DNA of 64,000 bases from Saccharopolyspora ipomoeae (lineage in GTDB: Bacteria; Actinomycetota; Actinomycetes; Mycobacteriales; Pseudonocardiaceae), in assembly GCF_029952525.1 (NCBI RefSeq), contig NZ_JASAOF010000015.1, positions 1 through 64,000 of the forward strand, written 5' to 3'. How positions within the stretch are numbered: the stretch's first letter is position 1; each line of letters opens with the position of its first letter. The position numbers and the translations under genes were made by a program. Of the stretch, positions 1 through 64,000 are shown piece after piece. The notes under the pieces were generated by a model. That model made no database searches. It was not told the DNA's origin and was given only the letters and a program-made list of their open reading frames with translations.

Positions 1-21
1 CCGCCGGTTCATCACCGGCGG
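1..21 (+). terminator. Hairpin, possible terminator of a gene left of the window
   Basis: A perfect 8-bp stem, CCGCCGGT (1-8) with ACCGGCGG (14-21), closes a 5-base loop. In mycobacteria the gene convergent with the DUF3073 gene is purM, so this may end a purM transcript entering from the left. That is inference: no coding sequence of such a gene is visible here. Confidence 0.4.
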
Positions 22-85
22 CGCCACTCACCTCGTGCTGCTCTGGTGGGTCCTGCGAGCTAAGCGACGCACTCCGCCCTCGAAC

Positions 86-107
86 GAACAGCGTTCAACC
101 GCTGTTC
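86..107 (-). terminator. Hairpin downstream of the DUF3073 gene
   Basis: GAACAGCG (86-93) pairs with CGCTGTTC (100-107) over a 6-base loop, beginning 17 bases past the stop codon of the minus-strand DUF3073 gene. There is no T-run. Confidence 0.45.
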
Positions 108-123
108 TCGCTGGAGGAGTGAG

Positions 124-312
124 TCAACGTCGACCGTAGTCGTAGTCGTCGTACCCGTCGTCGTGCGAGTCATCGCGGTCTTCGCTGGACCACTCGCCGG
201 ACTCCGAGGTCGACAGCTCGCGCTGCAGAGCCTCTATGTCCATGGACGGGGAACTGTACTTAAGCTCGCGGGCCACCTTCGTCTGCTTGGCCTTAGCCCG
301 GCCGCGCCCCAT
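124..312 (-). CDS. DUF3073 family protein, 62 aa
   Basis: Small, highly charged actinobacterial protein of unknown role. The N-terminus MGRGRAKAKQTKVARELKY is the family signature: basic and lysine-rich. The C-terminal third is acidic and tyrosine-rich (DDGYDDYDYGRR). The start at 312 is chosen because a GAGGGGG Shine-Dalgarno lies about 8 bases upstream and the signature begins there; the frame stays open to 543 but that extension does not look like protein. It has no membrane segment or signal peptide. In M. tuberculosis (Rv0810c) and relatives it sits beside purM and ygfZ; here it opens the same conserved block. It is divergent from the hypothetical gene at 550. Family assignment is confident; function is unknown. 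Confidence 0.9.
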   Translation of the reverse strand: MGRGRAKAKQTKVARELKYSSPSMDIEALQRELSTSESGEWSSEDRDDSHDDGYDDYDYGRR

Positions 313-549
313 GGCTCGACCCCCTCGCACAGGGTGTGCGGGGCGGACAGGGGAAAGCCGGCCCCGCATGATCTCGACAACTTTTCCTGTAACTACCGTA
401 CCGTGTCGAGGCGGTTGAACGCGACGTGGTGCCGTGAGTTGGCGGTCGTGTCTTGGGTGATGTGTCCCTCGCCCGTTTCGATCAACCTCCCGAGGCCCTC
501 CGGAGGGGGCCGTGAGTCGCGCGAACCGGCTCGTCGCGGGCATGACACC

Positions 550-1437
550 ATGCTCGCTGTGCCAGAGCCGTTCGTCGCCTACCTGAGGGTCTACGAGCCC
601 CTGTCGTCGTTCGAGTCACCGCTGCGCGAGGAAGTCGAGGCGGCGGTGGACCGCGGGTCCGTGGACCCGTTCGACGCGGGGCTGTGGGAGCAGCACCTGT
701 GGCTGCGCAGCCAGCTGGCCGCGCCTCCCCGGCTGCTCCCCGGGGAGAACGCCGACGGCGAGGTCCAGGGCGTGGGCGGAGTCCTCGTGCTGGACCCCAA
801 GGAGGTCCCGACCGCCCCGGCTGCCACCGTCGGTCCCGGCCCGCTGGTGTGCCCGCTGGACGTGCGCGGGCGCGCCGCCGCGGCCCTGGTGGGATTCCTC
901 GGCGACGCGGACGTCCCGCTGCGCACGGCGGCCCTGCCGGAGTCGGTGGAGAAGGCCCGCACGCGCGCGGGCGCGGTGGTCAGCGAGCTCGGCGGCGGAG
1001 CCGTGCACGTGCTGTCGTCGACCTGGACGGTCCCGCTGCCCTGGTTCGTCGTCGTGGACCCCACCGAGCGCTGCGTGTTCACCGAACCCGAGCGCCGCCG
1101 CGTCTGCTGGCGGGTCGCGATGGCCGACGCCCGGCGCCGGGTCGCCCGCGCCCACTCGGTGTCGCAGCAGTCGATCGGCGAGGACGGGCCGACCCGGATC
1201 CTCAAGGAGACCGGGCGCTGGCTGGAGCGGTTCCACCCGCACAGCGCCGTCGAGCTCGACTACGGTGGCCTCGTGCAGCTCATGACCCAGGACGACCTCG
1301 ACGCCGACACCTCCGCCGAGGACGTCCACGCCATCGTCGACGCCATGGAAGCCGACGACGCCGAAGAGGTCGCCACCCGCTACGAGCAGCTCCGCGACTT
1401 CTGGTCCGAGTTCGCTTCAAGGGAACACCACAACTGA
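550..1437 (+). CDS. Hypothetical protein, 295 aa, not recognised
   Basis: I do not recognise a domain. The product is a soluble protein without signal peptide or membrane segment; the middle carries a hydrophobic beta-rich stretch (around VLSSTWTVPLPWFVVVD) and the C-terminus is acidic and helical (DVHAIVDAMEADDAEEV). The frame is open from 163, but the ATG at 550 is preferred because codon use upstream is poor and that part overlaps the DUF3073 gene on the other strand. Strong third-position GC bias supports coding. It converges on the methyltransferase at 1629, with a palindrome cluster between the two. It could be a lineage-specific regulator or enzyme; nothing in the sequence decides. Confidence 0.7.
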   Translation: MLAVPEPFVAYLRVYEPLSSFESPLREEVEAAVDRGSVDPFDAGLWEQHLWLRSQLAAPPRLLPGENADGEVQGVGGVLVLDPKEVPTAPAATVGPGPLVCPLDVRGRAAAALVGFLGDADVPLRTAALPESVEKARTRAGAVVSELGGGAVHVLSSTWTVPLPWFVVVDPTERCVFTEPERRRVCWRVAMADARRRVARAHSVSQQSIGEDGPTRILKETGRWLERFHPHSAVELDYGGLVQLMTQDDLDADTSAEDVHAIVDAMEADDAEEVATRYEQLRDFWSEFASREHHN

Positions 1438-1482
1438 CCGGACTCCGATCCGCCGACCCACGCGCACCCGCGCCCGAACCCG

Positions 1483-1597
1483 GATTACCGCAGTAATCGG
1501 GAACCTGATTCCGGCGGCAATCCGGGTTCGGCATCCGGTGGGCACCCTCGGAACTCGGAATACTGCCGTAATCCGTTCACCGAATACCGCCGTATTC
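1483..1597. repeat. Cluster of four 16-bp quasi-palindromes on a 24-bp period
   Basis: Units GATTACCGCAGTAATC (1483-1498), GATTCCGGCGGCAATC (1507-1522), GAATACTGCCGTAATC (1558-1573) and GAATACCGCCGTATTC (1582-1597). Within each pair the start-to-start distance is exactly 24 bp. They lie between convergent genes (ends 1437 and 1629), so they may also act as a transcription end. Confidence 0.8.
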
Positions 1598-1628
1598 CGT
1601 CATCTCCCGGGGCGGGGTGGGCCTGACG

Positions 1629-2435
1629 TCAGGGGTGGCAGCGGATCTCTCCGTTGAGGACGGCGAACCAGCCGTTGTCGGAGTCCCGCCAGGTGTGCCA
1701 GGCGGTGGCGAGGTCTTCGAGTTCGTCCTCGGCGGTCAGGCCGTAGGAGATCGCCTGGGTGGCGAAGGACGACCGGCGGATCCGGTCCGCCCAGAGGTCG
1801 CCCCACCAGGCGCGTTCCTCCGGCGTGTCGTAGCACCAGGCCGAGGCCGTGCACTCGACGTCGGTGAAACCCGCCTGCAGCGCCCAGGTCTTGAGGTGCT
1901 TGCCGCCGTCGGGGAAGGCGTCGTTGTGGCGGGCGACCTCGCGGTAGAGCTCCAGCCAGCGGTCCAGCCCCGGGTTGTCCGGGGACCAGCGCATCCCGCC
2001 GTAGTCGGCGTCGCGGACGGCGACGATCCCGCCGGGCCGGCACACCCGGCGCATCTCGCGCAGCGCGGCCACCGGGTCGGTGAGGTGCTGCAGGACCTGG
2101 TGGGCGTGCACCACGTCGAAGGAGTCGTCGGCGTGGGGCAGCCGGTAGACGTCGGCGGTCTCGAACTCGACGTTGCCCAGGCCGCGCTCCGCGGCGGCGG
2201 CGCGGGAGATGGTCAGCGGGTCCTCGACGTTGTCGATGCCCAGGACCCGGCCCGGTGCGACGCGCTCGGCGAAGTCCAGGGTGATCGTCCCCGGCCCGCA
2301 GCCCACGTCCAGCACCTCGACGCCGGGGCGGAGGTCGCCGAGCAGGTAGGCGGCGGAGTTCTCGGCCGTCCGCCACTGGTGCGACCGCAGCACGCTCTCG
2401 TGGTGCCCGTGCGTGTAGGTGTCCTGAGCGCTCAT
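1629..2435 (-). CDS. Class I SAM-dependent methyltransferase, 268 aa
   Basis: Rossmann-fold methyltransferase of the UbiE/Methyltransf_11 type. Motif I, VLDVGCGPGT, is at residues 41-50, followed by an acidic strand end (VLGIDNVEDP) that should hold the SAM ribose. The substrate cannot be told. The middle carries the post-motif signature VVHAHQVLQHLTDPVAALREM seen in UbiE-like enzymes. ATG at 2435 is preferred; a GTG codon directly upstream (2438) is possible. A short palindrome around 2459-2473 (ATTTCG/CGAAAT) just upstream could be an operator. Codon use is typical of the window. It is convergent with the hypothetical gene at 550 and downstream of the asparaginase gene on the same strand. 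Confidence 0.85.
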   Translation of the reverse strand: MSAQDTYTHGHHESVLRSHQWRTAENSAAYLLGDLRPGVEVLDVGCGPGTITLDFAERVAPGRVLGIDNVEDPLTISRAAAAERGLGNVEFETADVYRLPHADDSFDVVHAHQVLQHLTDPVAALREMRRVCRPGGIVAVRDADYGGMRWSPDNPGLDRWLELYREVARHNDAFPDGGKHLKTWALQAGFTDVECTASAWCYDTPEERAWWGDLWADRIRRSSFATQAISYGLTAEDELEDLATAWHTWRDSDNGWFAVLNGEIRCHP

Positions 2436-2545
2436 CACTCACCATCCCGATATCTGGGAATTTCGTTCCGAAATATGAGCATATCGCGAACGAGTCGCTG
2501 GTGAGAAGCCTTCAGGGGTGAACGATCCCGAACGCAGCAAAGATC

Positions 2546-2593
2546 AGGTCCCCGACTTCCGCTGAAATCGGGGACCTGACTTCCGTTGAAATC
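2546..2593. repeat. Two 16-bp quasi-palindromes 24 bp apart, one inside a hairpin
   Basis: Units GACTTCCGCTGAAATC (2554-2569) and GACTTCCGTTGAAATC (2578-2593) start 24 bp apart. The first is framed by AGGTCCCCGA (2546-2555) and TCGGGGACCT (2568-2577), giving a 10-bp stem that begins 24 bases beyond the asparaginase stop and could terminate that minus-strand gene. The second unit recurs exactly at 49136-49151. Confidence 0.8.
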
Positions 2594-2600
2594 GCGCGAA

Positions 2601-3533
2601 TCAGTCCAAGGCGCCGGGGATGAGCCGGACCGAGCCCACGGGCTCGCCGCCGCCCAGGACGGGGATCTCGGCGAGGTCGTCCAGATCCCCGATCCCCGAT
2701 CCCTCGACGCCGAGGCGGGAGAGGAGGCCGACCGCGATGGGCAGGCGGGGGCGGTCGGCGCCGTCGGCGATCTTGATCGCGGCCGCGCGGCCGTCCGGCA
2801 GCGCGAACGCGAAGACGCCCTCCGCCCCGATCTTGCTGATCAGACCGGGGACCGCGCCCATCAGGCGGGTGTCCTCCCGGCCGGTGCCCGCCACCAGCCA
2901 CGGGTGCTCGTGCATCGCGTCCCCGACCGGCGTGCCGACCAGGCGCTGGAACACCCGGGCCAGACCGGTCAGCGAGATCGCGAACAGCGGGGCGCCGCAG
3001 CCGTCCACCGCCGTGTTGGCCAGCGGCTCGCCCGCCAGGTCCACGACGGTCTCGGCGATCGCGACCTGCAGCGGGTGCTTCGGATCCAGGTAGTCGGCCG
3101 TCGACCAGCCGTTGATCACGCAGGTCGCCAGCATCGCGGCGTGCTTGCCGGAGCAGTTCATCGCGATCCGCCGCTCCACCGAGACGCCGCGGCGCGCCTC
3201 CGCGCCCAGCGGCAGGTCGGGCGGGCATCGCAGGTCGTCCTCGGTCAGCGAGTAGCGGGCCAGCAGCTCGCCGACGCGGCGCACGTGGTCGTCCTCGCCG
3301 CTGTGCGACGCGGTCGCCAGAGCCAGGTCGGCGGAGGGGAGTTCGAGCCCGCAGCGCAGCATCCCGGCCGCCTGAGCGGGTTTGAGCGAGGAACGCGGGT
3401 ACATCGGAGCGGTCGCGTCACCCAGCGAGAGCAGGGGAGCACCGTCCGGGTCGATCATCACCACCGAACCGTGGTGCAGGCCTTCCCGAAGTCCACTTCG
3501 GACGATCTCGACGAGTGGAACAGGTTGGATCAA
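2601..3533 (-). CDS. Asparaginase II family protein, 310 aa
   Basis: Pfam Asparaginase_II type, expected to hydrolyse L-asparagine to aspartate and ammonia in the cytosol; this family is unrelated to the classical AnsA/AnsB fold. Diagnostic stretches are the N-terminal PLVEIVRSG, the nucleophile-region motif MYPRSSLKPAQA (about residues 44-55) and the conserved NCSGKHAAML. Length is normal. The TTG start at 3533 is chosen because a GAGGAG Shine-Dalgarno sits 9-14 bases upstream; it overlaps the stop of rsiG (TTGA), so the two genes are probably translationally coupled. The link to RsiG is positional only. Family is sure; substrate preference is inferred. Confidence 0.88.
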   Translation of the reverse strand: MIQPVPLVEIVRSGLREGLHHGSVVMIDPDGAPLLSLGDATAPMYPRSSLKPAQAAGMLRCGLELPSADLALATASHSGEDDHVRRVGELLARYSLTEDDLRCPPDLPLGAEARRGVSVERRIAMNCSGKHAAMLATCVINGWSTADYLDPKHPLQVAIAETVVDLAGEPLANTAVDGCGAPLFAISLTGLARVFQRLVGTPVGDAMHEHPWLVAGTGREDTRLMGAVPGLISKIGAEGVFAFALPDGRAAAIKIADGADRPRLPIAVGLLSRLGVEGSGIGDLDDLAEIPVLGGGEPVGSVRLIPGALD

Positions 3534-4144
3534 CGCCGGTCTCGCTCCTCAGCCAGAAGGTCATCCACCGAAGCAGCGCCTTCCCGGTAGCGGCGGGCGA
3601 TCTCGGCGTTGAGCCGATCCACGACCTGCTGGACCTCGCGGCGGCGCTGCGACACCGAGTCCTCCTCGGCGGTGTAGGCGCTCAGCGCCCGGTCCAGCTT
3701 CTCATCGGACAGCGACATGACGTCGGACAGGTCCACGTCCGAGACCAGCGCCTCCACGTGCCTGCGGTGCGCTTCGGCGCGCGAGGGCTCGGTGGTCTGG
3801 TAGCGGCCGGAGCCCATCGCAGGGCCGACCGCGTTGTCGGACAGGATGGCGACCAGCTGCTCGACCACCGACCGCGAACCGTCCTCGCGCCGGCGGCGCT
3901 GCTCCGCGCGCACGATGTCGATGCGGGCGTGCAGCACCCGCCGCAGGTAGGACAGGTCCGTCTCCTCCTGGGCGGCCTCGTCCCGCAGCGCGCGCACCTC
4001 GCCCAGCGCGTGCTGCTCGATGCCACTGGTGTAGTCCGGGGACAGGACCCTGTCGATGCGGCGCCGTCCACCCGGGCGGACTTCGATCACGTGGCCATCC
4101 TCCGGCAATTCGGTCGAGCTCGCCAACATTTCGGGTGATGTCAT
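3530..4144 (-). CDS. rsiG: RsiG-type anti-sigma factor (c-di-GMP responsive), 204 aa
   Basis: Homologue of RsiG, which in Streptomyces holds the sporulation sigma factor WhiG inactive when loaded with c-di-GMP. The hallmark is an antiparallel coiled coil with two E-X3-S-X2-R-X3-Q-X3-D motifs that bind the c-di-GMP dimer. Here motif 2 is perfect (E161, S165, R168, Q172, D176). Motif 1 is E61, S65, R68, H72, D76, so its glutamine is replaced by histidine. The rest is charged helix with no membrane segment. Its stop overlaps the asparaginase start. ATG at 4144 has no clear Shine-Dalgarno. A diguanylate cyclase that could feed it is encoded at 23560. Older annotation calls this family aerial mycelium formation protein. 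Confidence 0.85.
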   Translation of the reverse strand: MTSPEMLASSTELPEDGHVIEVRPGGRRRIDRVLSPDYTSGIEQHALGEVRALRDEAAQEETDLSYLRRVLHARIDIVRAEQRRRREDGSRSVVEQLVAILSDNAVGPAMGSGRYQTTEPSRAEAHRRHVEALVSDVDLSDVMSLSDEKLDRALSAYTAEEDSVSQRRREVQQVVDRLNAEIARRYREGAASVDDLLAEERDRR

Positions 4145-4302
4145 TACGACAACAGTGTGACGCCGAGCTTTCGATCAGCGTTCCTCGGTGGTCGCAACGA
4201 CCCTGATCGGGTGATCGGCATGCCTCAAGGGATACCGGCCCTGTCAAATGGCGACGTCACTCCACGCGCAGAACTTGAGGACCGTTATCGAACCTAACCT
4301 CC

Positions 4303-5445
4303 TCAGCGCCCACGAAGCCGGTCCGCCGCCAGCCGACCGGGTGGCTCGCCGGTGTCCGGCGGCACCGAGTCCGGGTCGACCGCCGCGGCCACCGAACGCT
4401 CCTCCGCCGGGTCACCCGCCATCAGCTCCGCGTCCACCGGGGCCGAGCGCTTGAGCAGCGCCAACGCCACCGGACCGAGCTCGTGGTGCTGGACGACGCT
4501 GCCCACCCGGCCGACCTTCCGGTCGCCGTGCAGCACCGGGTCGCCGGTCTCCGGCGAGACCTCCACCGACCCGTCCAGGTGCAGCAGCACCATCCGGCGC
4601 GGCGGCTTGCCCACGTTGTGGACCTTCGCGACCGTCTCCTGACCCCGGTAGCAGCCCTTCGCGACGTGCGCGGCGAGGTGGATCCAGCCCAGCTCGTGCG
4701 GGATCGAGCGGTCATCGGTGTCCAGCCCGACCCGAGGCCGCAGCGCCTCCACGCGCAGCGCCTCGAACGCCATCGTCCCCGACGGCCGGATGCCGGCGTC
4801 GGTGAGCTTGAGCCACCAGTCCACCATCGACTCGCGCGGCACCAGCAGGTCGTAGGTCTGCAGGTTCCGGAACGGGACGTTGCGCACGAACCCGCCGCCC
4901 GGCAACCCGCGCACCTCGTAGGCGCCCGAGGGCACCTCGGTGAACCCGGCGAGGACGCCGCCCGCGTCCGGGCCCATCGCCGTCAGCACCGCGAACTCCG
5001 AGGTCGCGTCGCGCGGCTCCACCTTCGACCAGAACCGCATCGCGTCCAGGTACTGCAGCAGCGTCTGCCTGCCGTCCACGCCGATCGTCGGCAGCGCGCT
5101 CGTGGCCTCCGCGCCCGCGTCGGTGTCCAGGAACACCACGCCGTCGTGGTGGGCGACCATCATGTGGCTGTCCACCCGGCCGTGCGTGTCGAGCACCAGC
5201 GCCTCGGTGCCCTGCCCCTCCGGCAGCTCCGTGAGGTGCTGCGAGAGCACCAGGTGCAGCCAGCTCAGCCGCTCCTCGCCGGGCACCGCGATGACCTCGC
5301 GGTGCGAGCGGTCCACCAGCACCGCCGAGCGCGCCGCCGAGCGCTGCTCGGCGAACGGGTCCCCGAAGTGCCAGGGCACGCCGACGTCCACCGACTCCTC
5401 CGGCGCGGGCACCGCGCCCGGCAGATCCAGCAGGGGTGAAACCAT
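4303..5445 (-). CDS. ygfZ: YgfZ/CAF17 folate-binding protein, 380 aa
   Basis: Folate-dependent protein of the GcvT/YgfZ fold that supports assembly or repair of certain iron-sulfur enzymes. The family signature K-G-C-Y-x-G-Q-E is present as KGCYRGQETV near residue 265, with the essential cysteine. The start at 5445 has an AAGGAG Shine-Dalgarno 6 bases upstream and gives MVSPLLDLPG; the longer open frame upstream runs over the Fur gene and is not real. It lies 38 bases downstream of the Fur-family gene on the same strand, so the two are likely one transcript. Orthologue of Rv0811c by sequence type and position. Confidence 0.92.
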   Translation of the reverse strand: MVSPLLDLPGAVPAPEESVDVGVPWHFGDPFAEQRSAARSAVLVDRSHREVIAVPGEERLSWLHLVLSQHLTELPEGQGTEALVLDTHGRVDSHMMVAHHDGVVFLDTDAGAEATSALPTIGVDGRQTLLQYLDAMRFWSKVEPRDATSEFAVLTAMGPDAGGVLAGFTEVPSGAYEVRGLPGGGFVRNVPFRNLQTYDLLVPRESMVDWWLKLTDAGIRPSGTMAFEALRVEALRPRVGLDTDDRSIPHELGWIHLAAHVAKGCYRGQETVAKVHNVGKPPRRMVLLHLDGSVEVSPETGDPVLHGDRKVGRVGSVVQHHELGPVALALLKRSAPVDAELMAGDPAEERSVAAAVDPDSVPPDTGEPPGRLAADRLRGR

Positions 5446-5483
5446 CAGCGCTCCTTGAATCGCGTGCTCGTCCGACACCGGGT

Positions 5484-5912
5484 TCAGCCGATGTCGGCGT
5501 TCTGGCATTCTCGGCAGGTGCCGGACAGCGCCAGGTGCGTGGCGTCGAGGGCGAACCCGTGCTCGCGGCGCAGCTTGTCCGCCAGCTCGTCCATCGTCTC
5601 GATGGCCACCTCGTCGATCCGCCCGCAGCGGTGGCACGCCAGGTGGACGTGCTCGTGCTCCTCGGCGGAGTAGGTCGGCGCGCCGTGACCGAGATGGGTG
5701 TGCCGCACCAGCCCGAGCTGCTCCAGCAGGTCGAGCGCCCGGTAGATGGTGGTGATGTTGATCGTCGGCGCGGTTTCCTGCACCTTCTTGCACACCTGCT
5801 CGGGCGTGGCGTGCCCCAGCTCGCGCACGGCGTCGAGCACCAGCTGGCGCTGCGGCGTCATGCGCATGCCGCGTTGGTGCAAGGTGCTGCGCAGCGATCC
5901 CTGGTCGCTCAA
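5484..5912 (-). CDS. Fur family regulator, Nur-like, 142 aa
   Basis: Metal-dependent repressor with an N-terminal winged helix (RMTPQRQLVLDAV; TINITTIYRAL) and a C-terminal dimer domain. Two CxxC pairs (CHRC and CREC) form a structural zinc site. The run H-T-H-L-G-H-G-A-P-T-Y and the EEHEHVHLAC histidines closely resemble Streptomyces Nur, the nickel-responsive member, so nickel sensing is the best guess; zinc (Zur) or iron is less likely on these ligands. The TTG at 5912 is chosen because AGGAG lies 8 bases upstream. It is divergent from pabC and upstream of ygfZ. Family is certain; metal is inferred. Confidence 0.88.
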   Translation of the reverse strand: MSDQGSLRSTLHQRGMRMTPQRQLVLDAVRELGHATPEQVCKKVQETAPTINITTIYRALDLLEQLGLVRHTHLGHGAPTYSAEEHEHVHLACHRCGRIDEVAIETMDELADKLRREHGFALDATHLALSGTCRECQNADIG

Positions 5913-5996
5913 TGCCCGCTCCTGTGCTCGGCGCGAATCCCCCTCGATCGTAACCTCCGGGCGCACCGCCGGATCTGGACGCTCTACGCTCGCGGC

Positions 5997-6851
5997 ATGC
6001 GCGTACTGGCACTTCTGGACGGGACCCTCGCCGACCCCGAGGCACCGCTGTTCCGGGCCGACGACCTCGGCGTGATGCGGGGCGACGGCTGCTTCGAGAC
6101 GATCCTGGTCGTCGATCGGGAGCCGCGCGAGCTCGGCCCGCACCTGGACCGCATGGAGCGCTCGGCGCAGCTGATGCAGATGCCGCTGCCGGAGCGCGAG
6201 GCGTGGGAGCGAGCCGGTCAGGCCGTCATCGACGCCTGGCCGTGGGACGCCGAACCCGAGATGGGCCTGAAGTTCGTCTGCACCCGCGGCATCGACGGCG
6301 GCGACGGCACACCGCACGGCTTCGCGATGGGCATGGACGTCGGTCCGGACACCAAGCGCAAGCGCGACGGCGGCGTCGAGGTCGTGACCCTCGACCGCGG
6401 CTACCCGTCGGACCTGATGCAGCGCGCCCCCTGGCTGCTGCTCTCGGCCAAGACCCTGTCCTACGCGGTCAACATGGCGGCCCTCCGCGAAGCCGAGTCC
6501 CGCGGTGCCGACGAGGTCATCTTCACCGCCACCGACGGCGTCGTCCTCGAAGGACCGACCTCGACCGTCGTGCTCGCCCAGGGCCGGAAGCTGCTGACCA
6601 CCCCGCCGACCTCGGGGGTTCTCAAGGGGACCACGCAGGGGGCTCTCTTCCGCGCCGCTGAGCAGGCCGGGTGGGAGACCGAGGTGGTCAACTTCCCCGT
6701 GTCGGCTCTGTTCGAGTCCGATGGGGTGTGGCTCGCGTCCAGCATTCGGAAGATCACGCAGGTGCGGGCGATCGATGGGACGTCGATCAAGGCCGACGAA
6801 GCCCTGCACACCGACATCGCTGGGTTGTACGAGTCGAACTACCGGGGTTGA
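5997..6851 (+). CDS. pabC: Aminodeoxychorismate lyase / class IV aminotransferase, 284 aa
   Basis: PLP enzyme of fold type IV that would convert 4-amino-4-deoxychorismate to p-aminobenzoate for folate synthesis. Landmarks: RADDLGVMRGDGCFET near residue 20, the PLP lysine in LLSAKTLSYAVNMAAL, and the cofactor-phosphate region ADEVIFTATDGVVLEGPTST. Length fits the family. The ATG at 5997 has no Shine-Dalgarno and is probably read from a leaderless or near-leaderless transcript. Branched-chain aminotransferase activity cannot be excluded by sequence, but its position (same as Rv0812) favours PabC. It ends at structured repeat copy A. Confidence 0.85.
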   Translation: MRVLALLDGTLADPEAPLFRADDLGVMRGDGCFETILVVDREPRELGPHLDRMERSAQLMQMPLPEREAWERAGQAVIDAWPWDAEPEMGLKFVCTRGIDGGDGTPHGFAMGMDVGPDTKRKRDGGVEVVTLDRGYPSDLMQRAPWLLLSAKTLSYAVNMAALREAESRGADEVIFTATDGVVLEGPTSTVVLAQGRKLLTTPPTSGVLKGTTQGALFRAAEQAGWETEVVNFPVSALFESDGVWLASSIRKITQVRAIDGTSIKADEALHTDIAGLYESNYRG

Positions 6852-6913
6852 GTCCCGGGGCCTTTTCGCCTGACGTGCCGGTGATCTGGGGTTTCGTCCA
6901 CTGACACTACTCA

Positions 6914-7097
6914 GTGGTCCCTCTGCTTGGCGGTGCCAGAAGCGGAACCTCAGACGCCTTCTGGCTCCGGGATCCGAGGCTTATGTATGCCAATACACGA
7001 CACGTCGGCTGTCCTCCCCAGAAGACGTCTGAGAACCCGCGGCGGTGCCGGTTGCTCAGGTGGGGTACTGAGAAACCGGCTTCGCCGGTTGCCTGAC
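6914..7097. repeat. Structured intergenic repeat, copy A
   Basis: A ~184-bp element nearly identical to copy B (18982-19168) and related to copy C (50773-50895). Core stem: CTCAGACGCCTTCTGG (6949-6964) pairs with CCAGAAGACGTCTGAG (7018-7033) over a 53-base loop that itself contains TGTAT-GCCA-ATACA. Both sides carry a GGCGGTGC motif in direct orientation. A second hairpin, AACCGGC-TTC-GCCGGTT (7074-7090), closes the element. It fills the gap between the convergent pabC and nitrobindin genes. Confidence 0.9.
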
Positions 7098-7102
7098 GTC
7101 TT

Positions 7103-7744
7103 TCAGCCGACGACGCGGTCGAGCTTTGCTGAGAGGCGGGGCTGGAGCTCGTGCTCGGAGGTGGCCCGCTCCTCGACGTAGGCGAGGGCTCCGTCCACGA
7201 CGCCGTAGAGGCGGCTCGCGGCCGTGACGTCCTCGCCGCTCGGGGTGCGCAGCACGGCGTCCGAGCCGAACTCCCAGGTCGTGGTGTTGCGCGGGGTGCC
7301 GATGAGCAGCTCGGTCACGCCGGTCGAGTGCATCAGCATGAACTCGATCGTGTCGTCCGGCTGCGGGCGCAGGAAGCCCTGCTCGCGGAACGCCGGTCCG
7401 ACGACGTTGCCGCCCTCGCCGTCCAGCTTCCAGGCGCGGCTCTCGTAGATCAGGAACGGGCGACCGTCGTGGGAGATCGTCACCTGCTGGATGAACCGGT
7501 AGGTCTCCTCCAGCGACGGGTGCGCGGCCTCGCCCTCGCCGCGCCACACGCCGACCAGCGGCAGCAGCGACAGGCATGCGTCATCCAGCGACGGGCCCAT
7601 CCGCAGGTTCGCGGTGTCGCCCTCGCCGGGGAGGTCGTCGAACTCGGGGACGTTGAGTTCCCGGGTGATCTTGGCTCGTTCCGCCGCCGCGGCAACTGCG
7701 GCGTCGCCGCTGCCCGGCTGCGGTTCGTTCGGCGTTGCAGTCAT
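7103..7744 (-). CDS. Nitrobindin-like heme-binding beta-barrel (FABP family), 213 aa
   Basis: Ten-stranded lipocalin-like barrel of the THAP4/nitrobindin family, orthologous in type and position to Rv0813c. Characteristic features are GVWRGEGEA near residue 63 (the GxWxGxG motif) and a C-terminal EHELQPRLSAKLDRV that should contain the proximal heme histidine. Members bind heme and react with nitric oxide or peroxynitrite; a fatty-acid role was proposed earlier. The first 40 residues are an extra low-complexity tail. Start at 7744 is an ATG. The gene ends 6 bases from structured repeat A. Confidence 0.87.
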   Translation of the reverse strand: MTATPNEPQPGSGDAAVAAAAERAKITRELNVPEFDDLPGEGDTANLRMGPSLDDACLSLLPLVGVWRGEGEAAHPSLEETYRFIQQVTISHDGRPFLIYESRAWKLDGEGGNVVGPAFREQGFLRPQPDDTIEFMLMHSTGVTELLIGTPRNTTTWEFGSDAVLRTPSGEDVTAASRLYGVVDGALAYVEERATSEHELQPRLSAKLDRVVG

Positions 7745-7771
7745 CGCGTCGAGGCTACAACGAGGCGCTGA

Positions 7772-7882
7772 TCAGTCGTTGAACAGGCGGTACACCACGT
7801 AGAAGGCGAACCAGATGGTCGCGACCGCAGCGAGTCCGACGAGCGTGACGAGGCCGTAGTGCATGAAGTCGAGGAGTTCCAC
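7772..7882 (-). CDS. Small single-pass membrane protein, 36 aa
   Basis: Reading from GTG at 7882 gives a 36-residue peptide, MELLDFMHYGLVTLVGLAAV followed by ATIWFAFYVVYRLFND in the same chain. One transmembrane helix spans roughly residues 9-30, with an acidic N-terminus and a YRLFND tail. The start is supported by TATCCT six bases upstream, the arrangement of a leaderless actinobacterial promoter; no Shine-Dalgarno is present. Codons are strongly GC-biased at position three, as in neighbouring genes. It lies between the nitrobindin start and a divergent methyltransferase. Function is unknown. Alternative: a chance frame, less likely given promoter spacing and hydrophobic pattern. Confidence 0.6.
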   Translation of the reverse strand: MELLDFMHYGLVTLVGLAAVATIWFAFYVVYRLFND

Positions 7883-8001
7883 GCGTGAAGGATAACCACG
7901 GCGCCGCCCCGGCGGAGTGTGGCGTGCGGCATGATCGGCGTGGTGCGCGGTCGCGACAGGCCGCTGAACACCAGGAACGTCAGAGCCGGGACGAGGATCA
8001 C

Positions 8002-8745
8002 ATGGACTTCGAGACGCTGCGCGAGCGCGCGCTGGCCTACCGCGAGGAGCTGCTGGCCCGCAAGGACAAGATCGCTCCGGCCGACTTCGGGTGGTACCCG
8101 TACGACACGATGGCCAACATCTTCCACCTGGACGCCCTGCTCAGCGGCGAGCACCGGCAGGTCTTCGACCGCATCGCGGGCACCCGCATCGCCGACATCG
8201 GCGCCGCCGACGGCGACTTCGGGTTCTTCCTGGAGGACGAGCTGGGCTGCGAGGTCGACCTGATCGACAACGCGCCCACCAACTTCAACGGCCTGCGCGG
8301 CGCCCGGCGCCTGGTGGCGGAGTTGCCGTCGCGCGCGCAGGTGCACGAGATCGACCTCGACGCCCAGTTCCGGCTGCCCGCCGAGCACTACGGCGCGGTG
8401 TTCTTCCTCGGCCTGCTCTACCACCTGAAGAACCCGTTCCTGGTGCTGGAGCGGCTGGCCGAGCGCGCCGAGCTGTGCTTCGTCTCGACCCGCATCGCCC
8501 AGGTCACCCCGGACGGCACCCGCATCGCCGACCAGCCGGTCGCCTACCTGCTGGACCCGGCTGAGGCCAACAACGACGCCACCAACTTCTGGATCTTCAG
8601 CGAGACCGGCCTGCGCCGCCTGTTCGACCGCACCGGCTGGGAGGTCGTCGACTTCACCACCGTCGGCTGCCGGGAGGACTCCGATCCCCGGACCCCCGAC
8701 CGCGACGAGCGGGCCTTCGCGCTGCTGCGCTCGCGCAAGGCGTGA
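8002..8745 (+). CDS. SAM-dependent methyltransferase (DUF1698/CmoB-like), 247 aa
   Basis: Class I methyltransferase with motif I in the degenerate form RIADIGAADGDFGFFL (about residues 60-75) and the catalytic-side motif GAVFFLGLLYHLKNPFLVLE. The FLGLLYHLKNP signature and the N-terminal DFGWYPYDTM resemble the DUF1698 group that includes tRNA-modifying CmoB, but many actinobacterial members act on natural products or sugars, so the substrate is open. ATG at 8002 is preferred for its GAGGA Shine-Dalgarno; the frame is open further upstream to 7885. Its stop codon lies in the first unit of a tandem repeat (8742-8815). Confidence 0.82.
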   Translation: MDFETLRERALAYREELLARKDKIAPADFGWYPYDTMANIFHLDALLSGEHRQVFDRIAGTRIADIGAADGDFGFFLEDELGCEVDLIDNAPTNFNGLRGARRLVAELPSRAQVHEIDLDAQFRLPAEHYGAVFFLGLLYHLKNPFLVLERLAERAELCFVSTRIAQVTPDGTRIADQPVAYLLDPAEANNDATNFWIFSETGLRRLFDRTGWEVVDFTTVGCREDSDPRTPDRDERAFALLRSRKA

Positions 8746-8815
8746 GACGACCGGCGCGGCCTGAGACGACCCAGCACTGCCTGAAACGACCCAGCACTGC
8801 CTGAAACGACGAAGG
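8742..8815 (+). repeat. Tandem 19-20-bp repeat containing the gene's stop codon
   Basis: Four units beginning at 8742, 8761, 8781 and 8801, consensus CTGARACGACCCAGCACTGC. The first contains the real stop codon; TGA recurs at 8743, 8762, 8782 and 8802, which together cover all three frames. The last unit runs into the terminator hairpin. Confidence 0.85.
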
Positions 8816-8845
8816 GCCGGCACCTCGGTGAGGTGCCGGCCCTTC
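8811..8845. terminator. Bidirectional terminator hairpin
   Basis: Perfect 16-bp stem, GAAGGGCCGGCACCTC (8811-8826) with its complement (8830-8845) and a 3-base loop, between the convergent methyltransferase (ends 8745) and DUF1416 gene (ends 8858). Confidence 0.85.
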
Positions 8846-8857
8846 GGGTCGATCAGG

Positions 8858-9157
8858 TCAGGCGACCGCGATGTCCACCGCGTGCACGCCAGCGCCGCTC
8901 GGGGAGACCTGGGACTCGCCCTTGCCGCTGCGGTGCAGCGCGCGGACGGTCCAGTCGCCGGGGGCGGCGTAGAACCGGAAGTCGCCCTCCTCGGAGGTGA
9001 CGACCTCGGCGGTGAACTCACCGGAGGAGTCCAGCAGGCGGACGAAAGCCCCGCCGACGGGCGACTCCCCGGCTCGCACCTTGCCGGCCACGACGACCTG
9101 GTCAGTGGCCTCGTCGACCGCGGTTGCCGACTGCTGCGGCGCTCCGCATCCACTCAT
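8858..9157 (-). CDS. sseC: DUF1416 protein (SseC family), 99 aa
   Basis: Small single-domain protein matching mycobacterial SseC2 (Rv0814c). It starts MSGCGAPQQS and has a beta-sandwich, transthyretin-like pattern (VVAGKVRAGESPVGGAFVRL; GDFRFYAAPGDWTVRAL). The role is unproven; its constant place next to the thiosulfate sulfurtransferase suggests a part in sulfur transfer. The ATG at 9157 follows an AAGGAG Shine-Dalgarno. It lies 33 bases downstream of cysA2 on the same strand, so they are probably cotranscribed, and the perfect hairpin at 8811 ends the unit. Confidence 0.88.
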   Translation of the reverse strand: MSGCGAPQQSATAVDEATDQVVVAGKVRAGESPVGGAFVRLLDSSGEFTAEVVTSEEGDFRFYAAPGDWTVRALHRSGKGESQVSPSGAGVHAVDIAVA

Positions 9158-9190
9158 GACGCAAACTCCTTGCTCGGTGTTACCGGGTGA

Positions 9191-10030
9191 TCAGGCCTCG
9201 GACGGGTTCTCGATCGGCACGCCGACCAGCGAGCCGTACTCGGTCCAGGAACCGTCGTAGTTCTTGACGTTCTGGTGGCCGAGCAGCTCGCGCAGCACGA
9301 ACCAGGTGTGCGACGAGCGCTCGCCGATGCGGCAGTAGGCGATGGTGTCCTTGCCGGTGTCCAGCCCGGCCTCGCCGTAGATCTCCTTGAGCTCCTCGTC
9401 GGAGCGGAAGGTGCCGTCCTCGTTCGCGGCCTTGCTCCACGGCACGTTGATCGCGCTGGGGATGTGGCCACCGCGCTGCGCGGCCTCCTGCGGCAGGTGC
9501 GCCGGGGCCAGCAGCTTGCCGGAGAACTCGTCGGGCGAGCGCACGTCGACCAGGTTCTTGTTGCCGATGGCGTCCACGACCTCGTCCCGGAAGGCGCGGA
9601 TCGAGGTGTCCGGTTCCTGGGCCTTGTAGGTGGTGGCGGCCTTGTTCGGCTCGTCCTTGGTCAGCTCGCGGCCGTCGAGCTCCCACTTCTTGCGGCCACC
9701 GTCGAGCAGCTTGACGTCGTCGTGGCCGTAGAGCTTGAAGTACCAGTAGGCGTAGGCGGCGAACCAGTTGTTGTTGCCGCCGTAGAGCACCACGGTGTCG
9801 TCGTTGCTGATGCCCTTGGCGGACAGCAGCTTCTCGAAGCCCTCGCGGTTGACGAAGTCACGACGGACGTGGTCCTGCAGGTCGTTCTTCCAGTCCAGCT
9901 TGATGGCCCCGGGGATGTGGCCGCCGTCGTAGGCGGTGGTGTCCTCGTCCACCTCAGCGAACACCACCCCGGCGGTGTTCAGGTTCTCCTCGGCCCACTC
10001 GGTGGAGACCAGGACGTCTGCGCGGCTCAT
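9191..10030 (-). CDS. cysA2: Thiosulfate sulfurtransferase (rhodanese), CysA2/SseA type, 279 aa
   Basis: Two-domain rhodanese that transfers sulfane sulfur from thiosulfate to an acceptor. The inactive N-terminal domain carries DGGHIPGAIKLDW. The C-terminal domain has the catalytic loop CRIGERSSHTW, with the active cysteine near residue 233, as in M. tuberculosis CysA2/CysA3. The start at 10030 (MSRADVLVSTEW) has GGAGTCGCTCG just upstream; the frame runs on to 10588 but overlaps the DUF4395 gene there. Middle gene of a minus-strand sulfur cluster: DUF4395, cysA2, sseC, then thiX further upstream. Despite the name it is not a sulfate permease subunit. Confidence 0.93.
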   Translation of the reverse strand: MSRADVLVSTEWAEENLNTAGVVFAEVDEDTTAYDGGHIPGAIKLDWKNDLQDHVRRDFVNREGFEKLLSAKGISNDDTVVLYGGNNNWFAAYAYWYFKLYGHDDVKLLDGGRKKWELDGRELTKDEPNKAATTYKAQEPDTSIRAFRDEVVDAIGNKNLVDVRSPDEFSGKLLAPAHLPQEAAQRGGHIPSAINVPWSKAANEDGTFRSDEELKEIYGEAGLDTGKDTIAYCRIGERSSHTWFVLRELLGHQNVKNYDGSWTEYGSLVGVPIENPSEA

Positions 10031-10065
10031 CGAGCGACTCCTTCGTTGATCTTCGAACTGTGGTT

Positions 10066-10509
10066 TCAGTCTGCTGTGGACGCCCCGGCCGGCGCGAACC
10101 GGCGGAGCACCAGGTACATCTGGCATCCGAGGCAGTAGCCGAACACCGCGTTGAGCAGTGCCGCCACCAGGGCGAAGGCGTTGGCCACGATGCCGAGGGT
10201 GGTCAGGTCCGCCGCGTAGCCGATGGTGGCCACGAGAGCGAAGACGAAACCGACCCCTTGCGAGAAGCGGACAGGTGCGGGTTCCTCGCGGTCCTCCGGG
10301 GCGACCGGCGCCAACCTGGGCTGCACGGTGCTCCGGTAGAGAGCCCCCCACGGGTTGAGGCCCATCCCGATGAACGCGCACAGACCGAACAGAACCATCT
10401 GGGCCGCCATCACGCGCCAGCTCGTGGTGATCAGGCCCAGCGCGAGGATCGCGCTGGTGATCGCCGCGGTGAACCGGACACCTCGCGGGTCGAGCGTCGT
10501 GACAGACAT
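10066..10509 (-). CDS. DUF4395 membrane protein, 147 aa
   Basis: Integral membrane protein with about four hydrophobic segments (AAITSAILALGLITTSWRVM; VLFGLCAFIGMGLNPWG; GVGFVFALVATIGYAADL; IVANAFALVAALLNAVFGYC). DUF4395 proteins often accompany thioredoxin or rhodanese genes. The C-terminal FGYCLGCQMY supplies a CxxC pair that could do redox or sulfur chemistry at the membrane; this is inference. The ATG at 10509 follows AGGAGGCC. It is the first gene of the unit continuing to cysA2 (35 bases on). The 288-bp gap upstream to thiX holds no gene I can support. Confidence 0.85.
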   Translation of the reverse strand: MSVTTLDPRGVRFTAAITSAILALGLITTSWRVMAAQMVLFGLCAFIGMGLNPWGALYRSTVQPRLAPVAPEDREEPAPVRFSQGVGFVFALVATIGYAADLTTLGIVANAFALVAALLNAVFGYCLGCQMYLVLRRFAPAGASTAD

Positions 10510-10797
10510 CTTCGAAGGCCTCCTGACGATGTGGACTGGGTCTGCCGAGTCCGTCAGGCGGTCGAGGGCGCACGCCGGCGGGAGTCATGAGGGCATGACG
10601 AGGCCGTGCGGGGAGCGCGTACTACCGCCCGGTCAGTGCCATCAACACAGGCTGCTACCCACGCGGCAGAGATCAACCGCGCGCCTTCGGGTCAGCAGTA
10701 CATGCACGACCCGGAGATTACCCGGATCGACCGATCGCCGGGAAGAACGTTCATACAGTGGGACGGATCTAACGGAGTTGCTCGACTCGTTGCCGGG

Positions 10798-11235
10798 TCA
10801 GAGGTGCGGCTCGATCGCCTCGGCGAGGGCCTGGGGGCGGGGGACGCCGCCGATGCGGAAGAGCTCGCGGCCCGCGCGGTCGAGGACCAATGTCGTGGGC
10901 GTGGTGTGCACGCGCAGCGGCGTGGACCACTCGGGGTGGTCGGTGAGGTCGACCTCGACGTGCCTGACCTGGTCGTTCTTGCCCGCGAAGTCCGCCAGCA
11001 GGATGCGGGTGTGCCGGCACGGCTGGCAGAACGTCGTCGACAGCTGCAGCAGCGTCACCTGCGCGTCCGGGTCCGGAGCGGCGTCGAGCCGCTGCTTGAG
11101 CCCGTCCGGGAAGTGGTCGGTCACGATCTCCTCGCCCCCGCTGCTGCGCACCTTGCCCTGCCGCGCCTGCCACACCAGGCCCAGCACCAGCGCCACCGGC
11201 ACCACCACCAGCAGCGCGATCACACCCGGGCTCAT
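10798..11235 (-). CDS. thiX: Membrane-anchored thioredoxin-like protein (ThiX), 145 aa
   Basis: N-terminal transmembrane anchor (GVIALLVVVPVALVLGLVW, residues 4-22) followed by a thioredoxin fold. The redox site is F-C-Q-P-C-R near residue 70, a CxxC with proline at the second variable position; the cis-proline region is HTTPTTLVLD. Orthologue by type and position of Rv0816c. The fold is expected outside or at the membrane surface, for disulfide exchange. Its ATG overlaps the stop of the LmeA-like gene (ATGA), so the pair is translationally coupled. Confidence 0.88.
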   Translation of the reverse strand: MSPGVIALLVVVPVALVLGLVWQARQGKVRSSGGEEIVTDHFPDGLKQRLDAAPDPDAQVTLLQLSTTFCQPCRHTRILLADFAGKNDQVRHVEVDLTDHPEWSTPLRVHTTPTTLVLDRAGRELFRIGGVPRPQALAEAIEPHL

Positions 11236-12035
11236 CCGGTCGTCACCCCGCTGCCGCTGATCGTCACGTTCTCGGCGGTGCCCTCGACGACCATCGCGCC
11301 GCGCTCCGCCCGCACGGCCGTGGGCTGCACCTCGAACGGCAGCATCCCCGGGTCGAGGGTGGTGTTGAACTGCTTGAGCACCGACTGCTCGAAGATCGGC
11401 GGCAGCTCGATCTTGCCGAACGCGCTGTTGTTGAGCTCCAGCTTCCGCGGCTCGATCTCCATCTTGCCGTTGACCAGCGACATCACCGCGATCACCCGGA
11501 CCTTGTTGTCCGAGCCCGCGATGTTGACCGTGCCGTCGAGCTGCACCAGCGCCCGCTGGTCCTCGCCGCCCTCGGCCAGCCGCTTGTCGGCCTCGCTGAC
11601 GTTGCCGTCGTCGTCGGCCAGCGCGTCCGGGGCCGCCGGTTCGATCGTCAGGTCCTGGATGCCGATCAGCCGCGCCACGTCGGAGGCCCGCAGCTTCACC
11701 CGGCCGACCAGCTGGTCCACCGAGAGCTCGTCGGCGGTCCCGGCGATGACCTCGGATGTGGCGACCTTCGCGCCGTGCAGGTCGGCCTCGATGCCCACCT
11801 CGTTGAACGGGCCCACCGGCACCGCGTTGGCCACCAGCTGCACGTCGCGGTAGTCGCCGGCGGCGACCTGCGTCAGGAACGGGAAGCCGTTGATCGAGAC
11901 TTCCGGGTTCTCCGGCAGCTTGAGCTGCTGGGCGACCTTCTTCGACACCTGGTACTCCGCGAACGCGGCCGACCCGAAGTCGGCGGCGACCAGGAGACCC
12001 AGGACGAGTACGAGGGTGATCGCGAGCTTCTTCAC
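11232..12035 (-). CDS. lmeA: LmeA-like phospholipid-binding protein (DUF2993), 267 aa
   Basis: Cell-envelope protein of the DUF2993 family. The mycobacterial orthologue LmeA (Rv0817c/MSMEG_5785) binds phospholipid and is needed for mannan chain elongation on lipomannan. A signal/anchor helix (LAITLVLVLGLLVAADFGSA, residues 4-23) precedes a TULIP-like body containing repeated beta-strand patterns (GFPFLTQVAAGDYRDVQLVA; LELNNSAFGKIELPP). A GTG at 12035 starts the gene; the Shine-Dalgarno is weak. It is coupled to thiX by a 4-base overlap. A role in this organism's lipoglycans is inference. Confidence 0.82.
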   Translation of the reverse strand: MKKLAITLVLVLGLLVAADFGSAAFAEYQVSKKVAQQLKLPENPEVSINGFPFLTQVAAGDYRDVQLVANAVPVGPFNEVGIEADLHGAKVATSEVIAGTADELSVDQLVGRVKLRASDVARLIGIQDLTIEPAAPDALADDDGNVSEADKRLAEGGEDQRALVQLDGTVNIAGSDNKVRVIAVMSLVNGKMEIEPRKLELNNSAFGKIELPPIFEQSVLKQFNTTLDPGMLPFEVQPTAVRAERGAMVVEGTAENVTISGSGVTTG

Positions 12036-12066
12036 TCCGAGCGTTCCGTTTCTGTCGGGGCGCCGG

Positions 12067-12858
12067 TCACCCGACCGCGTGGGGATCGGGTGGCCTCACT
12101 GTAATCATCGCCCACGCGGCGATCCGGTCCACCAGCTCGGGAGTGGTCGAGCTCTCCGCGTGCCGCATGCCCTCCACCGGCCAGAACTCCGCGCCGCCCG
12201 CCTCCGCGAGCGCCAGTGCGTCGGCGAGCGGGAAGTAGTGGTCGTCGGTGCCGTGCACGATCAGCTGCGGGATCTCGATGCGGGTGGCGAGCTCGATCGG
12301 CGAGGTCGGAACCCGAGGCCACGGGCCCGCCAGCCGCACGCCGAGCAGCCGCGCGCTCGCCCGGCCGTGCGGCTGCTCCAGCAGCCAGTGCACCCGGCGC
12401 ATCGCGGCCGTGTCGCGCACGAACCAGCGGGCCGGGCTGCTCACCGCGACCACCGCGTCCGGCGGCGTGCCGAGCGCGGCCTGGCGCAGGACCACGGATC
12501 CGCCCAGCGAAAACCCGAGTGTGACGACGCGCTCACATCCGGCGGCGCGCAGATGTGCGACGGCGGCGTCGACGTCCATCGCCTCGTTCGGGCCCACGGT
12601 GGTGCGACCACCGGAGCGGCCGTGGCCGCGGAAGTCGGTCGCCAGCACCGGCCCGTGCGTCGCCAGCCGCTCCAGCACCCCGCGCACGCTGGGCTTCCGG
12701 ATGTGGTTGGTGAACCCGTGGCCGACCACGAACCCCAGCGGCGCGGGCAGTCCGGGACCGGGGTGCAGCACGCCCCGCAGACGCGTACCGTCCTCGGCGC
12801 GCAACGTGACGGGCCGGTCCGGAAACATGCCGGAAACACGGTGACGGTTTCCGTTCAC
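12067..12858 (-). CDS. Alpha/beta hydrolase, 263 aa
   Basis: Serine hydrolase of the alpha/beta fold. The nucleophile elbow is LGFSLGGSVV (G-F-S-L-G), the acid lies in VHGTDDHYFPL and the histidine in EGMRHAESS. The oxyanion strand is GFVVGHGFTNH. No signal peptide, so cytosolic. The GTG at 12858 is chosen for GAGGG about 10 bases upstream; ATG at 12828 (MFPDRPVTL) is an alternative. It is divergent from glnR and precedes lmeA by 31 bases. It resembles esterases and peptidases of the BAAT/YqjL kind, but the substrate is unknown. Confidence 0.85.
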   Translation of the reverse strand: MNGNRHRVSGMFPDRPVTLRAEDGTRLRGVLHPGPGLPAPLGFVVGHGFTNHIRKPSVRGVLERLATHGPVLATDFRGHGRSGGRTTVGPNEAMDVDAAVAHLRAAGCERVVTLGFSLGGSVVLRQAALGTPPDAVVAVSSPARWFVRDTAAMRRVHWLLEQPHGRASARLLGVRLAGPWPRVPTSPIELATRIEIPQLIVHGTDDHYFPLADALALAEAGGAEFWPVEGMRHAESSTTPELVDRIAAWAMITVRPPDPHAVG

Positions 12859-13013
12859 AATTGTGATGCCCTCGGTTGGACCTGGGTTTTTCCGCCGCAT
12901 GTCGGTTATTCTCCTTGCCATCCACAGGCAACGACGCCGAGTCATCCGCCCACTGCGGGTGATGACCACACAACATGGCTGTCGACTCTCGCGCCTGGAG
13001 ATGGAGGCCCCAG

Positions 13014-13769
13014 ATGAGCTCCGAGCTGCTCCTGCTGACCGGTGAGTCCGACTGCGATGCGGTCCTGCCGTCGCTGGCACTGCTGCCGCACCGCGTCCGA
13101 ATCCTCCCCGCCGACCCCGGAGCCATCCTGTCCGGCGGTGCCCACGACGTCGTCATCGTCGACGCCCGCGCCGACCTGGCAGGCGCCCGCGACCTCTGCC
13201 GCCTGCTGTCCGCGGGTGACGTGCCCGTGATCGCGCTGGTCAACGAGGGCGGCCTGGTCACCGTCAGCGCCGAGTGGGGCGTGGACGACATCCTCCTGCC
13301 GACCACCGGCCCGGCCGAGATCGACGCCCGGCTGCGCCTGCTGGTCTCCCGCCGCAGCAGCGCTTCCAGCAGCGGCGACGGCTCGCTCAGCGTCGGCGAC
13401 CTGGTGATCGAGGAGGCCACCTACACGGCCCGGCTGCGCGGCCGCGCGCTCGAACTGACCTACAAGGAGTTCGAGCTGCTGAAGTTCCTGGCCAACCACG
13501 CGGGCCGGGTGTTCACCCGCGCCCAGCTGCTGCAGGAGGTCTGGGGCTACGACTTCTTCGGCGGCACCCGCACGGTCGACGTCCACGTGCGGCGGCTGCG
13601 CGCCAAGCTCGGCCCCGAGCACGACTCGATGATCGGCACCGTGCGCAACGTCGGCTACAAGTTCGTCCGCCCGAACCGCGGCGGCTCGTCCTCGCCGCTG
13701 GCCACCGAGCTCACCGAGACCGAGACCGTCGAGATCACCGACGAGGACCTGCGCAGCCTCAACGCCTGA
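13014..13769 (+). CDS. glnR: Nitrogen regulator GlnR (OmpR-type orphan response regulator), 251 aa
   Basis: Global regulator of nitrogen assimilation in actinomycetes. The N-terminal receiver-like domain has D50 in [10 protein letters not shown], the residue used structurally in GlnR dimers rather than for phosphorylation. The C-terminal winged helix shows the OmpR pattern ([20 protein letters not shown] ... [12 protein letters not shown] ... VRNVGYKF, residues about 145-225). An acidic tail follows. No histidine kinase is nearby, as usual for GlnR. ATG at 13014 has GGAGG upstream; a longer frame from 12975 is less likely. Position matches Rv0818, next to mshD. A strong terminator follows. 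Confidence 0.93.
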
Positions 13770-13783
13770 CACCGAGATCAACC

Positions 13784-13814
13784 AGGAGCCCCCGATCACC
13801 GATCGGGGGCTCCT
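13784..13814 (+). terminator. Terminator after glnR
   Basis: 14-bp stem AGGAGCCCCCGATC (13784-13797) with GATCGGGGGCTCCT (13801-13814) over a 3-base loop, 14 bases past the glnR stop. Confidence 0.85.
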
Positions 13815-13842
13815 TCGCGTTCGGATCGGTAGGGTCATAAGC

Positions 13843-14796
13843 GTGCAGTTGACTTGGCGTAACGGACTGGATGACGCGGAGACCGCTGAGGTGATGGGTC
13901 TTCTCGACGAGGCGGAGAAGGCCGACGGCGTGGCGCCGGTGGGCGAGCACGTGATCCTGCGGCTGAAGGCCCACCGCGACGTGGTGCACCAGATCGAACC
14001 GGTGCAGGCCGACGTCCGCTCCGAGCACTTCATCCTCCGCGACTCCGGTGGGGTGCTGATCGGTTACGCCCACCTGGACACCGAGCACGAGCCGGGCGCC
14101 GGGCAGCTGGTGGCCGAGCTCGCCGTGCACCCCGAGCACCGCAGGCGGGGCGCGGGCGCCCGGCTCGTCGAGGCGCTGCTGGAGCGCGCCGAGCTGGGCA
14201 CCGAGCCGGACGCCGACTCGGGTCGGCTGCGGATCTGGTCGCACGGCGAGCACCCGGGAGCGGTGCGGCTGGCCGAGCGCTACGGCCTGCACCGGCCGCG
14301 CGAGCTGTGGCGGATGGGTCGCGAGCTCGCCGAGCCGGAGCTGCCCGAGGTGACGCTGCCGGAGGGCGTGACGATCCGCGCGTTCGAGCCGGGCCGGGAC
14401 GAGGCCGAGGTCGTGCGGGTGAACCACCGCGCGTTCGTCTGGCACCCCGAGCAGGGCGACATGACCGAGGACGACGTGCGCACCAAGGAGCGCGAGGACT
14501 GGTTCGACCCGCAGGGCTTCTTCCTCGCGGTCGACGCGGCGGGCGCGCTGCAGGGCTTCCACTGGACGAAGGTGCACCCGGACGGGACCGGTGAGGTCTA
14601 CGTCGTCGGCGTCGACCCGCACGCGCAGGGCGGTGGCTTGGGCAAGTCACTGACAGTGGCCGGATTGCGGTACTTGCGGGACACTGGCCGTAGTCGCGTC
14701 ATGCTCTACGTCGAGGCCGACAACGTCCCTGCGGTGAAGGTCTACCAGCGGTTGGGCTTCGCCAAGTGGGACAGCGATGTGCAATTCGGACGCTGA
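13843..14796 (+). CDS. mshD: Mycothiol synthase MshD, 317 aa
   Basis: Final enzyme of mycothiol biosynthesis: acetylates Cys-GlcN-Ins with acetyl-CoA. It consists of two tandem GNAT domains; the acetyl-CoA loops are VHPEHRRRGAGARLVEALL in the N-terminal half and VDPHAQGGGLGKSLTVAGL in the C-terminal, catalytic half. The end AVKVYQRLGFAKWDSDVQF is typical. Length fits (about 300-320). A GTG at 13843 is preceded by TAGGGT about seven bases upstream, so the message is probably leaderless. Its presence shows a mycothiol-using actinomycete. Position equals Rv0819. Confidence 0.93.
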   Translation: MQLTWRNGLDDAETAEVMGLLDEAEKADGVAPVGEHVILRLKAHRDVVHQIEPVQADVRSEHFILRDSGGVLIGYAHLDTEHEPGAGQLVAELAVHPEHRRRGAGARLVEALLERAELGTEPDADSGRLRIWSHGEHPGAVRLAERYGLHRPRELWRMGRELAEPELPEVTLPEGVTIRAFEPGRDEAEVVRVNHRAFVWHPEQGDMTEDDVRTKEREDWFDPQGFFLAVDAAGALQGFHWTKVHPDGTGEVYVVGVDPHAQGGGLGKSLTVAGLRYLRDTGRSRVMLYVEADNVPAVKVYQRLGFAKWDSDVQFGR

Positions 14797-14884
14797 CCCG
14801 CCGATGCGCTGAGTCACGGCGGGACCGGAACGCGGGTGTCCTCATCGCCCGTTCGAATGTGGCCCCGCTTACTCAGGGTGCCTT

Positions 14885-14906
14885 GTTCACTTCGCGTTCA
14901 CTTGGA
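14885..14906 (+). promoter_or_regulatory. PHO box upstream of pstS
   Basis: Two 11-base direct repeats, GTTCACTTCGC (14885-14895) and GTTCACTTGGA (14896-14906), match the actinomycete PhoP operator core (GTTCACC-type, 11-bp period). They lie 113 bases before the pstS start, so PhoR-PhoP control by phosphate starvation is expected. Confidence 0.8.
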
Positions 14907-15018
14907 TGGCGAGGGACGTCCACTCGGGCTGCTTAGCGTTCGGGCCAAGCGGCACAAAGCACGAGCGTCCGCGCTCGGCCGCGCCCCGCAAGTTTGTCCC
15001 CTTGGGTGGAGGAACGAA

Positions 15019-16134
15019 GTGAGAATCAAGCGGCACAGCGCTGCGTTGGCCGTCGTCGCCGCGGGCGCGCTCGTGCTCGCCGGCTGCGGATCGGACCAGA
15101 ACGTCCCGCAGGGCGGCGGCAACCCGGCCCTCGACAGCGTCCAGGTCGAGTGCGGCACCAAGCCCGTCTCCGGTGAGGGCTCGTCGGCGCAGAAGAACGC
15201 CGTCGACGTCTTCGCCCGCGACTACGGCCTCAAGTGCGCCGGCCAGACCGTGAACTACACCAAGTCCGGTTCCGGCAAGGGCGTCGCCGCGTTCACCGCC
15301 GGCCAGATCGACTTCGGCGGCTCGGACTCCGCGCTCAAGGAGGAGAAGGGCGAGGTCGCCAAGGCCGCCGAGCGCTGCCAGGGCAACCCGGCCTGGAACA
15401 TCCCGATGGTGTTCGGCCCCATCGCGATCTCCTACAACCTCCCGGGCGTCAGCGACCTCACCCTCAACCCGGACCTGATCCGCAAGATCTACATGGGTGA
15501 GATCAAGAAGTGGGACGACCCGGCGATCAAGGCCGCGAACCCCAACGCGCAGCTGCCCTCGATCGAGATCGTGCCGTTCTTCCGCTCGGACGAGTCGGGC
15601 ACCACCGAGAACTTCCAGAAGTACCTGAAGACCGCCACCGGTGGCGCGTTCTCCGGTGAGGGCAAGACCTTCCAGGGCGGCCAGGGCGTCGGCCAGGGCC
15701 GCGACGGCTCCGACCAGGTGGCGCAGTCGGTCAAGGCGACCGAGGGCGGCTTCACCTACGTCGAGTGGTCCTTCCCGAAGAACCTGGGCCTGGGCATCGC
15801 CAAGATCGACAGCGGCGCCGGCCCGGTCGAGCTCAACACCGCCAACGTCGGCAAGGCCATCGAAGAGGCCAAGATCGAGGGCCAGGGCAACGACCTGCGC
15901 GTCGACCTGGAGTCGATCTACGGCAACAAGGCCCCGGGCGTCTACCCGATCGTCCTGAACACCTACGAGATCGTCTGCTCGAAGGGTTACGACCCGGAGA
16001 CCGCCAAGGCGGTCAAGGCGTTCCTGAAGGTGGCCGCCAACGCCAACCCGCAGGAACTGGAGAAGGCGGGCTACGTCCCGCTGCCCGAGGCCTTCAAGAC
16101 CAAGGTCCTGGGCGCCGTCGACGCCATCGCATGA
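15019..16134 (+). CDS. pstS: Phosphate-binding lipoprotein PstS, 371 aa
   Basis: High-affinity phosphate receptor of the Pst ABC importer, anchored outside the membrane. The signal peptide ends in the lipobox L-A-G-C with C23 lipidated. The binding domain has the hallmark SGSGKGVAAF and FGGSDSAL loops and, later, FFRSDESGTTENFQKYL, all phosphate-contacting regions. GTG at 15019 follows GGAGG; the frame runs upstream to 14836 but that part holds the PHO box. First gene of pstSCAB; a strong hairpin separates it from pstC, which would favour higher PstS levels. Confidence 0.95.
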   Translation: MRIKRHSAALAVVAAGALVLAGCGSDQNVPQGGGNPALDSVQVECGTKPVSGEGSSAQKNAVDVFARDYGLKCAGQTVNYTKSGSGKGVAAFTAGQIDFGGSDSALKEEKGEVAKAAERCQGNPAWNIPMVFGPIAISYNLPGVSDLTLNPDLIRKIYMGEIKKWDDPAIKAANPNAQLPSIEIVPFFRSDESGTTENFQKYLKTATGGAFSGEGKTFQGGQGVGQGRDGSDQVAQSVKATEGGFTYVEWSFPKNLGLGIAKIDSGAGPVELNTANVGKAIEEAKIEGQGNDLRVDLESIYGNKAPGVYPIVLNTYEIVCSKGYDPETAKAVKAFLKVAANANPQELEKAGYVPLPEAFKTKVLGAVDAIA

Positions 16135-16144
16135 CCGTGTGACC

Positions 16145-16171
16145 GGGCCCGCCCGCGACCCGGGCGGGCCC
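16145..16171 (+). terminator. Hairpin between pstS and pstC (partial terminator or mRNA stabiliser)
   Basis: Perfect 11-bp stem GGGCCCGCCCG (16145-16155) / CGGGCGGGCCC (16161-16171), 5-base loop, 11 bases after the pstS stop. Intercistronic hairpins here are known in other pst operons to raise PstS over the permease subunits; that role is inferred. Confidence 0.75.
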
Positions 16172-16208
16172 CTGGTCCTGCGGAGAGGATGAGAGGCTGC
16201 GAGCAGCA

Positions 16209-17264
16209 GTGACCGACTCAACGAGAGCCGAGACGCGCCCCGCGGACACCACCGGTGCCCAGCGGGGCGCTTCGGCGCATTCCGGACCGGAGGCTCCCAT
16301 TTCCGCTCCAGAGACGTCCGCGGGCAAGACCTCCCGCGTGGGCGACAAGGTGTTCTCCTCGCTCGCCACGGCGTCCGGGGCGTTCGTGGTGGCGGTGATC
16401 GCGGCGATCGCGATCTTCCTGCTCATCCGGGCGATCCCCGCGCTGCAGGTGAACCACGTGAACTTCCTGTTCAGCCGGGAGTGGGACACGCGGAACCCCG
16501 CAGACATGAGCTTCGGGATCCTGGACCTGGCCTGGATCACCGTGGCGAGCTCCGTGGTCGCGCTGGTGATCGCGATGCCGCTGTCCGGCGGGATCGCGCT
16601 GTTCCTCACCCGCTACGCGCCGCGCAGCCTGGCCCGCCCGTTCGCCTACATCGTCGACCTGCTGGCCGCGGTGCCCTCGGTCGTCTACGGCCTCTGGGGA
16701 TTCCTGGTGCTGGGACCGGTCCTCAAGCCGGTGTCGACGTGGCTGAACGAGACGCTGGGCTGGATCCCGATCTTCGGCCAGGGCAACATCGCCCAGGTCG
16801 ACTCCGGCGCGAACGTCTTCACCGCGGGCATCGTGCTCGCCGTGATGATCATCCCGACGATCACCGGCGTCACCCGGGAGGTCTTCGCGCGGACCCCGGA
16901 CGCCCAGGTCGAGGGCGCGCTCGCGCTCGGCGCCACCAACTGGGAGGTCGTCAAGACCACGGTGTGGCCGTTCGGCCGCAACGGTTTCGTCGGCGGCTCG
17001 ATGCTCGGCCTCGGCCGCGCGCTGGGCGAGACGATGGCCCTGACCATCATCCTGAGCGGCGCCACCGCCCCTCCCGGGTACAGCATCTTCGACAGCGGGG
17101 CGACCTTCGCCTCCAAGATCGCGCTCGGGTCGGCGGAGTTCAACAACAACCTGCAGGTCGGTGCCTACATCTCCGCAGGTCTGGTGCTGTTCGTCATCAC
17201 CTTCGCAGTCAACGCGATCGCGCGCTGGATCGAGAGTGCGGCCGGCGCTAAGGGGAAGTCATGA
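16209..17264 (+). CDS. pstC: Phosphate ABC transporter permease PstC, 351 aa
   Basis: Inner-membrane channel subunit. A hydrophilic tail of about 55 residues precedes six or so membrane helices. The EAA loop that docks on PstB reads EGALALGATNWEVVKTTVWPFG near residue 235, and the PstC signature LLAAVPSVVYGLWGFLVLGP sits near residue 145. A GTG at 16209 is used; the nearest purine-rich site (GGAGAGGATGAGAGG) is rather far upstream. Its stop overlaps the pstA ATG (ATGA), indicating translational coupling. Confidence 0.94.
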   Translation: MTDSTRAETRPADTTGAQRGASAHSGPEAPISAPETSAGKTSRVGDKVFSSLATASGAFVVAVIAAIAIFLLIRAIPALQVNHVNFLFSREWDTRNPADMSFGILDLAWITVASSVVALVIAMPLSGGIALFLTRYAPRSLARPFAYIVDLLAAVPSVVYGLWGFLVLGPVLKPVSTWLNETLGWIPIFGQGNIAQVDSGANVFTAGIVLAVMIIPTITGVTREVFARTPDAQVEGALALGATNWEVVKTTVWPFGRNGFVGGSMLGLGRALGETMALTIILSGATAPPGYSIFDSGATFASKIALGSAEFNNNLQVGAYISAGLVLFVITFAVNAIARWIESAAGAKGKS

Positions 17265-18175
17265 GGACCGACGCTGCCGACGTGGAGCAGCTCGCAACCG
17301 CGCCGGCCTTCCAGAGCATCGGCTTCGGCCGGAAGTTCAAGAACAACCTGGCCACCGTGCTGTTCGCGGCCGCCTTCGTGGTCGCGGTCATCCCGCTGCT
17401 GTGGGTGCTGTGGACGCTGATCGAACGCGGCCTCAAGCCCATCCTCAGCGCCGACTGGTGGTCGCACTCCTTCAACGGCCTGCTGCCGACCGACGAGGGC
17501 GGCGGTGTCTACCACGCCCTGGTCGGCACCATCTTCGAAGGCCTGGTCTGCCTGGTCTTCGCGGTGCCGCTGGGCGTGATGGTCGCGGTCTACCTGGTCG
17601 AGTACGGGCAGAGCTCGAAGCTGGCCAAGGCCGCGACGTTCATGGTGGACATCCTCAGCGGCCTGCCCTCGATCGTGGCCGGCCTGTTCATCTACGCGCT
17701 GTGGATCACCACCTTCGGCATGACCCGCAGCGGTTTCGCGGTGGCGCTCGCGCTGCTGCTGCTGATGCTGCCGGTCGTCGTCCGGGTCACCGAGACGATG
17801 CTGCTGATCGTGCCGAACGAGCTCCGCGAGGCGGCCTACGCGCTGGGCCTGCCCAAGTGGAAGACCATCGTGCGGATCGTCCTGCCGACCGCGCTGTCGG
17901 GCATCGTCACCGGTGTCATGCTCGGCCTGGCGCGCGTGCTCGGTGAGACCGCACCGTTGCTGATCCTGGTCGGGTACTCGTCCTCGATCAACTTCGACCT
18001 GTTCAAGGGTGAGATGGCGTCGCTGCCGCTGACCATCTTCATGGAGCGCAGTACCGGAACCACGGCCGGTGACTACCGGATGTGGGGGGCCGCGCTCACC
18101 CTCGTGATCGTCATCATGCTGATCAACCTTGTCGCGACCGGTCTGTCCAAGATCTTCGCGATCAAGACGAAGTAG
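17261..18175 (+). CDS. pstA: Phosphate ABC transporter permease PstA, 304 aa
   Basis: Second channel subunit of the Pst importer. Six predicted membrane helices; the signature [20 protein letters not shown] is near residue 130 and the EAA loop is [20 protein letters not shown] near residue 190. An N-terminal cytosolic stretch of about 25 residues precedes the first helix. Start ATG overlaps pstC by four bases. pstB follows 11 bases downstream. Regulation is through the PHO box at 14885. Confidence 0.94.
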
Positions 18176-18186
18176 GGACTTTCGAC

Positions 18187-18963
18187 ATGGCCAAGCGTCT
18201 CGACATCAAAGACCTGAACCTGCACTACGGCAAGTTCCACGCCGTGCAGGACGTGACCCTGCAGGTCCCGGCCCGGAGCGTCACCGCGTTCATCGGCCCC
18301 TCCGGTTGCGGCAAGTCCACCGTCCTGCGGTCGCTGAACCGGATGCACGAGGTCATCCCGGGTGCCCGCGTCGACGGCAAGGTGATGCTCGACGGCGAGG
18401 ACATCTACGCCGACGACGTCGACCCGGTGCAGGTCCGCAAGACCATCGGCATGGTCTTCCAGCGCGCCAACCCGTTCCCCACCATGTCCATCCGCGACAA
18501 CGTGGTGGCCGGGCTGAAGCTGGCCGGTGAGAAGAACAAGTCGCACCTCGACGAGGTCGCCGAGAAGGCGCTTCGCGGCGCGAACCTGTGGGAAGAGGTC
18601 AAGGACCGGCTGAACAAGCCGGGCGGCGGCCTCTCCGGCGGTCAGCAGCAGCGGCTCTGCATCGCCCGCGCGATCGCGGTGCGGCCCGACGTGCTGCTCA
18701 TGGACGAGCCCTGCTCGGCGCTGGACCCGATCTCGACGCTGGCGATCGAGGACCTGATCTCGCACCTCAAGCAGGACTACACGATCGTCATCGTCACCCA
18801 CAACATGCAGCAGGCCGCTCGCGTCAGCGACCAGACCGCGTTCTTCAACCTTCGCGCGGTCGGGGAGCCCGGTCAGCTGGTGGAGATCGACGAGACCGGC
18901 AAGATCTTCTCGAACCCCACCCAGAAGGCCACCGAGGACTACATCTCCGGCCGCTTCGGCTGA
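18187..18963 (+). CDS. pstB: Phosphate ABC transporter ATPase PstB, 258 aa
   Basis: ATP-hydrolysing subunit of the Pst importer (PhoT in mycobacteria). Walker [10 protein letters not shown] lies near residue 38, the ABC signature [14 protein letters not shown] near 155, Walker [14 protein letters not shown] near 175 and the switch histidine in [10 protein letters not shown]. The PstB-specific run [16 protein letters not shown] is present. Length is standard. ATG at 18187 is preceded by a weak GGGAC. Last gene of pstSCAB, followed at once by structured repeat B and a strong terminator. Confidence 0.96.
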
Positions 18964-18981
18964 TCTTGATCTGAACTGATC

Positions 18982-19168
18982 CGTGGTCGTTTTGCTTGGC
19001 GGTGCGGGTAGCGGAACCTCAGACGCCTTCTGGCTCCGGGATCCGAGGCTTATGTATGCCAATACACGACACGTCGGCTGTCCTCCCCAGAAGACGTCTG
19101 AGAACCCGCGGCGGTGCGGGTTGCGAGGGTGGGGTACCGAGAAACCGGCTTCGCCGGTTGCCTGACGG
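18982..19168. repeat. Structured intergenic repeat, copy B
   Basis: Near-identical to copy A (6914-7097) across the stem and the 53-base loop. Stem CTCAGACGCCTTCTGG (19018-19033) / CCAGAAGACGTCTGAG (19087-19102). GGCGGTGCGGGT(A/T)GC flanks the hairpin directly on both sides. The AACCGGC-TTC-GCCGGTT hairpin is again at its end. It lies between the convergent pstB and XRE regulator genes. Confidence 0.9.
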
Positions 19169-19173
19169 GTGAC

Positions 19174-19208
19174 GAAGGCGGGGCCTCCATCGAGGAGGCC
19201 CCGCCTTC
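19174..19208. terminator. Strong bidirectional terminator after pstB
   Basis: Perfect 15-bp stem GAAGGCGGGGCCTCC (19174-19188) with its complement (19194-19208), 5-base loop, between convergent genes and next to structured repeat B. Confidence 0.88.
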
Positions 19209-19218
19209 TGTCGTCTGC

Positions 19219-20076
19219 TCAGGTGGGCAGTTCGTCCGCGACCGAGGAGATGAAGGCGCTGGAGTCCTTGGGGTTCAACGCGCTGGTGCAGACCTGCTCG
19301 AACGCCTTCAGGTAGTCGGAGGTGTCCGCGGCCTTGTCGAGGAAGCGGGAGTTGGCCGAGTCACCGAGGTGCACGACCTGCGGGTCCGCCTCGTTGGCGA
19401 AGGAGAAGACCGCGGCGCGGTCGCCCATCAGCGGGTGGCCGCCGACGCTGAACGGCAGGACCTGCAGCGTGACGTTGCGGCGGTAGCCCAGCAGGACCAG
19501 GTGCTCCAGCTGCTGGCGCATCACGGCCGGGCTGCCCACGCAGCGGCGCAGCGCGGACTCGTCGAGCACCGCCCACAGCTCCAGCGGCTGCTCGCCCAGC
19601 AGCCGCTGCTGGCGGGTCGAGACGACCTTGAGGCGCTCGGCGATCTCGTCGTCGGTGAACACCTGCGAGTCCGAGGCCAGCAGCGCGCGCGTGTAGTCGG
19701 TGGTCTGCAGCAGCTCGGGCAGCGGGTCGCTGCCGAAGCAGCTGACGGCCTTCGCGGACGTCTCCAGGCCCAGGTAGGTCTGCAGGCCCGGGCGCTGCGC
19801 GGTGCTCGGGTACTGCTGCCACCAGCCGCGCTGCTTGGAGTCCTGAGCGAGGTCGATGAGCGCGTCCAGCTGGTCGCCGGTGGCGCCGTAGAACTCGGCC
19901 ATCAGCCGCACGTCCGAGGTCCGCACCGGGACCCGGCCGAGTTCGATCTGGCTGATCTTGCCCTGCGAGCAGTCCAGGTGGGCGGCGACCTCGCGGTGCG
20001 TGCGTCCGGCGATCTCGCGGAGGCGCCGCAGTTCACTGCCCAGTCGACGTCGGTGCACGGTCGGACTCTTACCCAC
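19219..20076 (-). CDS. XRE-type regulator with DUF5753 domain, 285 aa
   Basis: Helix-turn-helix regulator of the large actinomycete family whose C-terminal DUF5753 domain follows an XRE DNA-binding domain (residues about 13-70: LGSELRRLREIAGRTHREVA ... CSQGKISQIELG). The DUF5753 part carries WWQQYPSTAQ, DYTRALL and the late NVTLQVLPFSVGGHPLM. Such genes are usually paired with a small DUF397 gene; none is adjacent here. GTG at 20076 is chosen for GAGG seven bases upstream; ATG at 20088 lacks a Shine-Dalgarno. Target genes are unknown. It converges on pstB. Confidence 0.85.
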   Translation of the reverse strand: MGKSPTVHRRRLGSELRRLREIAGRTHREVAAHLDCSQGKISQIELGRVPVRTSDVRLMAEFYGATGDQLDALIDLAQDSKQRGWWQQYPSTAQRPGLQTYLGLETSAKAVSCFGSDPLPELLQTTDYTRALLASDSQVFTDDEIAERLKVVSTRQQRLLGEQPLELWAVLDESALRRCVGSPAVMRQQLEHLVLLGYRRNVTLQVLPFSVGGHPLMGDRAAVFSFANEADPQVVHLGDSANSRFLDKAADTSDYLKAFEQVCTSALNPKDSSAFISSVADELPT

Positions 20077-20209
20077 CGCGCACCTCATCGGTACGAGTTC
20101 GGTCGCTTCTCACCCGAAAGAGGATGGCACACGATGATCGCAACATCGAGTGCTGAGATCGACTATTAATACTTTCCGCGGAAGTTCACACCTGACCAGC
20201 GGAAACGCA

Positions 20210-20857
20210 TCAACGGGACGGCATCTTTCCGGTCACGATGAACTCGACCCGGCGGGCCACCGCGACCGCGTGGTCGGCGAAGCGCTCGTAGAAGCGGCCC
20301 AGCAGCGTCACGTCGACGGCCGTGGCCACGCCGTGCTCCCAGTCGGGGCTCATCATCACGGTGAACAGGTGCCGGTGCAGGTCGTCCATCTCGTCGTCGA
20401 CCTCGTCGAGCAGCCGCGCCGCCTCGATGTCCTGGGTCCTGATGACGGTGCTGACCTGGTTGGCCAGCTTCACCGCGATGCGGCCCATCTCGGCGAAGTA
20501 GGCGGCGACGTCGTCGGGCAGCACCGCGTTCGGGTGCCTGCGGCGCGCGGCCTTGGCGACGTGCAGCGCGAGATCGCCCATCCGCTCCATGTCCTCGGCG
20601 GCGTGGATGGTGGCGATGACGCTGCGCAGGTCGCCGGCGACCGGGGCCTGCAGGGCCAGCAGCCCGAAGGCGTACTCTTCGGCGCGCGACCGCGCCTCGT
20701 CGACCAGCGAGTCCTCGTCGATGACCTGCTCGGCCAGGCTCAGGTCGGCTTCCAGGAGCGATTTGGTGGCGCGCTCCATCGCCGTCCCGACCATCGCCGA
20801 CATGGAGGCGAGAACGTCGGTGAGCATGCCTAGTTGTTCCTGGTAGACCTCGCGCAT
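20210..20857 (-). CDS. phoU: PhoU phosphate-signalling protein (PhoY2-like), 215 aa
   Basis: Negative regulator linking the Pst transporter to the PhoR sensor. Two three-helix bundles with the metal-binding motifs [19 protein letters not shown] / [13 protein letters not shown] in the first half and [20 protein letters not shown] in the second (ExxxD-type). Length is normal. ATG at 20857 (MREVYQEQL) is the conserved start. It is transcribed away from pstSCAB with its own PHO box at 20902. Position equals Rv0821c. Confidence 0.93.
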
Positions 20858-20901
20858 GTCACCCAGCGTACTTCGCGGCGGAATCGGGCAGAATGACCTG
20901 T

Positions 20902-20919
20902 GGTGAACCACGGGTGAAC
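20902..20919 (-). promoter_or_regulatory. PHO box upstream of phoU
   Basis: On the minus strand the sequence reads GTTCACCCGTG then GTTCACCACAG, two direct repeats 11 bases apart with perfect GTTCACC cores. It lies 45-62 bases before the phoU start, so phoU should belong to the same PhoP regulon as pstSCAB. Confidence 0.8.
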
Positions 20920-20960
20920 AGGTCGTGATCCGCGCAACCGGAAACGGACGTTCCCGCTGG

Positions 20961-23306
20961 TCAGCCGCAGATGTCGTGGCCGGCATTAACGGTTGAGAGA
21001 TCACCCGGCAGCGAGGGGTCCGCGGGCTGCTGGTGCAGCGTCCGGCCCACTCCTGCGGCCCCGCCGGAACCACCCGATCCGCCGATGGGCGCGCTCTGGG
21101 CGGCCTGCTGCGGAGCGGCGTCGGTGGTCACCGGAGCTCCGTCGATCATCGACTGGAACAGCGACTTCGCGGCGTCGTCCCGCAGGACCTCCATGCCCTC
21201 GTCGTTGGCGTAGCCGGTGGTCGGGACCGTCACGAAGGTGACCTTGCTCGGGTCCAGGCCCTGCAGCTGCTGGCCGAGGTCCATCAGCCGGTCGGCACCG
21301 ATGTTGTCGCCGAAGGTGTTGGCGCTGACGGCCTTGACGAAGTCGCTGAGCTTGCGCGGGTCGAGCAGCACCTGGCTGGACATCGTCTTGCGCAGCAGCG
21401 ACGACAGGAACATCTGCTGGCGCTGCATCCGGCCGTAGTCCGAGGTCGGGTCGCCCTTGACGTGGCGGGCGCGGACGTAGGTCAGCGCCTGGTCACCGGT
21501 CAGGTTGTGGCGACCGGCCTCCGGGATGACCGTGCCCAGCGTGGTGTCGATGACGGGCTTCTCGGTGCAGACCTCGACGCCGTGCACCGCGTCGACCATC
21601 GACTTGAAGCCGTTGAAGTCGATGCCCAGGAAGCTGTCCATCCGCAGGCCGGAGACCTGCTGGATGACCTTGGTGGTGCACAGCGGGCCGCCGACCGCGT
21701 AGGCCTCGTTGAGCCGCGCGCCCTGCTTGGCCGGGACGACCTCGTTGCTGTACTGGCCGGTCTTGGAGTCCCAGCGCTGGCAGGCGGGCATGTTCACCTG
21801 CAGGTCGCGCGGGAAGGACACCAGCACCACGCGGCTCCGGTCGGCCGGGATGTGCGCGATCATCGTGGTGTCCGAGCGCGCGCCCGGCTCGTCGGACTCG
21901 TTGCCGACCCCGTCCGCGGCGGTGGCCCCGGCGCGGGTGTCGGAACCGATCATGAGGAAGTTCTGGTCGCCGGCCTGACCGGCGGCGTCCTTGATGTCCT
22001 GCGAGTTCGGGTCCAGCGCCAGCACCGCCGGAGGGCCGAACAGGGTGGTGGCGCCCCAGGCGAAGCCCAGCGACAGGAACACCGTCAGCGAGGCCGCGAC
22101 GGCCACGGCCATCACGATGAGGTTCGTGCGGCGCTTGCGCTGCTTCTTCTTCCACTCCATGCGCGACGCGCCGCCGCGGTCGTCGTGGAAGTCGAACGGC
22201 ATGTCGCTGCCGAGCTCGGGTTCCTTCTTGTTGCCGGGCAGCCACGCGTAGCGCTTGCGGCGCTTGGCCTCCTCGGCGGCGATCTCGTCGTGCACCGCGG
22301 AGAAGCGGGCGAGCGTGAGGTCGATCTGCTCGATGTCGTTCTTGCGGTCGCCGTCGCCGTCCAGGTCGTCGTCGACGACCTCGGCCTCGTCGTCGAACTC
22401 GTCGAGCTCGGAGTAGCCGTCGGCGGGCTGGACGATCGCCGTCTCCTCGGCCCGCTCGACCGGGGGAGGCGCGGGCTTGGCGGGCTGCCCGTTCTGCGCC
22501 GCGGGTTTCTGGGCTGCCTGGGGCGGCTGCTGGGGAGCGGCCGGGACGCGGGGGTGCTGCGTGGTCGCGTCCATGTCCGCCTGCGGGGCCGCGGGCGGTG
22601 CGGGGCGCGGGTTGCGGCCGGACGGCGGCGAGACGCGCTGCGGGGCGTCGGTGCTCAACGCCTGGCTGATCCGGGTGGCCTCCTCGCCGGGCGGCTCGGG
22701 GTTGCGCCGGGCGGGACGGGCGGCGGCGCCACCGGCGAACGCGGCGGCGGCGCCCGGGGCCGAGGGCGGAGGCGGGGTGGGCCGCTGGTTGCGGCCGGAC
22801 GGCGGGGAGACCGGCCCTGCGGGCGGCTGCTGCACCGGTCGGGGGCCGGTGCCGGGGGCCGTCCAGCCCGCCGGGGGTGCCGGGTTGATCGGCGGCGCGG
22901 GCGGGTTGGGCATCGGGCGGCTCGGCGGCGCCTGCCGGGGGCGGCGGCCGGGCGGTTCGGGGTTCGTCCAGGCCTGCGCCGGTTCCGGCGGTGCCTGCGG
23001 AGCGGCCCGGCGGGGGCCGGTCTGCGGGGGCTGGGGCGCGGCCGGTGGCTGGCTGACCGGCGGCGGGGAGCTCGGGGGTTGGCTCGCGGGCGGCTGGGGT
23101 TCAGCCGCGCGGCGGTGGCCTGAGGTGTTCGGACCCTTGCCGTGCTTGGACAGCAGGTCGATCACTCGAGTGCCGCCCGTGCCGTCCTCGGACAGCGCGC
23201 GTCGGCGACGTCCGGAACCACCACTCGCCGAACCGGTGGCATCGGCGTCCTCGTCGGGGCGGGTACGCCGGTGCCCGAAGTCGCCATGCCGGGGGTCTTG
23301 CGGCAC
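20961..23306 (-). CDS. LytR-CpsA-Psr (LCP) family cell-wall ligase with long proline-rich N-terminus, 781 aa
   Basis: LCP enzymes attach undecaprenyl-linked glycopolymers (arabinogalactan or teichoic-type) to peptidoglycan. Layout: about 390 cytosolic residues, very rich in proline and disordered; one transmembrane helix ([20 protein letters not shown], about 392-415); then the extracellular LCP domain (about 440-650) with [23 protein letters not shown] and [11 protein letters not shown] carrying the conserved arginines and aspartates; and a Gly/Ala tail. GTG at 23306 is chosen for the GGGAGGG Shine-Dalgarno 8 bases upstream; ATG at 23336 is possible. Orthologous position Rv0822c. The N-terminus is much longer than usual. 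Confidence 0.88.
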
Positions 23307-23471
23307 GCGTGTTCCCTCCCAACCTGCCTCAGTCATCGTTCTGCGAATCGTCCTGGCGCGTCGACACTCCCCGACATGCATCGCGTGGCGCCTAGAAGAT
23401 AGTACGGCGGATCGCCCGAACTGACGATAGCGCCGACAGTTTCTTCACAATCAGTGCACGATCCTACCGCG

Positions 23472-23495
23472 CGGCTCGTCTATTGCGACGAGCCG
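23472..23495 (-). terminator. Hairpin between the diguanylate cyclase and LCP genes
   Basis: 9-bp stem CGGCTCGTC (23472-23480) / GACGAGCCG (23487-23495), 6-base loop, 64 bases past the diguanylate cyclase stop on the minus strand. The rest of the 250-bp gap probably carries the LCP promoter; nothing else is recognised there. Confidence 0.55.
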
Positions 23496-23559
23496 TGCTA
23501 AGCCAGATGACCGATAAGTTCACAATTCGAATGGACCCTGCGTTTTCGCGTGATCGCCA

Positions 23560-24414
23560 TCAGTAGCCGGCGGCTCTTCTCCCCGTTTCGGTGACCCGCT
23601 CGGAAGCGGCACCCGCCAACCGGACTTCGGCGCCTTTTCGGTAGGCGACGGCATTCCGACCGGCACGCTTCGCCGCGTACAGCAGGGCGTCGGCCGAGAT
23701 CAACTGCTGCTCGCCCGAGACGTGCCCGCCGGTGCCCTGCTCGTGCGCGACGCCGATGCTGATCGTCACACCGAGGCCGGGCGCCATCGTCTCCCACTGG
23801 AAGTGCTCCACCCGCTGCCGGGCCGCCTCGCAGACCTGCACCGCCGAGTTGGGCAGGATGTGCGGCAGCACCAGCACGAACTCCTCGCCGCCGTAGCGGG
23901 CGCAGAACGCCCCGTCCGGCAGGGCCTCCTGCAGCAGGTCCACGACCCGCTGCAGCACCCGGTCTCCGAACAGGTGCCCGTAGGTGTCGTTGACCACCTT
24001 GAACCAGTCCAGGTCGATCAGCGCCACGGCCAGGCCCTCGCCCGTCATGGCGTTCTCGGCGACCAGGTCCGCGAGCCGTTCGTCGAGGTAGCGACGGTTG
24101 TAGCTGGCGGTGAGGCTGTCCCGGAGGCTCTCCTCGCGGGCCTTGGCGTGCTCCCGGCGCAGCAGCTCGACCTCGCTGCGCAGCTGCTCGGGCACCGCCG
24201 GCTTGTCCGAGGACATCATGTCCAGCGCTGATCGCAGGTGGTGGTAGGCCTGCCGCCACTGACCCCGGGAGGCCAGCAGTCGCGCTATGGACTCGTGCAG
24301 TTCCGCCATGCCCGTGCCGTTGGCGACTTCCTCACGGCTGCGGGGCGTGGGCGGTTGCGGCACGTCTCCTCCGCTGGGGTGCGGGTCCTGCCCGGTGAAT
24401 CCGTTGCGGATCAT
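23560..24414 (-). CDS. Diguanylate cyclase (GGDEF), 284 aa
   Basis: Soluble enzyme making c-di-GMP from two GTP. An N-terminal helical/coiled region of about 105 residues (LHESIARLLASRGQWRQAYH ... EVELLRREHAKAREE) precedes the GGDEF domain. Active-site elements are DSLTASYNRRYLDE, IDLDWFKVVNDTYGHLFGD and GGEEF (about 174-178), all intact. The product-inhibition RxxD site five residues before GGEEF is replaced by PDGA, so feedback control is probably absent. ATG at 24414 has GGGAGG eight bases upstream; GTG at 24423 is possible. No sensory domain is recognisable. Its product would be the ligand of RsiG (3530). Confidence 0.9.
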   Translation of the reverse strand: MIRNGFTGQDPHPSGGDVPQPPTPRSREEVANGTGMAELHESIARLLASRGQWRQAYHHLRSALDMMSSDKPAVPEQLRSEVELLRREHAKAREESLRDSLTASYNRRYLDERLADLVAENAMTGEGLAVALIDLDWFKVVNDTYGHLFGDRVLQRVVDLLQEALPDGAFCARYGGEEFVLVLPHILPNSAVQVCEAARQRVEHFQWETMAPGLGVTISIGVAHEQGTGGHVSGEQQLISADALLYAAKRAGRNAVAYRKGAEVRLAGAASERVTETGRRAAGY

Positions 24415-24694
24415 GTCGGCCACCTCCCGTCCGCGCTGTCGTTCGGTCTGACGGAACGATCATGCCGTTTCGACTCGACCGGTGCCTCGGTTCGCGCGAT
24501 CGAGTGACAACTTCGGCGATTCCGAGACCGAGCCATCGGCTCCTAGGTGTGTACCGGGCGGAGGGGTGGATGTGGAAGCGAATCGGGACGGACCCACCCG
24601 CACGGACGAGCAAACCAGTGTCAGTTTCGCATCACCGCCCCGCAAGCCGATCGAGGTGATCTTGGCCGCAGATTCCGGGTTTTCGGGTCCTGGC

Positions 24695-24754
24695 TCATCG
24701 AGGAGCCACTGCTTTCATCGAGGACCCGCTGCTGTCATTGAGGACAGGGTGCGA
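24695..24754 (-). repeat. Tandem 20-bp repeat duplicating a gene's stop codon
   Basis: Three units start exactly 20 bp apart (24695, 24715, 24735) with the form TCATCGAGGACCCGCTGCTG; the third is the last codons and stop of the lipoprotein gene. On the minus strand each unit supplies a TGA, and the 20-bp offset places one stop in each frame. The remaining 280 bases up to the diguanylate cyclase start show no gene. Confidence 0.85.
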
Positions 24755-25136
24755 AGCCGAACGTCCGCCCGTCGAGCACCACGAGGTGTTGTGACCCGAT
24801 TTGATGACCGGTGGTGCTGCCGCCCGTTCGGGTGGTGACCTCGACGCCGATGACCCAGATCTGCCCGTGCGGGACGACGCCGTCGGCGGTGAAACCGGGA
24901 TCGGGCCGCAGCGTGCTCCACGCCGGGTCGAGCCGGACGGTGAGGTCGCCGAGCTCGCACGTGTTGGCGGTGAAGTCGGGGTGCTGCGTTCGGTTGAAGA
25001 ACTCCTGCTGCGCCGCCGGTCCCGCCGCGGCCGCCGCGTTGTTGTCGGCGAAGTAGCCGCGGAAGTCCGGCTGTTGCGGCGTCGAGGCGCAGCCGGTCAG
25101 GCACAGCGCGGCGAGCAGCAGCGGCCAGGCCCGCAC
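24735..25136 (-). CDS. Small lipoprotein, 133 aa, function unknown
   Basis: A signal peptide with lipobox C-L-T-G-C (cysteine 16) marks a membrane-anchored extracytoplasmic lipoprotein. The mature part has two further cysteines (NTCELGD and APCPQ at the C-terminus) that may form a disulfide, and beta-strand-like runs (HGQIWVIGVEVTTRTGGSTT). No family is recognised. GTG at 25136 starts three bases after the dusB stop, so it is probably translated from the dusB message. The gene end is tandemly duplicated (24695-24754). Confidence 0.75.
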   Translation of the reverse strand: MRAWPLLLAALCLTGCASTPQQPDFRGYFADNNAAAAAGPAAQQEFFNRTQHPDFTANTCELGDLTVRLDPAWSTLRPDPGFTADGVVPHGQIWVIGVEVTTRTGGSTTGHQIGSQHLVVLDGRTFGFAPCPQ

Positions 25137-25139
25137 CGC

Positions 25140-26303
25140 TCAGCCGCCGCTGGAGTCGACCTCGGCACCGGCCGGGACGGTCGCGTCGTCGGGGTCGTCG
25201 AGCCAGCCCTCCGGCAGCACGACCTTGCCCGCCGACCCCTGGCGCCCGCGCGGTCCCTCGGCGTCGGTCGGGAACGGCACGTTCGGGTCGAGCTGGGCCA
25301 GCAGGTCGTCGAGCTGCGCGAGGCTGGACACGAGCCCGAAGCCGTGCCGCAGGTCGGAGCCGACGGGGAAGCCGCGCAGGTACTGGGACATGTGCTTGCG
25401 CAGGTCGCGCAGGCCCTTCTCCTCGCCCATGTGGTCGGCGAGCAGCTCGGCGTGCCGCCGCAGGACGCGCGAGACCTCGCCGAGGTCCGGGCCCTCCGGG
25501 ATCGGCTGCCCGGTGAAGGCGGCCTGCAGGTCGCGGAACAGCCAGGGGCGGCCGAGGCAGCCGCGCCCGACGACCACGCCGTCGCAGCCGGTCTCGTCGA
25601 CCATCCGCAGCGCGTCGTCGGCGCTGAAGATGTCGCCGTTGCCCAGCACCGGGATCGACGTGACGTGCTGCTTGAGGGTGCGGATCGCCGACCAGTCGGC
25701 GGTGCCGGAGTAGCGCTGCGAGGCGGTCCTGCCGTGCAGCGCGACGGCCGCGGCGCCCTCCTCCTCGGCGATGCTCCCGGCGTCGAGGTAGGTGATGTGC
25801 TCGTCGTCGATGCCGATGCGGAACTTCACGGTCACCGGGATGCCCGCCGGTGAAGCGGCGGTGACGGCCGCGCGCACGATGTCGCGGAACAGCCGCCGCT
25901 TGTACGGCAGCGCCGAACCGCCGCCCTTGCGGGTCACCTTGGGCACCGGGCAGCCGAAGTTCATGTCGACGTGATCGGCGAGGTCCTCCTCGACGATCAT
26001 CCGGACGGCCTGCCCCATGGTGACCGGGTCGACGCCGTAGAGCTGCATCGAGCGCGGGCTCTCGTCGGCGTCGAAGGTGATCATCTCGAGCGTCTTCGGG
26101 TGCCGTTCCACCAGCGCCCGGCTGGTGATCATCTCGCACACGTACAGCCCGGCGCCGTACTCCCGGCACAGCCGTCGGAACGCCACGTTCGTGATTCCCG
26201 CCATCGGGGCGAGCACCACCGGCGGATCGACCTCGTGAGGTCCGATCCGCAGCGTCTTGGCACCCGTCGGGGCGGGCAGGTCCAGAGCGGTCATCAAGCC
26301 CAT
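25140..26303 (-). CDS. dusB: tRNA-dihydrouridine synthase (DusB type), 387 aa
   Basis: FMN enzyme reducing uridine in the tRNA D-loop. TIM-barrel features: VVLAPMAGITNVAFRRLCRE near the start, the catalytic cysteine in MNFGCPVPKVTRKGGGSAL, the phosphate-gripping LGNGDIFSADDA and GVVVGRGCLGRPWLF. The C-terminal helical RNA-binding domain is present and followed by a short acidic tail. Start at 26303 (MGLMTAL) or 26294 (MTAL) is uncertain. In many bacteria dusB is cotranscribed downstream genes; here a lipoprotein gene follows by 3 bases. Same place as Rv0823c. Confidence 0.93.
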   Translation of the reverse strand: MGLMTALDLPAPTGAKTLRIGPHEVDPPVVLAPMAGITNVAFRRLCREYGAGLYVCEMITSRALVERHPKTLEMITFDADESPRSMQLYGVDPVTMGQAVRMIVEEDLADHVDMNFGCPVPKVTRKGGGSALPYKRRLFRDIVRAAVTAASPAGIPVTVKFRIGIDDEHITYLDAGSIAEEEGAAAVALHGRTASQRYSGTADWSAIRTLKQHVTSIPVLGNGDIFSADDALRMVDETGCDGVVVGRGCLGRPWLFRDLQAAFTGQPIPEGPDLGEVSRVLRRHAELLADHMGEEKGLRDLRKHMSQYLRGFPVGSDLRHGFGLVSSLAQLDDLLAQLDPNVPFPTDAEGPRGRQGSAGKVVLPEGWLDDPDDATVPAGAEVDSSGG

Positions 26304-26368
26304 TGTCCCCGACCCCGAACCTCGATCACCCGTGACCTGCGTCAAAGTCGTTCCGGTGGGAAAAGCGA

Positions 26369-26401
26369 GGAGGGCACCCGCCTGCGCGGCGGGTGCCCTC
26401 C
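26369..26401 (-). terminator. Terminator after sodC
   Basis: Perfect 14-bp stem GGAGGGCACCCGCC (26369-26382) / GGCGGGTGCCCTCC (26388-26401), 5-base loop, 15 bases beyond the sodC stop. Confidence 0.85.
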
Positions 26402-26416
26402 CGGTGGTTCAGCGGA

Positions 26417-27046
26417 TCAGAAGTCCGCGGTGATGCAGCCCAGGCGCGAGCCCGCCGAGCCGGCCTTGCCGGGCTCGGAGTGGGTGTGGGTCTCGTGCAG
26501 GACGACCGACTGCGCGTCGTCGCGGGTGGCCAGCGACCAGGCGCCCTCGGCGGTGGCGGTGCCGTTGCCCTGCGCGTCGGTGTGGAAGTCCAGCCACACC
26601 TCGTTCTGCGGGTTGGCGTAGGCCGGGTCGACCGACGGCTTCACCGGGTCGGCCTTCTCCTGGTAGTGGGAGCCCGCGTCCTCGCCGGTCGCACCGCACG
26701 GCTTGACGTGCACGTGGGCGCCGTAGGGGCGGTTCGGCTGCAGGCCCTTGACCTCGACGGTCACCTTGCTCTTGCCGTCGGCGGAGGAGGAGTTGACGGT
26801 GATCTGCCCGCCCGCCGGGACCTCCTCCGGCTTGTACGTGATGGCCTTGGCGGTCGGCGAGAAGTTCTCGAAGGTGCCCGAGGTCTGCTTGCCCGCAGCG
26901 GACTGGCCCTCGGCGGGCGTCTGCGGCGCGGGCTGGTGCTGCGCGTGCTCGGCCTCCTGGGCCCCGCCGCCGCAGCCTGCGAGGAGTGCGCCGGCGGTGC
27001 ACAGGCCCACGATCGAACCGAACAGTCGGGTCCGCTGCTGAAGCAT
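26417..27046 (-). CDS. sodC: Cu/Zn superoxide dismutase lipoprotein SodC, 209 aa
   Basis: Extracytoplasmic superoxide dismutase, lipid-anchored: lipobox L-A-G-C with C25. A disordered linker rich in Gln/Ala (to about residue 55) leads to the beta-barrel. Metal-ligand segments are GAHVHVKPCG (HxH), GSHYQEK, DFHTDAQGN and VVLHETHTH; the disulfide cysteines are in KPCG and GCITADF. The exact zinc ligands look rearranged relative to E. coli SodC, as in several actinobacterial members. ATG at 27046 has AAGGA upstream. Monocistronic between its terminator and a long upstream gap. Confidence 0.88.
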   Translation of the reverse strand: MLQQRTRLFGSIVGLCTAGALLAGCGGGAQEAEHAQHQPAPQTPAEGQSAAGKQTSGTFENFSPTAKAITYKPEEVPAGGQITVNSSSADGKSKVTVEVKGLQPNRPYGAHVHVKPCGATGEDAGSHYQEKADPVKPSVDPAYANPQNEVWLDFHTDAQGNGTATAEGAWSLATRDDAQSVVLHETHTHSEPGKAGSAGSRLGCITADF

Positions 27047-27425
27047 GTGTATCTGTCCTTAGTGGTCGCCGAGGTCTCGGCTGTTGACGCTGCCCGCATA
27101 AACGTTTTTGGCATATTCAGGGTTTCGCCTGATCAGCGGCCGCGCGGGCATTCCCTTCCCTGGGGGATTGATCCTAAGTACCCAAGGTTGCGTTCCGGCA
27201 TCGTCGGGGCCACGCGGACGTGCATCATCCGAAAGCGCGAAGGGGTCGTCGCTGCTCATGACGATCCAGCGCGCAGGTCGAGCGATCCTCATCACCCGGG
27301 TGCAATCGTGATCTTCATTCGTCCCCTGTGGACGGACGTGTTGATCAGCGCCGCTTATCGGTCGAGAAGCGCGATCGATCCCGAACGAGCCCCGGCATTG
27401 CGCGCGCGCCGCGATCTCCTTAAGG
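27047..27425. other. 379-bp gap without a supported gene
   Basis: Divergent promoter region between sodC (minus) and the phasin-like gene (plus). A 78-codon minus-strand frame (27059-27295) overlaps the sodC start area, has mixed codon use in its second half, and is not called. No repeat is seen apart from the operator at 27426. Confidence 0.6.
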
Positions 27426-27442
27426 TGTTACTTGAAGTAACA
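27426..27442. promoter_or_regulatory. Palindromic operator upstream of the phasin-like gene
   Basis: TGTTACTTGAAGTAACA is a perfect 8-bp inverted repeat about a central G, typical in size for a TetR-family site. It overlaps the probable -35 region of a promoter whose -10 is TATCCT (27454-27459), just before a GGAGGAGG Shine-Dalgarno (27461-27468). Confidence 0.65.
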
Positions 27443-27473
27443 GGTTCGCTCGGTATCCTCGGAGGAGGTCGCG

Positions 27474-27773
27474 ATGCCGGTTCCTGAGGCGTTCTCCAAG
27501 CTGGTCGACACGACCGTCGCGCAGACGGCGAAGTTCTACGAGCAGGTCCGCCAGGACGGCTCCGAGCACATCGCGCGCTTCTCCGGCCGCGCCGCCAGCT
27601 GGGCGGATCAGGCGGGCGCGGCCACGGCCGAGTTCACCGAGGACGCCGCGACCAAGGCCGCCGCGGTGAGCCGCACGGCGGCCGACCGGGTCGCCGCCGC
27701 GACCAGCGGCCTCGCCGAGAACGTCGGCGAGCGCATCATCCGGGTCGGCGAGAAGCTCACCCGCCGGGACTGA
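27474..27773 (+). CDS. Phasin-like small helical protein, 99 aa
   Basis: An all-helical, alanine-rich amphipathic protein (FSKLVDTTVAQTAKFYEQVR ... AADRVAAATSGLAENVGERI) that resembles polyhydroxyalkanoate-granule phasins and related surface-coat proteins in pattern rather than by a clear family match. No signal peptide. ATG at 27474 has a very strong GGAGGAGG Shine-Dalgarno, implying high expression, and a palindromic operator in front. It ends two bases from the convergent ArsC-like gene. A granule or lipid-droplet role is a guess. Confidence 0.75.
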   Translation: MPVPEAFSKLVDTTVAQTAKFYEQVRQDGSEHIARFSGRAASWADQAGAATAEFTEDAATKAAAVSRTAADRVAAATSGLAENVGERIIRVGEKLTRRD

Positions 27774-27775
27774 CC

Positions 27776-28147
27776 TCAGGCGTTCCGCTCGGCGTCGATG
27801 ACGCGGCCCACCGAATCGGGGTCGCGGCCGACGACGGTGGTGCTGTCGGAGGCGGTGATGATCGGGCGCTGGATCAGCTTCGGGTTCTCGCTCATCAGGC
27901 GCAGCCAGTCGCCCCGGTGCTCGGCGTCCTTCGGCACCTCGCGGAGTCCGACCTCCGCGGCGACGGCCTCACCGGTCCGCGCGATGTCCCACGGTTCCAA
28001 CCCGAGCCGCTCCAGAACGGCCTCCAGCTCGGCGACCGTCGGCGGCTCCTCCAGGTACCGCCGCACGGTGTACTCGGCCCCCGCCGCGTCCAGCTCGCTC
28101 ACCGCGGACCGGCACTTCGAGCACGCCGGGTTCACCCAAATCTCCAT
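27776..28147 (-). CDS. ArsC/Spx-family thioredoxin-fold protein, 123 aa
   Basis: Glutaredoxin-type arsenate reductase family. The nucleophilic cysteine is in NPACSKCRSA (residues 6-15), and the downstream arginines sit in LIQRPIITAS and VVGRDPDSV, as in E. coli ArsC (R94/R107). The family covers true arsenate reductases and proteins of unknown use; with no ars genes nearby and mycothiol as the cell thiol, arsenate reduction is unproven. ATG at 28147 is preferred over GTG at 28150. Length is typical. Confidence 0.83.
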   Translation of the reverse strand: MEIWVNPACSKCRSAVSELDAAGAEYTVRRYLEEPPTVAELEAVLERLGLEPWDIARTGEAVAAEVGLREVPKDAEHRGDWLRLMSENPKLIQRPIITASDSTTVVGRDPDSVGRVIDAERNA

Positions 28148-28354
28148 CACGACCCCAGACTACTGCCCCGAGAAGGCGGATGTCCTTTGTAGGCGGTCAA
28201 AACCTCGTCCACGGACCCCCTCATCCGAACCACCCCCTCGTCCATCCAGACAACGACCGCGACCGCGAGTCGGCACCGGATCACTTGGCCAGTCGGGCGG
28301 AACGCACCGCGGTGATGGTCTTGGGTTACTTGGGTTCGGGGGCTTGAGCGGGGC

Positions 28355-28419
28355 GGTTTTCGCCGGAATCGCCCGGGATTTCACAGTGAAACCCCGGGCG
28401 GTTCTGGGAAAAACCGCCC
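28355..28419. repeat. Cluster of three quasi-palindromes downstream of the NUDIX gene
   Basis: GGTTTTCGCCGGAATC (28355-28370), GGATTTCACAGTGAAACC (28376-28393) and GGTTCTGGGAAAAACC (28400-28415). The last sits in a GGGCGGTT / AACCGCCC hairpin ending at 28417, close to the minus-strand NUDIX stop (28430), and may terminate it. Related in form to the clusters at 1483, 2554, 49088 and 57401, though here the spacing is about 22-23 bp. Confidence 0.65.
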
Positions 28420-28429
28420 CTGGTGGGGA

Positions 28430-28828
28430 TCACACGAGCAGGGAGCGCTCGTGGAGGTGGTCGAAGATGATCTGGTCCACCGGTGAGACGCGGTCGCGGT
28501 CGGCGTAGCCGAGCCAGATGAGCTCGGCGATCTCGCTGCTCGCGGCCGGGGTGCCCTCGTGGGCCGCGGTGTAGCAGGTCATGCGGACCAGGACGTCGGC
28601 GTTCTGGCCGTGCGCCTCGGCTTCGAAGGTGCCGATGTGGGTGGCGCTGTCCCGGTCGATGGTGACCGCCAGCTCCTCGGTGATCTCGCGGGCGAGGGTG
28701 TCCAGATCGGACTCGCCGGGTTCCCGCTTGCCGCCCGGGAAGTAGTAGACGTCCTTGCCGTGCGACCGGGTGCTGAGGACCTTGCCGTCCCGCAGCTCGA
28801 TCCACGCGATCTTGTCGATGACCTTCAC
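28430..28828 (-). CDS. NUDIX hydrolase (MutT-like), 132 aa
   Basis: Hydrolyses a nucleoside diphosphate linked to another group. The Nudix box is complete: GGKREPGESDLDTLAREITE then EL, covering the G-x5-E-x7-R-E-x2-E-E pattern near residues 32-54. Small and single-domain, cytosolic. It could clean oxidised nucleotides (8-oxo-dGTP) or process a cofactor; the sequence does not say. GTG at 28828 has GGGGAGG six bases upstream. It is divergent from uppP and not part of the AICE, so it should not be read as a Pif-type immunity factor. Confidence 0.88.
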   Translation of the reverse strand: MKVIDKIAWIELRDGKVLSTRSHGKDVYYFPGGKREPGESDLDTLAREITEELAVTIDRDSATHIGTFEAEAHGQNADVLVRMTCYTAAHEGTPAASSEIAELIWLGYADRDRVSPVDQIIFDHLHERSLLV

Positions 28829-28959
28829 GAGTCCTCCCCATCAGCTCCTGCTCCGCAAGGATGACTCGGCTGCGACGCCCGCACGCGGCGGGGTGTCGGT
28901 CGCCCGCCCGGGGCCCGCGAGTTCGCTACGGTGCGGCTGCCGCGAGGAGAGGGGACGTC

Positions 28960-29796
28960 GTGGGGTGGTTCGAAGCGATCGTGCTGGGGCTGGTGCAGGG
29001 GCTCACCGAGTTCCTGCCGATCTCCTCCAGCGCGCACGTCCGCGTCGTGGCGGCGTTCGCCGGGTGGGACGACCCGGGGGCGGCGTTCACCGCGGTCATC
29101 CAGATCGGCACCGAGCTGGCGATCGTCGCGTACTTCGCGAGGAAGATCGGTTCGATCCTGCGGAACTGGTTCCGCTCGCTGCACGACCGCGACCACCGGC
29201 ATCACCCCGACGCCCGGATGGGGTGGCTCATCATCGTCGGCACCCTCCCGGTGGTGGTGCTGGGCGTGCTGTTCGAGGACGCGATCGACTCGGTGTTCCG
29301 GGACCTGCGGCTGACCGCCGTAGTGCTGATCGGCTTCGGCCTGCTGCTGGGCTGGGCCGACCGGTTCGGCCGCAAGCAGCGCACCCTCGACGACCTGACC
29401 GTGCCGCACGGCCTCGCCTACGGGTGCGCGCAGGCGCTCGCCCTGATCCCCGGCGTCTCCCGCTCGGGCGGCACCACGACCGCCGGTCTGCTGATGGGCT
29501 ACCGGCGTCCGGACGCCGCCGAGTACTCGTTCCTGCTGGCGGCCCCGGCGGTGTTCGGCTCCGGGATCTACAAGCTCACCGACATCGGCGACGGCACCGC
29601 GCCCGCCTGGGGCCCGACGCTGGTCGCGACCGTCGTGTCGTTCGCGGTCGGCTACGCCGTCGTCGCGTGGTTGATGGCCTACATCAAGCGCGGCACCTTC
29701 GTTCCGTTCGTGATCTACCGCGTCGTGCTGGGCGTTGTGCTGCTGGTGCTGGTGTTCGCGGGCGTGCTCGACCCGGCGGCCGGTCCGAGCACGTAG
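28960..29796 (+). CDS. uppP: Undecaprenyl-diphosphatase UppP (BacA), 278 aa
   Basis: Integral membrane phosphatase regenerating undecaprenyl phosphate for cell-wall synthesis; also gives bacitracin resistance. Eight or so membrane helices. Signature motifs: GLVQGLTEFLPISSSAH (catalytic glutamates) near residues 10-26 and ALIPGVSRSGGTTTAGLLMG near 160-180. GTG at 28960 has GGAGAGGGG upstream; the frame is open from 28861 but that part overlaps the NUDIX promoter region. Followed 42 bases later by folP2. Confidence 0.95.
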   Translation: MGWFEAIVLGLVQGLTEFLPISSSAHVRVVAAFAGWDDPGAAFTAVIQIGTELAIVAYFARKIGSILRNWFRSLHDRDHRHHPDARMGWLIIVGTLPVVVLGVLFEDAIDSVFRDLRLTAVVLIGFGLLLGWADRFGRKQRTLDDLTVPHGLAYGCAQALALIPGVSRSGGTTTAGLLMGYRRPDAAEYSFLLAAPAVFGSGIYKLTDIGDGTAPAWGPTLVATVVSFAVGYAVVAWLMAYIKRGTFVPFVIYRVVLGVVLLVLVFAGVLDPAAGPST

Positions 29797-29838
29797 TCTC
29801 GGCTGCGGATGACGTGCTGCGCGGCGAGGAGACACTGC

Positions 29839-30702
29839 ATGCCTGAGCTGGCCTTTCGGGGTCGAACCGTGGTCAGCGATCGTGCCTTGATCATGGCGAT
29901 CGTGAACCGGACGCCGGATTCGTTCTACGACCACGGCGCCACGTTCGAGGAGGACCGGGCTCGGGCGGCCATCGCGCACGCCGTCGCCGAGGGGGCCGAC
30001 GTCCTGGACATCGGCGGGATCCCGGCGAGCCCGGGGCCGGAGGTCACGGTGGACGAGGAACTCCACCGCGTCCTGCCGACCCTGGAGTGGACGCGCTCGG
30101 AGTTCCCGGACCTGATCATCAGCATCGACACCTACCGGCACGAGGTCGCCGACGTCGTGTGCCGGGCGGGCGCGGACCTGCTCAACGACACGTGGCAGGG
30201 CTACGACCCGAAGATGCTGGAGGTCGCCGCGAAGTACGGGGCCGGTTACGTCTGCTCGCACACCGGCGGCCTGGAGCCGCGCACCGATCCCACCAGCCCG
30301 CAGTACGACGACGTCGTCGCGGACGTCATCGCCGAGACCACGAGCCTCGCCGAGAAGGCCGTCGCTCTCGGCGTTCCGCGCGAGGGCGTGCTGATCGACC
30401 CCGCGATCGACTTCGGCAAGAACACCTACCAGTCGCTGGAGATCCTCGGACGGCTCCAGGAGATGATCGACACCGGGTGGCCGGTGCTGATGGCGATGAG
30501 CAACAAGAACGTCGTGGGCGAGACCCTCGGCGTCGAGCTGGACGACCGGGTCACCGGGACGCTCGCCGCGACCGCCCTGGCGGCGCAGGCAGGTGCGGCG
30601 ATGTTCCGCGCGCACCAGGTCCGCGAGACCCGGCACACCCTGGAGATGGTCGCGAGCATCGGCGGCGAGCGGAAGCCGTCGCGGGTGGTGAGGTACCTGT
30701 GA
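29839..30702 (+). CDS. folP2: Dihydropteroate synthase-like protein FolP2, 287 aa
   Basis: TIM-barrel protein of the DHPS family. It has the FolP2 hallmark RALIMAIVNRTPDSFYDHGA, not the FolP1 form with N-V-T-x-D-S-F. Other DHPS loops: ADVLDIGGIPASPGPEVTVD, ISIDTYRHEVA, LLNDTWQGYDP and VLIDPAIDFGKNT. In M. tuberculosis FolP2 (Rv1207) lacks demonstrated DHPS activity, so true folate synthesis is uncertain. ATG at 29839 follows GAGGAGAC. Its TGA overlaps the ATG of the next gene by one base, so it is coupled to a RibD-type reductase, suggesting shared pterin or flavin chemistry. Confidence 0.88.
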   Translation: MPELAFRGRTVVSDRALIMAIVNRTPDSFYDHGATFEEDRARAAIAHAVAEGADVLDIGGIPASPGPEVTVDEELHRVLPTLEWTRSEFPDLIISIDTYRHEVADVVCRAGADLLNDTWQGYDPKMLEVAAKYGAGYVCSHTGGLEPRTDPTSPQYDDVVADVIAETTSLAEKAVALGVPREGVLIDPAIDFGKNTYQSLEILGRLQEMIDTGWPVLMAMSNKNVVGETLGVELDDRVTGTLAATALAAQAGAAMFRAHQVRETRHTLEMVASIGGERKPSRVVRYL

Positions 30703-31445
30703 TGCGGCGCGTGTGGCCGCCGGACGAGGCGGGAAGCGTGGACCGCGCCGAGCTGGAGCGCCTGTACGGCTATCCCGAGGACCGGTCCCAGTGGCTCGCG
30801 ATGAACTTCGTGAGCAGCGTCGACGGCGCGGTCGAGGTGGCGGGCCGCTCGCGCGGCCTGAGCAACGAGGCCGACCGCGAGGTGTACCCGCTGGGCAGCA
30901 GCCTGGCTGACGTGATCCTGGTGGGGGCGAGCACCGCGATCATCGAGGAGTTCCGCGGCGTCGAACCGGACGAGCAGCAGGCCGAGCTGCGCGCCCGCCA
31001 CGGGCTCGCCCCGGTTCCGCGCATCGCGGTCGTCACCTCCGGTCGGTCGCTCCCGGCCGACGCGCCCGTGATCACCGACGTGCAGGTCCCCACGATCGTG
31101 ATCACCTGCCGCTCCGCACCCGCCGCGCTGCGCGAGGAGTGGGAAGCGGCGGGCGCCGAGGTCCTCGTGGCGGGCGACGGCTCGGTCGACTTCGCCGCAG
31201 CGACAAGCGCTTTGGCGCAGCGCGGCCTCAAGCGGATCCACTGCGACGGCGGCCCGCGCCTGTTCGGCTCGCTGCTGGAAGCAGGCGTCGTCGACGAACT
31301 CCGCCTGACGCTCTCCCCGATGCTGGTCTCCGGCACGGCGGAGCGCATCGCCGCCGGCACGGGCATCGACCCCGCCCACCTCACCCTGGCCTCGGTCCTG
31401 GCCCAGGACGACACCCTGCTCCTCCGCTACCTGATCAACCGCTGA
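30702..31445 (+). CDS. RibD C-terminal-type pyrimidine/dihydrofolate reductase, 247 aa
   Basis: NADPH-dependent reductase domain like the C-terminal half of RibD. Conserved runs: WLAMNFVSSVDGAVEVAGRS, LADVILVGASTAI, RIHCDGGPRLFGSLLEAGVV and DELRLTLSPML. No deaminase domain is attached. Related stand-alone proteins in mycobacteria (Rv2671) can act on dihydrofolate, so the coupling here to folP2 makes a pterin substrate attractive; riboflavin reductase is the alternative. The start overlaps the folP2 stop (TGATG). Confidence 0.87.
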   Translation: MRRVWPPDEAGSVDRAELERLYGYPEDRSQWLAMNFVSSVDGAVEVAGRSRGLSNEADREVYPLGSSLADVILVGASTAIIEEFRGVEPDEQQAELRARHGLAPVPRIAVVTSGRSLPADAPVITDVQVPTIVITCRSAPAALREEWEAAGAEVLVAGDGSVDFAAATSALAQRGLKRIHCDGGPRLFGSLLEAGVVDELRLTLSPMLVSGTAERIAAGTGIDPAHLTLASVLAQDDTLLLRYLINR

Positions 31446-31639
31446 CCGGCTGATCGGTTGGTCATCTCGACCGTCGCGGAGCCATCCCCCGGGGGGCGTT
31501 CGCCGGGGACACATCGCATTCGCGGGCGTCGGCGATGGGTCCGATCAACCATCGGCTCCGGCGACCGTTCGCGCCACCTCTCGCTGCCTGGCACGTGCGA
31601 GTGAACCGGAGGCACGTAGTCGTGCGAGGTCACTTCCTC

Positions 31640-31669
31640 TTGACAATCATGGCCGGTGTTGCGTGATGT
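31640..31669 (+). promoter_or_regulatory. Possible promoter of the WxL-like locus
   Basis: A consensus -35 box TTGACA (31640-31645) is followed 18 bases later by TGATGT (31664-31669), a weak -10. A purine-rich AGGAAGGGGCGGGAG Shine-Dalgarno region follows directly before the ATG at 31686. Confidence 0.45.
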
Positions 31670-31685
31670 GAGGAAGGGGCGGGAG

Positions 31686-32213
31686 ATGCGAAGAGTTGTA
31701 CTCGGGACGACGGCCGCGCTGTTGGTCGTCGGTGCAACGCCTGCGTACGCGGTGGACACCGCTGTCACCTTTACGGTGCAGGGTGCTGCGTTGACCGTGG
31801 CGGGGCCGGCCAACGCGTCGTTGCCGAGCGCGAGCATCGGGGCTCCCACTTCGGGTCCGTTGGGGACGGTCACGGTCAGCGATCAGCGTGGTGTTGTGCC
31901 CGCGCCGTGGACCTCGACGGTGAACTCGACCGATTTCGTGACGGGTGCGAGCGGGCCGTCCGAGACGATCCCCAACGGCAACATCTCCTACGCTTCGGGC
32001 CCAGCGACGTCCACCGCCGGGGCCGGGACGTTCACCCCCGGACAGCCGACCACTGGCGATGCCGTGCCATTGGACACCGCGAAAACGGCGTTCAGCCACG
32101 TCGGGGGCGGCGGCGCCAACACCGCCGGGTGGAATCCCAGGCTGACGGTCAACGTGCCACCCACCGCCGCACAAGGAACCTACACGGGAACGGTCACACA
32201 CTCAGTTGCTTGA
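31686..32213 (+). CDS. Secreted WxL-like surface protein, 175 aa
   Basis: Sec signal peptide (MRRVVLGTTAALLVVGATPA, cleavage after AYA) followed by a beta-rich domain. The body (TASLPS... APWTSTVNSTDFVTGAS ... NTAGWNPRLTVNVPP ... GTYTGTVTHSVA) closely resembles the second small protein at 33275 and the pattern of cell-surface WxL domains, though without strict W-x-L motifs. It overlaps the start of the DUF916-like gene by 8 bases. Expected role: non-covalently attached surface protein working with the DUF916-like partner; this is inference from the family in Firmicutes. Confidence 0.75.
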   Translation: MRRVVLGTTAALLVVGATPAYAVDTAVTFTVQGAALTVAGPANASLPSASIGAPTSGPLGTVTVSDQRGVVPAPWTSTVNSTDFVTGASGPSETIPNGNISYASGPATSTAGAGTFTPGQPTTGDAVPLDTAKTAFSHVGGGGANTAGWNPRLTVNVPPTAAQGTYTGTVTHSVA

Positions 32214-33203
32214 CTCATGGCTCCGGTCCAGCGTGCTCGTGCTGACTCTCGTGGCCGTGGTGATGGGGGCGGGCGGACCTTCCACAGCCGCTGCGGAGTC
32301 TGATCCATCTGCGCCGGTCACGTTCGGGATCAAGCTGCTCGACGCCCCGTTGGAGCGGCAGGCGGATCCGCGTGCCAACACTTACATCGTTGATCATCTG
32401 CCGCCGGGATCGACGATTCAGCGGCGGGTTCAGGTCACGAACGAGACCAACCGCCCCCAGCGCTTCGAGCTGTACCCCGGTGCGGCCTCGGTCGACGGGG
32501 GTGTGTTCGCCTTCGGTCAGGGACGCCAGGTCAACGAACTCGCGACGTGGGTTCGCCTGGACCGGCCGGTCCTGGATCTTCCACCGCACGGCGTTGAGCA
32601 GGTGCTGGCCACGATCACCATTCCTCGTGATGCTTCGCGAGGCGAGCGCTACGGCGTCATCTGGGCCGAGCACACGACTCCTCCCACCCCGGAGGCCAAC
32701 GTCGGTTTCGTCAACCGCGTGGCGTTCGCATGTATCTCGACGTCGGTCCCGGCGGCGAACCGCCCACGGATTTCCAGATCAGCGGGATCACCCCTGAACG
32801 AGATCCCGAGGGGCGGCCGTTGATCCGCGCTCACGTCCGCAACACCGGGGGACGTGCCGTGGACATGAGCGGAACGATGTCCCTGTCCAACGGGCCCGGG
32901 GGACTCAACGCCGGCCCCTATCCCGTGGAGCTTGGAACGACCGTTGCCCCCGGACAGAGCTCCACGGCCACAACAATCCTGGACGAGCGACTTCCCGAAG
33001 GGCCGTGGACCGTCCACCTCACCCTGCGCAGCGGGCTCGTCGAACGCACCGGAACCGCCACGATCACCCTGCCCCGGTCGGGCGCCGGGCCACTGGTCGG
33101 CCTCACCTCCGGAACCTGGTCAGGCACAGCGGCCGCGCTCGTGCTCGTGCCCGCCGTCGTCATCATCCTGTTCGGCGCCCGTCTGCTCCGGCGACGCCGG
33201 TAG
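32206..33203 (+). pseudogene. DUF916-like (WxL-interacting) membrane-anchored surface protein, frameshifted
   Basis: Signal peptide, an immunoglobulin-like DUF916-type domain (TYIVDHLPPGSTIQRRVQVT ... ASRGERYGVIWAEHTTP) and, in a different frame, a second Ig-like half ending in a transmembrane helix (ALVLVPAVVIILFGARLL) and RRRR. The two halves join near 32720-32732: ...VNRV continues naturally as GVRMYLDVGPGGEPP if one G is restored in GTGGCGTTCGCATG. As it stands the first frame stops at 32823 and the second begins near 32730. Either a true inactivating deletion, a sequencing error, or recoding. In Firmicutes DUF916 proteins anchor WxL proteins to peptidoglycan. Confidence 0.7.
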
Positions 33204-33274
33204 GAGAAACGCCCAGCACGCAGGAGATCACCGCGCAACGAACACGAGTAGCTACTATCCGTCAGGTGATTCCC

Positions 33275-33805
33275 ATGCCGTCGCCTGCCCGCCGCATGGC
33301 ATTGGTGATGAGCACCTGCGTACTCGCGTGGTGCAGCGGCGGGTCGGCAGCCACAGCTCAGACCGAACCGCCGCAGCCACGTGCCCTCACCATCACCGCC
33401 CCGACCACCGCCAATCTCGGATCCGCGGGGATCGGTGACACGGTCACCGGCCAGCTGGGCACGGTCACGGCGAGCGACACCACGGGCGTCCCCACCCTCA
33501 CCTGGACCGCAACGGTCACCTCCACGAACTTCGTCACCGGAGCAGGCACCTCGCCCCAAACGATCCCCACCACGGCTGTGCGCTACTGGTCGGGCCCCGC
33601 CACCTCGACCAGCGGGATCGGAACCTTCACCCCCGGCCAGCCGACCCAGGCCAACGCGGTCACGCTCAACTCCCCCCGCACCGCGTTCAGCCGGATCGGT
33701 ACCGGGTATTCCACCGCCAGTTGGAACCCCACCATCCAGATCACCATCCCCTCAACCGCAGCGGCCGGTACCTACAGCGGCACCATCACCCACTCCCTGG
33801 CGTAG
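33275..33805 (+). CDS. Second secreted WxL-like surface protein, 176 aa
   Basis: Paralogue of the protein at 31686. A signal peptide (about residues 1-29, ending SAATAQ) precedes a beta-domain with the same landmarks: LGTVTASDTTGVPTLTWTAT, TSTNFVTGAGTS, ASWNPTIQITIPSTAAAGTY and SGTITHSLA. It lies 71 bases after the DUF916-like gene; AGGTG upstream of ATG 33275 is the best Shine-Dalgarno, GTG at 33266 being possible. The trio forms a WxL, DUF916, WxL-like order. Beyond it up to 34040 no gene is seen. Confidence 0.75.
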   Translation: MPSPARRMALVMSTCVLAWCSGGSAATAQTEPPQPRALTITAPTTANLGSAGIGDTVTGQLGTVTASDTTGVPTLTWTATVTSTNFVTGAGTSPQTIPTTAVRYWSGPATSTSGIGTFTPGQPTQANAVTLNSPRTAFSRIGTGYSTASWNPTIQITIPSTAAAGTYSGTITHSLA

Positions 33806-34040
33806 GAGAACTCGGACTCCCGGCTGACTCGCTGCACCCCTCAGCGGGCTGCGGTCGATCTGCTCACGCCCTGGCCATCGCCGACCGCCACCGCGCGCCA
33901 CGAAAACACCGCTACGCCAACGACGAAGACGGAGCACTAGCGAGTGGGCGCTGCCGGCCCCTCCTGGGCGGTCGAGGTGCTGCGTCGCCGGTGCACCGAG
34001 GCGCATTCCACGGCAAAAGCACGGCGGCGATCTTGAAAAG

Positions 34041-34110
34041 AAGAACCCCAGGCCTTGTGACCTGGGGTTTTGGTGGGCCGCCAGGGGATCGAACCCTGAA
34101 CCCGCGGATT
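34041..34110. repeat. Left attachment-site repeat (attL), tRNA-Lys 3' remnant
   Basis: 70 bp matching 45676-45744 at all but one inserted T in the loop of the CCCCAGG/CCTGGGG terminator hairpin. It includes the last part of tRNA-Lys up to the anticodon stem plus its terminator. Beyond 34110 the sequence diverges from the tRNA gene. Confidence 0.93.
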
Positions 34111-34228
34111 GTCGATCCATGATGGACAGTGCTTGTCGTTGTCTGACGGCACCTTTGGTGAGCTGCGTGGATGGCGATTTGGAAGTTCGCCTTGCCTGGC
34201 GTCATTTGCCGTCATCTGCGGGTGGTTC

Positions 34229-34240
34229 TTGGCAATTAAT
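34229..34240 (+). other. Candidate integrase arm-type site, left end
   Basis: TTGGCAATTAAT here recurs in the same orientation at 45642-45653, at the end of int. Both lie close to the att repeats (about 120 bp inside the left, 23 bp inside the right), a layout expected of integrase arm-binding sites. Confidence 0.4.
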
Positions 34241-34568
34241 CGGCGACTTCTGCTGTCCCTTGCCGTGGTTTGACGGCCTTCGCGGGGACAAGTTGCGTGA
34301 CCACCAGGCCGGGCTTGGCGGAGCGGTTCGTGAGTTCGAAGGTGGCGAGCGCCCACCAGTCGCCCACGCAGGTCTGGTGCCAAGCTAGCAGGATGCCGGG
34401 GACGGTGGCTGAGATGTCGATGCCGCCCGCTCGTACGCGGAGCGGGGTGTTGCCGTAGCCGACGTCGCGTTGAGGTGGGAGGGCCTGTACCAGGTGGCCC
34501 CAGATGGGTTGCGGGGTGTCCGGCCGTCGCCGTGTGCCCTGCCAGCCATCGTCACCCTCGCTCGCCAC
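34236..34568 (-). CDS. Hypothetical AICE protein, 110 aa
   Basis: I do not recognise the family. The C-terminal 70 residues look like folded protein (IWGHLVQALPPQRDVGYGNT ... VPGILLAWHQTCVGDWWALA ... LVVTQLVPAKAVKPR), while the first 30 are basic and disordered. GTG at 34568 is a guess; no clear Shine-Dalgarno is visible and the frame is open well upstream. It sits next to attL, transcribed toward the end of the element. Codon bias is weaker than in the core genome, as for several genes in this part of the element. Confidence 0.5.
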   Translation of the reverse strand: MASEGDDGWQGTRRRPDTPQPIWGHLVQALPPQRDVGYGNTPLRVRAGGIDISATVPGILLAWHQTCVGDWWALATFELTNRSAKPGLVVTQLVPAKAVKPRQGTAEVAD

Positions 34569-34836
34569 CTGGTGCCCGCCCCGACGTGAAGTTTGGTCGG
34601 GTCGGCCAGAGAGGTGCAGCGGCCGACCCGCGCCGAGCTTTCTGGATCTTCCCCATCCTTCAGTCCGACGCCCCGAGAGTAGAACACACGTGCGAATGAT
34701 CGCCAGTCCGTAAAGCTCGCAGGAGGCGCAGCCGCCACACGAATAATGGTCGGACTTCAGGGGCGAGCTACATGGGCTACACGGTGTCAGCGCGAGCAGC
34801 TGCAAGGCTGGGGCAAGGGCGAGCACACTGGCAGCC

Positions 34837-35637
34837 ATGGACATGCCTCGTGGGCGCTCATTTGCGTGGCTGGTGACGCACCGACCGCTTGTTGTCGGCG
34901 TTGCGGTGCTGCTCCCACTCGCGGCGTGTGCGGTGCTCAGCGTCTTCCGCGACAGCGTTCCGAACACTAGTTCCGCCCTGGGCCTAGTTCTGCTCATCGT
35001 CGCAGCGGCCTCCACTGGTATCAGATCGGCGGGCCTGCTCGCGGCGTTGTCGAGCGCGGTCTGGTTCGACTTCTTCCTCACCGAGCCGTACAACCGGTTC
35101 GCCATCACTGACCAGGCCGACATCGAAACCGCTGCTCTGCTCATGCTCGTCGGGGCTGCGGTCAGCGAGATAGCACTGTGGGGTCGACGCCAACAAGCCC
35201 GTGCAAGCCTCGAGCAGGGCTACCTGGACGGCGTGCTCAGGACCGCTGCGGCGGTAAGCGCTGGCCAGTCCTCCACTGAATCGCTGATCGAGCACGTCTG
35301 CGGACAGATCGTTGAGCTCTTGCAAATCGATCGCTGCCGGTTCGATCCCGGCGACGGCCCCGTGCTTGCCACGATCGAGGCCGACGGAACCGTCAAATAC
35401 AACGCCCACCCGCTAAATGTCAGGCGTCTGGGCCTCCCGACCGACACGGAGATCGAGCTCGTGGTCCAAAGCCACGGCGCCATTCACGGCCGATTTCTAC
35501 TCACTGCCGCCACCAGCGTCGTCAGGCCATCACAGCAGCAGCTGCGCGTCGCGGTCACCCTCGCCAACCAGGTGGGTGTCGCGCTCGCAACCAACACCGA
35601 CGACGGCAACGAGGGCCAGCCGAGCACCAGCTCATGA
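34837..35637 (+). CDS. DUF4118/GAF-like membrane sensor protein, 266 aa
   Basis: Four membrane helices in the first 110 residues (LVVGVAVLLPLAACAVLSVF; LGLVLLIVAAASTGI; LLAALSSAVWFDFFLTEPYN; ALLMLVGAAVSEIALWG) match DUF4118, the membrane module of KdpD-type kinases, including the conserved FDFFLTEPYNRF. A GAF-like domain follows (about 125-255: LIEHVCGQIVELLQIDRCRF). There is no kinase domain. It may be a truncated sensor or an independent signalling protein carried as cargo. ATG at 34837. A ~590-bp stretch without a called gene follows, holding the long inverted repeat. Confidence 0.8.
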   Translation: MDMPRGRSFAWLVTHRPLVVGVAVLLPLAACAVLSVFRDSVPNTSSALGLVLLIVAAASTGIRSAGLLAALSSAVWFDFFLTEPYNRFAITDQADIETAALLMLVGAAVSEIALWGRRQQARASLEQGYLDGVLRTAAAVSAGQSSTESLIEHVCGQIVELLQIDRCRFDPGDGPVLATIEADGTVKYNAHPLNVRRLGLPTDTEIELVVQSHGAIHGRFLLTAATSVVRPSQQQLRVAVTLANQVGVALATNTDDGNEGQPSTSS

Positions 35638-35955
35638 ACGGTAGTCCGCACCCAGGAAACCCACTGCGGTTCGAACGCCGTCCGCACGCAAAGCAGCGGC
35701 GCAATTGAAGACACCCGAGATTGTCGCCACCGCCGTGATCAGGTTTCCGAGCCATTGCCATTGAGGTCCCATGATCGGCAACCTAGCGGTGACCACAAGC
35801 CGGTGAGCACCTTCGCGGCCGACACTTTCGTACTCGCTGGAGCGGTAAGGCGACCACCTCGCGAGCGCGCCCAGCACTGTTCCTTGAGTTTGCCCAGGTG
35901 AGCGATGGCCTGCGGCAGGGAAGCCGCGGTTGGCTTGGTCGGCTTCGGGCGTGCT
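35638..35955. other. 318-bp stretch without a supported gene
   Basis: Between the DUF4118 gene and the long inverted repeat. Short open frames exist on both strands but none shows consistent codon bias, a Shine-Dalgarno or a recognisable product. No repeats or strong hairpins are seen in it. Confidence 0.6.
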
Positions 35956-36159
35956 CCTGCGGGGCCGCCTGCCACCGCTGGCGTCAGGGTGCGGCTGCCG
36001 ACCTTTCCGCTTGCGCCCGGTCGCGGCGTTGGCCTGCCGGGACCGGTGAGCGCAGCGAGCCGCACGCCCGGCCGGCCAACGACCGCTTGACCGGGCTCGC
36101 ATACAGGAAGGTCGGCAGCTCCACCCTGGCTCGCATACAGCGGTAGGCGGCCCCGCAGG
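35956..36159. repeat. 204-bp imperfect inverted repeat (long hairpin) in the AICE
   Basis: Left arm 35956-36041 pairs with right arm 36067-36159 around a 25-base loop in seven matched blocks: CCTGCGGGGCCGCCT / 36145-36159, ACCGCTG / 36138-36144, CAGGGTG / 36122-36128, GCTGCCGACCTT / 36108-36119, CCCGGTC / 36089-36095, GTTGGCC / 36074-36080, GCCGGG / 36067-36072. Gaps between blocks are small. GGCTCGCATACAG occurs twice in the right arm. Single-strand replication origin, structured RNA, or foldback MITE remnant are possibilities. Confidence 0.85.
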
Positions 36160-36228
36160 GGCCGCCCTTGATGAAGTAGAGAAAGTTTAAACACGCGGAC
36201 CAGAACCGCAGGCCAGAAGGCTGCGGGT

Positions 36229-36429
36229 TCAGTTGACGACGCCGTAGCAGAAGACTCGAAGGTGAGCGTGCTCGACGTGCCATTCCATGCAGTCGATGCC
36301 CGTTGATCCGAGGTCCGCGAGAACCCTCCCGCACGCCTCGCCTCCGATGGGGCACGTCCACCAGGTGCGCTCGTCGATGACGACCACGCCGAGGTCCAGT
36401 CGCAGGCTCCCCACTTTGATCTCCGCCAC
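36229..36429 (-). CDS. Small AICE protein, 66 aa, unknown
   Basis: Reads MAEIKVGSLRLDLGVVVIDE then RTWWTCPIGGEACGRVLADL; contains four cysteines (two in TCPIGGEACG) and a WHVEHAHLRVFCYGVV end, suggesting a compact metal-binding or disulfide fold. Codon third positions are GC-rich. GTG at 36429 is chosen because TACGAT lies about six bases upstream, a leaderless arrangement; the frame is open to 36534. Divergent from the HTH gene at 36525. No family recognised. Confidence 0.6.
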   Translation of the reverse strand: MAEIKVGSLRLDLGVVVIDERTWWTCPIGGEACGRVLADLGSTGIDCMEWHVEHAHLRVFCYGVVN

Positions 36430-36524
36430 GCGACAATCGTACGTAAACGCGACATACGCGGGTATAGGTAGGTAGCCGCGACATTCGACTGGCTTAGCGT
36501 CGAAGTGCGGGCGAACGTAGGCGA

Positions 36525-36716
36525 GTGGCCTCAAACTACGTCTCGACTGGCGAAGCGGCGAAAGCGATCGGCGTGGACCGACGCACGCTGCAGCGGTGGG
36601 CGGCTGAGGGGGCCGTTGAACCGGCCTTGGTGACGAACGGTGGTCACCAGCGGTGGGATGTCGAAGACCTGAAGGAACAGCTGCGCCAGAAGCGTCGTTC
36701 CGACAAGGGCCAGTAG
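36525..36716 (+). CDS. MerR-type helix-turn-helix protein (excisionase-like), 63 aa
   Basis: A single winged HTH: YVSTGEAAKAIGVDRRTLQR WAAEGAVEPA, then GGHQRWDVEDLKEQLRQKRR. It matches the HTH_17/MerR excisionase fold, as used for recombination directionality or small regulators. A second such protein, the true Xis beside int, is at 44275, so this one is more likely a regulator of nearby AICE genes. GTG at 36525; Shine-Dalgarno weak. It converges on the glycosyltransferase gene, with a hairpin between. Confidence 0.78.
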   Translation: MASNYVSTGEAAKAIGVDRRTLQRWAAEGAVEPALVTNGGHQRWDVEDLKEQLRQKRRSDKGQ

Positions 36717-36730
36717 CCCGGATAGCAGAA

Positions 36731-36760
36731 ACGGCGCCGCTCGGTAGCGAACGACGCCGT
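36731..36760. terminator. Hairpin between convergent AICE genes
   Basis: ACGGCG (36731-36736) pairs with CGCCGT (36755-36760), enclosing a second small hairpin CGCT-CGGT-AGCG (36738-36749). It lies between the HTH gene (ends 36716) and the glycosyltransferase gene (ends 36778). Confidence 0.5.
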
Positions 36761-36777
36761 CTCAGGTTGGTGCTCGG

Positions 36778-37683
36778 TCAGGTTGCGTTGTTTCCGTCGA
36801 TGCAGCGACGCAGTTCATCGAGAGACCTCTTCAGGAGCGCACGTTCGAAGTCCTGCGGGTCGTCCTCGTCCGGCCGGTACTCGGCCATCTTCTCGTGGAC
36901 GTTGTCGTACCACTGCCGCAACTTGCTTGCGCCATCCTCGGCCAATCGCCCGTCGGCCAATGCGTGCTGGATGACCACTTCGAGCTCCTGCGCCATCAGG
37001 TCCGGCTTAGGGCGCTGCGGGTTGACCCAGTCGTCGGCCAGTACCGGGCGAAGTCGAGCTGCTTGCCGATTCCAGTGGAACAGCAGCTCCAGGTCCACCG
37101 TGAAGTCATCGGGCAGCTCGGTCGGCCAAAGCTCCCGCACTGCAGCACGTTGCCCTGACCACGGGGTCGAGCCGACGCGAGGGAGGATCTCGGGGAACAA
37201 GGCTCCGGCCACCGGCGCGAAGAAGCCGTGGAGCCAGAGCTGCGGGTACAACGGGCGCCAGTAGAGATCGGAGACCACCGCGTCCGCGAGACCCTGCAGT
37301 ACGGGCTGAGCGAGAAGCGCGACGAGCGGGGGATTCCCGAAGTACTGCAAGTCGCCATCGATCAGGCAGATGACGTCGCCGTCGGTGGCCGGGACGCCGC
37401 TTGAGATGGCGGCACCCTTCCCTGCGGGCGACTCGACGACCTTCGCACCGGCCTTCGCCGCGAGGTCCGCGGTTTGGTCGGTACACCCACTCGCGCTGAC
37501 GGTGACGTCTCCGTCGACGCCGAGCACCTCAAGGCCAGCGAACGAGTCGGCCACGACCTGCGCGATGGTCTCTTCTTCGTTGTGCGCAGGGATCAAGACA
37601 CTCACGCTCATGTCGCGCTTCGACAGCGTCCGCTCCTCGACGAGCTCGATTCCGAGCGCCGGGTCGATCGAAGGTCGATTCAT
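36778..37683 (-). CDS. GT-A glycosyltransferase, GpgS-like, 301 aa (AICE cargo)
   Basis: Family 2/81-type glycosyltransferase. The nucleotide-sugar fold starts SVSVLIPAHNEEETIAQVV (residues about 26-44); the metal motif is LIDGDLQYF (D-G-D); ESPAGKGAAISSGV matches the GKGEAL region of glucosyl-3-phosphoglycerate synthases, as do ADAVVSDLYWRPL and GALFPEILPRVGSTPWSGQR. Acceptor unknown. Its ATG overlaps the stop of the GntR repressor (ATGA), so repressor and enzyme are made together, which is odd for a metabolic enzyme; in pSAM2 the immunity protein Pif is a comparable repressor-associated gene. A role in surface modification or exclusion is speculation. Confidence 0.82.
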   Translation of the reverse strand: MNRPSIDPALGIELVEERTLSKRDMSVSVLIPAHNEEETIAQVVADSFAGLEVLGVDGDVTVSASGCTDQTADLAAKAGAKVVESPAGKGAAISSGVPATDGDVICLIDGDLQYFGNPPLVALLAQPVLQGLADAVVSDLYWRPLYPQLWLHGFFAPVAGALFPEILPRVGSTPWSGQRAAVRELWPTELPDDFTVDLELLFHWNRQAARLRPVLADDWVNPQRPKPDLMAQELEVVIQHALADGRLAEDGASKLRQWYDNVHEKMAEYRPDEDDPQDFERALLKRSLDELRRCIDGNNAT

Positions 37684-38531
37684 GCGTCACCTGCCGCGTT
37701 CAGCTGCTCAGACGTCCAAGGCCGCAGCTCCTCGGTGACCGTGATTTCGGTGGTGTCAGCCGGATACCGGGCCTCGGAGTACTCCACCACGCGGTCCTGA
37801 GTATCGATCGACCGGCTCAGGACGTGCAGCATGGGAGTTCCGGGGTTCATGCCCCATGCCGCCCGTTCGCTGGGCGTGGGCTGGGCGGAGAACACCGTCC
37901 GCGTGAAGCGGGCGAGCTCGATGCCGACCGTGTAGAGCTGGTGCTGATGGCCGCCGGGCCACGGCTCGTTGTTCTGGTCGAGCAACGCGGGATTGCCCTC
38001 GATGAGGGCGCGCGGGATGTAGGAAACGCTCCAGGAGCACCGCAGTCCGGTTGACTTGTGGACCATCTCGTACACGCGCTGAACCAGCGGAGTGCCTGGC
38101 TCGACACCCAAGATCTCCGCCTGCTCCGCATCGGCCGGGGTCTCCGTGTAGATGGAGCTGGAGTCGGTGTCGTCGATCGAGATGCCGGCCGTTAGCTCGA
38201 TGGCACCGGTCTCCCTGCGCTCTGCTTCAGGTCGGAGGACCAGGTCCTTCTGCTGCTGGGTCCATCCGTCCGAGAGGTAGATGTTGTGCCGCTTCTTTGG
38301 CGCCTGAACGGTCGCGGGCTTACCGCGCCCGCCGGGCACAACCAGGCCCTCGTCGCGCAGGAGCGCGAGCGCGCCCTCAGCCGTCGCCTTGGCCACCTCC
38401 CACTCTGCCGAGATCACGCTGAGGCTCGGCAACGCGTCGCCCGGCTTGAGCTCTCCTGACGCGATCGCCTCCCGTAGGTGGTTGGCAATCCGGTCCCTCA
38501 CCGGGACAAAACCGCTGGTCTCTGGGGTCAT
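37680..38531 (-). CDS. GntR family repressor, KorSA-like, 283 aa
   Basis: GntR/HutC architecture: N-terminal winged helix (VPVRDRIANHLREAIASGEL ... LPSLSVISAEWEVAKATAEG) and a C-terminal UTRA ligand domain (about residues 120-270: SSSIYTETPADAEQAEILGV ... VQRVYEMVHKSTGLRCSWSV). KorSA of pSAM2, from the same family, silences transfer and replication until mating. The ATG at 38531 is about 85 bases from the operator array, and the transfer operon starts on the other side, so the protein probably represses both directions. Coupled to the glycosyltransferase gene. A small-molecule inducer is possible given UTRA. Confidence 0.87.
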   Translation of the reverse strand: MTPETSGFVPVRDRIANHLREAIASGELKPGDALPSLSVISAEWEVAKATAEGALALLRDEGLVVPGGRGKPATVQAPKKRHNIYLSDGWTQQQKDLVLRPEAERRETGAIELTAGISIDDTDSSSIYTETPADAEQAEILGVEPGTPLVQRVYEMVHKSTGLRCSWSVSYIPRALIEGNPALLDQNNEPWPGGHQHQLYTVGIELARFTRTVFSAQPTPSERAAWGMNPGTPMLHVLSRSIDTQDRVVEYSEARYPADTTEITVTEELRPWTSEQLNAAGDA

Positions 38532-38559
38532 ACGGCCATTAGACCACATCGCTTCCTAG

Positions 38560-38642
38560 TTTCCTAGGAAACCCCCTTGCGGATCGTTCGTCGGTCGGGT
38601 TAGAGTGATCCCAACATTCCTAGGAAACTAGGAACCTAGGAA
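38560..38642. promoter_or_regulatory. Promoter and operator array between the GntR gene and the transfer operon
   Basis: Operator 1 is the 12-bp palindrome TTTCCTAGGAAA (38560-38571). A plus-strand promoter follows: TTGCGG (38577-38582), 18 bases, TAGAGT (38601-38606). Operator 2 (38617-38642) is three CTAGGAA units in phase, two as CCTAGGAA. So the same motif brackets the promoter on both sides, fitting repression by the adjacent GntR protein. Confidence 0.8.
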
Positions 38643-38663
38643 CCATCTAGCGGAGGTAAGACA

Positions 38664-39023
38664 GTGCGGAACATCCCGGTCAACCTGCAGGGTCACAAGC
38701 TCATGATCACCGAGGCGCCGACGCTGAAGATGTTCGAGAACGACCACGGCGTTCAGGAGGTCGTGACCGACCGGCAGGGGGTTCAGCAGTTCGTGGTCTC
38801 GCTGTTCGTCAAGCGCAAGGCCCAGCCCGGCGAGTACGCGGGCAAGGGTGAGGAGATCAAGGTGACCCTGACCGCCGACCCCGGCGAGGGCTTCGAGGAG
38901 GGCACCTACGTCGAGCTGATCGACGCGACGGTCAGCTACTGGGAGCGCAACGGTCGCTCGGGTCTGTCCTTCCGGGCCAACGGCATGACCCCGCTCGGCG
39001 CGACGGTCTCGGCCGCAGCCTGA
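38664..39023 (+). CDS. Conserved AICE protein, 119 aa
   Basis: First gene behind the repressed promoter. Soluble, beta-rich, no signal peptide: MRNIPVNLQGHKLMITEAPT ... FVVSLFVKRKAQPGEYAGKG ... TYVELIDATVSYWERNGRSG. Proteins of this look are common in AICEs and Streptomyces plasmids upstream of tra; an OB-like single-strand-DNA-binding role would fit, but I cannot show it. GTG at 38664 has a GGAGG Shine-Dalgarno eight bases upstream. High GC3 supports coding. Confidence 0.8.
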   Translation: MRNIPVNLQGHKLMITEAPTLKMFENDHGVQEVVTDRQGVQQFVVSLFVKRKAQPGEYAGKGEEIKVTLTADPGEGFEEGTYVELIDATVSYWERNGRSGLSFRANGMTPLGATVSAAA

Positions 39024-39217
39024 TCGAGCCACCCATTCCGACCGTTTCTTTCTGATTCTTTTAAGCCGAATCCGGCTGCTTGTTGTTTGAGAATTCCATA
39101 GTGGGCCGAGCTATGCCCAAAACCGGCGGAATGTGTCGTCGGTTGGGCTTTATTGACCCCCGGCCGTCTGCGGATGTTCCGGGGGTCTTTATGGCCTTCG
39201 GGAAAGGAGATTTGGAA
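39024..39217. other. 194-bp AT-richer spacer before the micro-gene chain
   Basis: Contains GTCTGCGGATGTTCCGGGGG next to an earlier CCCCCGGCCGTC, forming a possible hairpin (about 39157-39186). Base composition is more AT-rich than the rest of the window. No gene is supported. Confidence 0.4.
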
Positions 39218-39319
39218 ATGTCGCTCAAGTACTGCCCGGCGTGCCACTGCGACAAGTGGCGCTACCAGCACACGCACGACCAGTACTGCTTGGACCGAGA
39301 GTGGGTGGTGTTCCTGTGA
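39218..39319 (+). CDS. Micro-protein with zinc-ribbon-like cysteines, 33 aa
   Basis: MSLKYCPACHCDKWRYQHTH followed by DQYCLDREWVVFL. Four cysteines (C6, C9, C11, C24) and two histidines could hold a metal. ATG at 39218 has AAAGGAGA ten bases upstream. Its TGA overlaps the GTG of the next gene (GTGA), a sign of coupling and hence of real translation. Too short for a family match. Confidence 0.65.
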   Translation: MSLKYCPACHCDKWRYQHTHDQYCLDREWVVFL

Positions 39320-39549
39320 ACACGCTGCAGCGGGACCAGGCGCTGGAGGACCTTCGTCGGCTGTCCACAGAGCTCACGGAGGCATTCGCGACCGCAGGTG
39401 ATGCGGCGTACTCGGTGGATGTGCCCGGTGGCCCGACCGCGTGCGGGGCGGACATGCGCGAGGTGACGGGCCAGCTGCTGGCGTCGCTTCAGATCGTAGT
39501 GACCGTCATTCGCAGGGTTGAAGAGCAGGAGGACGAGTCCGATGAATGA
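39316..39549 (+). CDS. Small helical AICE protein, 77 aa
   Basis: A mostly helical protein (MNTLQRDQALEDLRRLSTEL ... REVTGQLLASLQIVVTVIRR) with an acidic end EEQEDESDE. The GTG at 39316 overlaps the upstream stop, and its own stop overlaps the next ATG, so it is part of a translationally coupled chain. Function unknown; similar small helical proteins are frequent between korSA and traSA in AICEs. Confidence 0.7.
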   Translation: MNTLQRDQALEDLRRLSTELTEAFATAGDAAYSVDVPGGPTACGADMREVTGQLLASLQIVVTVIRRVEEQEDESDE

Positions 39550-39604
39550 CCTGTTCGATTCCTCGTTCGGTTTCCACGGTTCGGGCTGCCTCGGCGGCCG
39601 GTGA
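39542..39604 (+). CDS. Possible 20-aa micro-ORF
   Basis: MNDLFDSSFGFHGSGCLGGR, starting 8 bases before the previous gene's stop ends. No Shine-Dalgarno of its own; expression would depend on coupling. Could be a chance frame. Confidence 0.35.
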   Translation: MNDLFDSSFGFHGSGCLGGR

Positions 39605-39652
39605 TCAGATCTTCCCGGGATTTCCTCGGGCGAAAAGGAAAGGTGGTTGCAG

Positions 39653-39901
39653 GTGGAGGTTACGAAGCAGCTGTTCCGGCGCAATTCGCGCGGAGTCAAG
39701 CGGCTGTCGACGATCGGTTCGCTGATGGATCAGCTGAACCAGGACGTGAACAAGGTCGAGTTCCTCGACGGCGAGTTCGTCGAGGACCGGCACTACGCGG
39801 AGGCCCAGGAGCTGGCCGCTGCGGTGGCGAAGGCGGCGGACGCGGTGCGTGAGGGCATCGCCGAGCACGGTGGATCGAGTGTTGCGAAGGAGTACAAGTA
39901 A
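39653..39901 (+). CDS. Small AICE protein, 82 aa
   Basis: Starts MEVTKQLFRRNSRGVKRLST with a basic N-terminus, then an acidic and alanine-rich helical part (EFVEDRHYAEAQELAAAVAK AADAVREGIAEH). GTG at 39653 follows AAGGAAAGG at good spacing; a TTG at 39647 is possible. Its TAA overlaps the next ATG (TAATG). Unknown function. Confidence 0.7.
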   Translation: MEVTKQLFRRNSRGVKRLSTIGSLMDQLNQDVNKVEFLDGEFVEDRHYAEAQELAAAVAKAADAVREGIAEHGGSSVAKEYK

Positions 39902-40080
39902 TGGCCAATGCAGACGGTGTGACCGGCACGGTTCGCGAGATCGACGCGACCATGCTGGAGCTGACCAAGACGGTGACCAACTTCGGCGTTCCGAAGGGCC
40001 TCGGTGGTCCGCTGAACCAGCTGAAGCGGGCGGTGGGCGACCTGGTGGCCCACCTGGAGATGTCGCAGCGCAGAAGCTAA
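39901..40080 (+). CDS. Small AICE protein, 59 aa
   Basis: MANADGVTGTVREIDATMLE, then LTKTVTNFGVPKGLGGPLNQ and a helical end LKRAVGDLVAHLEMSQRRS. Starts on the last base of the upstream stop, so it is coupled, and ends 22 bases before a strong intrinsic terminator that closes this unit. Codon bias is clearly coding. No family recognised. Confidence 0.7.
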   Translation: MANADGVTGTVREIDATMLELTKTVTNFGVPKGLGGPLNQLKRAVGDLVAHLEMSQRRS

Positions 40081-40102
40081 CCGCACAACCCCAAGCACGG
40101 CA

Positions 40103-40142
40103 GGGCGTCGGATTCCCAGAACGGGAGTCCGACGCCCTTTTT
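40103..40142 (+). terminator. Intrinsic terminator with T-run
   Basis: 15-bp stem GGGCGTCGGATTCCC (40103-40117) / GGGAGTCCGACGCCC (40123-40137) with one wobble, followed by TTTTT. It separates the small-gene unit from the transfer gene. Confidence 0.9.
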
Positions 40143-40161
40143 CATGAAAGGGCAGGCAGTC

Positions 40162-41637
40162 ATGCGAGACACGCGAGTGGGCACGGAACGGACTCCGGCG
40201 CGGGTGGTCGGCGGCTGGATGCTGCGGCACCCCCGGACGATGGGCAGCACGACGGCGGTGGGCACGGCGGGCGTGACGCTCGGCTACCAGACCGTTCTGT
40301 GGGCTGCGGGGATCGCGGTGTTGGCCGGTGCCTCGTGGAGGCTGCTGGACGCCCCGACCTTCGACCGCTTCGCCGGACGGCTCGTGCGGGCCTGGTGGAG
40401 ACGCTGGGTCATCTACCAGCGCCAATGGATGCGCGTGGTTGCCTCCTGCGGGTTGGTCACTTCCGACCACCGCGGTGATCAGCTGGTACCGAAGCTGGTC
40501 GCGGTCCGCTCGAACTGGGTGTGGGATTCGCTGCACATCCGCATGGCCAAAGGCCAGGAGCCCGAGGACTACGGGCAGGCGCTCGACCGGCTGGCGAACT
40601 CCTTCAAGGCGCAGGCCGCGTCGATGCGCATCCTCAAGCCCGGCAAGATCGCCCTGGACTTCCAGCGGCGCGAGCCGTTCAACGAGATGGTGATCCCGCT
40701 TCCCGCGATGCCGGAATCGGTGGACGCGGTGGACCTGCGCAAGCTGGAGATCGGCCGGACCGAATTCGGCCGGCCTTTCCACCTCGACTTGGTCAAGCGG
40801 GACATCCACGTGCTGTTGGCGGGCGAGACCGGCGCGGGCAAGGGCTCGTGGCTGTGGGGCATCCAGCGCGCTCTGGCACCGATGATCCGGGCCGGTCATG
40901 TCCGGCTGTGGGTGATCGACCCCAAGGGCGGCATGGAACTCGGCGGCGGCCGGGAGATGTATCACCGCTTCGCCGACTCCGACCGCGCCGGACTGGCGCT
41001 GATGCGGGAGTACGTCCAGACGCTGGACGAGCGCAAGTTCGAACTCGGCCGCCAGGGCATCCGCAACGCGTCCCCGTCCCGGGAAACCCCGCTTGACGTG
41101 CTGATCTGCGACGAGCTGGCCGCGATGACCGCCTACACCGACCGGGACATCCGCATGGAGTTCCACCAGCTGCTGTCCAAGGGACTCACGCAGTTCCGCG
41201 CGGTCGGCGGACGGATCATCGCCGCGACACAGGAGCCCACCAAGGACGTCGTCCCGATGCGTGGGCTGTTCCCCACCAAGATCGCGCTCCGGGTCGATTC
41301 CGCCTCGTACGTGGACATGTGCCTCGGCGAAGGGATGCGGGACCTCGGCGCGTTCGCCGACAAGATCCCCACCTACCTCGCCGGAGTGGCCTACGCCAAG
41401 AACGACGGGCGCAAAGAACCCCAGCGCGTCCGGGCCGCTTTCAGCACCGATGACGACATCGCCGAGCTGGTGGCCTTCTGCACCGAGCTCAACAACGTGA
41501 CCCCGATCCGCAAGGAGGTCGAGCTGCCGGACGGCACGGTCACCAACCCCTACGACGTCGACTTCGAGGAGTTCGAGGACGACGAGCTCGAAGAGATCGA
41601 GCACTTCGAGGGCGAAGACGACGAAGAGATCGCCTGA
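40162..41637 (+). CDS. traSA: FtsK/SpoIIIE-type DNA translocase, conjugal transfer protein TraSA, 491 aa
   Basis: Single-protein pump that moves double-stranded AICE DNA between mycelia. Two membrane helices (about residues 33-60) are followed by a linker and the motor: Walker A GETGAGKGS (about 222-230), Walker B LDVLICDELAAM (about 312-323) and the FtsK-type GGRIIAATQEPTKDV. The acidic C-terminus (EEFEDDELEEIEHFEGEDDE) may be regulatory; the usual FtsK gamma DNA-recognition domain is not evident. ATG at 40162 has AAAGGG nine bases upstream; ATG at 40144 is within the terminator's edge. First gene after the terminator. Confidence 0.9.
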   Translation: MRDTRVGTERTPARVVGGWMLRHPRTMGSTTAVGTAGVTLGYQTVLWAAGIAVLAGASWRLLDAPTFDRFAGRLVRAWWRRWVIYQRQWMRVVASCGLVTSDHRGDQLVPKLVAVRSNWVWDSLHIRMAKGQEPEDYGQALDRLANSFKAQAASMRILKPGKIALDFQRREPFNEMVIPLPAMPESVDAVDLRKLEIGRTEFGRPFHLDLVKRDIHVLLAGETGAGKGSWLWGIQRALAPMIRAGHVRLWVIDPKGGMELGGGREMYHRFADSDRAGLALMREYVQTLDERKFELGRQGIRNASPSRETPLDVLICDELAAMTAYTDRDIRMEFHQLLSKGLTQFRAVGGRIIAATQEPTKDVVPMRGLFPTKIALRVDSASYVDMCLGEGMRDLGAFADKIPTYLAGVAYAKNDGRKEPQRVRAAFSTDDDIAELVAFCTELNNVTPIRKEVELPDGTVTNPYDVDFEEFEDDELEEIEHFEGEDDEEIA

Positions 41638-41662
41638 CCATTCACAGTAAGGAGATTCACCC

Positions 41663-41848
41663 ATGCACATCGTCCACGTTGAACTGTCCGGTAAGGGCGT
41701 GCTGATCAGCATCGGCGTCCTGGCCTTCGTGCTGGCCGTGCTGGCCCTGGTCTGGCTGGTGCTGAACCCGGCCGTCGCGATCGGCATCGGGATCGGCCTG
41801 GTGCTGCTCGTGCGGGGTCTGATCGTGCTGTTCAGCCCGGCGAAGTAG
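41663..41848 (+). CDS. Small membrane protein (Spd-like), 61 aa
   Basis: Two transmembrane helices occupy most of the chain (GVLISIGVLAFVLAVLALVW and LNPAVAIGIGIGLVLLVRGL) with a short N-terminal MHIVHVELSGK and SPAK end. Its size and position between the transfer gene and the DUF2637 gene match spread (spd) genes, which help plasmid movement along the recipient mycelium. ATG at 41663 follows AAGGAGATT. Function inferred from context. Confidence 0.75.
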   Translation: MHIVHVELSGKGVLISIGVLAFVLAVLALVWLVLNPAVAIGIGIGLVLLVRGLIVLFSPAK

Positions 41849-41856
41849 GAGGCATC

Positions 41857-42783
41857 GTGTCCGAACACGACCAGCCCGAGGCCACCGGCAACGACGGGCG
41901 GACGCGGCGGGTGCGCAAGCTCGGAGACCGGATCTCCGAGGCCCGCCGCCTGCGGGGCCTGATCCGTGACCCTGATCTTCAGGCCGTGGAGATGGAGCGC
42001 AACGGACGGCGCACCCTCGCCGGGCTGTGGTTCTTCCTGGCGCTGGGCCTGGTGTTCACCACCACCGGTGTGCAGCAGTTCCTCGCCGGGAAGACCACAC
42101 CCGCCGATCCCCTGTGGTGGGCCGCGTGGACCGTGGAACCGATGTTCGCCGGGTTGTTGATCGTGTTGCTCAACTTCGAGGCGGTCATCCTCTCCCACGG
42201 AGTCGAGCCCGATCACCACTGGTGGTCCCGCCTCAAAAGGGTGTTGCTGACCTCGACGCTGCTGATGAACGTCATCCCGCAACTGCTCCCGCTGCTGACG
42301 GGACGATGGGCGGACTTCAACGCGGGCTCGGCGGTCGTGCATGCGATCATCCCGGTCATCGTCTACGGCATCGCCGAAGTCATCCCGGTCATCCAAGCCC
42401 GGCAACGGCAGGTCATCTTGGCCGCCTACGCCGCCGCCGATCCACCCGCACCGGAACAACCGGTGGATCCGGGACCGGCCGAAGTGCCGGAACGACCGGA
42501 GGTCTCGGAGCTGCCGGAAAGGCCGGCCACCGCGTCCACTGAACGTCCGCGACCGGCGGAACGACCGGACACCACCTCGGTCATCGGGAAATCGATGAAC
42601 CTCCCGGCTGGCGTCCTGCAGGGCATTTCCGACGCCTGGGAGCTGGCGAATGCCGAAGGCCGGGAGTTCACCGCGGCTGATGTCCGCCAGGTTGTCCGCC
42701 TGCCGGAACCGGTGGCCGCGCAGATCGTCGCCGATCTCAACGCCGCCGAAAAGCCCGTCACCAACGGCCACCCCGTGGCCTGA
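41857..42783 (+). CDS. DUF2637-type spread membrane protein, 308 aa
   Basis: Membrane protein with about four helices (LAGLWFFLALGLVFTTTGVQ; AAWTVEPMFAGLLIVLLNFE; LLMNVIPQLLPLLTG; AVVHAIIPVIVYGIAEVIPV), the DUF2637 arrangement found in Streptomyces plasmid Spd proteins. A long proline/glutamate-rich linker (PPAPEQPVDPGPAEVPERPE) and a C-terminal helical domain (LQGISDAWELANAEGREFTA ADVRQVV) follow. GTG at 41857 follows AGGAGG. Probably helps intramycelial spread with TraSA. Confidence 0.83.
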   Translation: MSEHDQPEATGNDGRTRRVRKLGDRISEARRLRGLIRDPDLQAVEMERNGRRTLAGLWFFLALGLVFTTTGVQQFLAGKTTPADPLWWAAWTVEPMFAGLLIVLLNFEAVILSHGVEPDHHWWSRLKRVLLTSTLLMNVIPQLLPLLTGRWADFNAGSAVVHAIIPVIVYGIAEVIPVIQARQRQVILAAYAAADPPAPEQPVDPGPAEVPERPEVSELPERPATASTERPRPAERPDTTSVIGKSMNLPAGVLQGISDAWELANAEGREFTAADVRQVVRLPEPVAAQIVADLNAAEKPVTNGHPVA

Positions 42784-42824
42784 TGTGACGACATCCCACA
42801 ACTGAAGATCGCGAGTTCAACCCC

Positions 42825-42848
42825 TGCTCGGCGGGCATCCACCGAGCA
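42825..42848. other. Hairpin upstream of repSA
   Basis: TGCTCGG (42825-42831) pairs with CCGAGCA (42842-42848) over ten bases, 50 bases before the repSA start. Could end the spd message or regulate rep translation. Confidence 0.4.
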
Positions 42849-42898
42849 CGGGAACGACCTCCGTGGGTGCTCCGCCGAGCCCTCTTCTGGGAGGTCAC

Positions 42899-44272
42899 AT
42901 GGCATTGCCCGAAGTCCCGGCGGTGGACCGCCTCGCCCGGCGGCTCCAGTCCCCGGACTACCAGCAGTGGCGCTCGATGGTGGAAGCTACCGGCGGATGC
43001 GCCCACCCGGTCCGGCTGACCGGACACTGGATGCTCACCGACAAGACCACCGGCGCGCTGCTGTCCAAGCCCGACGGCACCCCGGCCCTGAAGTCCGGGC
43101 ACCTGTTCGCCCCTTGCGGCAACCGCCGCGAGTCGGTCTGCCCCGCGTGCTCGGACCGCTACGCTGCCGACGCCTTCCACCTCGTGCGTGCCGGGATGTC
43201 CGGTGGCTCCAAGGGCGTGCCGGTCACCGTGGCCGACAAACCGCGGTTGTTCGTCACCCTGACCGCACCCTCGTTCGGGCCGGTCCACAACCGCCGGACC
43301 TCGGCCAACGGCAAGCGCGTGCCGTGCCGATGCGGTCGCTTCCACCACGAACACGACCCGGCCATCGGCCAGCCCGTCGACCCGAGCGGCTACGACTACA
43401 CCGGCCACGTCCTCTGGCAGGCCCACGCCGGGAAGCTGTGGAACCGCTTCACCATCTACCTCCGGCGACACATCGCCCGTGCGGCCGGCATCCCGGTGAA
43501 GAGCCTCAAGGACCACGCCCGGCTGTCGTACGCCAAGGTCGCCGAGTTCCAGAAGCGCGGCGTCATCCACTTCCACGCGATGATCCGCCTCGACGGCCCG
43601 GAGGGCGCGGCCGACGCGACTCCGTCCTGGGCCACCGCTGATCTGCTCACCGACGCCGTTCACGCCGCACACGCCGCGACCGGCGTCGAAGCGCCCGAGA
43701 TCGACAGCACCACGCGGCTGCTGACTTGGGGAGAGCAGATCGACGTCCGACCGATCCGGGCAGTGGACGCCCACCAGGTCGAAGACGACCAGGGCGCCAT
43801 CACCGATGACCGGCTGGCCTCCTACGTCGCCAAGTACGCCACCAAGGGCACCGGGAAGTCCGAAGCCGCCGATCGGCCGATCCGATCCCGCGAACACATC
43901 GAGCTCCTGGAAGCCAGCGAGCACCACCGGCAGATCATGCGCACCGCGTGGGACCTTGGCGGGCTGGAGGACCTCGACGGTCTCAACCTGCGGCGCTGGT
44001 GCCACATGCTCGCGTTCCGCGGGCACTTCCTGTCCAAGTCCCAGCGCTACTCCACCACGTTCAAGCGCATCCGGGGCGACCGCCAGATCTGGCGGCTGGA
44101 GCAGAACCTCGACGAACTCGGCGTCACCGCCGACTCGGTGGCCGTGGTCAACCACTGGGAGATGACCAGCATCGGCCACCGCGATCCCGAGGAGCAGGAA
44201 CTCGCCCTCGCCATCGCCGACCGCAAGCGCCAAGCCCGAAAAGACCGCTACGCCAACGAAAGGAAGGACTGA
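42899..44272 (+). CDS. repSA: Replication initiator RepSA (rolling-circle), 457 aa
   Basis: AICE replication protein that nicks the double-strand origin after excision. N-terminal zinc-binding part: GHLFAPCGNRRESVCPACSD and VPCRCGRFHHEHDP. HUH-type catalysis is suggested by the HxH in RGVIHFHAMIRLDG and the downstream SYVAKYATKG (Y with K four on). The rest matches Streptomyces AICE RepSA in length and order. ATG at 42899 has GGGAGG six bases upstream. It lies between the spd genes and xis, as in pSAM2. Its origin is often inside or near the gene; I could not place it. Confidence 0.88.
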   Translation: MALPEVPAVDRLARRLQSPDYQQWRSMVEATGGCAHPVRLTGHWMLTDKTTGALLSKPDGTPALKSGHLFAPCGNRRESVCPACSDRYAADAFHLVRAGMSGGSKGVPVTVADKPRLFVTLTAPSFGPVHNRRTSANGKRVPCRCGRFHHEHDPAIGQPVDPSGYDYTGHVLWQAHAGKLWNRFTIYLRRHIARAAGIPVKSLKDHARLSYAKVAEFQKRGVIHFHAMIRLDGPEGAADATPSWATADLLTDAVHAAHAATGVEAPEIDSTTRLLTWGEQIDVRPIRAVDAHQVEDDQGAITDDRLASYVAKYATKGTGKSEAADRPIRSREHIELLEASEHHRQIMRTAWDLGGLEDLDGLNLRRWCHMLAFRGHFLSKSQRYSTTFKRIRGDRQIWRLEQNLDELGVTADSVAVVNHWEMTSIGHRDPEEQELALAIADRKRQARKDRYANERKD

Positions 44273-44274
44273 CT

Positions 44275-44454
44275 ATGCGCAACCTGTGGGGAATCGACGA
44301 CGTTGCCAGCTACCTCGGTGTGCCGGTCGGCACCCTCTACCAGTGGCGTAGCCGGGGATATGGTCCGACCGGACGCAAGATCGGAAAGTACGTCCGGTTC
44401 AAGCCCGAGGACGTCGAGAACTGGTTCGAGTCTCAGGCTGCGGGGGTGATCTGA
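44275..44454 (+). CDS. xis: Excisionase Xis, 59 aa
   Basis: MerR-like HTH_17 protein: LWGIDDVASYLGVPVGTLYQ WRSRGYGPTGRKIGKYVRF followed by KPEDVENWFES. It directs the integrase toward excision. It starts two bases after repSA and ends one base before int, the canonical rep-xis-int operon of AICEs. Confidence 0.88.
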   Translation: MRNLWGIDDVASYLGVPVGTLYQWRSRGYGPTGRKIGKYVRFKPEDVENWFESQAAGVI

Positions 44455-44455
44455 G

Positions 44456-45652
44456 ATGGCAGGTCGTCTGCCGCTTCCGCTGGGCACGATGGGTGAGATC
44501 TCGGTCAAGCACGTCGGGAAGTCCTGGTCGGCAAGAGCCTGGTACCGGCGTGAAGACGGAACATATGCCGACGTGCGTCGTCGCGGCCGGACCAAGGAGC
44601 TGGCTCGGCAGGCTGTCCGGGATGCGGTCAAGGACTTGGTCCCGGTGTCCGACGGCACCGATCTCACTGCCACATCGCTGTTCGCCGACGCTGCCCAAGC
44701 GTGGCTCGACCAGTTCAGGAAGGACGCTGAGAACGGTACGTACTCCCTGACCTCACTGGACACCTACGAGAACGTGTACGAGAACCACATCAAGCCAGGT
44801 CTCGGTGAGCTGCGGCTGTATGAGGTGAAGACGCCGGTGGTCAACAAGATCTGCCAGGCCAAGCTCAAGGACAACAGCTTGACCTTGGCCAAGCTCGTCA
44901 AGGCCGTGATCAGCAACATCATGACCTTTGCGATTCAAGCTGGGGCGGTTGAGACCAACCCGACGAAGGGCATCGCCGCCCTCTCCGAGCGTAGAGCCAA
45001 GATCAAGCGGAAGAAGCCTAGGGCCCTGACCAAGGACGAACTGAGCGATCTGCTCAAGATCCTTGACCAAGATGAGAAGGCGAAGAAGCGGGACCTGCCG
45101 GACCTGGTGCGTTTCTTCATCGCGACGGGTGAGCGAGCGGGTGAGGCTCTGGGTGCTCACTGGGAGGACTTCGATCCTGAGGCGAAAAAGCTGCGGATGA
45201 GCGGGAACCTGATCCGTGCACGTGGCAAGGGTGCCTTGCGCAACGACGGGAAGACCGACGGCTCGGCGCGGGACATCGCGCTCCCTGACTGGGCGGTGAA
45301 CATGCTCCGGGAGCGCGCCGAGCAACTGGGTGAGGTTGATCCAGGCAAGCCGATCTTCGTCAACACGAAGGGTGGGTACCTCAACGCGTCGAACGTCTAC
45401 AACCGGACGTGGGCACCGTTCCGGACCCGCGCTGGCTACGAGTGGGTGACCTTCCACACGCTGCGCAAGACGGTCGCCACGCTGCTGGACGAAGCGGGCC
45501 TGACGGCTCGCCAGGTGGCGGACCTGCTGGGCCACTCGCGGGTGTCGATGACCCAAGACGTGTACTTCGGCCGGGGGCAGCAGTCCCGTGCCAGTGCCGA
45601 AGCCCTGGCCTTCGTGGTACCCATCGAGGGTCCGGGGAAAGTTGGCAATTAA
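44456..45652 (+). CDS. int: Site-specific tyrosine integrase, 398 aa
   Basis: Integrates the AICE into tRNA-Lys. N-terminal arm-binding and core-binding (SAM-like) domains are followed by the catalytic domain with R in ATGERAGEALGAHW, K nearby, H-x-x-R in TFHTLRKTVATLL, H in LLGHSRVSMTQDV and the nucleophile tyrosine in DVYFGRG. All catalytic residues are present, so the element should still move. It ends 24 bases from the attR repeat, and its last codons include the TTGGCAATTAAT arm-site candidate. Confidence 0.93.
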   Translation: MAGRLPLPLGTMGEISVKHVGKSWSARAWYRREDGTYADVRRRGRTKELARQAVRDAVKDLVPVSDGTDLTATSLFADAAQAWLDQFRKDAENGTYSLTSLDTYENVYENHIKPGLGELRLYEVKTPVVNKICQAKLKDNSLTLAKLVKAVISNIMTFAIQAGAVETNPTKGIAALSERRAKIKRKKPRALTKDELSDLLKILDQDEKAKKRDLPDLVRFFIATGERAGEALGAHWEDFDPEAKKLRMSGNLIRARGKGALRNDGKTDGSARDIALPDWAVNMLRERAEQLGEVDPGKPIFVNTKGGYLNASNVYNRTWAPFRTRAGYEWVTFHTLRKTVATLLDEAGLTARQVADLLGHSRVSMTQDVYFGRGQQSRASAEALAFVVPIEGPGKVGN

Positions 45653-45659
45653 TTGGCAA
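45642..45659 (+). other. Candidate integrase arm-type sites, right end
   Basis: TTGGCAATTAAT (45642-45653) runs into a second TTGGCAAT (45652-45659). The 12-mer is shared with 34229-34240 near the left end. It overlaps the int stop codon. Confidence 0.4.
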
Positions 45660-45675
45660 TCGGGCCTCGGCAACA

Positions 45676-45744
45676 AAGAACCCCAGGCCTGTGACCTGGG
45701 GTTTTGGTGGGCCGCCAGGGGATCGAACCCTGAACCCGCGGATT
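45676..45744. repeat. Right attachment-site repeat (attR), within tRNA-Lys
   Basis: 69 bp matching 34041-34110 with one missing T. It spans the tRNA terminator and the tRNA 3' portion from CCA to the anticodon stem. Strand exchange must lie within it. Confidence 0.93.
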
Positions 45745-45780
45745 AAAAGTCCGCTGCTCTGCCAGTTGAGCTAACGGCCC
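45705..45780 (-). tRNA. tRNA-Lys (anticodon UUU)
   Basis: 76 bases on the minus strand including an encoded CCA. Acceptor stem GGGCCGT pairs with GCGGCCC; D-arm TTAGCTCAACTGGCAGAGC; anticodon loop CTTTTAA with TTT anticodon; T-arm with GGTTCGATCC. The 3' half is supplied by the element's attachment repeat, so the gene stays intact after integration. A CCCCAGG/CCTGGGG hairpin with a short T-rich tail on the minus strand terminates it. Confidence 0.95.
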
Positions 45781-45875
45781 GCGTGCCCAGGCTACAAGGT
45801 CCGGATGATCTCCGTGGCCCGTGGTCGCGGCAATTCGGACCGAAGTCACACCACACCGACCGAGGAGGGCGACTC

Positions 45876-46391
45876 GTGACCTACCTGTACCGGCTCGCGA
45901 CGCGCGCGGACTTGCCCGCGATCGTCGGCATCTACAACTCGGTGATCCCGGACCGCTCGGCGACCTGCGACCTCGACCCGGTCACCGTCGAATCGCGCGA
46001 GGACTGGTTCGCCAAGTCGGATCCCCAGCGCTACCCGGTCTGGGTGGGGCACGAGCCGCCAAACCCGGATGTCGTGACCGGGTACGTGTCTCTGGAGCCG
46101 TTCCTCAACGGTCGTCCCGGCTACGACGTCACCGCCGACCTCGCGCTCTACCTGCATGCCGATCACCGCGGCAGCGGCCAAGGCGCGTGCCTGCTGCGCC
46201 ATGCGATCGCGCAAGCCCCCGAACTCGGCTTCCGGAACATCGCGACCACGATCTTCGCCTCGAACCAGCGCAGTCTCCGCCTCTTCCGCGCTCACGGCTT
46301 CCAGGAGTGGGGACGGCTCCCGGCCGTCGCCGATCTCGACGGCCGCTCCGAAGACGTCGTCTTCGTCGGCCTCCCGCTGGCTCAGGCGTGA
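45876..46391 (+). CDS. GNAT acetyltransferase, phosphinothricin-acetyltransferase-like, 171 aa
   Basis: Single GNAT domain of the Pat/Bar group: RLATRADLPAIVGIYNSVIP at the N-terminus, a SREDWFAKSDPQRYPVWVGH segment, and acetyl-CoA loop LHADHRGSGQGACLLRHAIA. The group acetylates phosphinothricin, methionine sulfoximine or other amino acids; the exact substrate is unknown. GTG at 45876 has GAGGAGGG upstream. First chromosomal gene right of the AICE, transcribed away from it. Confidence 0.85.
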   Translation: MTYLYRLATRADLPAIVGIYNSVIPDRSATCDLDPVTVESREDWFAKSDPQRYPVWVGHEPPNPDVVTGYVSLEPFLNGRPGYDVTADLALYLHADHRGSGQGACLLRHAIAQAPELGFRNIATTIFASNQRSLRLFRAHGFQEWGRLPAVADLDGRSEDVVFVGLPLAQA

Positions 46392-46539
46392 CCCGCGGTC
46401 GGGAACCTGCGGTATTCGCCCCGACGGTTCCCGTGGGATTCGTCGGTCGGGTTGTTGACCTCGACTTCGTCCTGGAGAAGGGTCGGGGGTGCGGTCTCGG
46501 CGGCCGTGTTCTTCAGGGTTTGTCGACATGGGGAGAGCT

Positions 46540-47727
46540 GTGAGCGGGATCCTTGCGACGCACACCGGAAGTCTGATCCGTCCGAGCGAGTTGTTGTCGT
46601 TCCTGTCCGCGAAGGCCGGGGGTGCCGACGTGGATGAGGAAGCCTATGGGGCGTGTCTGGTCAAGTCCGTCGACCACGTCGTGCGCAGGCAGGTGGAGGC
46701 GGGCATCGACGTCGTCGACGACGGTGAGATGGGCAAGGCCAGCTGGATCACCTACCTCTACGAGCGCATCAGTGGCCTGGAATCCCGGCCGATCGAGCTC
46801 GACGGTCCGAGCATGCTGCCGCCGAGCCGCGACCGGCAGGCGTTCCCCGGCGCCTACGCCGAGCTCGACGCGCTCGACGAGGCAGCCACCCGCAAGAGCA
46901 ACTCGCAGGCCGACGAGCGGGAACCAGCGGCGTGGTTCTGCACCGGCCCGCTGCGCTACGACCGGACCGCCATCGATCGCGACATCGCGAACCTGAAAGC
47001 CGCTGTGGCGCAGCACGAAGGAGTCGAGGGCTTCCTGCCGGTCGTCGCTCCTGCCAGCGCCTACTGGCTGACCGACGAGCACTACGACTCCGACGAGGAG
47101 TTCGTGTTCGCGCTGGCCGACGCGCTCAAGGAGGAGTACCGGGCGATCGTCGACAGCGGCCTGATGCTGCAGGTCGACGACGCGGTGCTGATGCACGAGT
47201 GCGACACGATCCTGGCCCGAGGTGGCACCTACGACGACTACCGGCGGTGGGCGGAGCTGCGCGTCCGCGCGCTCAACCACGCGCTGGAAGGACTTCCGGA
47301 GGAACGCGTCCGGTATCACGTGTGCTTCGGCAGCTGGCACGGTCCGCACGCGTTCGACCCGCCGCTGCGCGACGTCGTCGACCTGATCCTGCAGGTCAAC
47401 GCCGGTGCCTACGCGATGGAGCAGGCCAACCCGCGGCACGAGCACGAGTGGCGGGTGTGGGAGGACGTGCAGCTGCCGGACGGCAAGAAGCTCATCCCGG
47501 GCGTGGTCACGCACCACACCAACGTCGTCGAGCACCCGGAACTGGTGGCGCAGCGGCTGATCCGGCTCGCCGGGGTCGTGGGGCGGGACAACGTGCTGGC
47601 CGGGACCGACTGCGGGTTCGCGCAGGGCGCGTTCGTGCACCGGGTGCACGAGGAGATCCAGTGGGCGAAGCTCTCGGCGCTCGCCGAGGGCGCGCGGCTG
47701 GCCTCGGAACACCTCTGGAGCCGCTGA
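46540..47727 (+). CDS. Cobalamin-independent methionine synthase family protein (MetE C-terminal-like), 395 aa
   Basis: Single TIM-barrel like the catalytic half of MetE. Zinc-ligand regions are seen as YHVCFGSWHGPHAF and LAGTDCGFAQGAFVH. The N-terminal TGSLIRPSELLSF is the substrate-entry motif. Without the MetE N-terminal barrel it is probably an alternative methyl-transfer or C-S cleavage enzyme; methylcobalamin- or methoxylated-aromatic-linked roles are known for such short forms. GTG at 46540 has GGGGAG upstream; ATG at 46528 is possible. A second, distinct member is at 50936. Confidence 0.85.
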   Translation: MSGILATHTGSLIRPSELLSFLSAKAGGADVDEEAYGACLVKSVDHVVRRQVEAGIDVVDDGEMGKASWITYLYERISGLESRPIELDGPSMLPPSRDRQAFPGAYAELDALDEAATRKSNSQADEREPAAWFCTGPLRYDRTAIDRDIANLKAAVAQHEGVEGFLPVVAPASAYWLTDEHYDSDEEFVFALADALKEEYRAIVDSGLMLQVDDAVLMHECDTILARGGTYDDYRRWAELRVRALNHALEGLPEERVRYHVCFGSWHGPHAFDPPLRDVVDLILQVNAGAYAMEQANPRHEHEWRVWEDVQLPDGKKLIPGVVTHHTNVVEHPELVAQRLIRLAGVVGRDNVLAGTDCGFAQGAFVHRVHEEIQWAKLSALAEGARLASEHLWSR

Positions 47728-47787
47728 TAATGAGCGGATGATCGGTAAATGCCGTTGTGCCGCTTGGTTTTTCGGTAGGATGGCGTG

Positions 47788-48474
47788 ATGTCGAGATCAG
47801 TGCGCGACGTCGACGGTCTGCTGCGGATGCTGGACGAGATCTTCCCGTCACCCCAACCTTTCTGGGACGGCTTCTACGCGGATCGCGACCGCGACGTCCC
47901 GTTCTTCGTCACCAAACCCGATGAGAACCTCGTGTCCTACGTGGACGACGGCGTGCTGAAGTCGGGCCGCGCGCTGGACCTCGGGTGCGGCCCCGGCCGC
48001 AACGCGATGCACCTGGCCGCAACGGGTTTCGACGTCGACGCCGTCGACCTGTCGGCCACCGCCATCGCGTGGGCCCGCGAACGAGCACCGGAAATCCGCT
48101 TCCGGCACGGCGATGCGTTCACCCTCGACCTCGCCGGGCCCTACGACCTGATCTACGACTCGGGCTGCTTCCACCACCTGCCGCCGCACCGCCGCATCAG
48201 CTACCTCGACCTCGTCGACCGGCTGCTGGCCCCCGGCGGTCATCTGGCCATGACCTGCTTCGTCACCGGCGCCGAGAACACCGGAACCGAGCTGCCCGAC
48301 GCCGACCTCTACCGCCTGGGCGACCTGCGCGGCGGCCTCGCCTACGGCCCCGACGAGCTGCGCGCGATCTTCGCCGACCTCAGCCCGGTCGAGATCCGCC
48401 CGATGCGCGCCCAGCCGCCGGAGTCACCGACCTTCGGCGCGGACTTCCTCCAGGCCGCGCTGTTCCGCCGCTGA
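47788..48474 (+). CDS. Class I SAM-dependent methyltransferase, 228 aa
   Basis: Motif I ALDLGCGPGRNAMHLAATGF (about residues 62-81), acidic loop VDAVDLSATAI and post-motif YDLIYDSGCFHHLPPHRR. This pattern resembles thiopurine/tellurite-type (TPMT/TehB-like) methyltransferases acting on small molecules. ATG at 47788 is preceded by TAGGAT at leaderless spacing. It ends four bases from the convergent chorismate mutase gene, so transcription may overlap. Confidence 0.85.
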   Translation: MSRSVRDVDGLLRMLDEIFPSPQPFWDGFYADRDRDVPFFVTKPDENLVSYVDDGVLKSGRALDLGCGPGRNAMHLAATGFDVDAVDLSATAIAWARERAPEIRFRHGDAFTLDLAGPYDLIYDSGCFHHLPPHRRISYLDLVDRLLAPGGHLAMTCFVTGAENTGTELPDADLYRLGDLRGGLAYGPDELRAIFADLSPVEIRPMRAQPPESPTFGADFLQAALFRR

Positions 48475-48478
48475 GCCG

Positions 48479-49021
48479 TCAGGCGCAGATCGACGGGGTC
48501 GCCCGGCCCAGGGCGGCCTGGTGGAGGGCGTCGAGATCGCGGGCGGTGTGCGCGTAGGCGCTGACCAGGTGGCCCGTGCAGGACGGGCCGTCGCGGAGCT
48601 CGTCGGTGTCGCGCAGCTGCACCAGGATCGCCTCGCCCAGCCGGTCCAGCTCCGGGCGGATCTCGCCGAGATCGGGGCGTTCGGTCGGCTGCTCGTCGGG
48701 GTGCGCGGTCCAGCGGGCGTGCAGCCCGCGCTGCACGAGCTTGCTGGCCTCGATCTGGTCGCGGAAGACCCGCGTGGCCTCCTCCGGGTCGAGCCCGAGC
48801 TCCACCGCCCGCGCGGCGACTCCGTCGAGCACCTCCTGCTCGCGCTCGGGGTCCTCGATCGGCGAGTCCGTCCCCCACTTCGCGGCGGCGACCTGGTCGG
48901 ACAGCACCACCCGCTCGGCGGCGGACCCCACCAGCGGATCCAGCGCGCCCTCGGCCTGCGCCGGGGCCCCGAGCCCCAGCACCGCGGCGACCACGGCACC
49001 CCCGACGACCAACGACCTCAT
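48479..49021 (-). CDS. Secreted chorismate mutase (AroQ-gamma type), 180 aa
   Basis: Signal peptide MRSLVVGGAVVAAVLGLGAP with cleavage after AQA, then an all-helical domain. Active-site candidates of the exported AroQ family are present: R in LVGSAAERVVLSDQVAAAKW, K of the same run, and EATRVFRDQIEASKLVQRGL. Two cysteines (PSCTG and SICA end) can form the family disulfide. It converts chorismate to prephenate outside the membrane, where its benefit is unknown; M. tuberculosis Rv1885c is the model. Divergent from the PAP2 gene. Confidence 0.88.
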   Translation of the reverse strand: MRSLVVGGAVVAAVLGLGAPAQAEGALDPLVGSAAERVVLSDQVAAAKWGTDSPIEDPEREQEVLDGVAARAVELGLDPEEATRVFRDQIEASKLVQRGLHARWTAHPDEQPTERPDLGEIRPELDRLGEAILVQLRDTDELRDGPSCTGHLVSAYAHTARDLDALHQAALGRATPSICA

Positions 49022-49087
49022 CGCAGAACCTCCCCAGGATGATCAGGTGTTCCCAGTCATACACCCGAATCCCGCCCCGGTCGACAC

Positions 49088-49151
49088 GATTTCAACGGAA
49101 GTCGGGTCCCCGATTTCAATGGAAATCCGGGACCCGACTTCCGTTGAAATC
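49088..49151. repeat. Three 16-bp quasi-palindromes on a 24-bp period inside a 23-bp stem
   Basis: GATTTCAACGGAAGTC (49088), GATTTCAATGGAAATC (49112) and GACTTCCGTTGAAATC (49136), exactly 24 bp apart. The first and third are reverse complements, so 49088-49110 pairs perfectly with 49129-49151 and the middle unit forms the loop. It lies in a divergent promoter region (chorismate mutase and PAP2). Confidence 0.9.
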
Positions 49152-49204
49152 GTGAATCCCCTGCTCGGCCGTGGCCGGAGCCGGGTGCTGGGAGTCCGGT
49201 TAGT

Positions 49205-49780
49205 GTGGAGGAGGTGGACTACAGCACCGACTTGTTCTTGATCATCTCGGGCTGGGGCGCCGCCTCGCCCGGCTGGCTGCAGGCCGTCGCCCTGGTGCTG
49301 ACCCATGCGCTGCTGCTCGGGTTCATCCCCGTCGCCGGGTACGTGTGGTGGCGGGTGGACCGGCGGGCGCGGGCCGCGCTGGCGATCCTGATCTCCGGTG
49401 GTGCGGCCTGGGTGCTCACCGACCCGGTCAAGGACGTCGTCCGGCAGCTGCGGCCGTGCCGGACTTTCCCGGTGCGCACGGTCGAGCACTGCAGCGAGGT
49501 CGGTGTCTTCTCCTTCCCCAGCGGGCACTCGGCCACGGCGGCGGCCTTCGCGGTGACGGTGGCCGTGCTGTGGCGGCGGGCCGCCGCGATCGTGGCGGTG
49601 GTGGCCGTGCTGGAGGCGTTCCTGCGGATCTACCTGGGCGTGCACTACCCGCACGACGTGCTCGCGGGCCTCCTGTTCGGCGCCATCATCGGTGCGATCG
49701 CGGCCGTCGCGAGCAAGCCGAGCGCGAAACGACCGCCGACCGTCCTCGCTGACGAGACCGCTGCTGCCCAGAAGTGTTGA
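49205..49780 (+). CDS. PAP2-family membrane phosphatase, 191 aa
   Basis: Integral membrane acid phosphatase. All three PAP2 motifs are present: K-x6-R-P as KDVVRQLRPC, PSGH in FSFPSGHSATAA, and RIYLGVHYPHDVLAG. Five or six helices. Likely lipid phosphate or undecaprenyl pyrophosphate phosphatase, thus a partial functional parallel of UppP at 28960. GTG at 49205 is assumed; GTG at 49214 is directly preceded by GGAGGAG and cannot be ruled out. Confidence 0.87.
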   Translation: MEEVDYSTDLFLIISGWGAASPGWLQAVALVLTHALLLGFIPVAGYVWWRVDRRARAALAILISGGAAWVLTDPVKDVVRQLRPCRTFPVRTVEHCSEVGVFSFPSGHSATAAAFAVTVAVLWRRAAAIVAVVAVLEAFLRIYLGVHYPHDVLAGLLFGAIIGAIAAVASKPSAKRPPTVLADETAAAQKC

Positions 49781-49826
49781 AAGAGTGCGGCGGCACCGAC
49801 GCGCAGAGCAACCACGTGAACGGTTC

Positions 49827-50441
49827 TCAGAGCTCCGCGTGGACCAGCTCGCCCTCGGTGGCCTGGGCTGATCCCCCGGTGTTCTCCGCCAGCCAGGCGT
49901 GGAAGGTCTCGACGTCCTCGACCGGGACGTGGACGTGGAAGCGGACCACGGCGTCGTAGGAGGTGTCGGCCACCTGGTAACCGGCCGACCGCAGATCGTT
50001 GTCGAGCCGGCCCGCCAGCACGTAGTCGGCCTCCACCTCCAGCACCCGCACCGGACGCCGCTCCAGCGTCCCGACGTGCTCCAACGCCTCGGACACCGCG
50101 CCGCCGTAGGCGCGGACCAAGCCGCCCGCGCCCAGCAGCACCCCGCCGAAGTAGCGGGTGACCACGGCGACGGTGTTGGTGATCTCGTTGCGGCGCAGCA
50201 CTTCCAGCATCGGCACCCCGGCCGTGCCCGCGGGTTCGCCGTCATCGCTGGACTTCTGGATCTCCCCGGAGTCGCCGAGGACGAACGCCGAGCAGTGGTG
50301 CCGGGCGTCGTGGTGCGCCTTGCGCTGCAGCTGGATGAACTCCCGCGCCTCGGCTTCGGAGGTCACCCGCAGCAGCGAGCAGATGAACCGGGACTTGCGC
50401 ACCTCGATCTCGTGCTCGCCCGACCGCTTGATCGTCCGCAT
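49827..50441 (-). CDS. YigZ/IMPACT family protein, 204 aa
   Basis: Two-domain protein: N-terminal UPF0029/Impact domain (SRFICSLLRVTSEAEAREFI ... HHDARHHCSAFVLGDSG ... SDDGEPAGTAGVPMLEVL) and a C-terminal DUF1949 ferredoxin-like domain. Bacterial members are of uncertain function, with reported links to translation control and peptidase-like sites. ATG at 50441 has GGGAGG upstream. Converges on the PAP2 gene. Confidence 0.9.
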   Translation of the reverse strand: MRTIKRSGEHEIEVRKSRFICSLLRVTSEAEAREFIQLQRKAHHDARHHCSAFVLGDSGEIQKSSDDGEPAGTAGVPMLEVLRRNEITNTVAVVTRYFGGVLLGAGGLVRAYGGAVSEALEHVGTLERRPVRVLEVEADYVLAGRLDNDLRSAGYQVADTSYDAVVRFHVHVPVEDVETFHAWLAENTGGSAQATEGELVHAEL

Positions 50442-50558
50442 GCGACCTCCCCACCGCCATCCTCCCACCTGGGGGTTCACCGATCGGCGTGTGGGGATTT
50501 TCATGGAAAGGGCGGGCGATTCCGGGCCTGTCGGTACCGCCCCGTACCGTCCACCCTC

Positions 50559-50759
50559 ATGGAGCAGTCATCGAGCCCGTTTGAACCAGGCGTGCGTGTG
50601 CGTGCCACGTTCGGCCGGTTCCGTGATCAGGAGGGCACGGTGGTGGAGACCGCCACCGGTCTCCCGCAGGTCTTCGAGGGCCCGGTCCTCTGGGTCAGAT
50701 TCGACGGCGCCGAAGAACCCGGCCTCGTAGCGGGCCGCTTCCTGGAAGAGGCGGCGTGA
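50559..50759 (+). CDS. Small beta-rich protein (KOW/SH3-like), 66 aa
   Basis: MEQSSSPFEPGVRVRATFGR then FRDQEGTVVETATGLPQVFE. The G-V-R-V-R ... G-T-V-V-E pattern resembles a KOW or SH3-like barrel, but this is only a pattern. TACCGT eight bases before the ATG suggests leaderless expression. GC3 is high. It ends just before structured repeat copy C. Confidence 0.6.
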   Translation: MEQSSSPFEPGVRVRATFGRFRDQEGTVVETATGLPQVFEGPVLWVRFDGAEEPGLVAGRFLEEAA

Positions 50760-50772
50760 TTTCTTGAATCCC

Positions 50773-50895
50773 GTGGTCACCTCGCTCGGCGGTGCCGGTG
50801 GCAGATCCCGAGCGGCTCCGTGGACTGCGGGTGCGGCCGTCCTAGCCACGAAGCCGCTCAGAACCTGCGGCGGTGCGGGTTGCTCAGGTGGGGCT
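50773..50895. repeat. Structured intergenic repeat, copy C (divergent)
   Basis: Shares GTGGTC...GGCGGTGC on the left and GAACC(C/T)GCGGCGGTGCGG on the right with copies A and B. Its stem has a different sequence but still pairs: CGAGCGGCTCCGTGG (50809-50823) with CCACGAAGCCGCTCAG (50846-50861). The loop is shortened to 22 bases. It lies between convergent genes, like A and B. Confidence 0.8.
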
Positions 50896-50897
50896 GA

Positions 50898-50954
50898 CCA
50901 GCCCCAGAACCCCTGATCAGCCCCAGACCTCCTGATCAGCCCCAGACCTCCTGG
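50898..50954 (-). repeat. Tandem 19-bp repeat over a gene's 3' end and stop codon
   Basis: Three 19-bp units start at 50898, 50917 and 50936 (TCAGCCCCAGACCTCCTGA form). The unit at 50936 is the final codons and stop of the MetE-like gene on the minus strand; the first unit has lost its stop (CCA for TCA). Confidence 0.85.
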
Positions 50955-52057
50955 GCCGTTTCGACGACCAGGCGGAGCTTGGCGACCTCTTCCTCGTAGG
51001 TCAGCGCGTTGCCGTCCTTGGTCGAGGCGAAGCCGCACTGCGGCGACAGGCACAGCTGGTCGAGGTCGACGTACTTGGCGGCCTCGTCGATGCGGCGCTT
51101 GAGCTCGTCCTTGGACTCCAGCTCACCGCGCTTGGTCGTGACCAGGCCCAGCACCACGTACTTGCCCCGGGGCACGTGCCGCAGCGGGGCGAAGCCGCCC
51201 GAGCGCTCGTCGTCGAACTCCATGAAGAAGCCGTCGACCTCCAGCTCGTTGAACAGGGCCTCGGCGACGAAGTCGTAGCCGCCCTCGGCCACCCACGACG
51301 ACCGGAAGTTGCCCCGGCACATGTGGGTGGTCACCGTGAGCGTGTCCGGACGTCCGCGCAGCGACTCGTTGATCAGCCGGATGTCCTTGATGTGCGCGTT
51401 CTCGCCGTCCTCGCCCCGCGCGTTGAGCATCTCCCGCTGCTTGGGGTCGTTGAGGTAGGCCAGGCTGGTGTCGTCGAGCTGCAGGTAGTGGCAGCCCAGG
51501 TCGGCCAGCGCCCGCACCTCCGCCCGGTAGGCGGCGGCCAGGTCGGCGCGGAACTGCTCCATGTCCGGGTAGACCTCGGAGTCCACGGCCGCAGGTCCGC
51601 CCCGGTAGGTGAGCATGCCGGGCGACGGGATGGTCAGCTTCGGCGTGTTCTTGGTGGTCCGGGACGCCAGGTACTTGAAGGCGTCGGCGAAGATCGTGCC
51701 CGAGAGCTTGATCTTGTCGGTGACCTTCAGGTCCGGGGTGATGAACTCGATGTCGCCCTGGGCGTTGTGGAACTGGACCTTGAGGTTGTTGTCGTCGACG
51801 CGTTCGACGCCGTCCAGCTGGTACAGGAAGTCCATGTGCCAGGAGCTGCGGCGGAACTCGCCGTCCGTGGCGCTCTGCAGGCCGACGTCCTCCTGCATCT
51901 TCACGACCTGAGCGATCGCCTCGTCCTCGATGCCGCGCAGCTCGGCGTCGTCGATGCGGCCGGCCGCGTGCGAGTCACGGGCTTCCAGCAGGCGTTCGGG
52001 GCGGAGCAGGCTGCCGACGTGGTCGGCCCGGAACGGTGGTGCAACACGTGGGCTCAT
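50936..52057 (-). CDS. MetE-family methionine synthase II protein, 373 aa
   Basis: Single-barrel member of the cobalamin-independent methionine synthase superfamily. Landmarks are FRADHVGSLLRPERLLEARD, LATDGEFRRSSWH-type QSATDGEFRRSSWHMDFLYQ, HYLQLDDTSLAYL, THMCRGNF (zinc His/Cys) and CLSPQCGFAST (second zinc Cys). These match YxjG/YxjH-like proteins thought to make methionine from homocysteine with a methyl donor. ATG at 52057 lies seven bases after TATCTT, a leaderless promoter. The 3' end is part of a tandem repeat. Divergent from the monooxygenase. Confidence 0.88.
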   Translation of the reverse strand: MSPRVAPPFRADHVGSLLRPERLLEARDSHAAGRIDDAELRGIEDEAIAQVVKMQEDVGLQSATDGEFRRSSWHMDFLYQLDGVERVDDNNLKVQFHNAQGDIEFITPDLKVTDKIKLSGTIFADAFKYLASRTTKNTPKLTIPSPGMLTYRGGPAAVDSEVYPDMEQFRADLAAAYRAEVRALADLGCHYLQLDDTSLAYLNDPKQREMLNARGEDGENAHIKDIRLINESLRGRPDTLTVTTHMCRGNFRSSWVAEGGYDFVAEALFNELEVDGFFMEFDDERSGGFAPLRHVPRGKYVVLGLVTTKRGELESKDELKRRIDEAAKYVDLDQLCLSPQCGFASTKDGNALTYEEEVAKLRLVVETAQEVWG

Positions 52058-52170
52058 GGGACGCAAGATAGTTCTCGGGCCAGGGCGTGCCTAGGTGAGT
52101 TTTCATTTTCCGAAAACCCGTCCCCTTCCGGGTGCCGGTTGACTCGTTCACGGCGTGTGACCAAGGACAA

Positions 52171-52199
52171 TTCGGTACATACGGTCGAGTGGATAAAAT
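52171..52199 (+). promoter_or_regulatory. Probable promoter of the FAD monooxygenase gene
   Basis: TTCGGT (52171-52176), 17 bases, TAAAAT (52194-52199). Inverted ACAATT/AATTGT halves (about 52167-52172 and 52197-52202) straddle it and could be an operator. Confidence 0.5.
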
Positions 52200-52227
52200 T
52201 GTGGAGCAGCACTGTCGGGGATGACGG

Positions 52228-53388
52228 ATGGAGACGATGCGAGTTCTCGTGATCGGAGCCGGAGTCGGAGGACTCGCAATCGCCAACGGATTGCTCCGCC
52301 GCGGCTATGACGTGCAGGTTTACGAACACCACGACGCGCTGAGGACATCGGGCGCCGGCATCACGGTGTGGAGCAACGGCACCGCCGCGCTGCGCGAGCT
52401 GGGCGTGGACATCAGCGATCGCGGGCACCAGCTCGACAGCCTCCGGTCACTCACCGAATCCGGGCGGTTGCTCTGGGAAGCCGATCTCGACGAGGTCACC
52501 GAACGGCTCGGCTCCCCGACCGTGCAGATCCCGCGCCGCCGGCTCATCGCCGAGATGGCCGGGGCGCTGCCCGCAGGGGCGCTCCAGTTCGGCCGCCGCT
52601 GCGTCGCCATCACCGAGCACCCCGACCACGTGCGAGTGGACTTCGCCGACGGCTCCAGCGCCACCGGCGACCTGCTCATCGGCGCCGACGGCCAGCGGTC
52701 GGTGGTGCGGCAGCAGGTCATCGGCGGCGAACCCGCCAAGCCCACCGGCTGGGCCAGCTGGCAGGGCCTGACCCGCAGCGACCTGCCGGTGGCCGAGGGC
52801 AGGCAGACGCTCAACATCGCCGGGCGCAACGCGCACTGCGGGCTCATCCCCACCGGCGACGGGCTGCTGCACTGGTGGTTCGACATGCCGTGGCGCGCGG
52901 GCGACCCGGTGCACGCGGTCGCCGAGCTCCGCGAGCTGTTCCGCGGCTGGCCGGAGCCGGTGGAGGCGCTGCTGGACTCGGTCACCGACGACGACCTGGG
53001 GTTCTTCCCGCACATCCGGCACAAGGTCCCGCAGGTGTGGGGCGGTGCCCGCAGCACGCTGCTCGGCGACGCCGTGCACGCGATGCCGCCCGCGGTCGCC
53101 CAGGCCGCCAACCAGACCCTCGAAGACGCCTGGCTGCTCACCGAGTACCTGGCCGACGGCGAGGGCTCCCTCGCCGACCGGCTGCGCGCCTACGAGTTCG
53201 AACGCCGCCCCCGGGTCCTCAAGGTGTCCCGCACGGCGGCCCTGACCTCGGCCCAGCGGCGCACCCCGATCCAGCGCCTCGCGCGCTTCCCCGGCTGGCT
53301 CGCCACCCACAGCCAGGTCGTGTCGCTGCGCTCCGGCAGCAACGTCCTGCGCTCGTTGGCGGCCAAACCGGCGCTGCGCGCGGCCTGA
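52228..53388 (+). CDS. FAD-dependent aromatic monooxygenase, 386 aa
   Basis: Class A flavoprotein hydroxylase (UbiH/PHBH fold). Dinucleotide motif VLVIGAGVGGLAIANGLLRR at the N-terminus, the DG region GDLLIGADGQRSVVR near residue 145-160, and the FAD-ribityl GD motif STLLGDAVHAMPPAVAQAAN near residue 275-290. Substrates of this group include hydroxybenzoates, salicylate and polyketides; which one is unknown. ATG at 52228 or 52237 (MRVLVIG). Ends before a perfect palindromic terminator. Confidence 0.88.
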   Translation: METMRVLVIGAGVGGLAIANGLLRRGYDVQVYEHHDALRTSGAGITVWSNGTAALRELGVDISDRGHQLDSLRSLTESGRLLWEADLDEVTERLGSPTVQIPRRRLIAEMAGALPAGALQFGRRCVAITEHPDHVRVDFADGSSATGDLLIGADGQRSVVRQQVIGGEPAKPTGWASWQGLTRSDLPVAEGRQTLNIAGRNAHCGLIPTGDGLLHWWFDMPWRAGDPVHAVAELRELFRGWPEPVEALLDSVTDDDLGFFPHIRHKVPQVWGGARSTLLGDAVHAMPPAVAQAANQTLEDAWLLTEYLADGEGSLADRLRAYEFERRPRVLKVSRTAALTSAQRRTPIQRLARFPGWLATHSQVVSLRSGSNVLRSLAAKPALRAA

Positions 53389-53394
53389 GCAGCG

Positions 53395-53432
53395 AGAAGG
53401 GCCCTCGACCTGATCAGGTCGAGGGCCCTTCT
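53395..53432. terminator. 38-bp perfect palindrome, bidirectional terminator
   Basis: AGAAGGGCCCTCGACCTGA followed by its exact reverse complement, between the convergent monooxygenase (ends 53388) and aldo/keto reductase (ends 53448). Confidence 0.9.
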
Positions 53433-53447
53433 CCGTTCAGTTCCGGA

Positions 53448-54272
53448 TCACATGTCGTCCGGGTTCGGGCCGACGCGGACGCCGTTCTCCAGGGCCGTGA
53501 GGGCCTTGATGTCGTCCTGGGCGAGCTCGAAGTCGAAGACCTCGATGTTCTCCTGGATGCGGGACGGCGTGACCGACTTCGGGATGGTCACGTTGCCCAG
53601 CTCGATGTGCCAGCGCAGCACGATCTGGGCCGGGGTCTTGCCGTACTTCTCCGCCAGGTTGGCGACCGTGGCGCTGTCGAGCAGACCGTTGTTGCGGCCC
53701 AGCGGGCTCCACGCCTCCGTCAGGATGCCGTGCTCGGCGTGGAAGGCGCGCAGCTCGGCCTGCGGCAGGTTCGGGTGCAGCTCGATCTGGTTCAGCGCGG
53801 GCACGACGTCGGTCTCGTCGAACAGGCGCTTGAGGTGCGCGATCTGGAAGTTCGAGACGCCGATCGCCTTGGCGCGGCCGCTCTTGCTGATCTCCTCGAA
53901 CGCCTTCCAGGTCTCCACGTACTTGTCCTGGCTCGGAACGGGCCAGTGGATCAGGTACAGGTCGACGTAGTCCAGACCGAGGCGGGCCATGCTCGCGTCG
54001 AAGGCCTTGAGCGTGCTGTCGTAGCCCTGGTCGTCGTTCCACAGCTTGGTGGTGACGAACAGGTCCTCCCGCTCGACGCCGGACTCGGCGATGGCCTTGC
54101 CGACGCCTTCCTCGTTGCCGTACACCTTCGCGGTGTCGATGCTGCGGTACCCGGCGTCGAGCGCTGCGCGAACCGGGGCGATGACCTCGTCGGCCGGAAC
54201 CTGGAAGACGCCGTAGCCCAGCTGGGGCATCGAAGCACCGGTGTTCAGCGTGACGTTCGGAACCTGAGTCAT
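53448..54272 (-). CDS. Aldo/keto reductase, 274 aa
   Basis: NADPH-dependent (beta/alpha)8 reductase of the AKR5 (2,5-diketo-D-gluconate reductase) group. Catalytic tetrad: D and Y in RSIDTAKVYGNE, K in VTTKLWNDDQ, H in YLIHWPVPSQ. Signatures LGYGVFQV, AIGVSNFQIAHL and IPKSVTPSRIQEN (cofactor). ATG at 54272 follows GGAGGAAAC. Cytosolic; carbonyl substrate unknown. 132 bases separate it from the MFS gene upstream on the same strand. Confidence 0.93.
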   Translation of the reverse strand: MTQVPNVTLNTGASMPQLGYGVFQVPADEVIAPVRAALDAGYRSIDTAKVYGNEEGVGKAIAESGVEREDLFVTTKLWNDDQGYDSTLKAFDASMARLGLDYVDLYLIHWPVPSQDKYVETWKAFEEISKSGRAKAIGVSNFQIAHLKRLFDETDVVPALNQIELHPNLPQAELRAFHAEHGILTEAWSPLGRNNGLLDSATVANLAEKYGKTPAQIVLRWHIELGNVTIPKSVTPSRIQENIEVFDFELAQDDIKALTALENGVRVGPNPDDM

Positions 54273-54404
54273 GTGGGTGTTTCCTCCACCGAGTTCGGGA
54301 TTGTCTGGCCGCAGTTCGGAATTGGTACAGGGCCCCCGTCCGGCTGGAACCGATTCAGGGGCACCTGCATTCCAGAGCACTCGTGTGAGCTGAGCAACCG
54401 CAGA

Positions 54405-55622
54405 TCAGGCGGTGAGCTCGGATTCCGCCGACGCGGTCTGCTGCGAGGACTGGTGCGAGACCACGACCCCGCGCCGGTTCGGGCGGGTGCCCAAGCGGCC
54501 GGACAGCACCGCGAAGCTCAGCCCGACCAGCGCCAGCAGCGCGCCGACCCAGCTCGGTGACACCAGCCCGAACCCGGCCGCGATCACCACGCCGCCCAGG
54601 TAGGCGCCCAGCGAGTTGGCGATGTTGAAGGTGGACTGGATGCTCGCCGAACCCAGCGCCGGGGCCTCCTTGGCCTCGTCGAGGATGCGCGCCTGGATGC
54701 TGGGGATCGCGGTGAAGCCGGTCGCGCCGATCAGGAACACCATGATCGGAGCCATGATCGGGTTCTGCGCGGTCAGCGCGAACACCGCCAGCGAGACCGC
54801 CAGCGCCGAGATGCCCGCGCACAGCGTCTTCAGCGGTGCGCGGTCGGCCAGCCGGCCGCCGATCGCGGTGCCGACGGTCATGCCGACGCCGAACACGGCC
54901 AGCAGCGGGGTGACGGCGGTGGCGCTGAACCCGGTCACGTCGGTGAGCACGGGCTTGATGTAGCTGTAGAAGGAGAAGATCGCGGCGAAGCCGAAGACCA
55001 CGACGGCGAAGGCGATCCACACCTGCGGGTTGCGGAAGGCCCGCAGCTCCCCGCGCAGGCTGACCTCGGTGGGCTTGGGCTGCTTGGGCACCAGCACCGC
55101 CACGGCCGCCAGCGCGAGCACGCCGATCACCGCGACCAGGCCGAACGCCCAGCGCCAGCCGAGCGCGTGGCCGAGCTGGGTGCCGATCGGCACGCCGACG
55201 ATGTTGGCGACGGTGAGACCGATGAACATCATCGAGATGGCCTGCCCGCGCCGGTCGGCGGCGACGAGACCGGCGGCGACGACCGCGCCGATGCCGAAGA
55301 ACGCGCCGTGCGGCAGGCCCGAGATGAACCGGGCGGCCAGCAGCGTCCCGTGGTTCAGGGCGAACGCCGAGAACAGGTTTCCCGCGGTGAACAGCACGAG
55401 CATCCACAGCAGCATCGTCTTGCGACGGGCTCGCAGACCGAGCATGGTCAGCGCGGGCGCGCCGATGACGACGCCGAGTGCGTACAGCGAGATGTACCCG
55501 CCGGCGTCGGGGATCGACACCTGCAGGTCGGTGGCCACTTCTGGCAGCAGCCCCATCATCACGAACTCGGTCGTTCCGATCCCGAATGCGGCGATGGCCA
55601 GGGCCAACAGGGCAATGGGCAA
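54405..55622 (-). CDS. MFS transporter (DHA1, AraJ/PbuE-like), 405 aa
   Basis: Twelve-helix major facilitator. Typical opening ALLALAIAAFGIGTTEFVMM GLLPEVA, the loop 2-3 motif GLRARRKTMLL and the antiporter-motif region GLTVANIVGVPIGTQLG place it with drug or sugar efflux pumps of the AraJ/YdhP/PbuE group. TTG at 55622 is chosen because GGGAG lies about seven bases upstream and homologues begin at this point; GTG at 55670 gives a longer, unlikely tail. Exported compound unknown. Confidence 0.87.
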   Translation of the reverse strand: MPIALLALAIAAFGIGTTEFVMMGLLPEVATDLQVSIPDAGGYISLYALGVVIGAPALTMLGLRARRKTMLLWMLVLFTAGNLFSAFALNHGTLLAARFISGLPHGAFFGIGAVVAAGLVAADRRGQAISMMFIGLTVANIVGVPIGTQLGHALGWRWAFGLVAVIGVLALAAVAVLVPKQPKPTEVSLRGELRAFRNPQVWIAFAVVVFGFAAIFSFYSYIKPVLTDVTGFSATAVTPLLAVFGVGMTVGTAIGGRLADRAPLKTLCAGISALAVSLAVFALTAQNPIMAPIMVFLIGATGFTAIPSIQARILDEAKEAPALGSASIQSTFNIANSLGAYLGGVVIAAGFGLVSPSWVGALLALVGLSFAVLSGRLGTRPNRRGVVVSHQSSQQTASAESELTA

Positions 55623-55958
55623 GGAATTCTCCCGTGTGGTGAAGGTGTGGTCCTCTTCCGCGCGCTGCACTGCACGGCGTGCTCAGGCGTTCGTCGCCTT
55701 GCTGGTGCTGGGGTGGCTGCGGAAACGATTCAGTTCAGCGCCCACGATGGCGCTCCGCACACGTTCAACAGTACTCAGGCCTGCGCTGTTCCTCGTCCGA
55801 GTATGAAGCGCGCCACTTCCGAGATCGCTCGTTCGGACCACAGCGCTGCGAGATCAGCTCGTCCACTGTGGAATTCAACGGTGCGGAACGCACAACCGAA
55901 TGGCGCTCGGATTGGGCGAATTCGGAAATCCCCGAAAATCTCGAAAATGGAGAGCTGA
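55623..55958. other. 336-bp divergent intergenic region without a gene
   Basis: Between the MFS gene (minus) and the arylsulfotransferase-like gene (plus). I see no supported frame, and only short A-rich runs (CCCCGAAAATCTCGAAAATGG) before the GGAGAG Shine-Dalgarno of the plus-strand gene. Confidence 0.6.
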
Positions 55959-57371
55959 ATGCGAAAGCCGGGTTCACGTCTCGTCGCGGGAGCAGCGCTC
56001 GCCATGACGGCGCTCGTCGCCGCCGCGATCCCCGGAGCGGCGGCACCACCCGTGCCCAGCCAGTACGCCAGCCGGCCGGACCTGAGTCCACCGCAGGTGC
56101 AGATCGAGTCACCCGCGCGCGGCACCGAACCCGGCTACATCTTCCTCGACGCCCGCGGCACCGCGACCCAAGGCGGACCGATGATCGTCGACGACTCCGG
56201 GCAGCCCGTGTGGTTCCGGCCCTACGGCGACGGCATGAGCCGGGTGAGCACGTCTCTGCGCACCCAGACCTACCGCGGCCAACCGGTGCTGACCTGGTGG
56301 GAAGGTGATCAGGACGAGGGCTGGGGCGACGGCGAGTTCCACGTGCTCGACCAGTCCTACGAGGAGGTCGCCACCGTCAGGACCGGCAACGGGGTCGACA
56401 CCGACCTGCACGACATGACCATCACGCCGCGCGACACCGCGCTGCTGCTCGGCTACCACCAGGTGGAGCGCGACGGGCGCCAGGTGGTCGAGGGCGTGAT
56501 CCAGGAGGTCGACATCGCCACCGGCCGCGTCCTGTTCGACTGGCGGAGCCTCGACCACGTCGGGCTGGAGGAGTCGACGATTCCCGCCCCGGCCGACCCG
56601 AACGCGCTGTTCGACTACCTGCACCCGAACTCGGTCACCGAGGACGCGAACGGGAACCTGCTGCTGTCGGCCCGCAACACCGACGCCGTCTACCAGATCG
56701 ACCGCGCCACCGGCGCGATCCAATGGCGGCTGGGCGGCGTGCGCAGCGACTTCGCCGTCGATCCGGCCGCGCGGTTCGCCCGGCAGCACGACGCCCGCTG
56801 GCTGCCGACCGGGCAGCTGAGCATCTTCGACAACGCCTCCGACGTGCCCGGACCGCCCTCGCGCGGCATCGTCGTCGACCTCGACCCGGGCGCCCGCACG
56901 GCCCGGCTCGCCCAGTCCGTCGCCCATCCCGGCGGGACGACGAGCCCCACCCAGGGCAGCTACCAGGTCCTGCCCGGCGGCCACCACTTCGTGGGCTGGG
57001 GCTCGCAGGGGCAGTTCACCGAGTACGACGCGGCGGGCGGGGTCGTGCTGCACGCGTCGCTCGGCGACGGGATGCAGTCCTACCGCGCGCTGCGCCTGCC
57101 GTGGGTCGGCACGCCGAAGACCCGCCCGGACGTCGCGATCCGCGATGAGAACGGCACCCGCGCGCTCTACACCAGCTGGAACGGCGCCACCGAGGTCCGC
57201 GGCTGGCGGCTGCTCGCCGGCGACACCCCGTTCACGGTGGAGCCGGTCGGCGACGTGGCCAAGGCCGGGTTCGAGACCCGCGGCGTCGTCGCAGGCCCCG
57301 AGCGCTACGTCGCCGTCGAAGCCCTCGATGCCCAGGGTCGAGTCCTCGGCCGCTCCGACACGGTCTCCTAA
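55959..57371 (+). CDS. Secreted arylsulfotransferase (ASST)-family protein, 470 aa
   Basis: Signal peptide (SRLVAGAALAMTALVAAAIP, cleavage after GAA) and a six-bladed propeller of the Arylsulfotran_2 type. Recognisable blades: GPMIVDDSGQPVWFRPYGDG, VLTWWEGDQDEGWGDGEFHV, DTDLHDMTITPRDTALLLGY (conserved His), DYLHPNSVTEDANGNLLLSA RNTDAVYQID and QHDARWLPTGQLSIFDN. The family can move sulfate between phenols without PAPS, but many actinobacterial members lack proof, so activity is unverified. ATG at 55959 follows GGAGAG. Convergent with ctaD. Confidence 0.83.
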   Translation: MRKPGSRLVAGAALAMTALVAAAIPGAAAPPVPSQYASRPDLSPPQVQIESPARGTEPGYIFLDARGTATQGGPMIVDDSGQPVWFRPYGDGMSRVSTSLRTQTYRGQPVLTWWEGDQDEGWGDGEFHVLDQSYEEVATVRTGNGVDTDLHDMTITPRDTALLLGYHQVERDGRQVVEGVIQEVDIATGRVLFDWRSLDHVGLEESTIPAPADPNALFDYLHPNSVTEDANGNLLLSARNTDAVYQIDRATGAIQWRLGGVRSDFAVDPAARFARQHDARWLPTGQLSIFDNASDVPGPPSRGIVVDLDPGARTARLAQSVAHPGGTTSPTQGSYQVLPGGHHFVGWGSQGQFTEYDAAGGVVLHASLGDGMQSYRALRLPWVGTPKTRPDVAIRDENGTRALYTSWNGATEVRGWRLLAGDTPFTVEPVGDVAKAGFETRGVVAGPERYVAVEALDAQGRVLGRSDTVS

Positions 57372-57390
57372 CTCCGCGAGACGTCCCGTT

Positions 57391-57619
57391 GGGGTGGGGA
57401 AGTTTTCATGAAAACTTCCCCACCCCAAAGATCCCCGAAGGATCCGAGGTTTTCATGAAAACTGTCCCGATCCAGACTGATCAGGAGCACGAGATGCCCT
57501 GGTGGGAGCCTCCCCACCCCGTTCTCCGAGGGTGACTGGAGAAGGGGAGGTTTTCATGAGAACTGCCCACTCGACCTCCTCTCCCGAGGTCTTTGGGGAG
57601 GGAAGTTTTCATGAAAACT
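57391..57619. repeat. Cluster of four palindromes with core TTTTCATGAAAA
   Basis: AGTTTTCATGAAAACT (57401-57416), GGTTTTCATGAAAACT (57448-57463), GGTTTTCATGAGAACT (57549-57564) and AGTTTTCATGAAAACT (57604-57619). The first is the centre of a perfect 36-bp palindrome (57391-57426, arms GGGGTGGGGA/TCCCCACCCC). They fill the gap between convergent genes; no other gene is seen there. Confidence 0.9.
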
Positions 57620-57625
57620 GCGCCG

Positions 57626-59320
57626 TCAACGGCGTCGGAGACTGGCGTGCGCCTCGGAGTCGAGGCGGTCGGCCATGTGCGGGTAGTGCAGCTCGAACGC
57701 CGGCCGGATCGAGCGGATCCGGGGCAGCGCGGTGAAGTTGTGCCGCGGCGGCGGGCACGACGTCGCCCACTCCAGCGAGTTCCCGTGCCCCCACGGGTCG
57801 TCCACCTCGACCGGCGTGCCGTAGCGGTAGCTGGTGAGCACGTTGTACAGGAACGGCAGCATCGAGGCGCCCAGCACGAACGCGCCGATCGTGGACACCG
57901 CGTTCAAGGCCGTGAACCCGTCGGTGACCAGGTAGTCGGCGTAGCGGCGCGGCATCCCCTCGTCACCCAGCCAGTGCTGCACCAGGAACGTCGTGTGGAA
58001 CCCGACGAACGTGAGCCAGAAGTGCAGCCTGCCCAGCCGCTCGTCCATCATCCGGCCGGTGATCTTCGGGAACCAGAAGTAGACCCCGGCGAACACCGCG
58101 AACACGATCGTCCCGAACAGCACGTAGTGGAAGTGCGCCACCACGAAGTAGGTGTCGGTGATGTGGAAGTCCAGCGGTGGTGAGGCCAGCAGGACGCCGG
58201 TCAGCCCGCCGAGCAGGAACGTCACCAGGAAACCGACGGCGAACAGCATCGGGGTCTCGAACGTCAGCTTCCCCCGCCACATCGTGCCGATCCAGTTGAA
58301 GAACTTGATCCCGGTCGGCACCGCGATCAGGAACGTGGCGAACGAGAAGAACGGCAGCAGCACGGCCCCGGTGGCGAACATGTGGTGCGCCCACACGATC
58401 GCCGACAAGCCCATGATCACCATCGTGGCCAGCACCAGCCCGGTGTAGCCGAACAGCGGTTTCCGGCTGAACACCGGCAGGATCTCGGTGACGATGCCGA
58501 AGAACGGCAGCGCCACGATGTAGACCTCGGGATGGCCGAAGAACCAGAACAGGTGCTGGTAGAGGATCGCCCCGCCGTGCGCCGGGTCGAAGACGTGCCC
58601 GCCCAGGTGCCGGTCGATCAGCAGCCCGAACAGCGCGGCGGTCAGGATCGGGAACGCCATCAGCACCAGGATGCTGGTGGCCAGCACGTTCCAGGTGAAG
58701 ATCGGCATCCGCCACATCGTCATGCCGGGGCAGCGCAGGCAGACCACCGTCGTGATCATGTTGACCGCGCCCAGGATCGTGCCCAGCCCGGACACGATCA
58801 GCCCCGCCGCCCACAGGTCACCGCCCGGGCCGCCGGTGAAGGCGCCGCGCGAGAGCGGCGCGTAGGCCGTCCAGCCGAAGTCGGCGGCGCCGCCGGGCGT
58901 CAGGAAGCCGCTGATCACGATCAGCCCGCCGAACAGGAACAGCCAGTAGGACAGCGCGTTGAGCCGCGGGAACGCCACGTCAGGCGCGCCGATCTGCAGC
59001 GGCAGGACGATGTTGGCGAAGCCGAACACGATCGGCGTCGCGAACAGCAGCAGCATCACCGTGCCGTGCATGGTGAACAGCTGGTTGTACTGCTCCTGCG
59101 ACAGCATCTGGAGCCCGGGAGCGGCCAGCTCGCCGCGGATGAGCAGCGCCATCGCGCCCCCGGCGAGGAAGAACGCGAACGAGGTGAGCAGGTACAGGAC
59201 CCCGATGTCCTTCGGATCGGTGGTCCGCAGCCACGGCACCAGCCGTCCGCCCTTGCGCGGGCGCCTTCCCGTCAGGGCCCGCGTGGGTACCGCGGTGGGA
59301 TGGATTTCGGTGGTGGCCAT
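57626..59320 (-). CDS. ctaD: Cytochrome c oxidase subunit I (CtaD), 564 aa
   Basis: Catalytic subunit of aa3-type oxidase, 12 membrane helices. Heme and copper ligands: H in [14 protein letters not shown], the H-P-E-V-Y cross-link motif in [19 protein letters not shown] for CuB, and [11 protein letters not shown] for the two heme histidines. The K-channel ([13 protein letters not shown]) and D-channel ([21 protein letters not shown]) are intact. ATG at 59320 follows GGAGGCGG. It stands alone, not with ctaC/ctaE/qcr genes, as is common in actinobacteria. A second ctaD elsewhere is likely. Confidence 0.95.
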
Positions 59321-59434
59321 GTCCGCCTCCGGACGAGCGCGGGAGCGACCTACCGGCCCAGTCTTCTCCCGCGGCGGAGCCCCCGCAAGCGACCACCGGC
59401 GCAGCGAAACCCGGCCTCCGCCATGCGGAAGGGC

Positions 59435-60004
59435 TCAGATCGCGGCGATGGCGCCGTGCGCCATGTCGCGCAGCAGCCGCGACATGGCGGAGGTGTCCAG
59501 GTGCGCGCTGAACGGCGTCGAGTTGATCAGGCCGAACACCGCGTGCACGGCGGCGCGGGCGCGCGGGCGGTCCAGCGCCGGGCGGGCGTCGACCAGGGTC
59601 TGCACCCACACCTCGACGTAGAGCCGCTGCGACTCCCGGACGCGCCGGTGATCGCGGTCGGAGAGGCTGTCCAGGTCGCGCATGTGCACGGTGATCAGAG
59701 CCGGGTTGCGCAGCGCGAACTCGACGTGCCAGCGCACCAGCCGGTCCAGCGCCTCCGTCGGATCGGTGGTGGCGTCGACCCGGTCCTTGCCGCCGAGCAG
59801 CAGCCGGTCGCTGATACCGGTCAGCAGCTCCGCCAGCATCGCGTCCTTGCTGCGGAAGTGCCTGTACAGGGCGGGTCCGGAGATGCCGACGGCCGCGCCG
59901 ATGTCGTCGATCCCGACGCCGTGGAAGCCCGCTCGCGCGAACTTCTCGGCCGCGGCGGTCAGGATCTGCTCGCGCCGGGTCGGCTTCGCCGCATCGGTGG
60001 ACAT
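59435..60004 (-). CDS. TetR-family regulator of the carboxylase operon (BkaR/AccR-like), 189 aa
   Basis: N-terminal HTH (REQILTAAAEKFARAGFHGV GIDDIGAAVGISGPALYRHF RSKD) and a C-terminal helical ligand domain. It is divergent from accD1, with twin perfect operators in between. In M. tuberculosis the TetR protein at the accD1-accA1 locus (Rv2506, BkaR) controls branched-chain amino-acid breakdown; same arrangement here. Likely inducer: an acyl-CoA intermediate. ATG at 60004. Confidence 0.87.
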   Translation of the reverse strand: MSTDAAKPTRREQILTAAAEKFARAGFHGVGIDDIGAAVGISGPALYRHFRSKDAMLAELLTGISDRLLLGGKDRVDATTDPTEALDRLVRWHVEFALRNPALITVHMRDLDSLSDRDHRRVRESQRLYVEVWVQTLVDARPALDRPRARAAVHAVFGLINSTPFSAHLDTSAMSRLLRDMAHGAIAAI

Positions 60005-60027
60005 GCCCCGAGATACTAGACGAGAGC

Positions 60028-60070
60028 GTTAGTCATCGTTAACATGAGGCTCAAGTTAACGATGACTAAC
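60028..60070. promoter_or_regulatory. Twin TetR operators in the divergent promoter
   Basis: GTTAGTCATCGTTAAC (60028-60043) and its exact reverse complement GTTAACGATGACTAAC (60055-60070) start 27 bp apart. Each is itself a GTTA-N8-TAAC half-palindrome, so two dimers could bind side by side. The pair lies between the TetR start (60004) and the accD1 start (60092). Confidence 0.85.
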
Positions 60071-60091
60071 CGCCCGAGGAAGGTGTGCCCC

Positions 60092-61705
60092 ATGGATGCG
60101 CCCGTCCTGCGCACGTCGGTGGATCCGGACTCGCCGGAGTACGCGCGCAACGCCGAGCAGCACGCCAAGCTCGTCGACGACCTCAACGCGCAGCTGACCC
60201 GAGCCCGCCTGGGCGGGCCGGAGAAGGCGCGGATCAGGCACGTCGAGCGCGGCAAGCTGCTGCCCCGCGACCGCGTGGACGCGCTGCTGGACCGGGGTTC
60301 GCCGTTCCTGGAGCTCTCGCCGATGGCCGCGCACGGCCTCTACGACGACGAGGCGCCGGCCGCCGGGATCATCACCGGTGTCGGCCGGGTCGCCGGCCGG
60401 GAGTGCGTGATCGTCGCCAACGACGCCACCGTCAAGGGCGGCACCTACTACCCGGTGACGGTCAAGAAGCACCTGCGCGCCCAGGAGGTCGCGCTGCACA
60501 ACAACCTGCCGTGCCTGTACCTGGTCGACTCGGGTGGCGCGTTCCTGCCCAGGCAGGACGACGTGTTCCCGGATCGCGAGCACTTCGGCCGGATCTTCTA
60601 CAACCAGGCCACGATGTCGGCGCGCGGCATCCCGCAGATCGCGGCCGTGCTCGGGTCCTGCACGGCCGGTGGCGCCTACGTGCCGGCGATGAGCGACGAG
60701 GCGGTGATCGTCCGCGAGCAGGGCACGATCTTCCTCGGCGGTCCACCGCTGGTGAAGGCCGCGACCGGTGCCGAGGTCACCGCCGAGGAGCTGGGCGGCG
60801 GTGAGCTGCACTCGCGCACCTCCGGCGTCACCGACCACCTCGCCGCCGACGACGCCGACGCGCTGCGCATCGTCCGCGACATCGTGAGCACCCTGGGGCC
60901 GCGCGAGCCGCGGCCGTGGGAGGTCGCGCCCAGCGAGGAGCCCGCGGTCGACCCCGACGAGCTCTACGGCGCGGTTCCCACCGACTCGCGCACGCCCTAC
61001 GACGTGCGCGAGGTGATCGCGCGGATCGTCGACGGCAGCCGGTTCCAGGAGTTCAAGCAGGAGTACGGGCAGACGCTGGTCACCGGCTTCGCCCGGATCC
61101 ACGGTCAGCCGGTCGGCATCATCGCCAACAACGGGATCCTGTTCAGCGAGTCGGCGATGAAGGGCGCGCACTTCATCGAGCTGTGCGACAAGCGCTCGAT
61201 CCCGCTGGTGTTCCTGCAGAACATCTCCGGGTTCATGGTCGGCAAGGAGTACGAGGCCGGCGGCATCGCCAAGCACGGCGCGAAGATGGTCACCGCCGTG
61301 GCCTGCGCCCGGGTCCCGAAGTTCACCGTGGTCATCGGCGGCTCGTTCGGCGCCGGGAACTACTCGATGTGCGGGCGGGCCTACTCGCCCCGATTCATGT
61401 GGATGTGGCCCAACGCCCGGATCTCGGTGATGGGCGGCGAGCAGGCCGCATCGGTGCTGGCCACCGTCCGCCGCGACCAGAAGGACGCGCGAGGCGAGGA
61501 CTGGTCGACCGAGGACGAAGAGGCCTTCAAGCAGCCGATCCGCGACCAGTACGAGCACCAGGGCCACCCGTACTACGCGACGGCCCGGCTCTGGGACGAC
61601 GGCGTGATCGACCCCAAGCAGACCCGGGACGTGCTGGGGCTGGCCATCTCGGCGGCGGGCAACGCCCCGCTCGAACCGATCTCCTACGGCGTTTTCCGGA
61701 TGTGA
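60092..61705 (+). CDS. accD1: Acyl-CoA carboxylase beta subunit AccD1 (3-methylcrotonyl-CoA type), 537 aa
   Basis: Carboxyltransferase subunit with two crotonase-like halves. Acyl-CoA and biotin regions: [56 protein letters not shown] in the N-half and [47 protein letters not shown] in the C-half; these are MCC-beta hallmarks. ATG at 60092 follows GAGGAAGG; the frame opens at 60044 inside the operator. Operon with accA1 and an acyl-CoA dehydrogenase, pointing to leucine catabolism; geranyl-CoA carboxylase is the less likely alternative. Confidence 0.92.
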
Positions 61706-61716
61706 GTGGAGTGAGC

Positions 61717-63714
<1,998 letters not shown>

Positions 63715-63718
63715 GGAG

Positions 63719-64000
63719 ATGGTGGACCACCGGCTCACCGAGGAGCACGAGGCGCTGCGGCAGAGCGTGCAGGACTTCGCGCGAAAGGACGTCGCCCCGG
63801 TCATCGCCGACTACTACGAGCGGGAGGAGTTCGCCTACCCGCTGGTGCGCAAGATGGGCGAGATGGGCCTGTTCGGCCTGCCCGTGCCCGAGGAGCACGG
63901 CGGCATGGGCGGCGACTACTTCGCGCTGTGCCTGGCGCTGGAGGAGCTCGGACGCGTCGACCAGTCGGTCGCCATCACCCTCGAAGCGGGCGTCTCGCTG
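63719..64000 (+). CDS. Acyl-CoA dehydrogenase, N-terminal part (cut by the window end)
   Basis: First 94 residues: MVDHRLTEEHEALRQSVQDF ARKDVAPVIADYYEREEFAY and the typical MGEMGLFGLPVPEEHGGMGG, the N-terminal helical domain of acyl-CoA dehydrogenases. In this operon it matches isovaleryl-CoA dehydrogenase (FadE19 in M. tuberculosis), the step before 3-methylcrotonyl-CoA carboxylase. ATG at 63719, with GGATGAGGAG upstream. No stop within the window; catalytic residues lie beyond it. Confidence 0.9.
   Translation, partial: MVDHRLTEEHEALRQSVQDFARKDVAPVIADYYEREEFAYPLVRKMGEMGLFGLPVPEEHGGMGGDYFALCLALEELGRVDQSVAITLEAGVSL

Follow-up and report, generated by a model that had tools for sequence, protein, structure and literature searches.

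A probable rolling-circle plus origin with a covarying 204-nt hairpin in a RepSA AICE of Saccharopolyspora ipomoeae

The AICE and its genes

The window analysed here, a stretch of 64,000 nucleotides from Saccharopolyspora ipomoeae, contains an AICE at positions 34041–45744. The element is bounded by attL (34041–34110) and attR (45676–45744), which are the two copies of a 70-nt direct repeat (98.6% identical) matching the 3' end of a tRNA-Lys gene (anticodon ttt). The tRNA gene is located at 45705–45780. Genes on the + strand encode an FtsK/SpoIIIE-family protein (TraB-like, 40144–41637), the RepSA rolling-circle initiator (42863–44272; PF20199, E 3.5e-154), an HTH_17 protein (Xis-like, 44272–44454), and a tyrosine integrase (44456–45652). 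A cargo gene of the DUF4118 family is found at 34837–35637, between attL and the region described below. A large hairpin had been predicted inside an AICE, and this placement proved right: the hairpin is flanked by the tRNA-Lys repeats, with the RepSA, FtsK/TraB-like, HTH/Xis-like, and integrase genes lying within them.

Fold of the giant hairpin

The giant hairpin spans 35956–36159 of the + strand (204 nt), exactly as predicted. Both strands were folded, and the fold is far beyond chance. As DNA, the hairpin folds with -92.8 kcal/mol (z -9.9), and none of 200 dinucleotide shuffles folded as well. As RNA, the + strand folds with -164.7 kcal/mol (z -12.5) and the - strand with -164.1 kcal/mol (z -12.0), values that were equaled by none of 200 dinucleotide shuffles in either case. 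The 25-base loop described in the original prediction is present in the DNA centroid. A DNA search of phage and plasmid records with 35900–36250 gave no match.

The conserved unit around the hairpin

The hairpin had been described correctly but incompletely, as it is only the middle of a conserved unit that runs from about 35793 to the end of a tail at 36194. Conservation ends sharply after ...AACAC (window position 36194) and extends approximately 350–400 bases upstream of the tail. A blastn search with 35940–36175 matched 20 of 61 genomes, and the exact tail pattern was found in 22 of 297 family genomes, with the source genome included in both counts. When fetched Pseudonocardiaceae loci were scanned for the tail with up to 6 mismatches allowed, the tail and its sharp 3' edge were common to 50 motif matches (window included). 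A strongly folded stretch (z below -3) precedes the tail in 43 of these matches, and the remainder are remnants or changed copies.

The upstream part of the unit is modular and consists of either module A1 or a strongly folded module, A2; both are present at locus L185. In the window, A1 occupies 35793–35879 of the + strand and contains the conserved blocks CCACAAGCCGGTGAGCAC (35793–35810), GGTAAGGCGACCACC (35844–35858), and GCGCCCAGCACTG (35867–35879). It was defined from an alignment of 24 copies, which gave no stable consensus fold. Module A2 (about 210 bases, GTCGACCTGGCG...GAGGTCGATGGGGTGAG) was found upstream of the origin at L091, L093, L094, L108, L109, L133, L134, L181, and L184–L187. 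It is also present in AICEs with a distant RepSA. At one further locus (L124, G014:C122), a hairpin fragment stops at CTTGATGA and, judged by eye, enters the apparent last codons of an integrase gene.

The nick stem-loop and its tail

A second, smaller structure is found at the 3' edge of the hairpin. The nick stem-loop, GGCGGCCCC-GCA-GGGGCCGCC, occupies 36146–36166 of the + strand and has a perfect 9-bp stem. The nick region (nic), which corresponds to the tail CTTGATGAAGTAGAGAAAGTTTAAACAC (36167–36194, + strand), starts with CTTGATG at 36167, immediately 3' of the stem-loop. On the + strand of the AICE, CTTGAT occurs only at this position. Rolling-circle origins of the pC194/phiX174 type have CTTG|A as their nick core, and a nick is predicted in the corresponding core of the tail, between G36170 and A36171. 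At 17 of 38 other sites CTTGA directly adjoins a perfect stem of 6 bp or more, which holds for 1.6% of 1,900 random positions. The core of the tail matches CTTGATA, which PMC10378824 gives as the nick site of the Rep_1 dso, and PMC3218068 describes RepSA as phiX174/pC194-like and the nick site of pSAM2 as belonging to the pC194 family.

Four copies have no CTTGATG or tail. One is next to a RepSA gene at a contig edge, perhaps as the result of an assembly fault (L136), one is next to a broken RepSA (L193), one has no RepSA in view (L122), and at one no RepSA was detected (L125).

The 5' arm of the nick stem-loop doubles as the outer stem of the giant hairpin, with bases 36146–36159 being shared, and the same arrangement was found at other sites. 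Because the same arm serves both structures, they are mutually exclusive. Forcing the nick stem-loop costs 9.0 of 166 kcal/mol in an RNA fold or 7.3 of 93 kcal/mol in a DNA fold, and this small difference in energy makes a switch between the two folds possible.

Other sites were also considered. CTTGGGG inside rep (43725) was rejected as an alternative nick site, with the CTTGG of the window not being conserved in the 19 relatives that have letters at this codon. A TraB-cognate (clt-like) site would be compatible with the element distances but is disfavoured, as the motif occurs where no TraB similar to that of the window was detected.

Place and strand relative to the AICE genes

The suggested link to rolling-circle replication is well supported by the fixed orientation of the unit. 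With the proteins of the window as probes, Rep was found downstream of the unit and on the same strand at 21 of 21 loci, and the TraB-like gene and orf119 each at 24 of 24. Among 22 Saccharopolyspora genomes, 19 full-length RepSA genes were identified, 15 of which have the unit upstream on the contig (two as partial copies, both in G005). For three genes the contig ends too soon, in one case (G015:C21) about 3 bases from the tail end, and for one (G015:C14) no unit was seen in the 10 kb upstream before the contig end. The spacing between origin and rep is 3–12 kb. Within the family, element distance over 20 loci correlates with Rep (r 0.77) and TraB (r 0.74), and the partial correlations are 0.51 and 0.40, respectively.

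Lone origin sites, at which no RepSA was detected, were also observed (L306, 2055–3334; L115, about 9843–10216; L088, L300, and L301), and the sequence fetched around each of them includes a tRNA gene, an integrase, or both. A Pfam scan of 30 chosen proteins around eight lone sites revealed mostly ordinary chromosomal families, two integrases, and no RepSA. Such sites may mark AICEs in decay, or satellites that would depend on the Rep of a helper.

The motif across the class and on plasmids

With up to 3 mismatches allowed, the near-exact tail pattern was found in three of 394 class genomes, namely the source genome and two others, and in both others it lies upstream of RepSA and on its strand. 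To reach further, a generalised motif (a looser stem-loop and tail) was built from the window and three far sites. Of 40 sampled class-wide loci, 33 carry it on the strand of RepSA, none carries it on the other strand, and 7 have no site at the threshold; its score was reached by 2 of 54 shuffled loci. Some of these loci are not independent, as L226 and L227 were fetched by pattern match and L230, L240, and L245 helped to define the motif; when they are set aside the figure is 28 of 35, with L262 doubtful. The class-wide stretches consist of 84% upstream sequence, so that an upstream location is partly forced by what was fetched and strand, rather than side, is the evidence at these loci. In 14 further RepSA loci (L181–L194, several on short contigs), the threshold was reached on the Rep strand in 6. 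L186 reaches it on the wrong strand and has a sub-threshold stem-loop with CTTGATCC...GTAGAGAA on its Rep strand. No site was seen at L188, or in 10 kb at L189.

A search of 296 genomes with a more stringent 16-base pattern, one that the site in the window itself does not fit, yielded 36 sites in 28 genomes, and a search with the reversed pattern yielded none. Twenty-four of the 36 sites lie 2.9–11.6 kb upstream of RepSA on the same strand, and one more is beside RepSA. For 9 sites no RepSA was detected within 16–18 kb downstream, and 2 are on truncated contigs.

RepSA regions were also found in plasmid records (20 records matched), and the motif is upstream and on the same strand in all 6 regions examined; one of them, L311, attains the score of 20 on its opposite strand as well. 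No RepSA was found in the phage records searched. Two nick-like sites precede a single RepSA gene at L312 (5495 and 7449) and likewise at L313 (3657 and 5543). A 27.8-kb circular plasmid record of Streptomyces formicae (L309, NZ_CP071873.1) contains one AICE-like gene set in repeated form, its nick sites being separated by 10,384 bases, and appears to be a multimer of an AICE after excision. When two 4-kb segments spaced by one unit were compared in this record, they were not exactly identical.

Covariation and the strand under selection

In an alignment of 16 long-hairpin sequences, 96.7% of the cells pair. The alignment contains 52 double-change cells, compared to 16.9 in shuffles (0/500), and has a covariation score of 0.205, compared to 0.119 (0/500). 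Double changes affect 12 pairs, compared to 9.0 in shuffles, and 9 of 500 shuffles reach 12. The number of pair types in the same alignment showed no excess, as 362 of 500 shuffles reach its value. When the structure was slid as a control, the covariation collapsed. The short-hairpin alignment A2 has weaker covariation than the long-hairpin alignment. For module A2, 12 sequences gave 44 pairs, 6 of which have double changes.

On the + strand of the long hairpin, GT wobbles occur in 11 pairs and AC in 2, a modest difference from one alignment whose structure was predicted without wobble pairs. The corresponding counts in the short-hairpin alignment (3 and 2 pairs) gave no strand signal. In the long hairpin, selection seems to act on the single + strand, that is, on the nicked or displaced strand or on an RNA, rather than on a cruciform.

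Association of the giant hairpin with one RepSA clade

The nick stem-loop and the giant hairpin differ in their distribution. For the 215 bases before CTTG, the median z against shuffles is -6.6 in the 50 Pseudonocardiaceae copies and -1.0 at 33 class-wide sites (7 of 33 below -3), compared to -0.7 at 39 random control positions (3 of 39 below -3). Large folds are thus hardly more frequent at class-wide sites than at random positions, which marks the nick stem-loop as the general feature and the giant hairpin as something added to it.

A tree of 76 RepSA proteins placed all 23 giant-hairpin Reps in one 28-row clade with a support of 100/100; two of the 23 (L126 and L136) have only part of the hairpin. 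The other five rows of the clade (L189–L192 and L194) are on contigs that end 0.6–10 kb upstream of Rep, and no site was seen there; because these rows do not carry the giant label, the program infers 6 changes where it would otherwise infer 1. Ten loci with short Rep matches were omitted from the tree, namely L086, L093, L114, L119, and L121, which have the hairpin, and L186, L187, L188, L193, and L298. The giant hairpin is specific to one RepSA clade.

Some hosts have more than one AICE. Host G034 has two AICEs with a distant Rep (34.7% identical), and host G013 has one (35.9% identical). All three elements have the nick stem-loop but lack the giant hairpin (z -0.9, -1.9, and -1.2), and other AICEs in the same two hosts do carry it. 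From the pattern in the clade and these AICEs, it follows that the hairpin goes with the Rep lineage and not with the host.

A candidate double-strand origin

We read the hairpin as part of the double-strand (plus) origin of a RepSA AICE, forming its left and middle portion, with a probability of roughly three in four. Its cognate initiator is presumed to be the RepSA encoded at 42863–44272. The analysis establishes the conserved motif, its strand and position relative to RepSA, the covariation, and the clade distribution; nicking, binding by Rep, and the role of the giant hairpin are inferences. After excision, the origin would be recognised by RepSA, an HUH nuclease, which would cut the + strand at CTTG|A (36170/36171), at the base of the 9-bp stem-loop. 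The 3'-OH would then prime leading-strand synthesis rightwards through the tra-rep-xis-int genes, and the old + strand would be displaced. In one RepSA clade, the region 5' of the stem-loop would have become the 204-nt hairpin, with an outer stem that shares bases with the stem-loop. Points that weigh against this reading are the copies lacking CTTGATG or the tail, the RepSA loci at which no site reached the threshold, the site on the wrong strand at L186, the sites of the 16-base pattern where no RepSA was detected, the distance between origin and rep, and element distances that correlate with TraB about as well as with Rep.

The giant hairpin probably acts on the single-stranded + strand, either in recognition by Rep and regulation of the nick stem-loop or in the start of the lagging strand. 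A more specific proposal is a two-state origin, in which, on the displaced strand, the hairpin keeps the nick stem-loop either open or closed. We put this forward tentatively, and the chances are against it.

The hairpin was originally proposed as a candidate single-strand origin (sso/ssi). The rolling-circle part of this proposal stands, and the sso class is the weaker reading compared to a double-strand origin because the stem-loop and CTTG|A tail are nick-like and occur class-wide with RepSA, while the hairpin follows a RepSA clade. As an sso on the displaced + strand, the hairpin would recruit host RNA polymerase or primase for the lagging strand and would lie just 5' of the dso nick. Excerpts of PMC4595007 and PMC5703833 describe sso elements as structured and orientation-specific, and the very stable fold of the hairpin, the preference for the + strand in its wobble pairs, and its fixed orientation to Rep, the TraB-like gene, and orf119 are consistent with this. 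An sso is read by host factors, however, yet the hairpin is missing beside the distant Reps of G034 and G013, and the near-background folds at the 33 class-wide sites argue against a general need. We therefore regard this role as unlikely for the giant hairpin. By its conservation across Rep types, module A2 would be the better sso candidate.

A structured non-coding RNA transcribed from the + strand, for example one that controls copy number or has another regulatory function, with the tail as its unpaired 3' segment, would account equally well for the excess of double-change cells and the wobble bias. When 34000–47000 was searched with the covariance models of Rfam, the hairpin matched none of the families up to E 1. 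A scan of 35600–36350 gave neither a promoter pattern of the sigma-70 type nor a U-tract terminator pattern, although such a scan has little power in a GC-rich actinomycete. The tail sequence is also conserved in AICEs that lack the giant hairpin, and its core is that of a nick site, which makes the RNA reading very improbable. A foldback or MITE-like transposable element is less probable still, because, despite several copies per genome in some relatives and 19 of 54 fetched loci around copies without any gene similar to the AICE genes of the window, the unit is single-copy in its own genome, recurs elsewhere in AICEs in a place and orientation fixed relative to tra and rep, and at lone-site loci is accompanied by a tRNA gene within the 20 kb fetched in 10 of 15 cases and by an integrase in two (proteins scanned), as decayed AICEs would have.

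Relation to known origins

The double-strand origin proposed here resembles pC194/phiX174-type HUH origins, including that of the AICE pSAM2 (RepSA), in its CTTG|A core, the adjacent stem-loop, and an initiator gene of the RepSA type (PF20199) on the same strand. It differs from them in the overlap of the nick stem-loop with a covarying hairpin of 204 nt and in the distance of 3–12 kb between the site and rep. The nick site of pSAM2 is reported to have been published (te Poele et al. 2008; Hagege 1993). In the literature searched, neither a pSAM2 dso sequence nor an AICE sso was found, and the nick motif may have been published before.

Known single-strand origins with which the hairpin was compared by description include ssoA, ssoU, ssoT, and ssoW of Gram-positive plasmids, sti of pIJ101, and sso1 of ICEBs1. 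Like these, it is a large single-strand fold with a fixed orientation in a rolling-circle element. Unlike these, it is linked to a clade of initiators rather than to the host and is joined to a nick-like motif. Terminal hairpin origins of parvoviruses (AAV) also place a large hairpin beside the nick site of an HUH initiator. The likeness is in outline only, with no homology claimed, and the replicon considered here is circular rather than linear. The locus is therefore ordinary in kind, as a rolling-circle plus origin, and unusual in form, with a 204-nt covarying hairpin that overlaps the nick stem-loop.

Significance

RepSA AICEs are a group of rolling-circle conjugative elements of actinomycetes, and the stem-loop and tail provide a class-wide sequence signature for their likely origin, which allows origins to be located and put to direct test. 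Where sites occur alone, they point to decayed or satellite elements. With the giant hairpin, a rolling-circle nick site would be overlapped by a large structure that covaries, and removal of the hairpin with retention of the stem-loop is predicted to separate nicking from whatever the hairpin adds. If the two-state origin is true, initiation, termination, or the start of the second strand would be coupled to the RepSA of the same clade, and an origin switch would have been gained once in the RepSA family.
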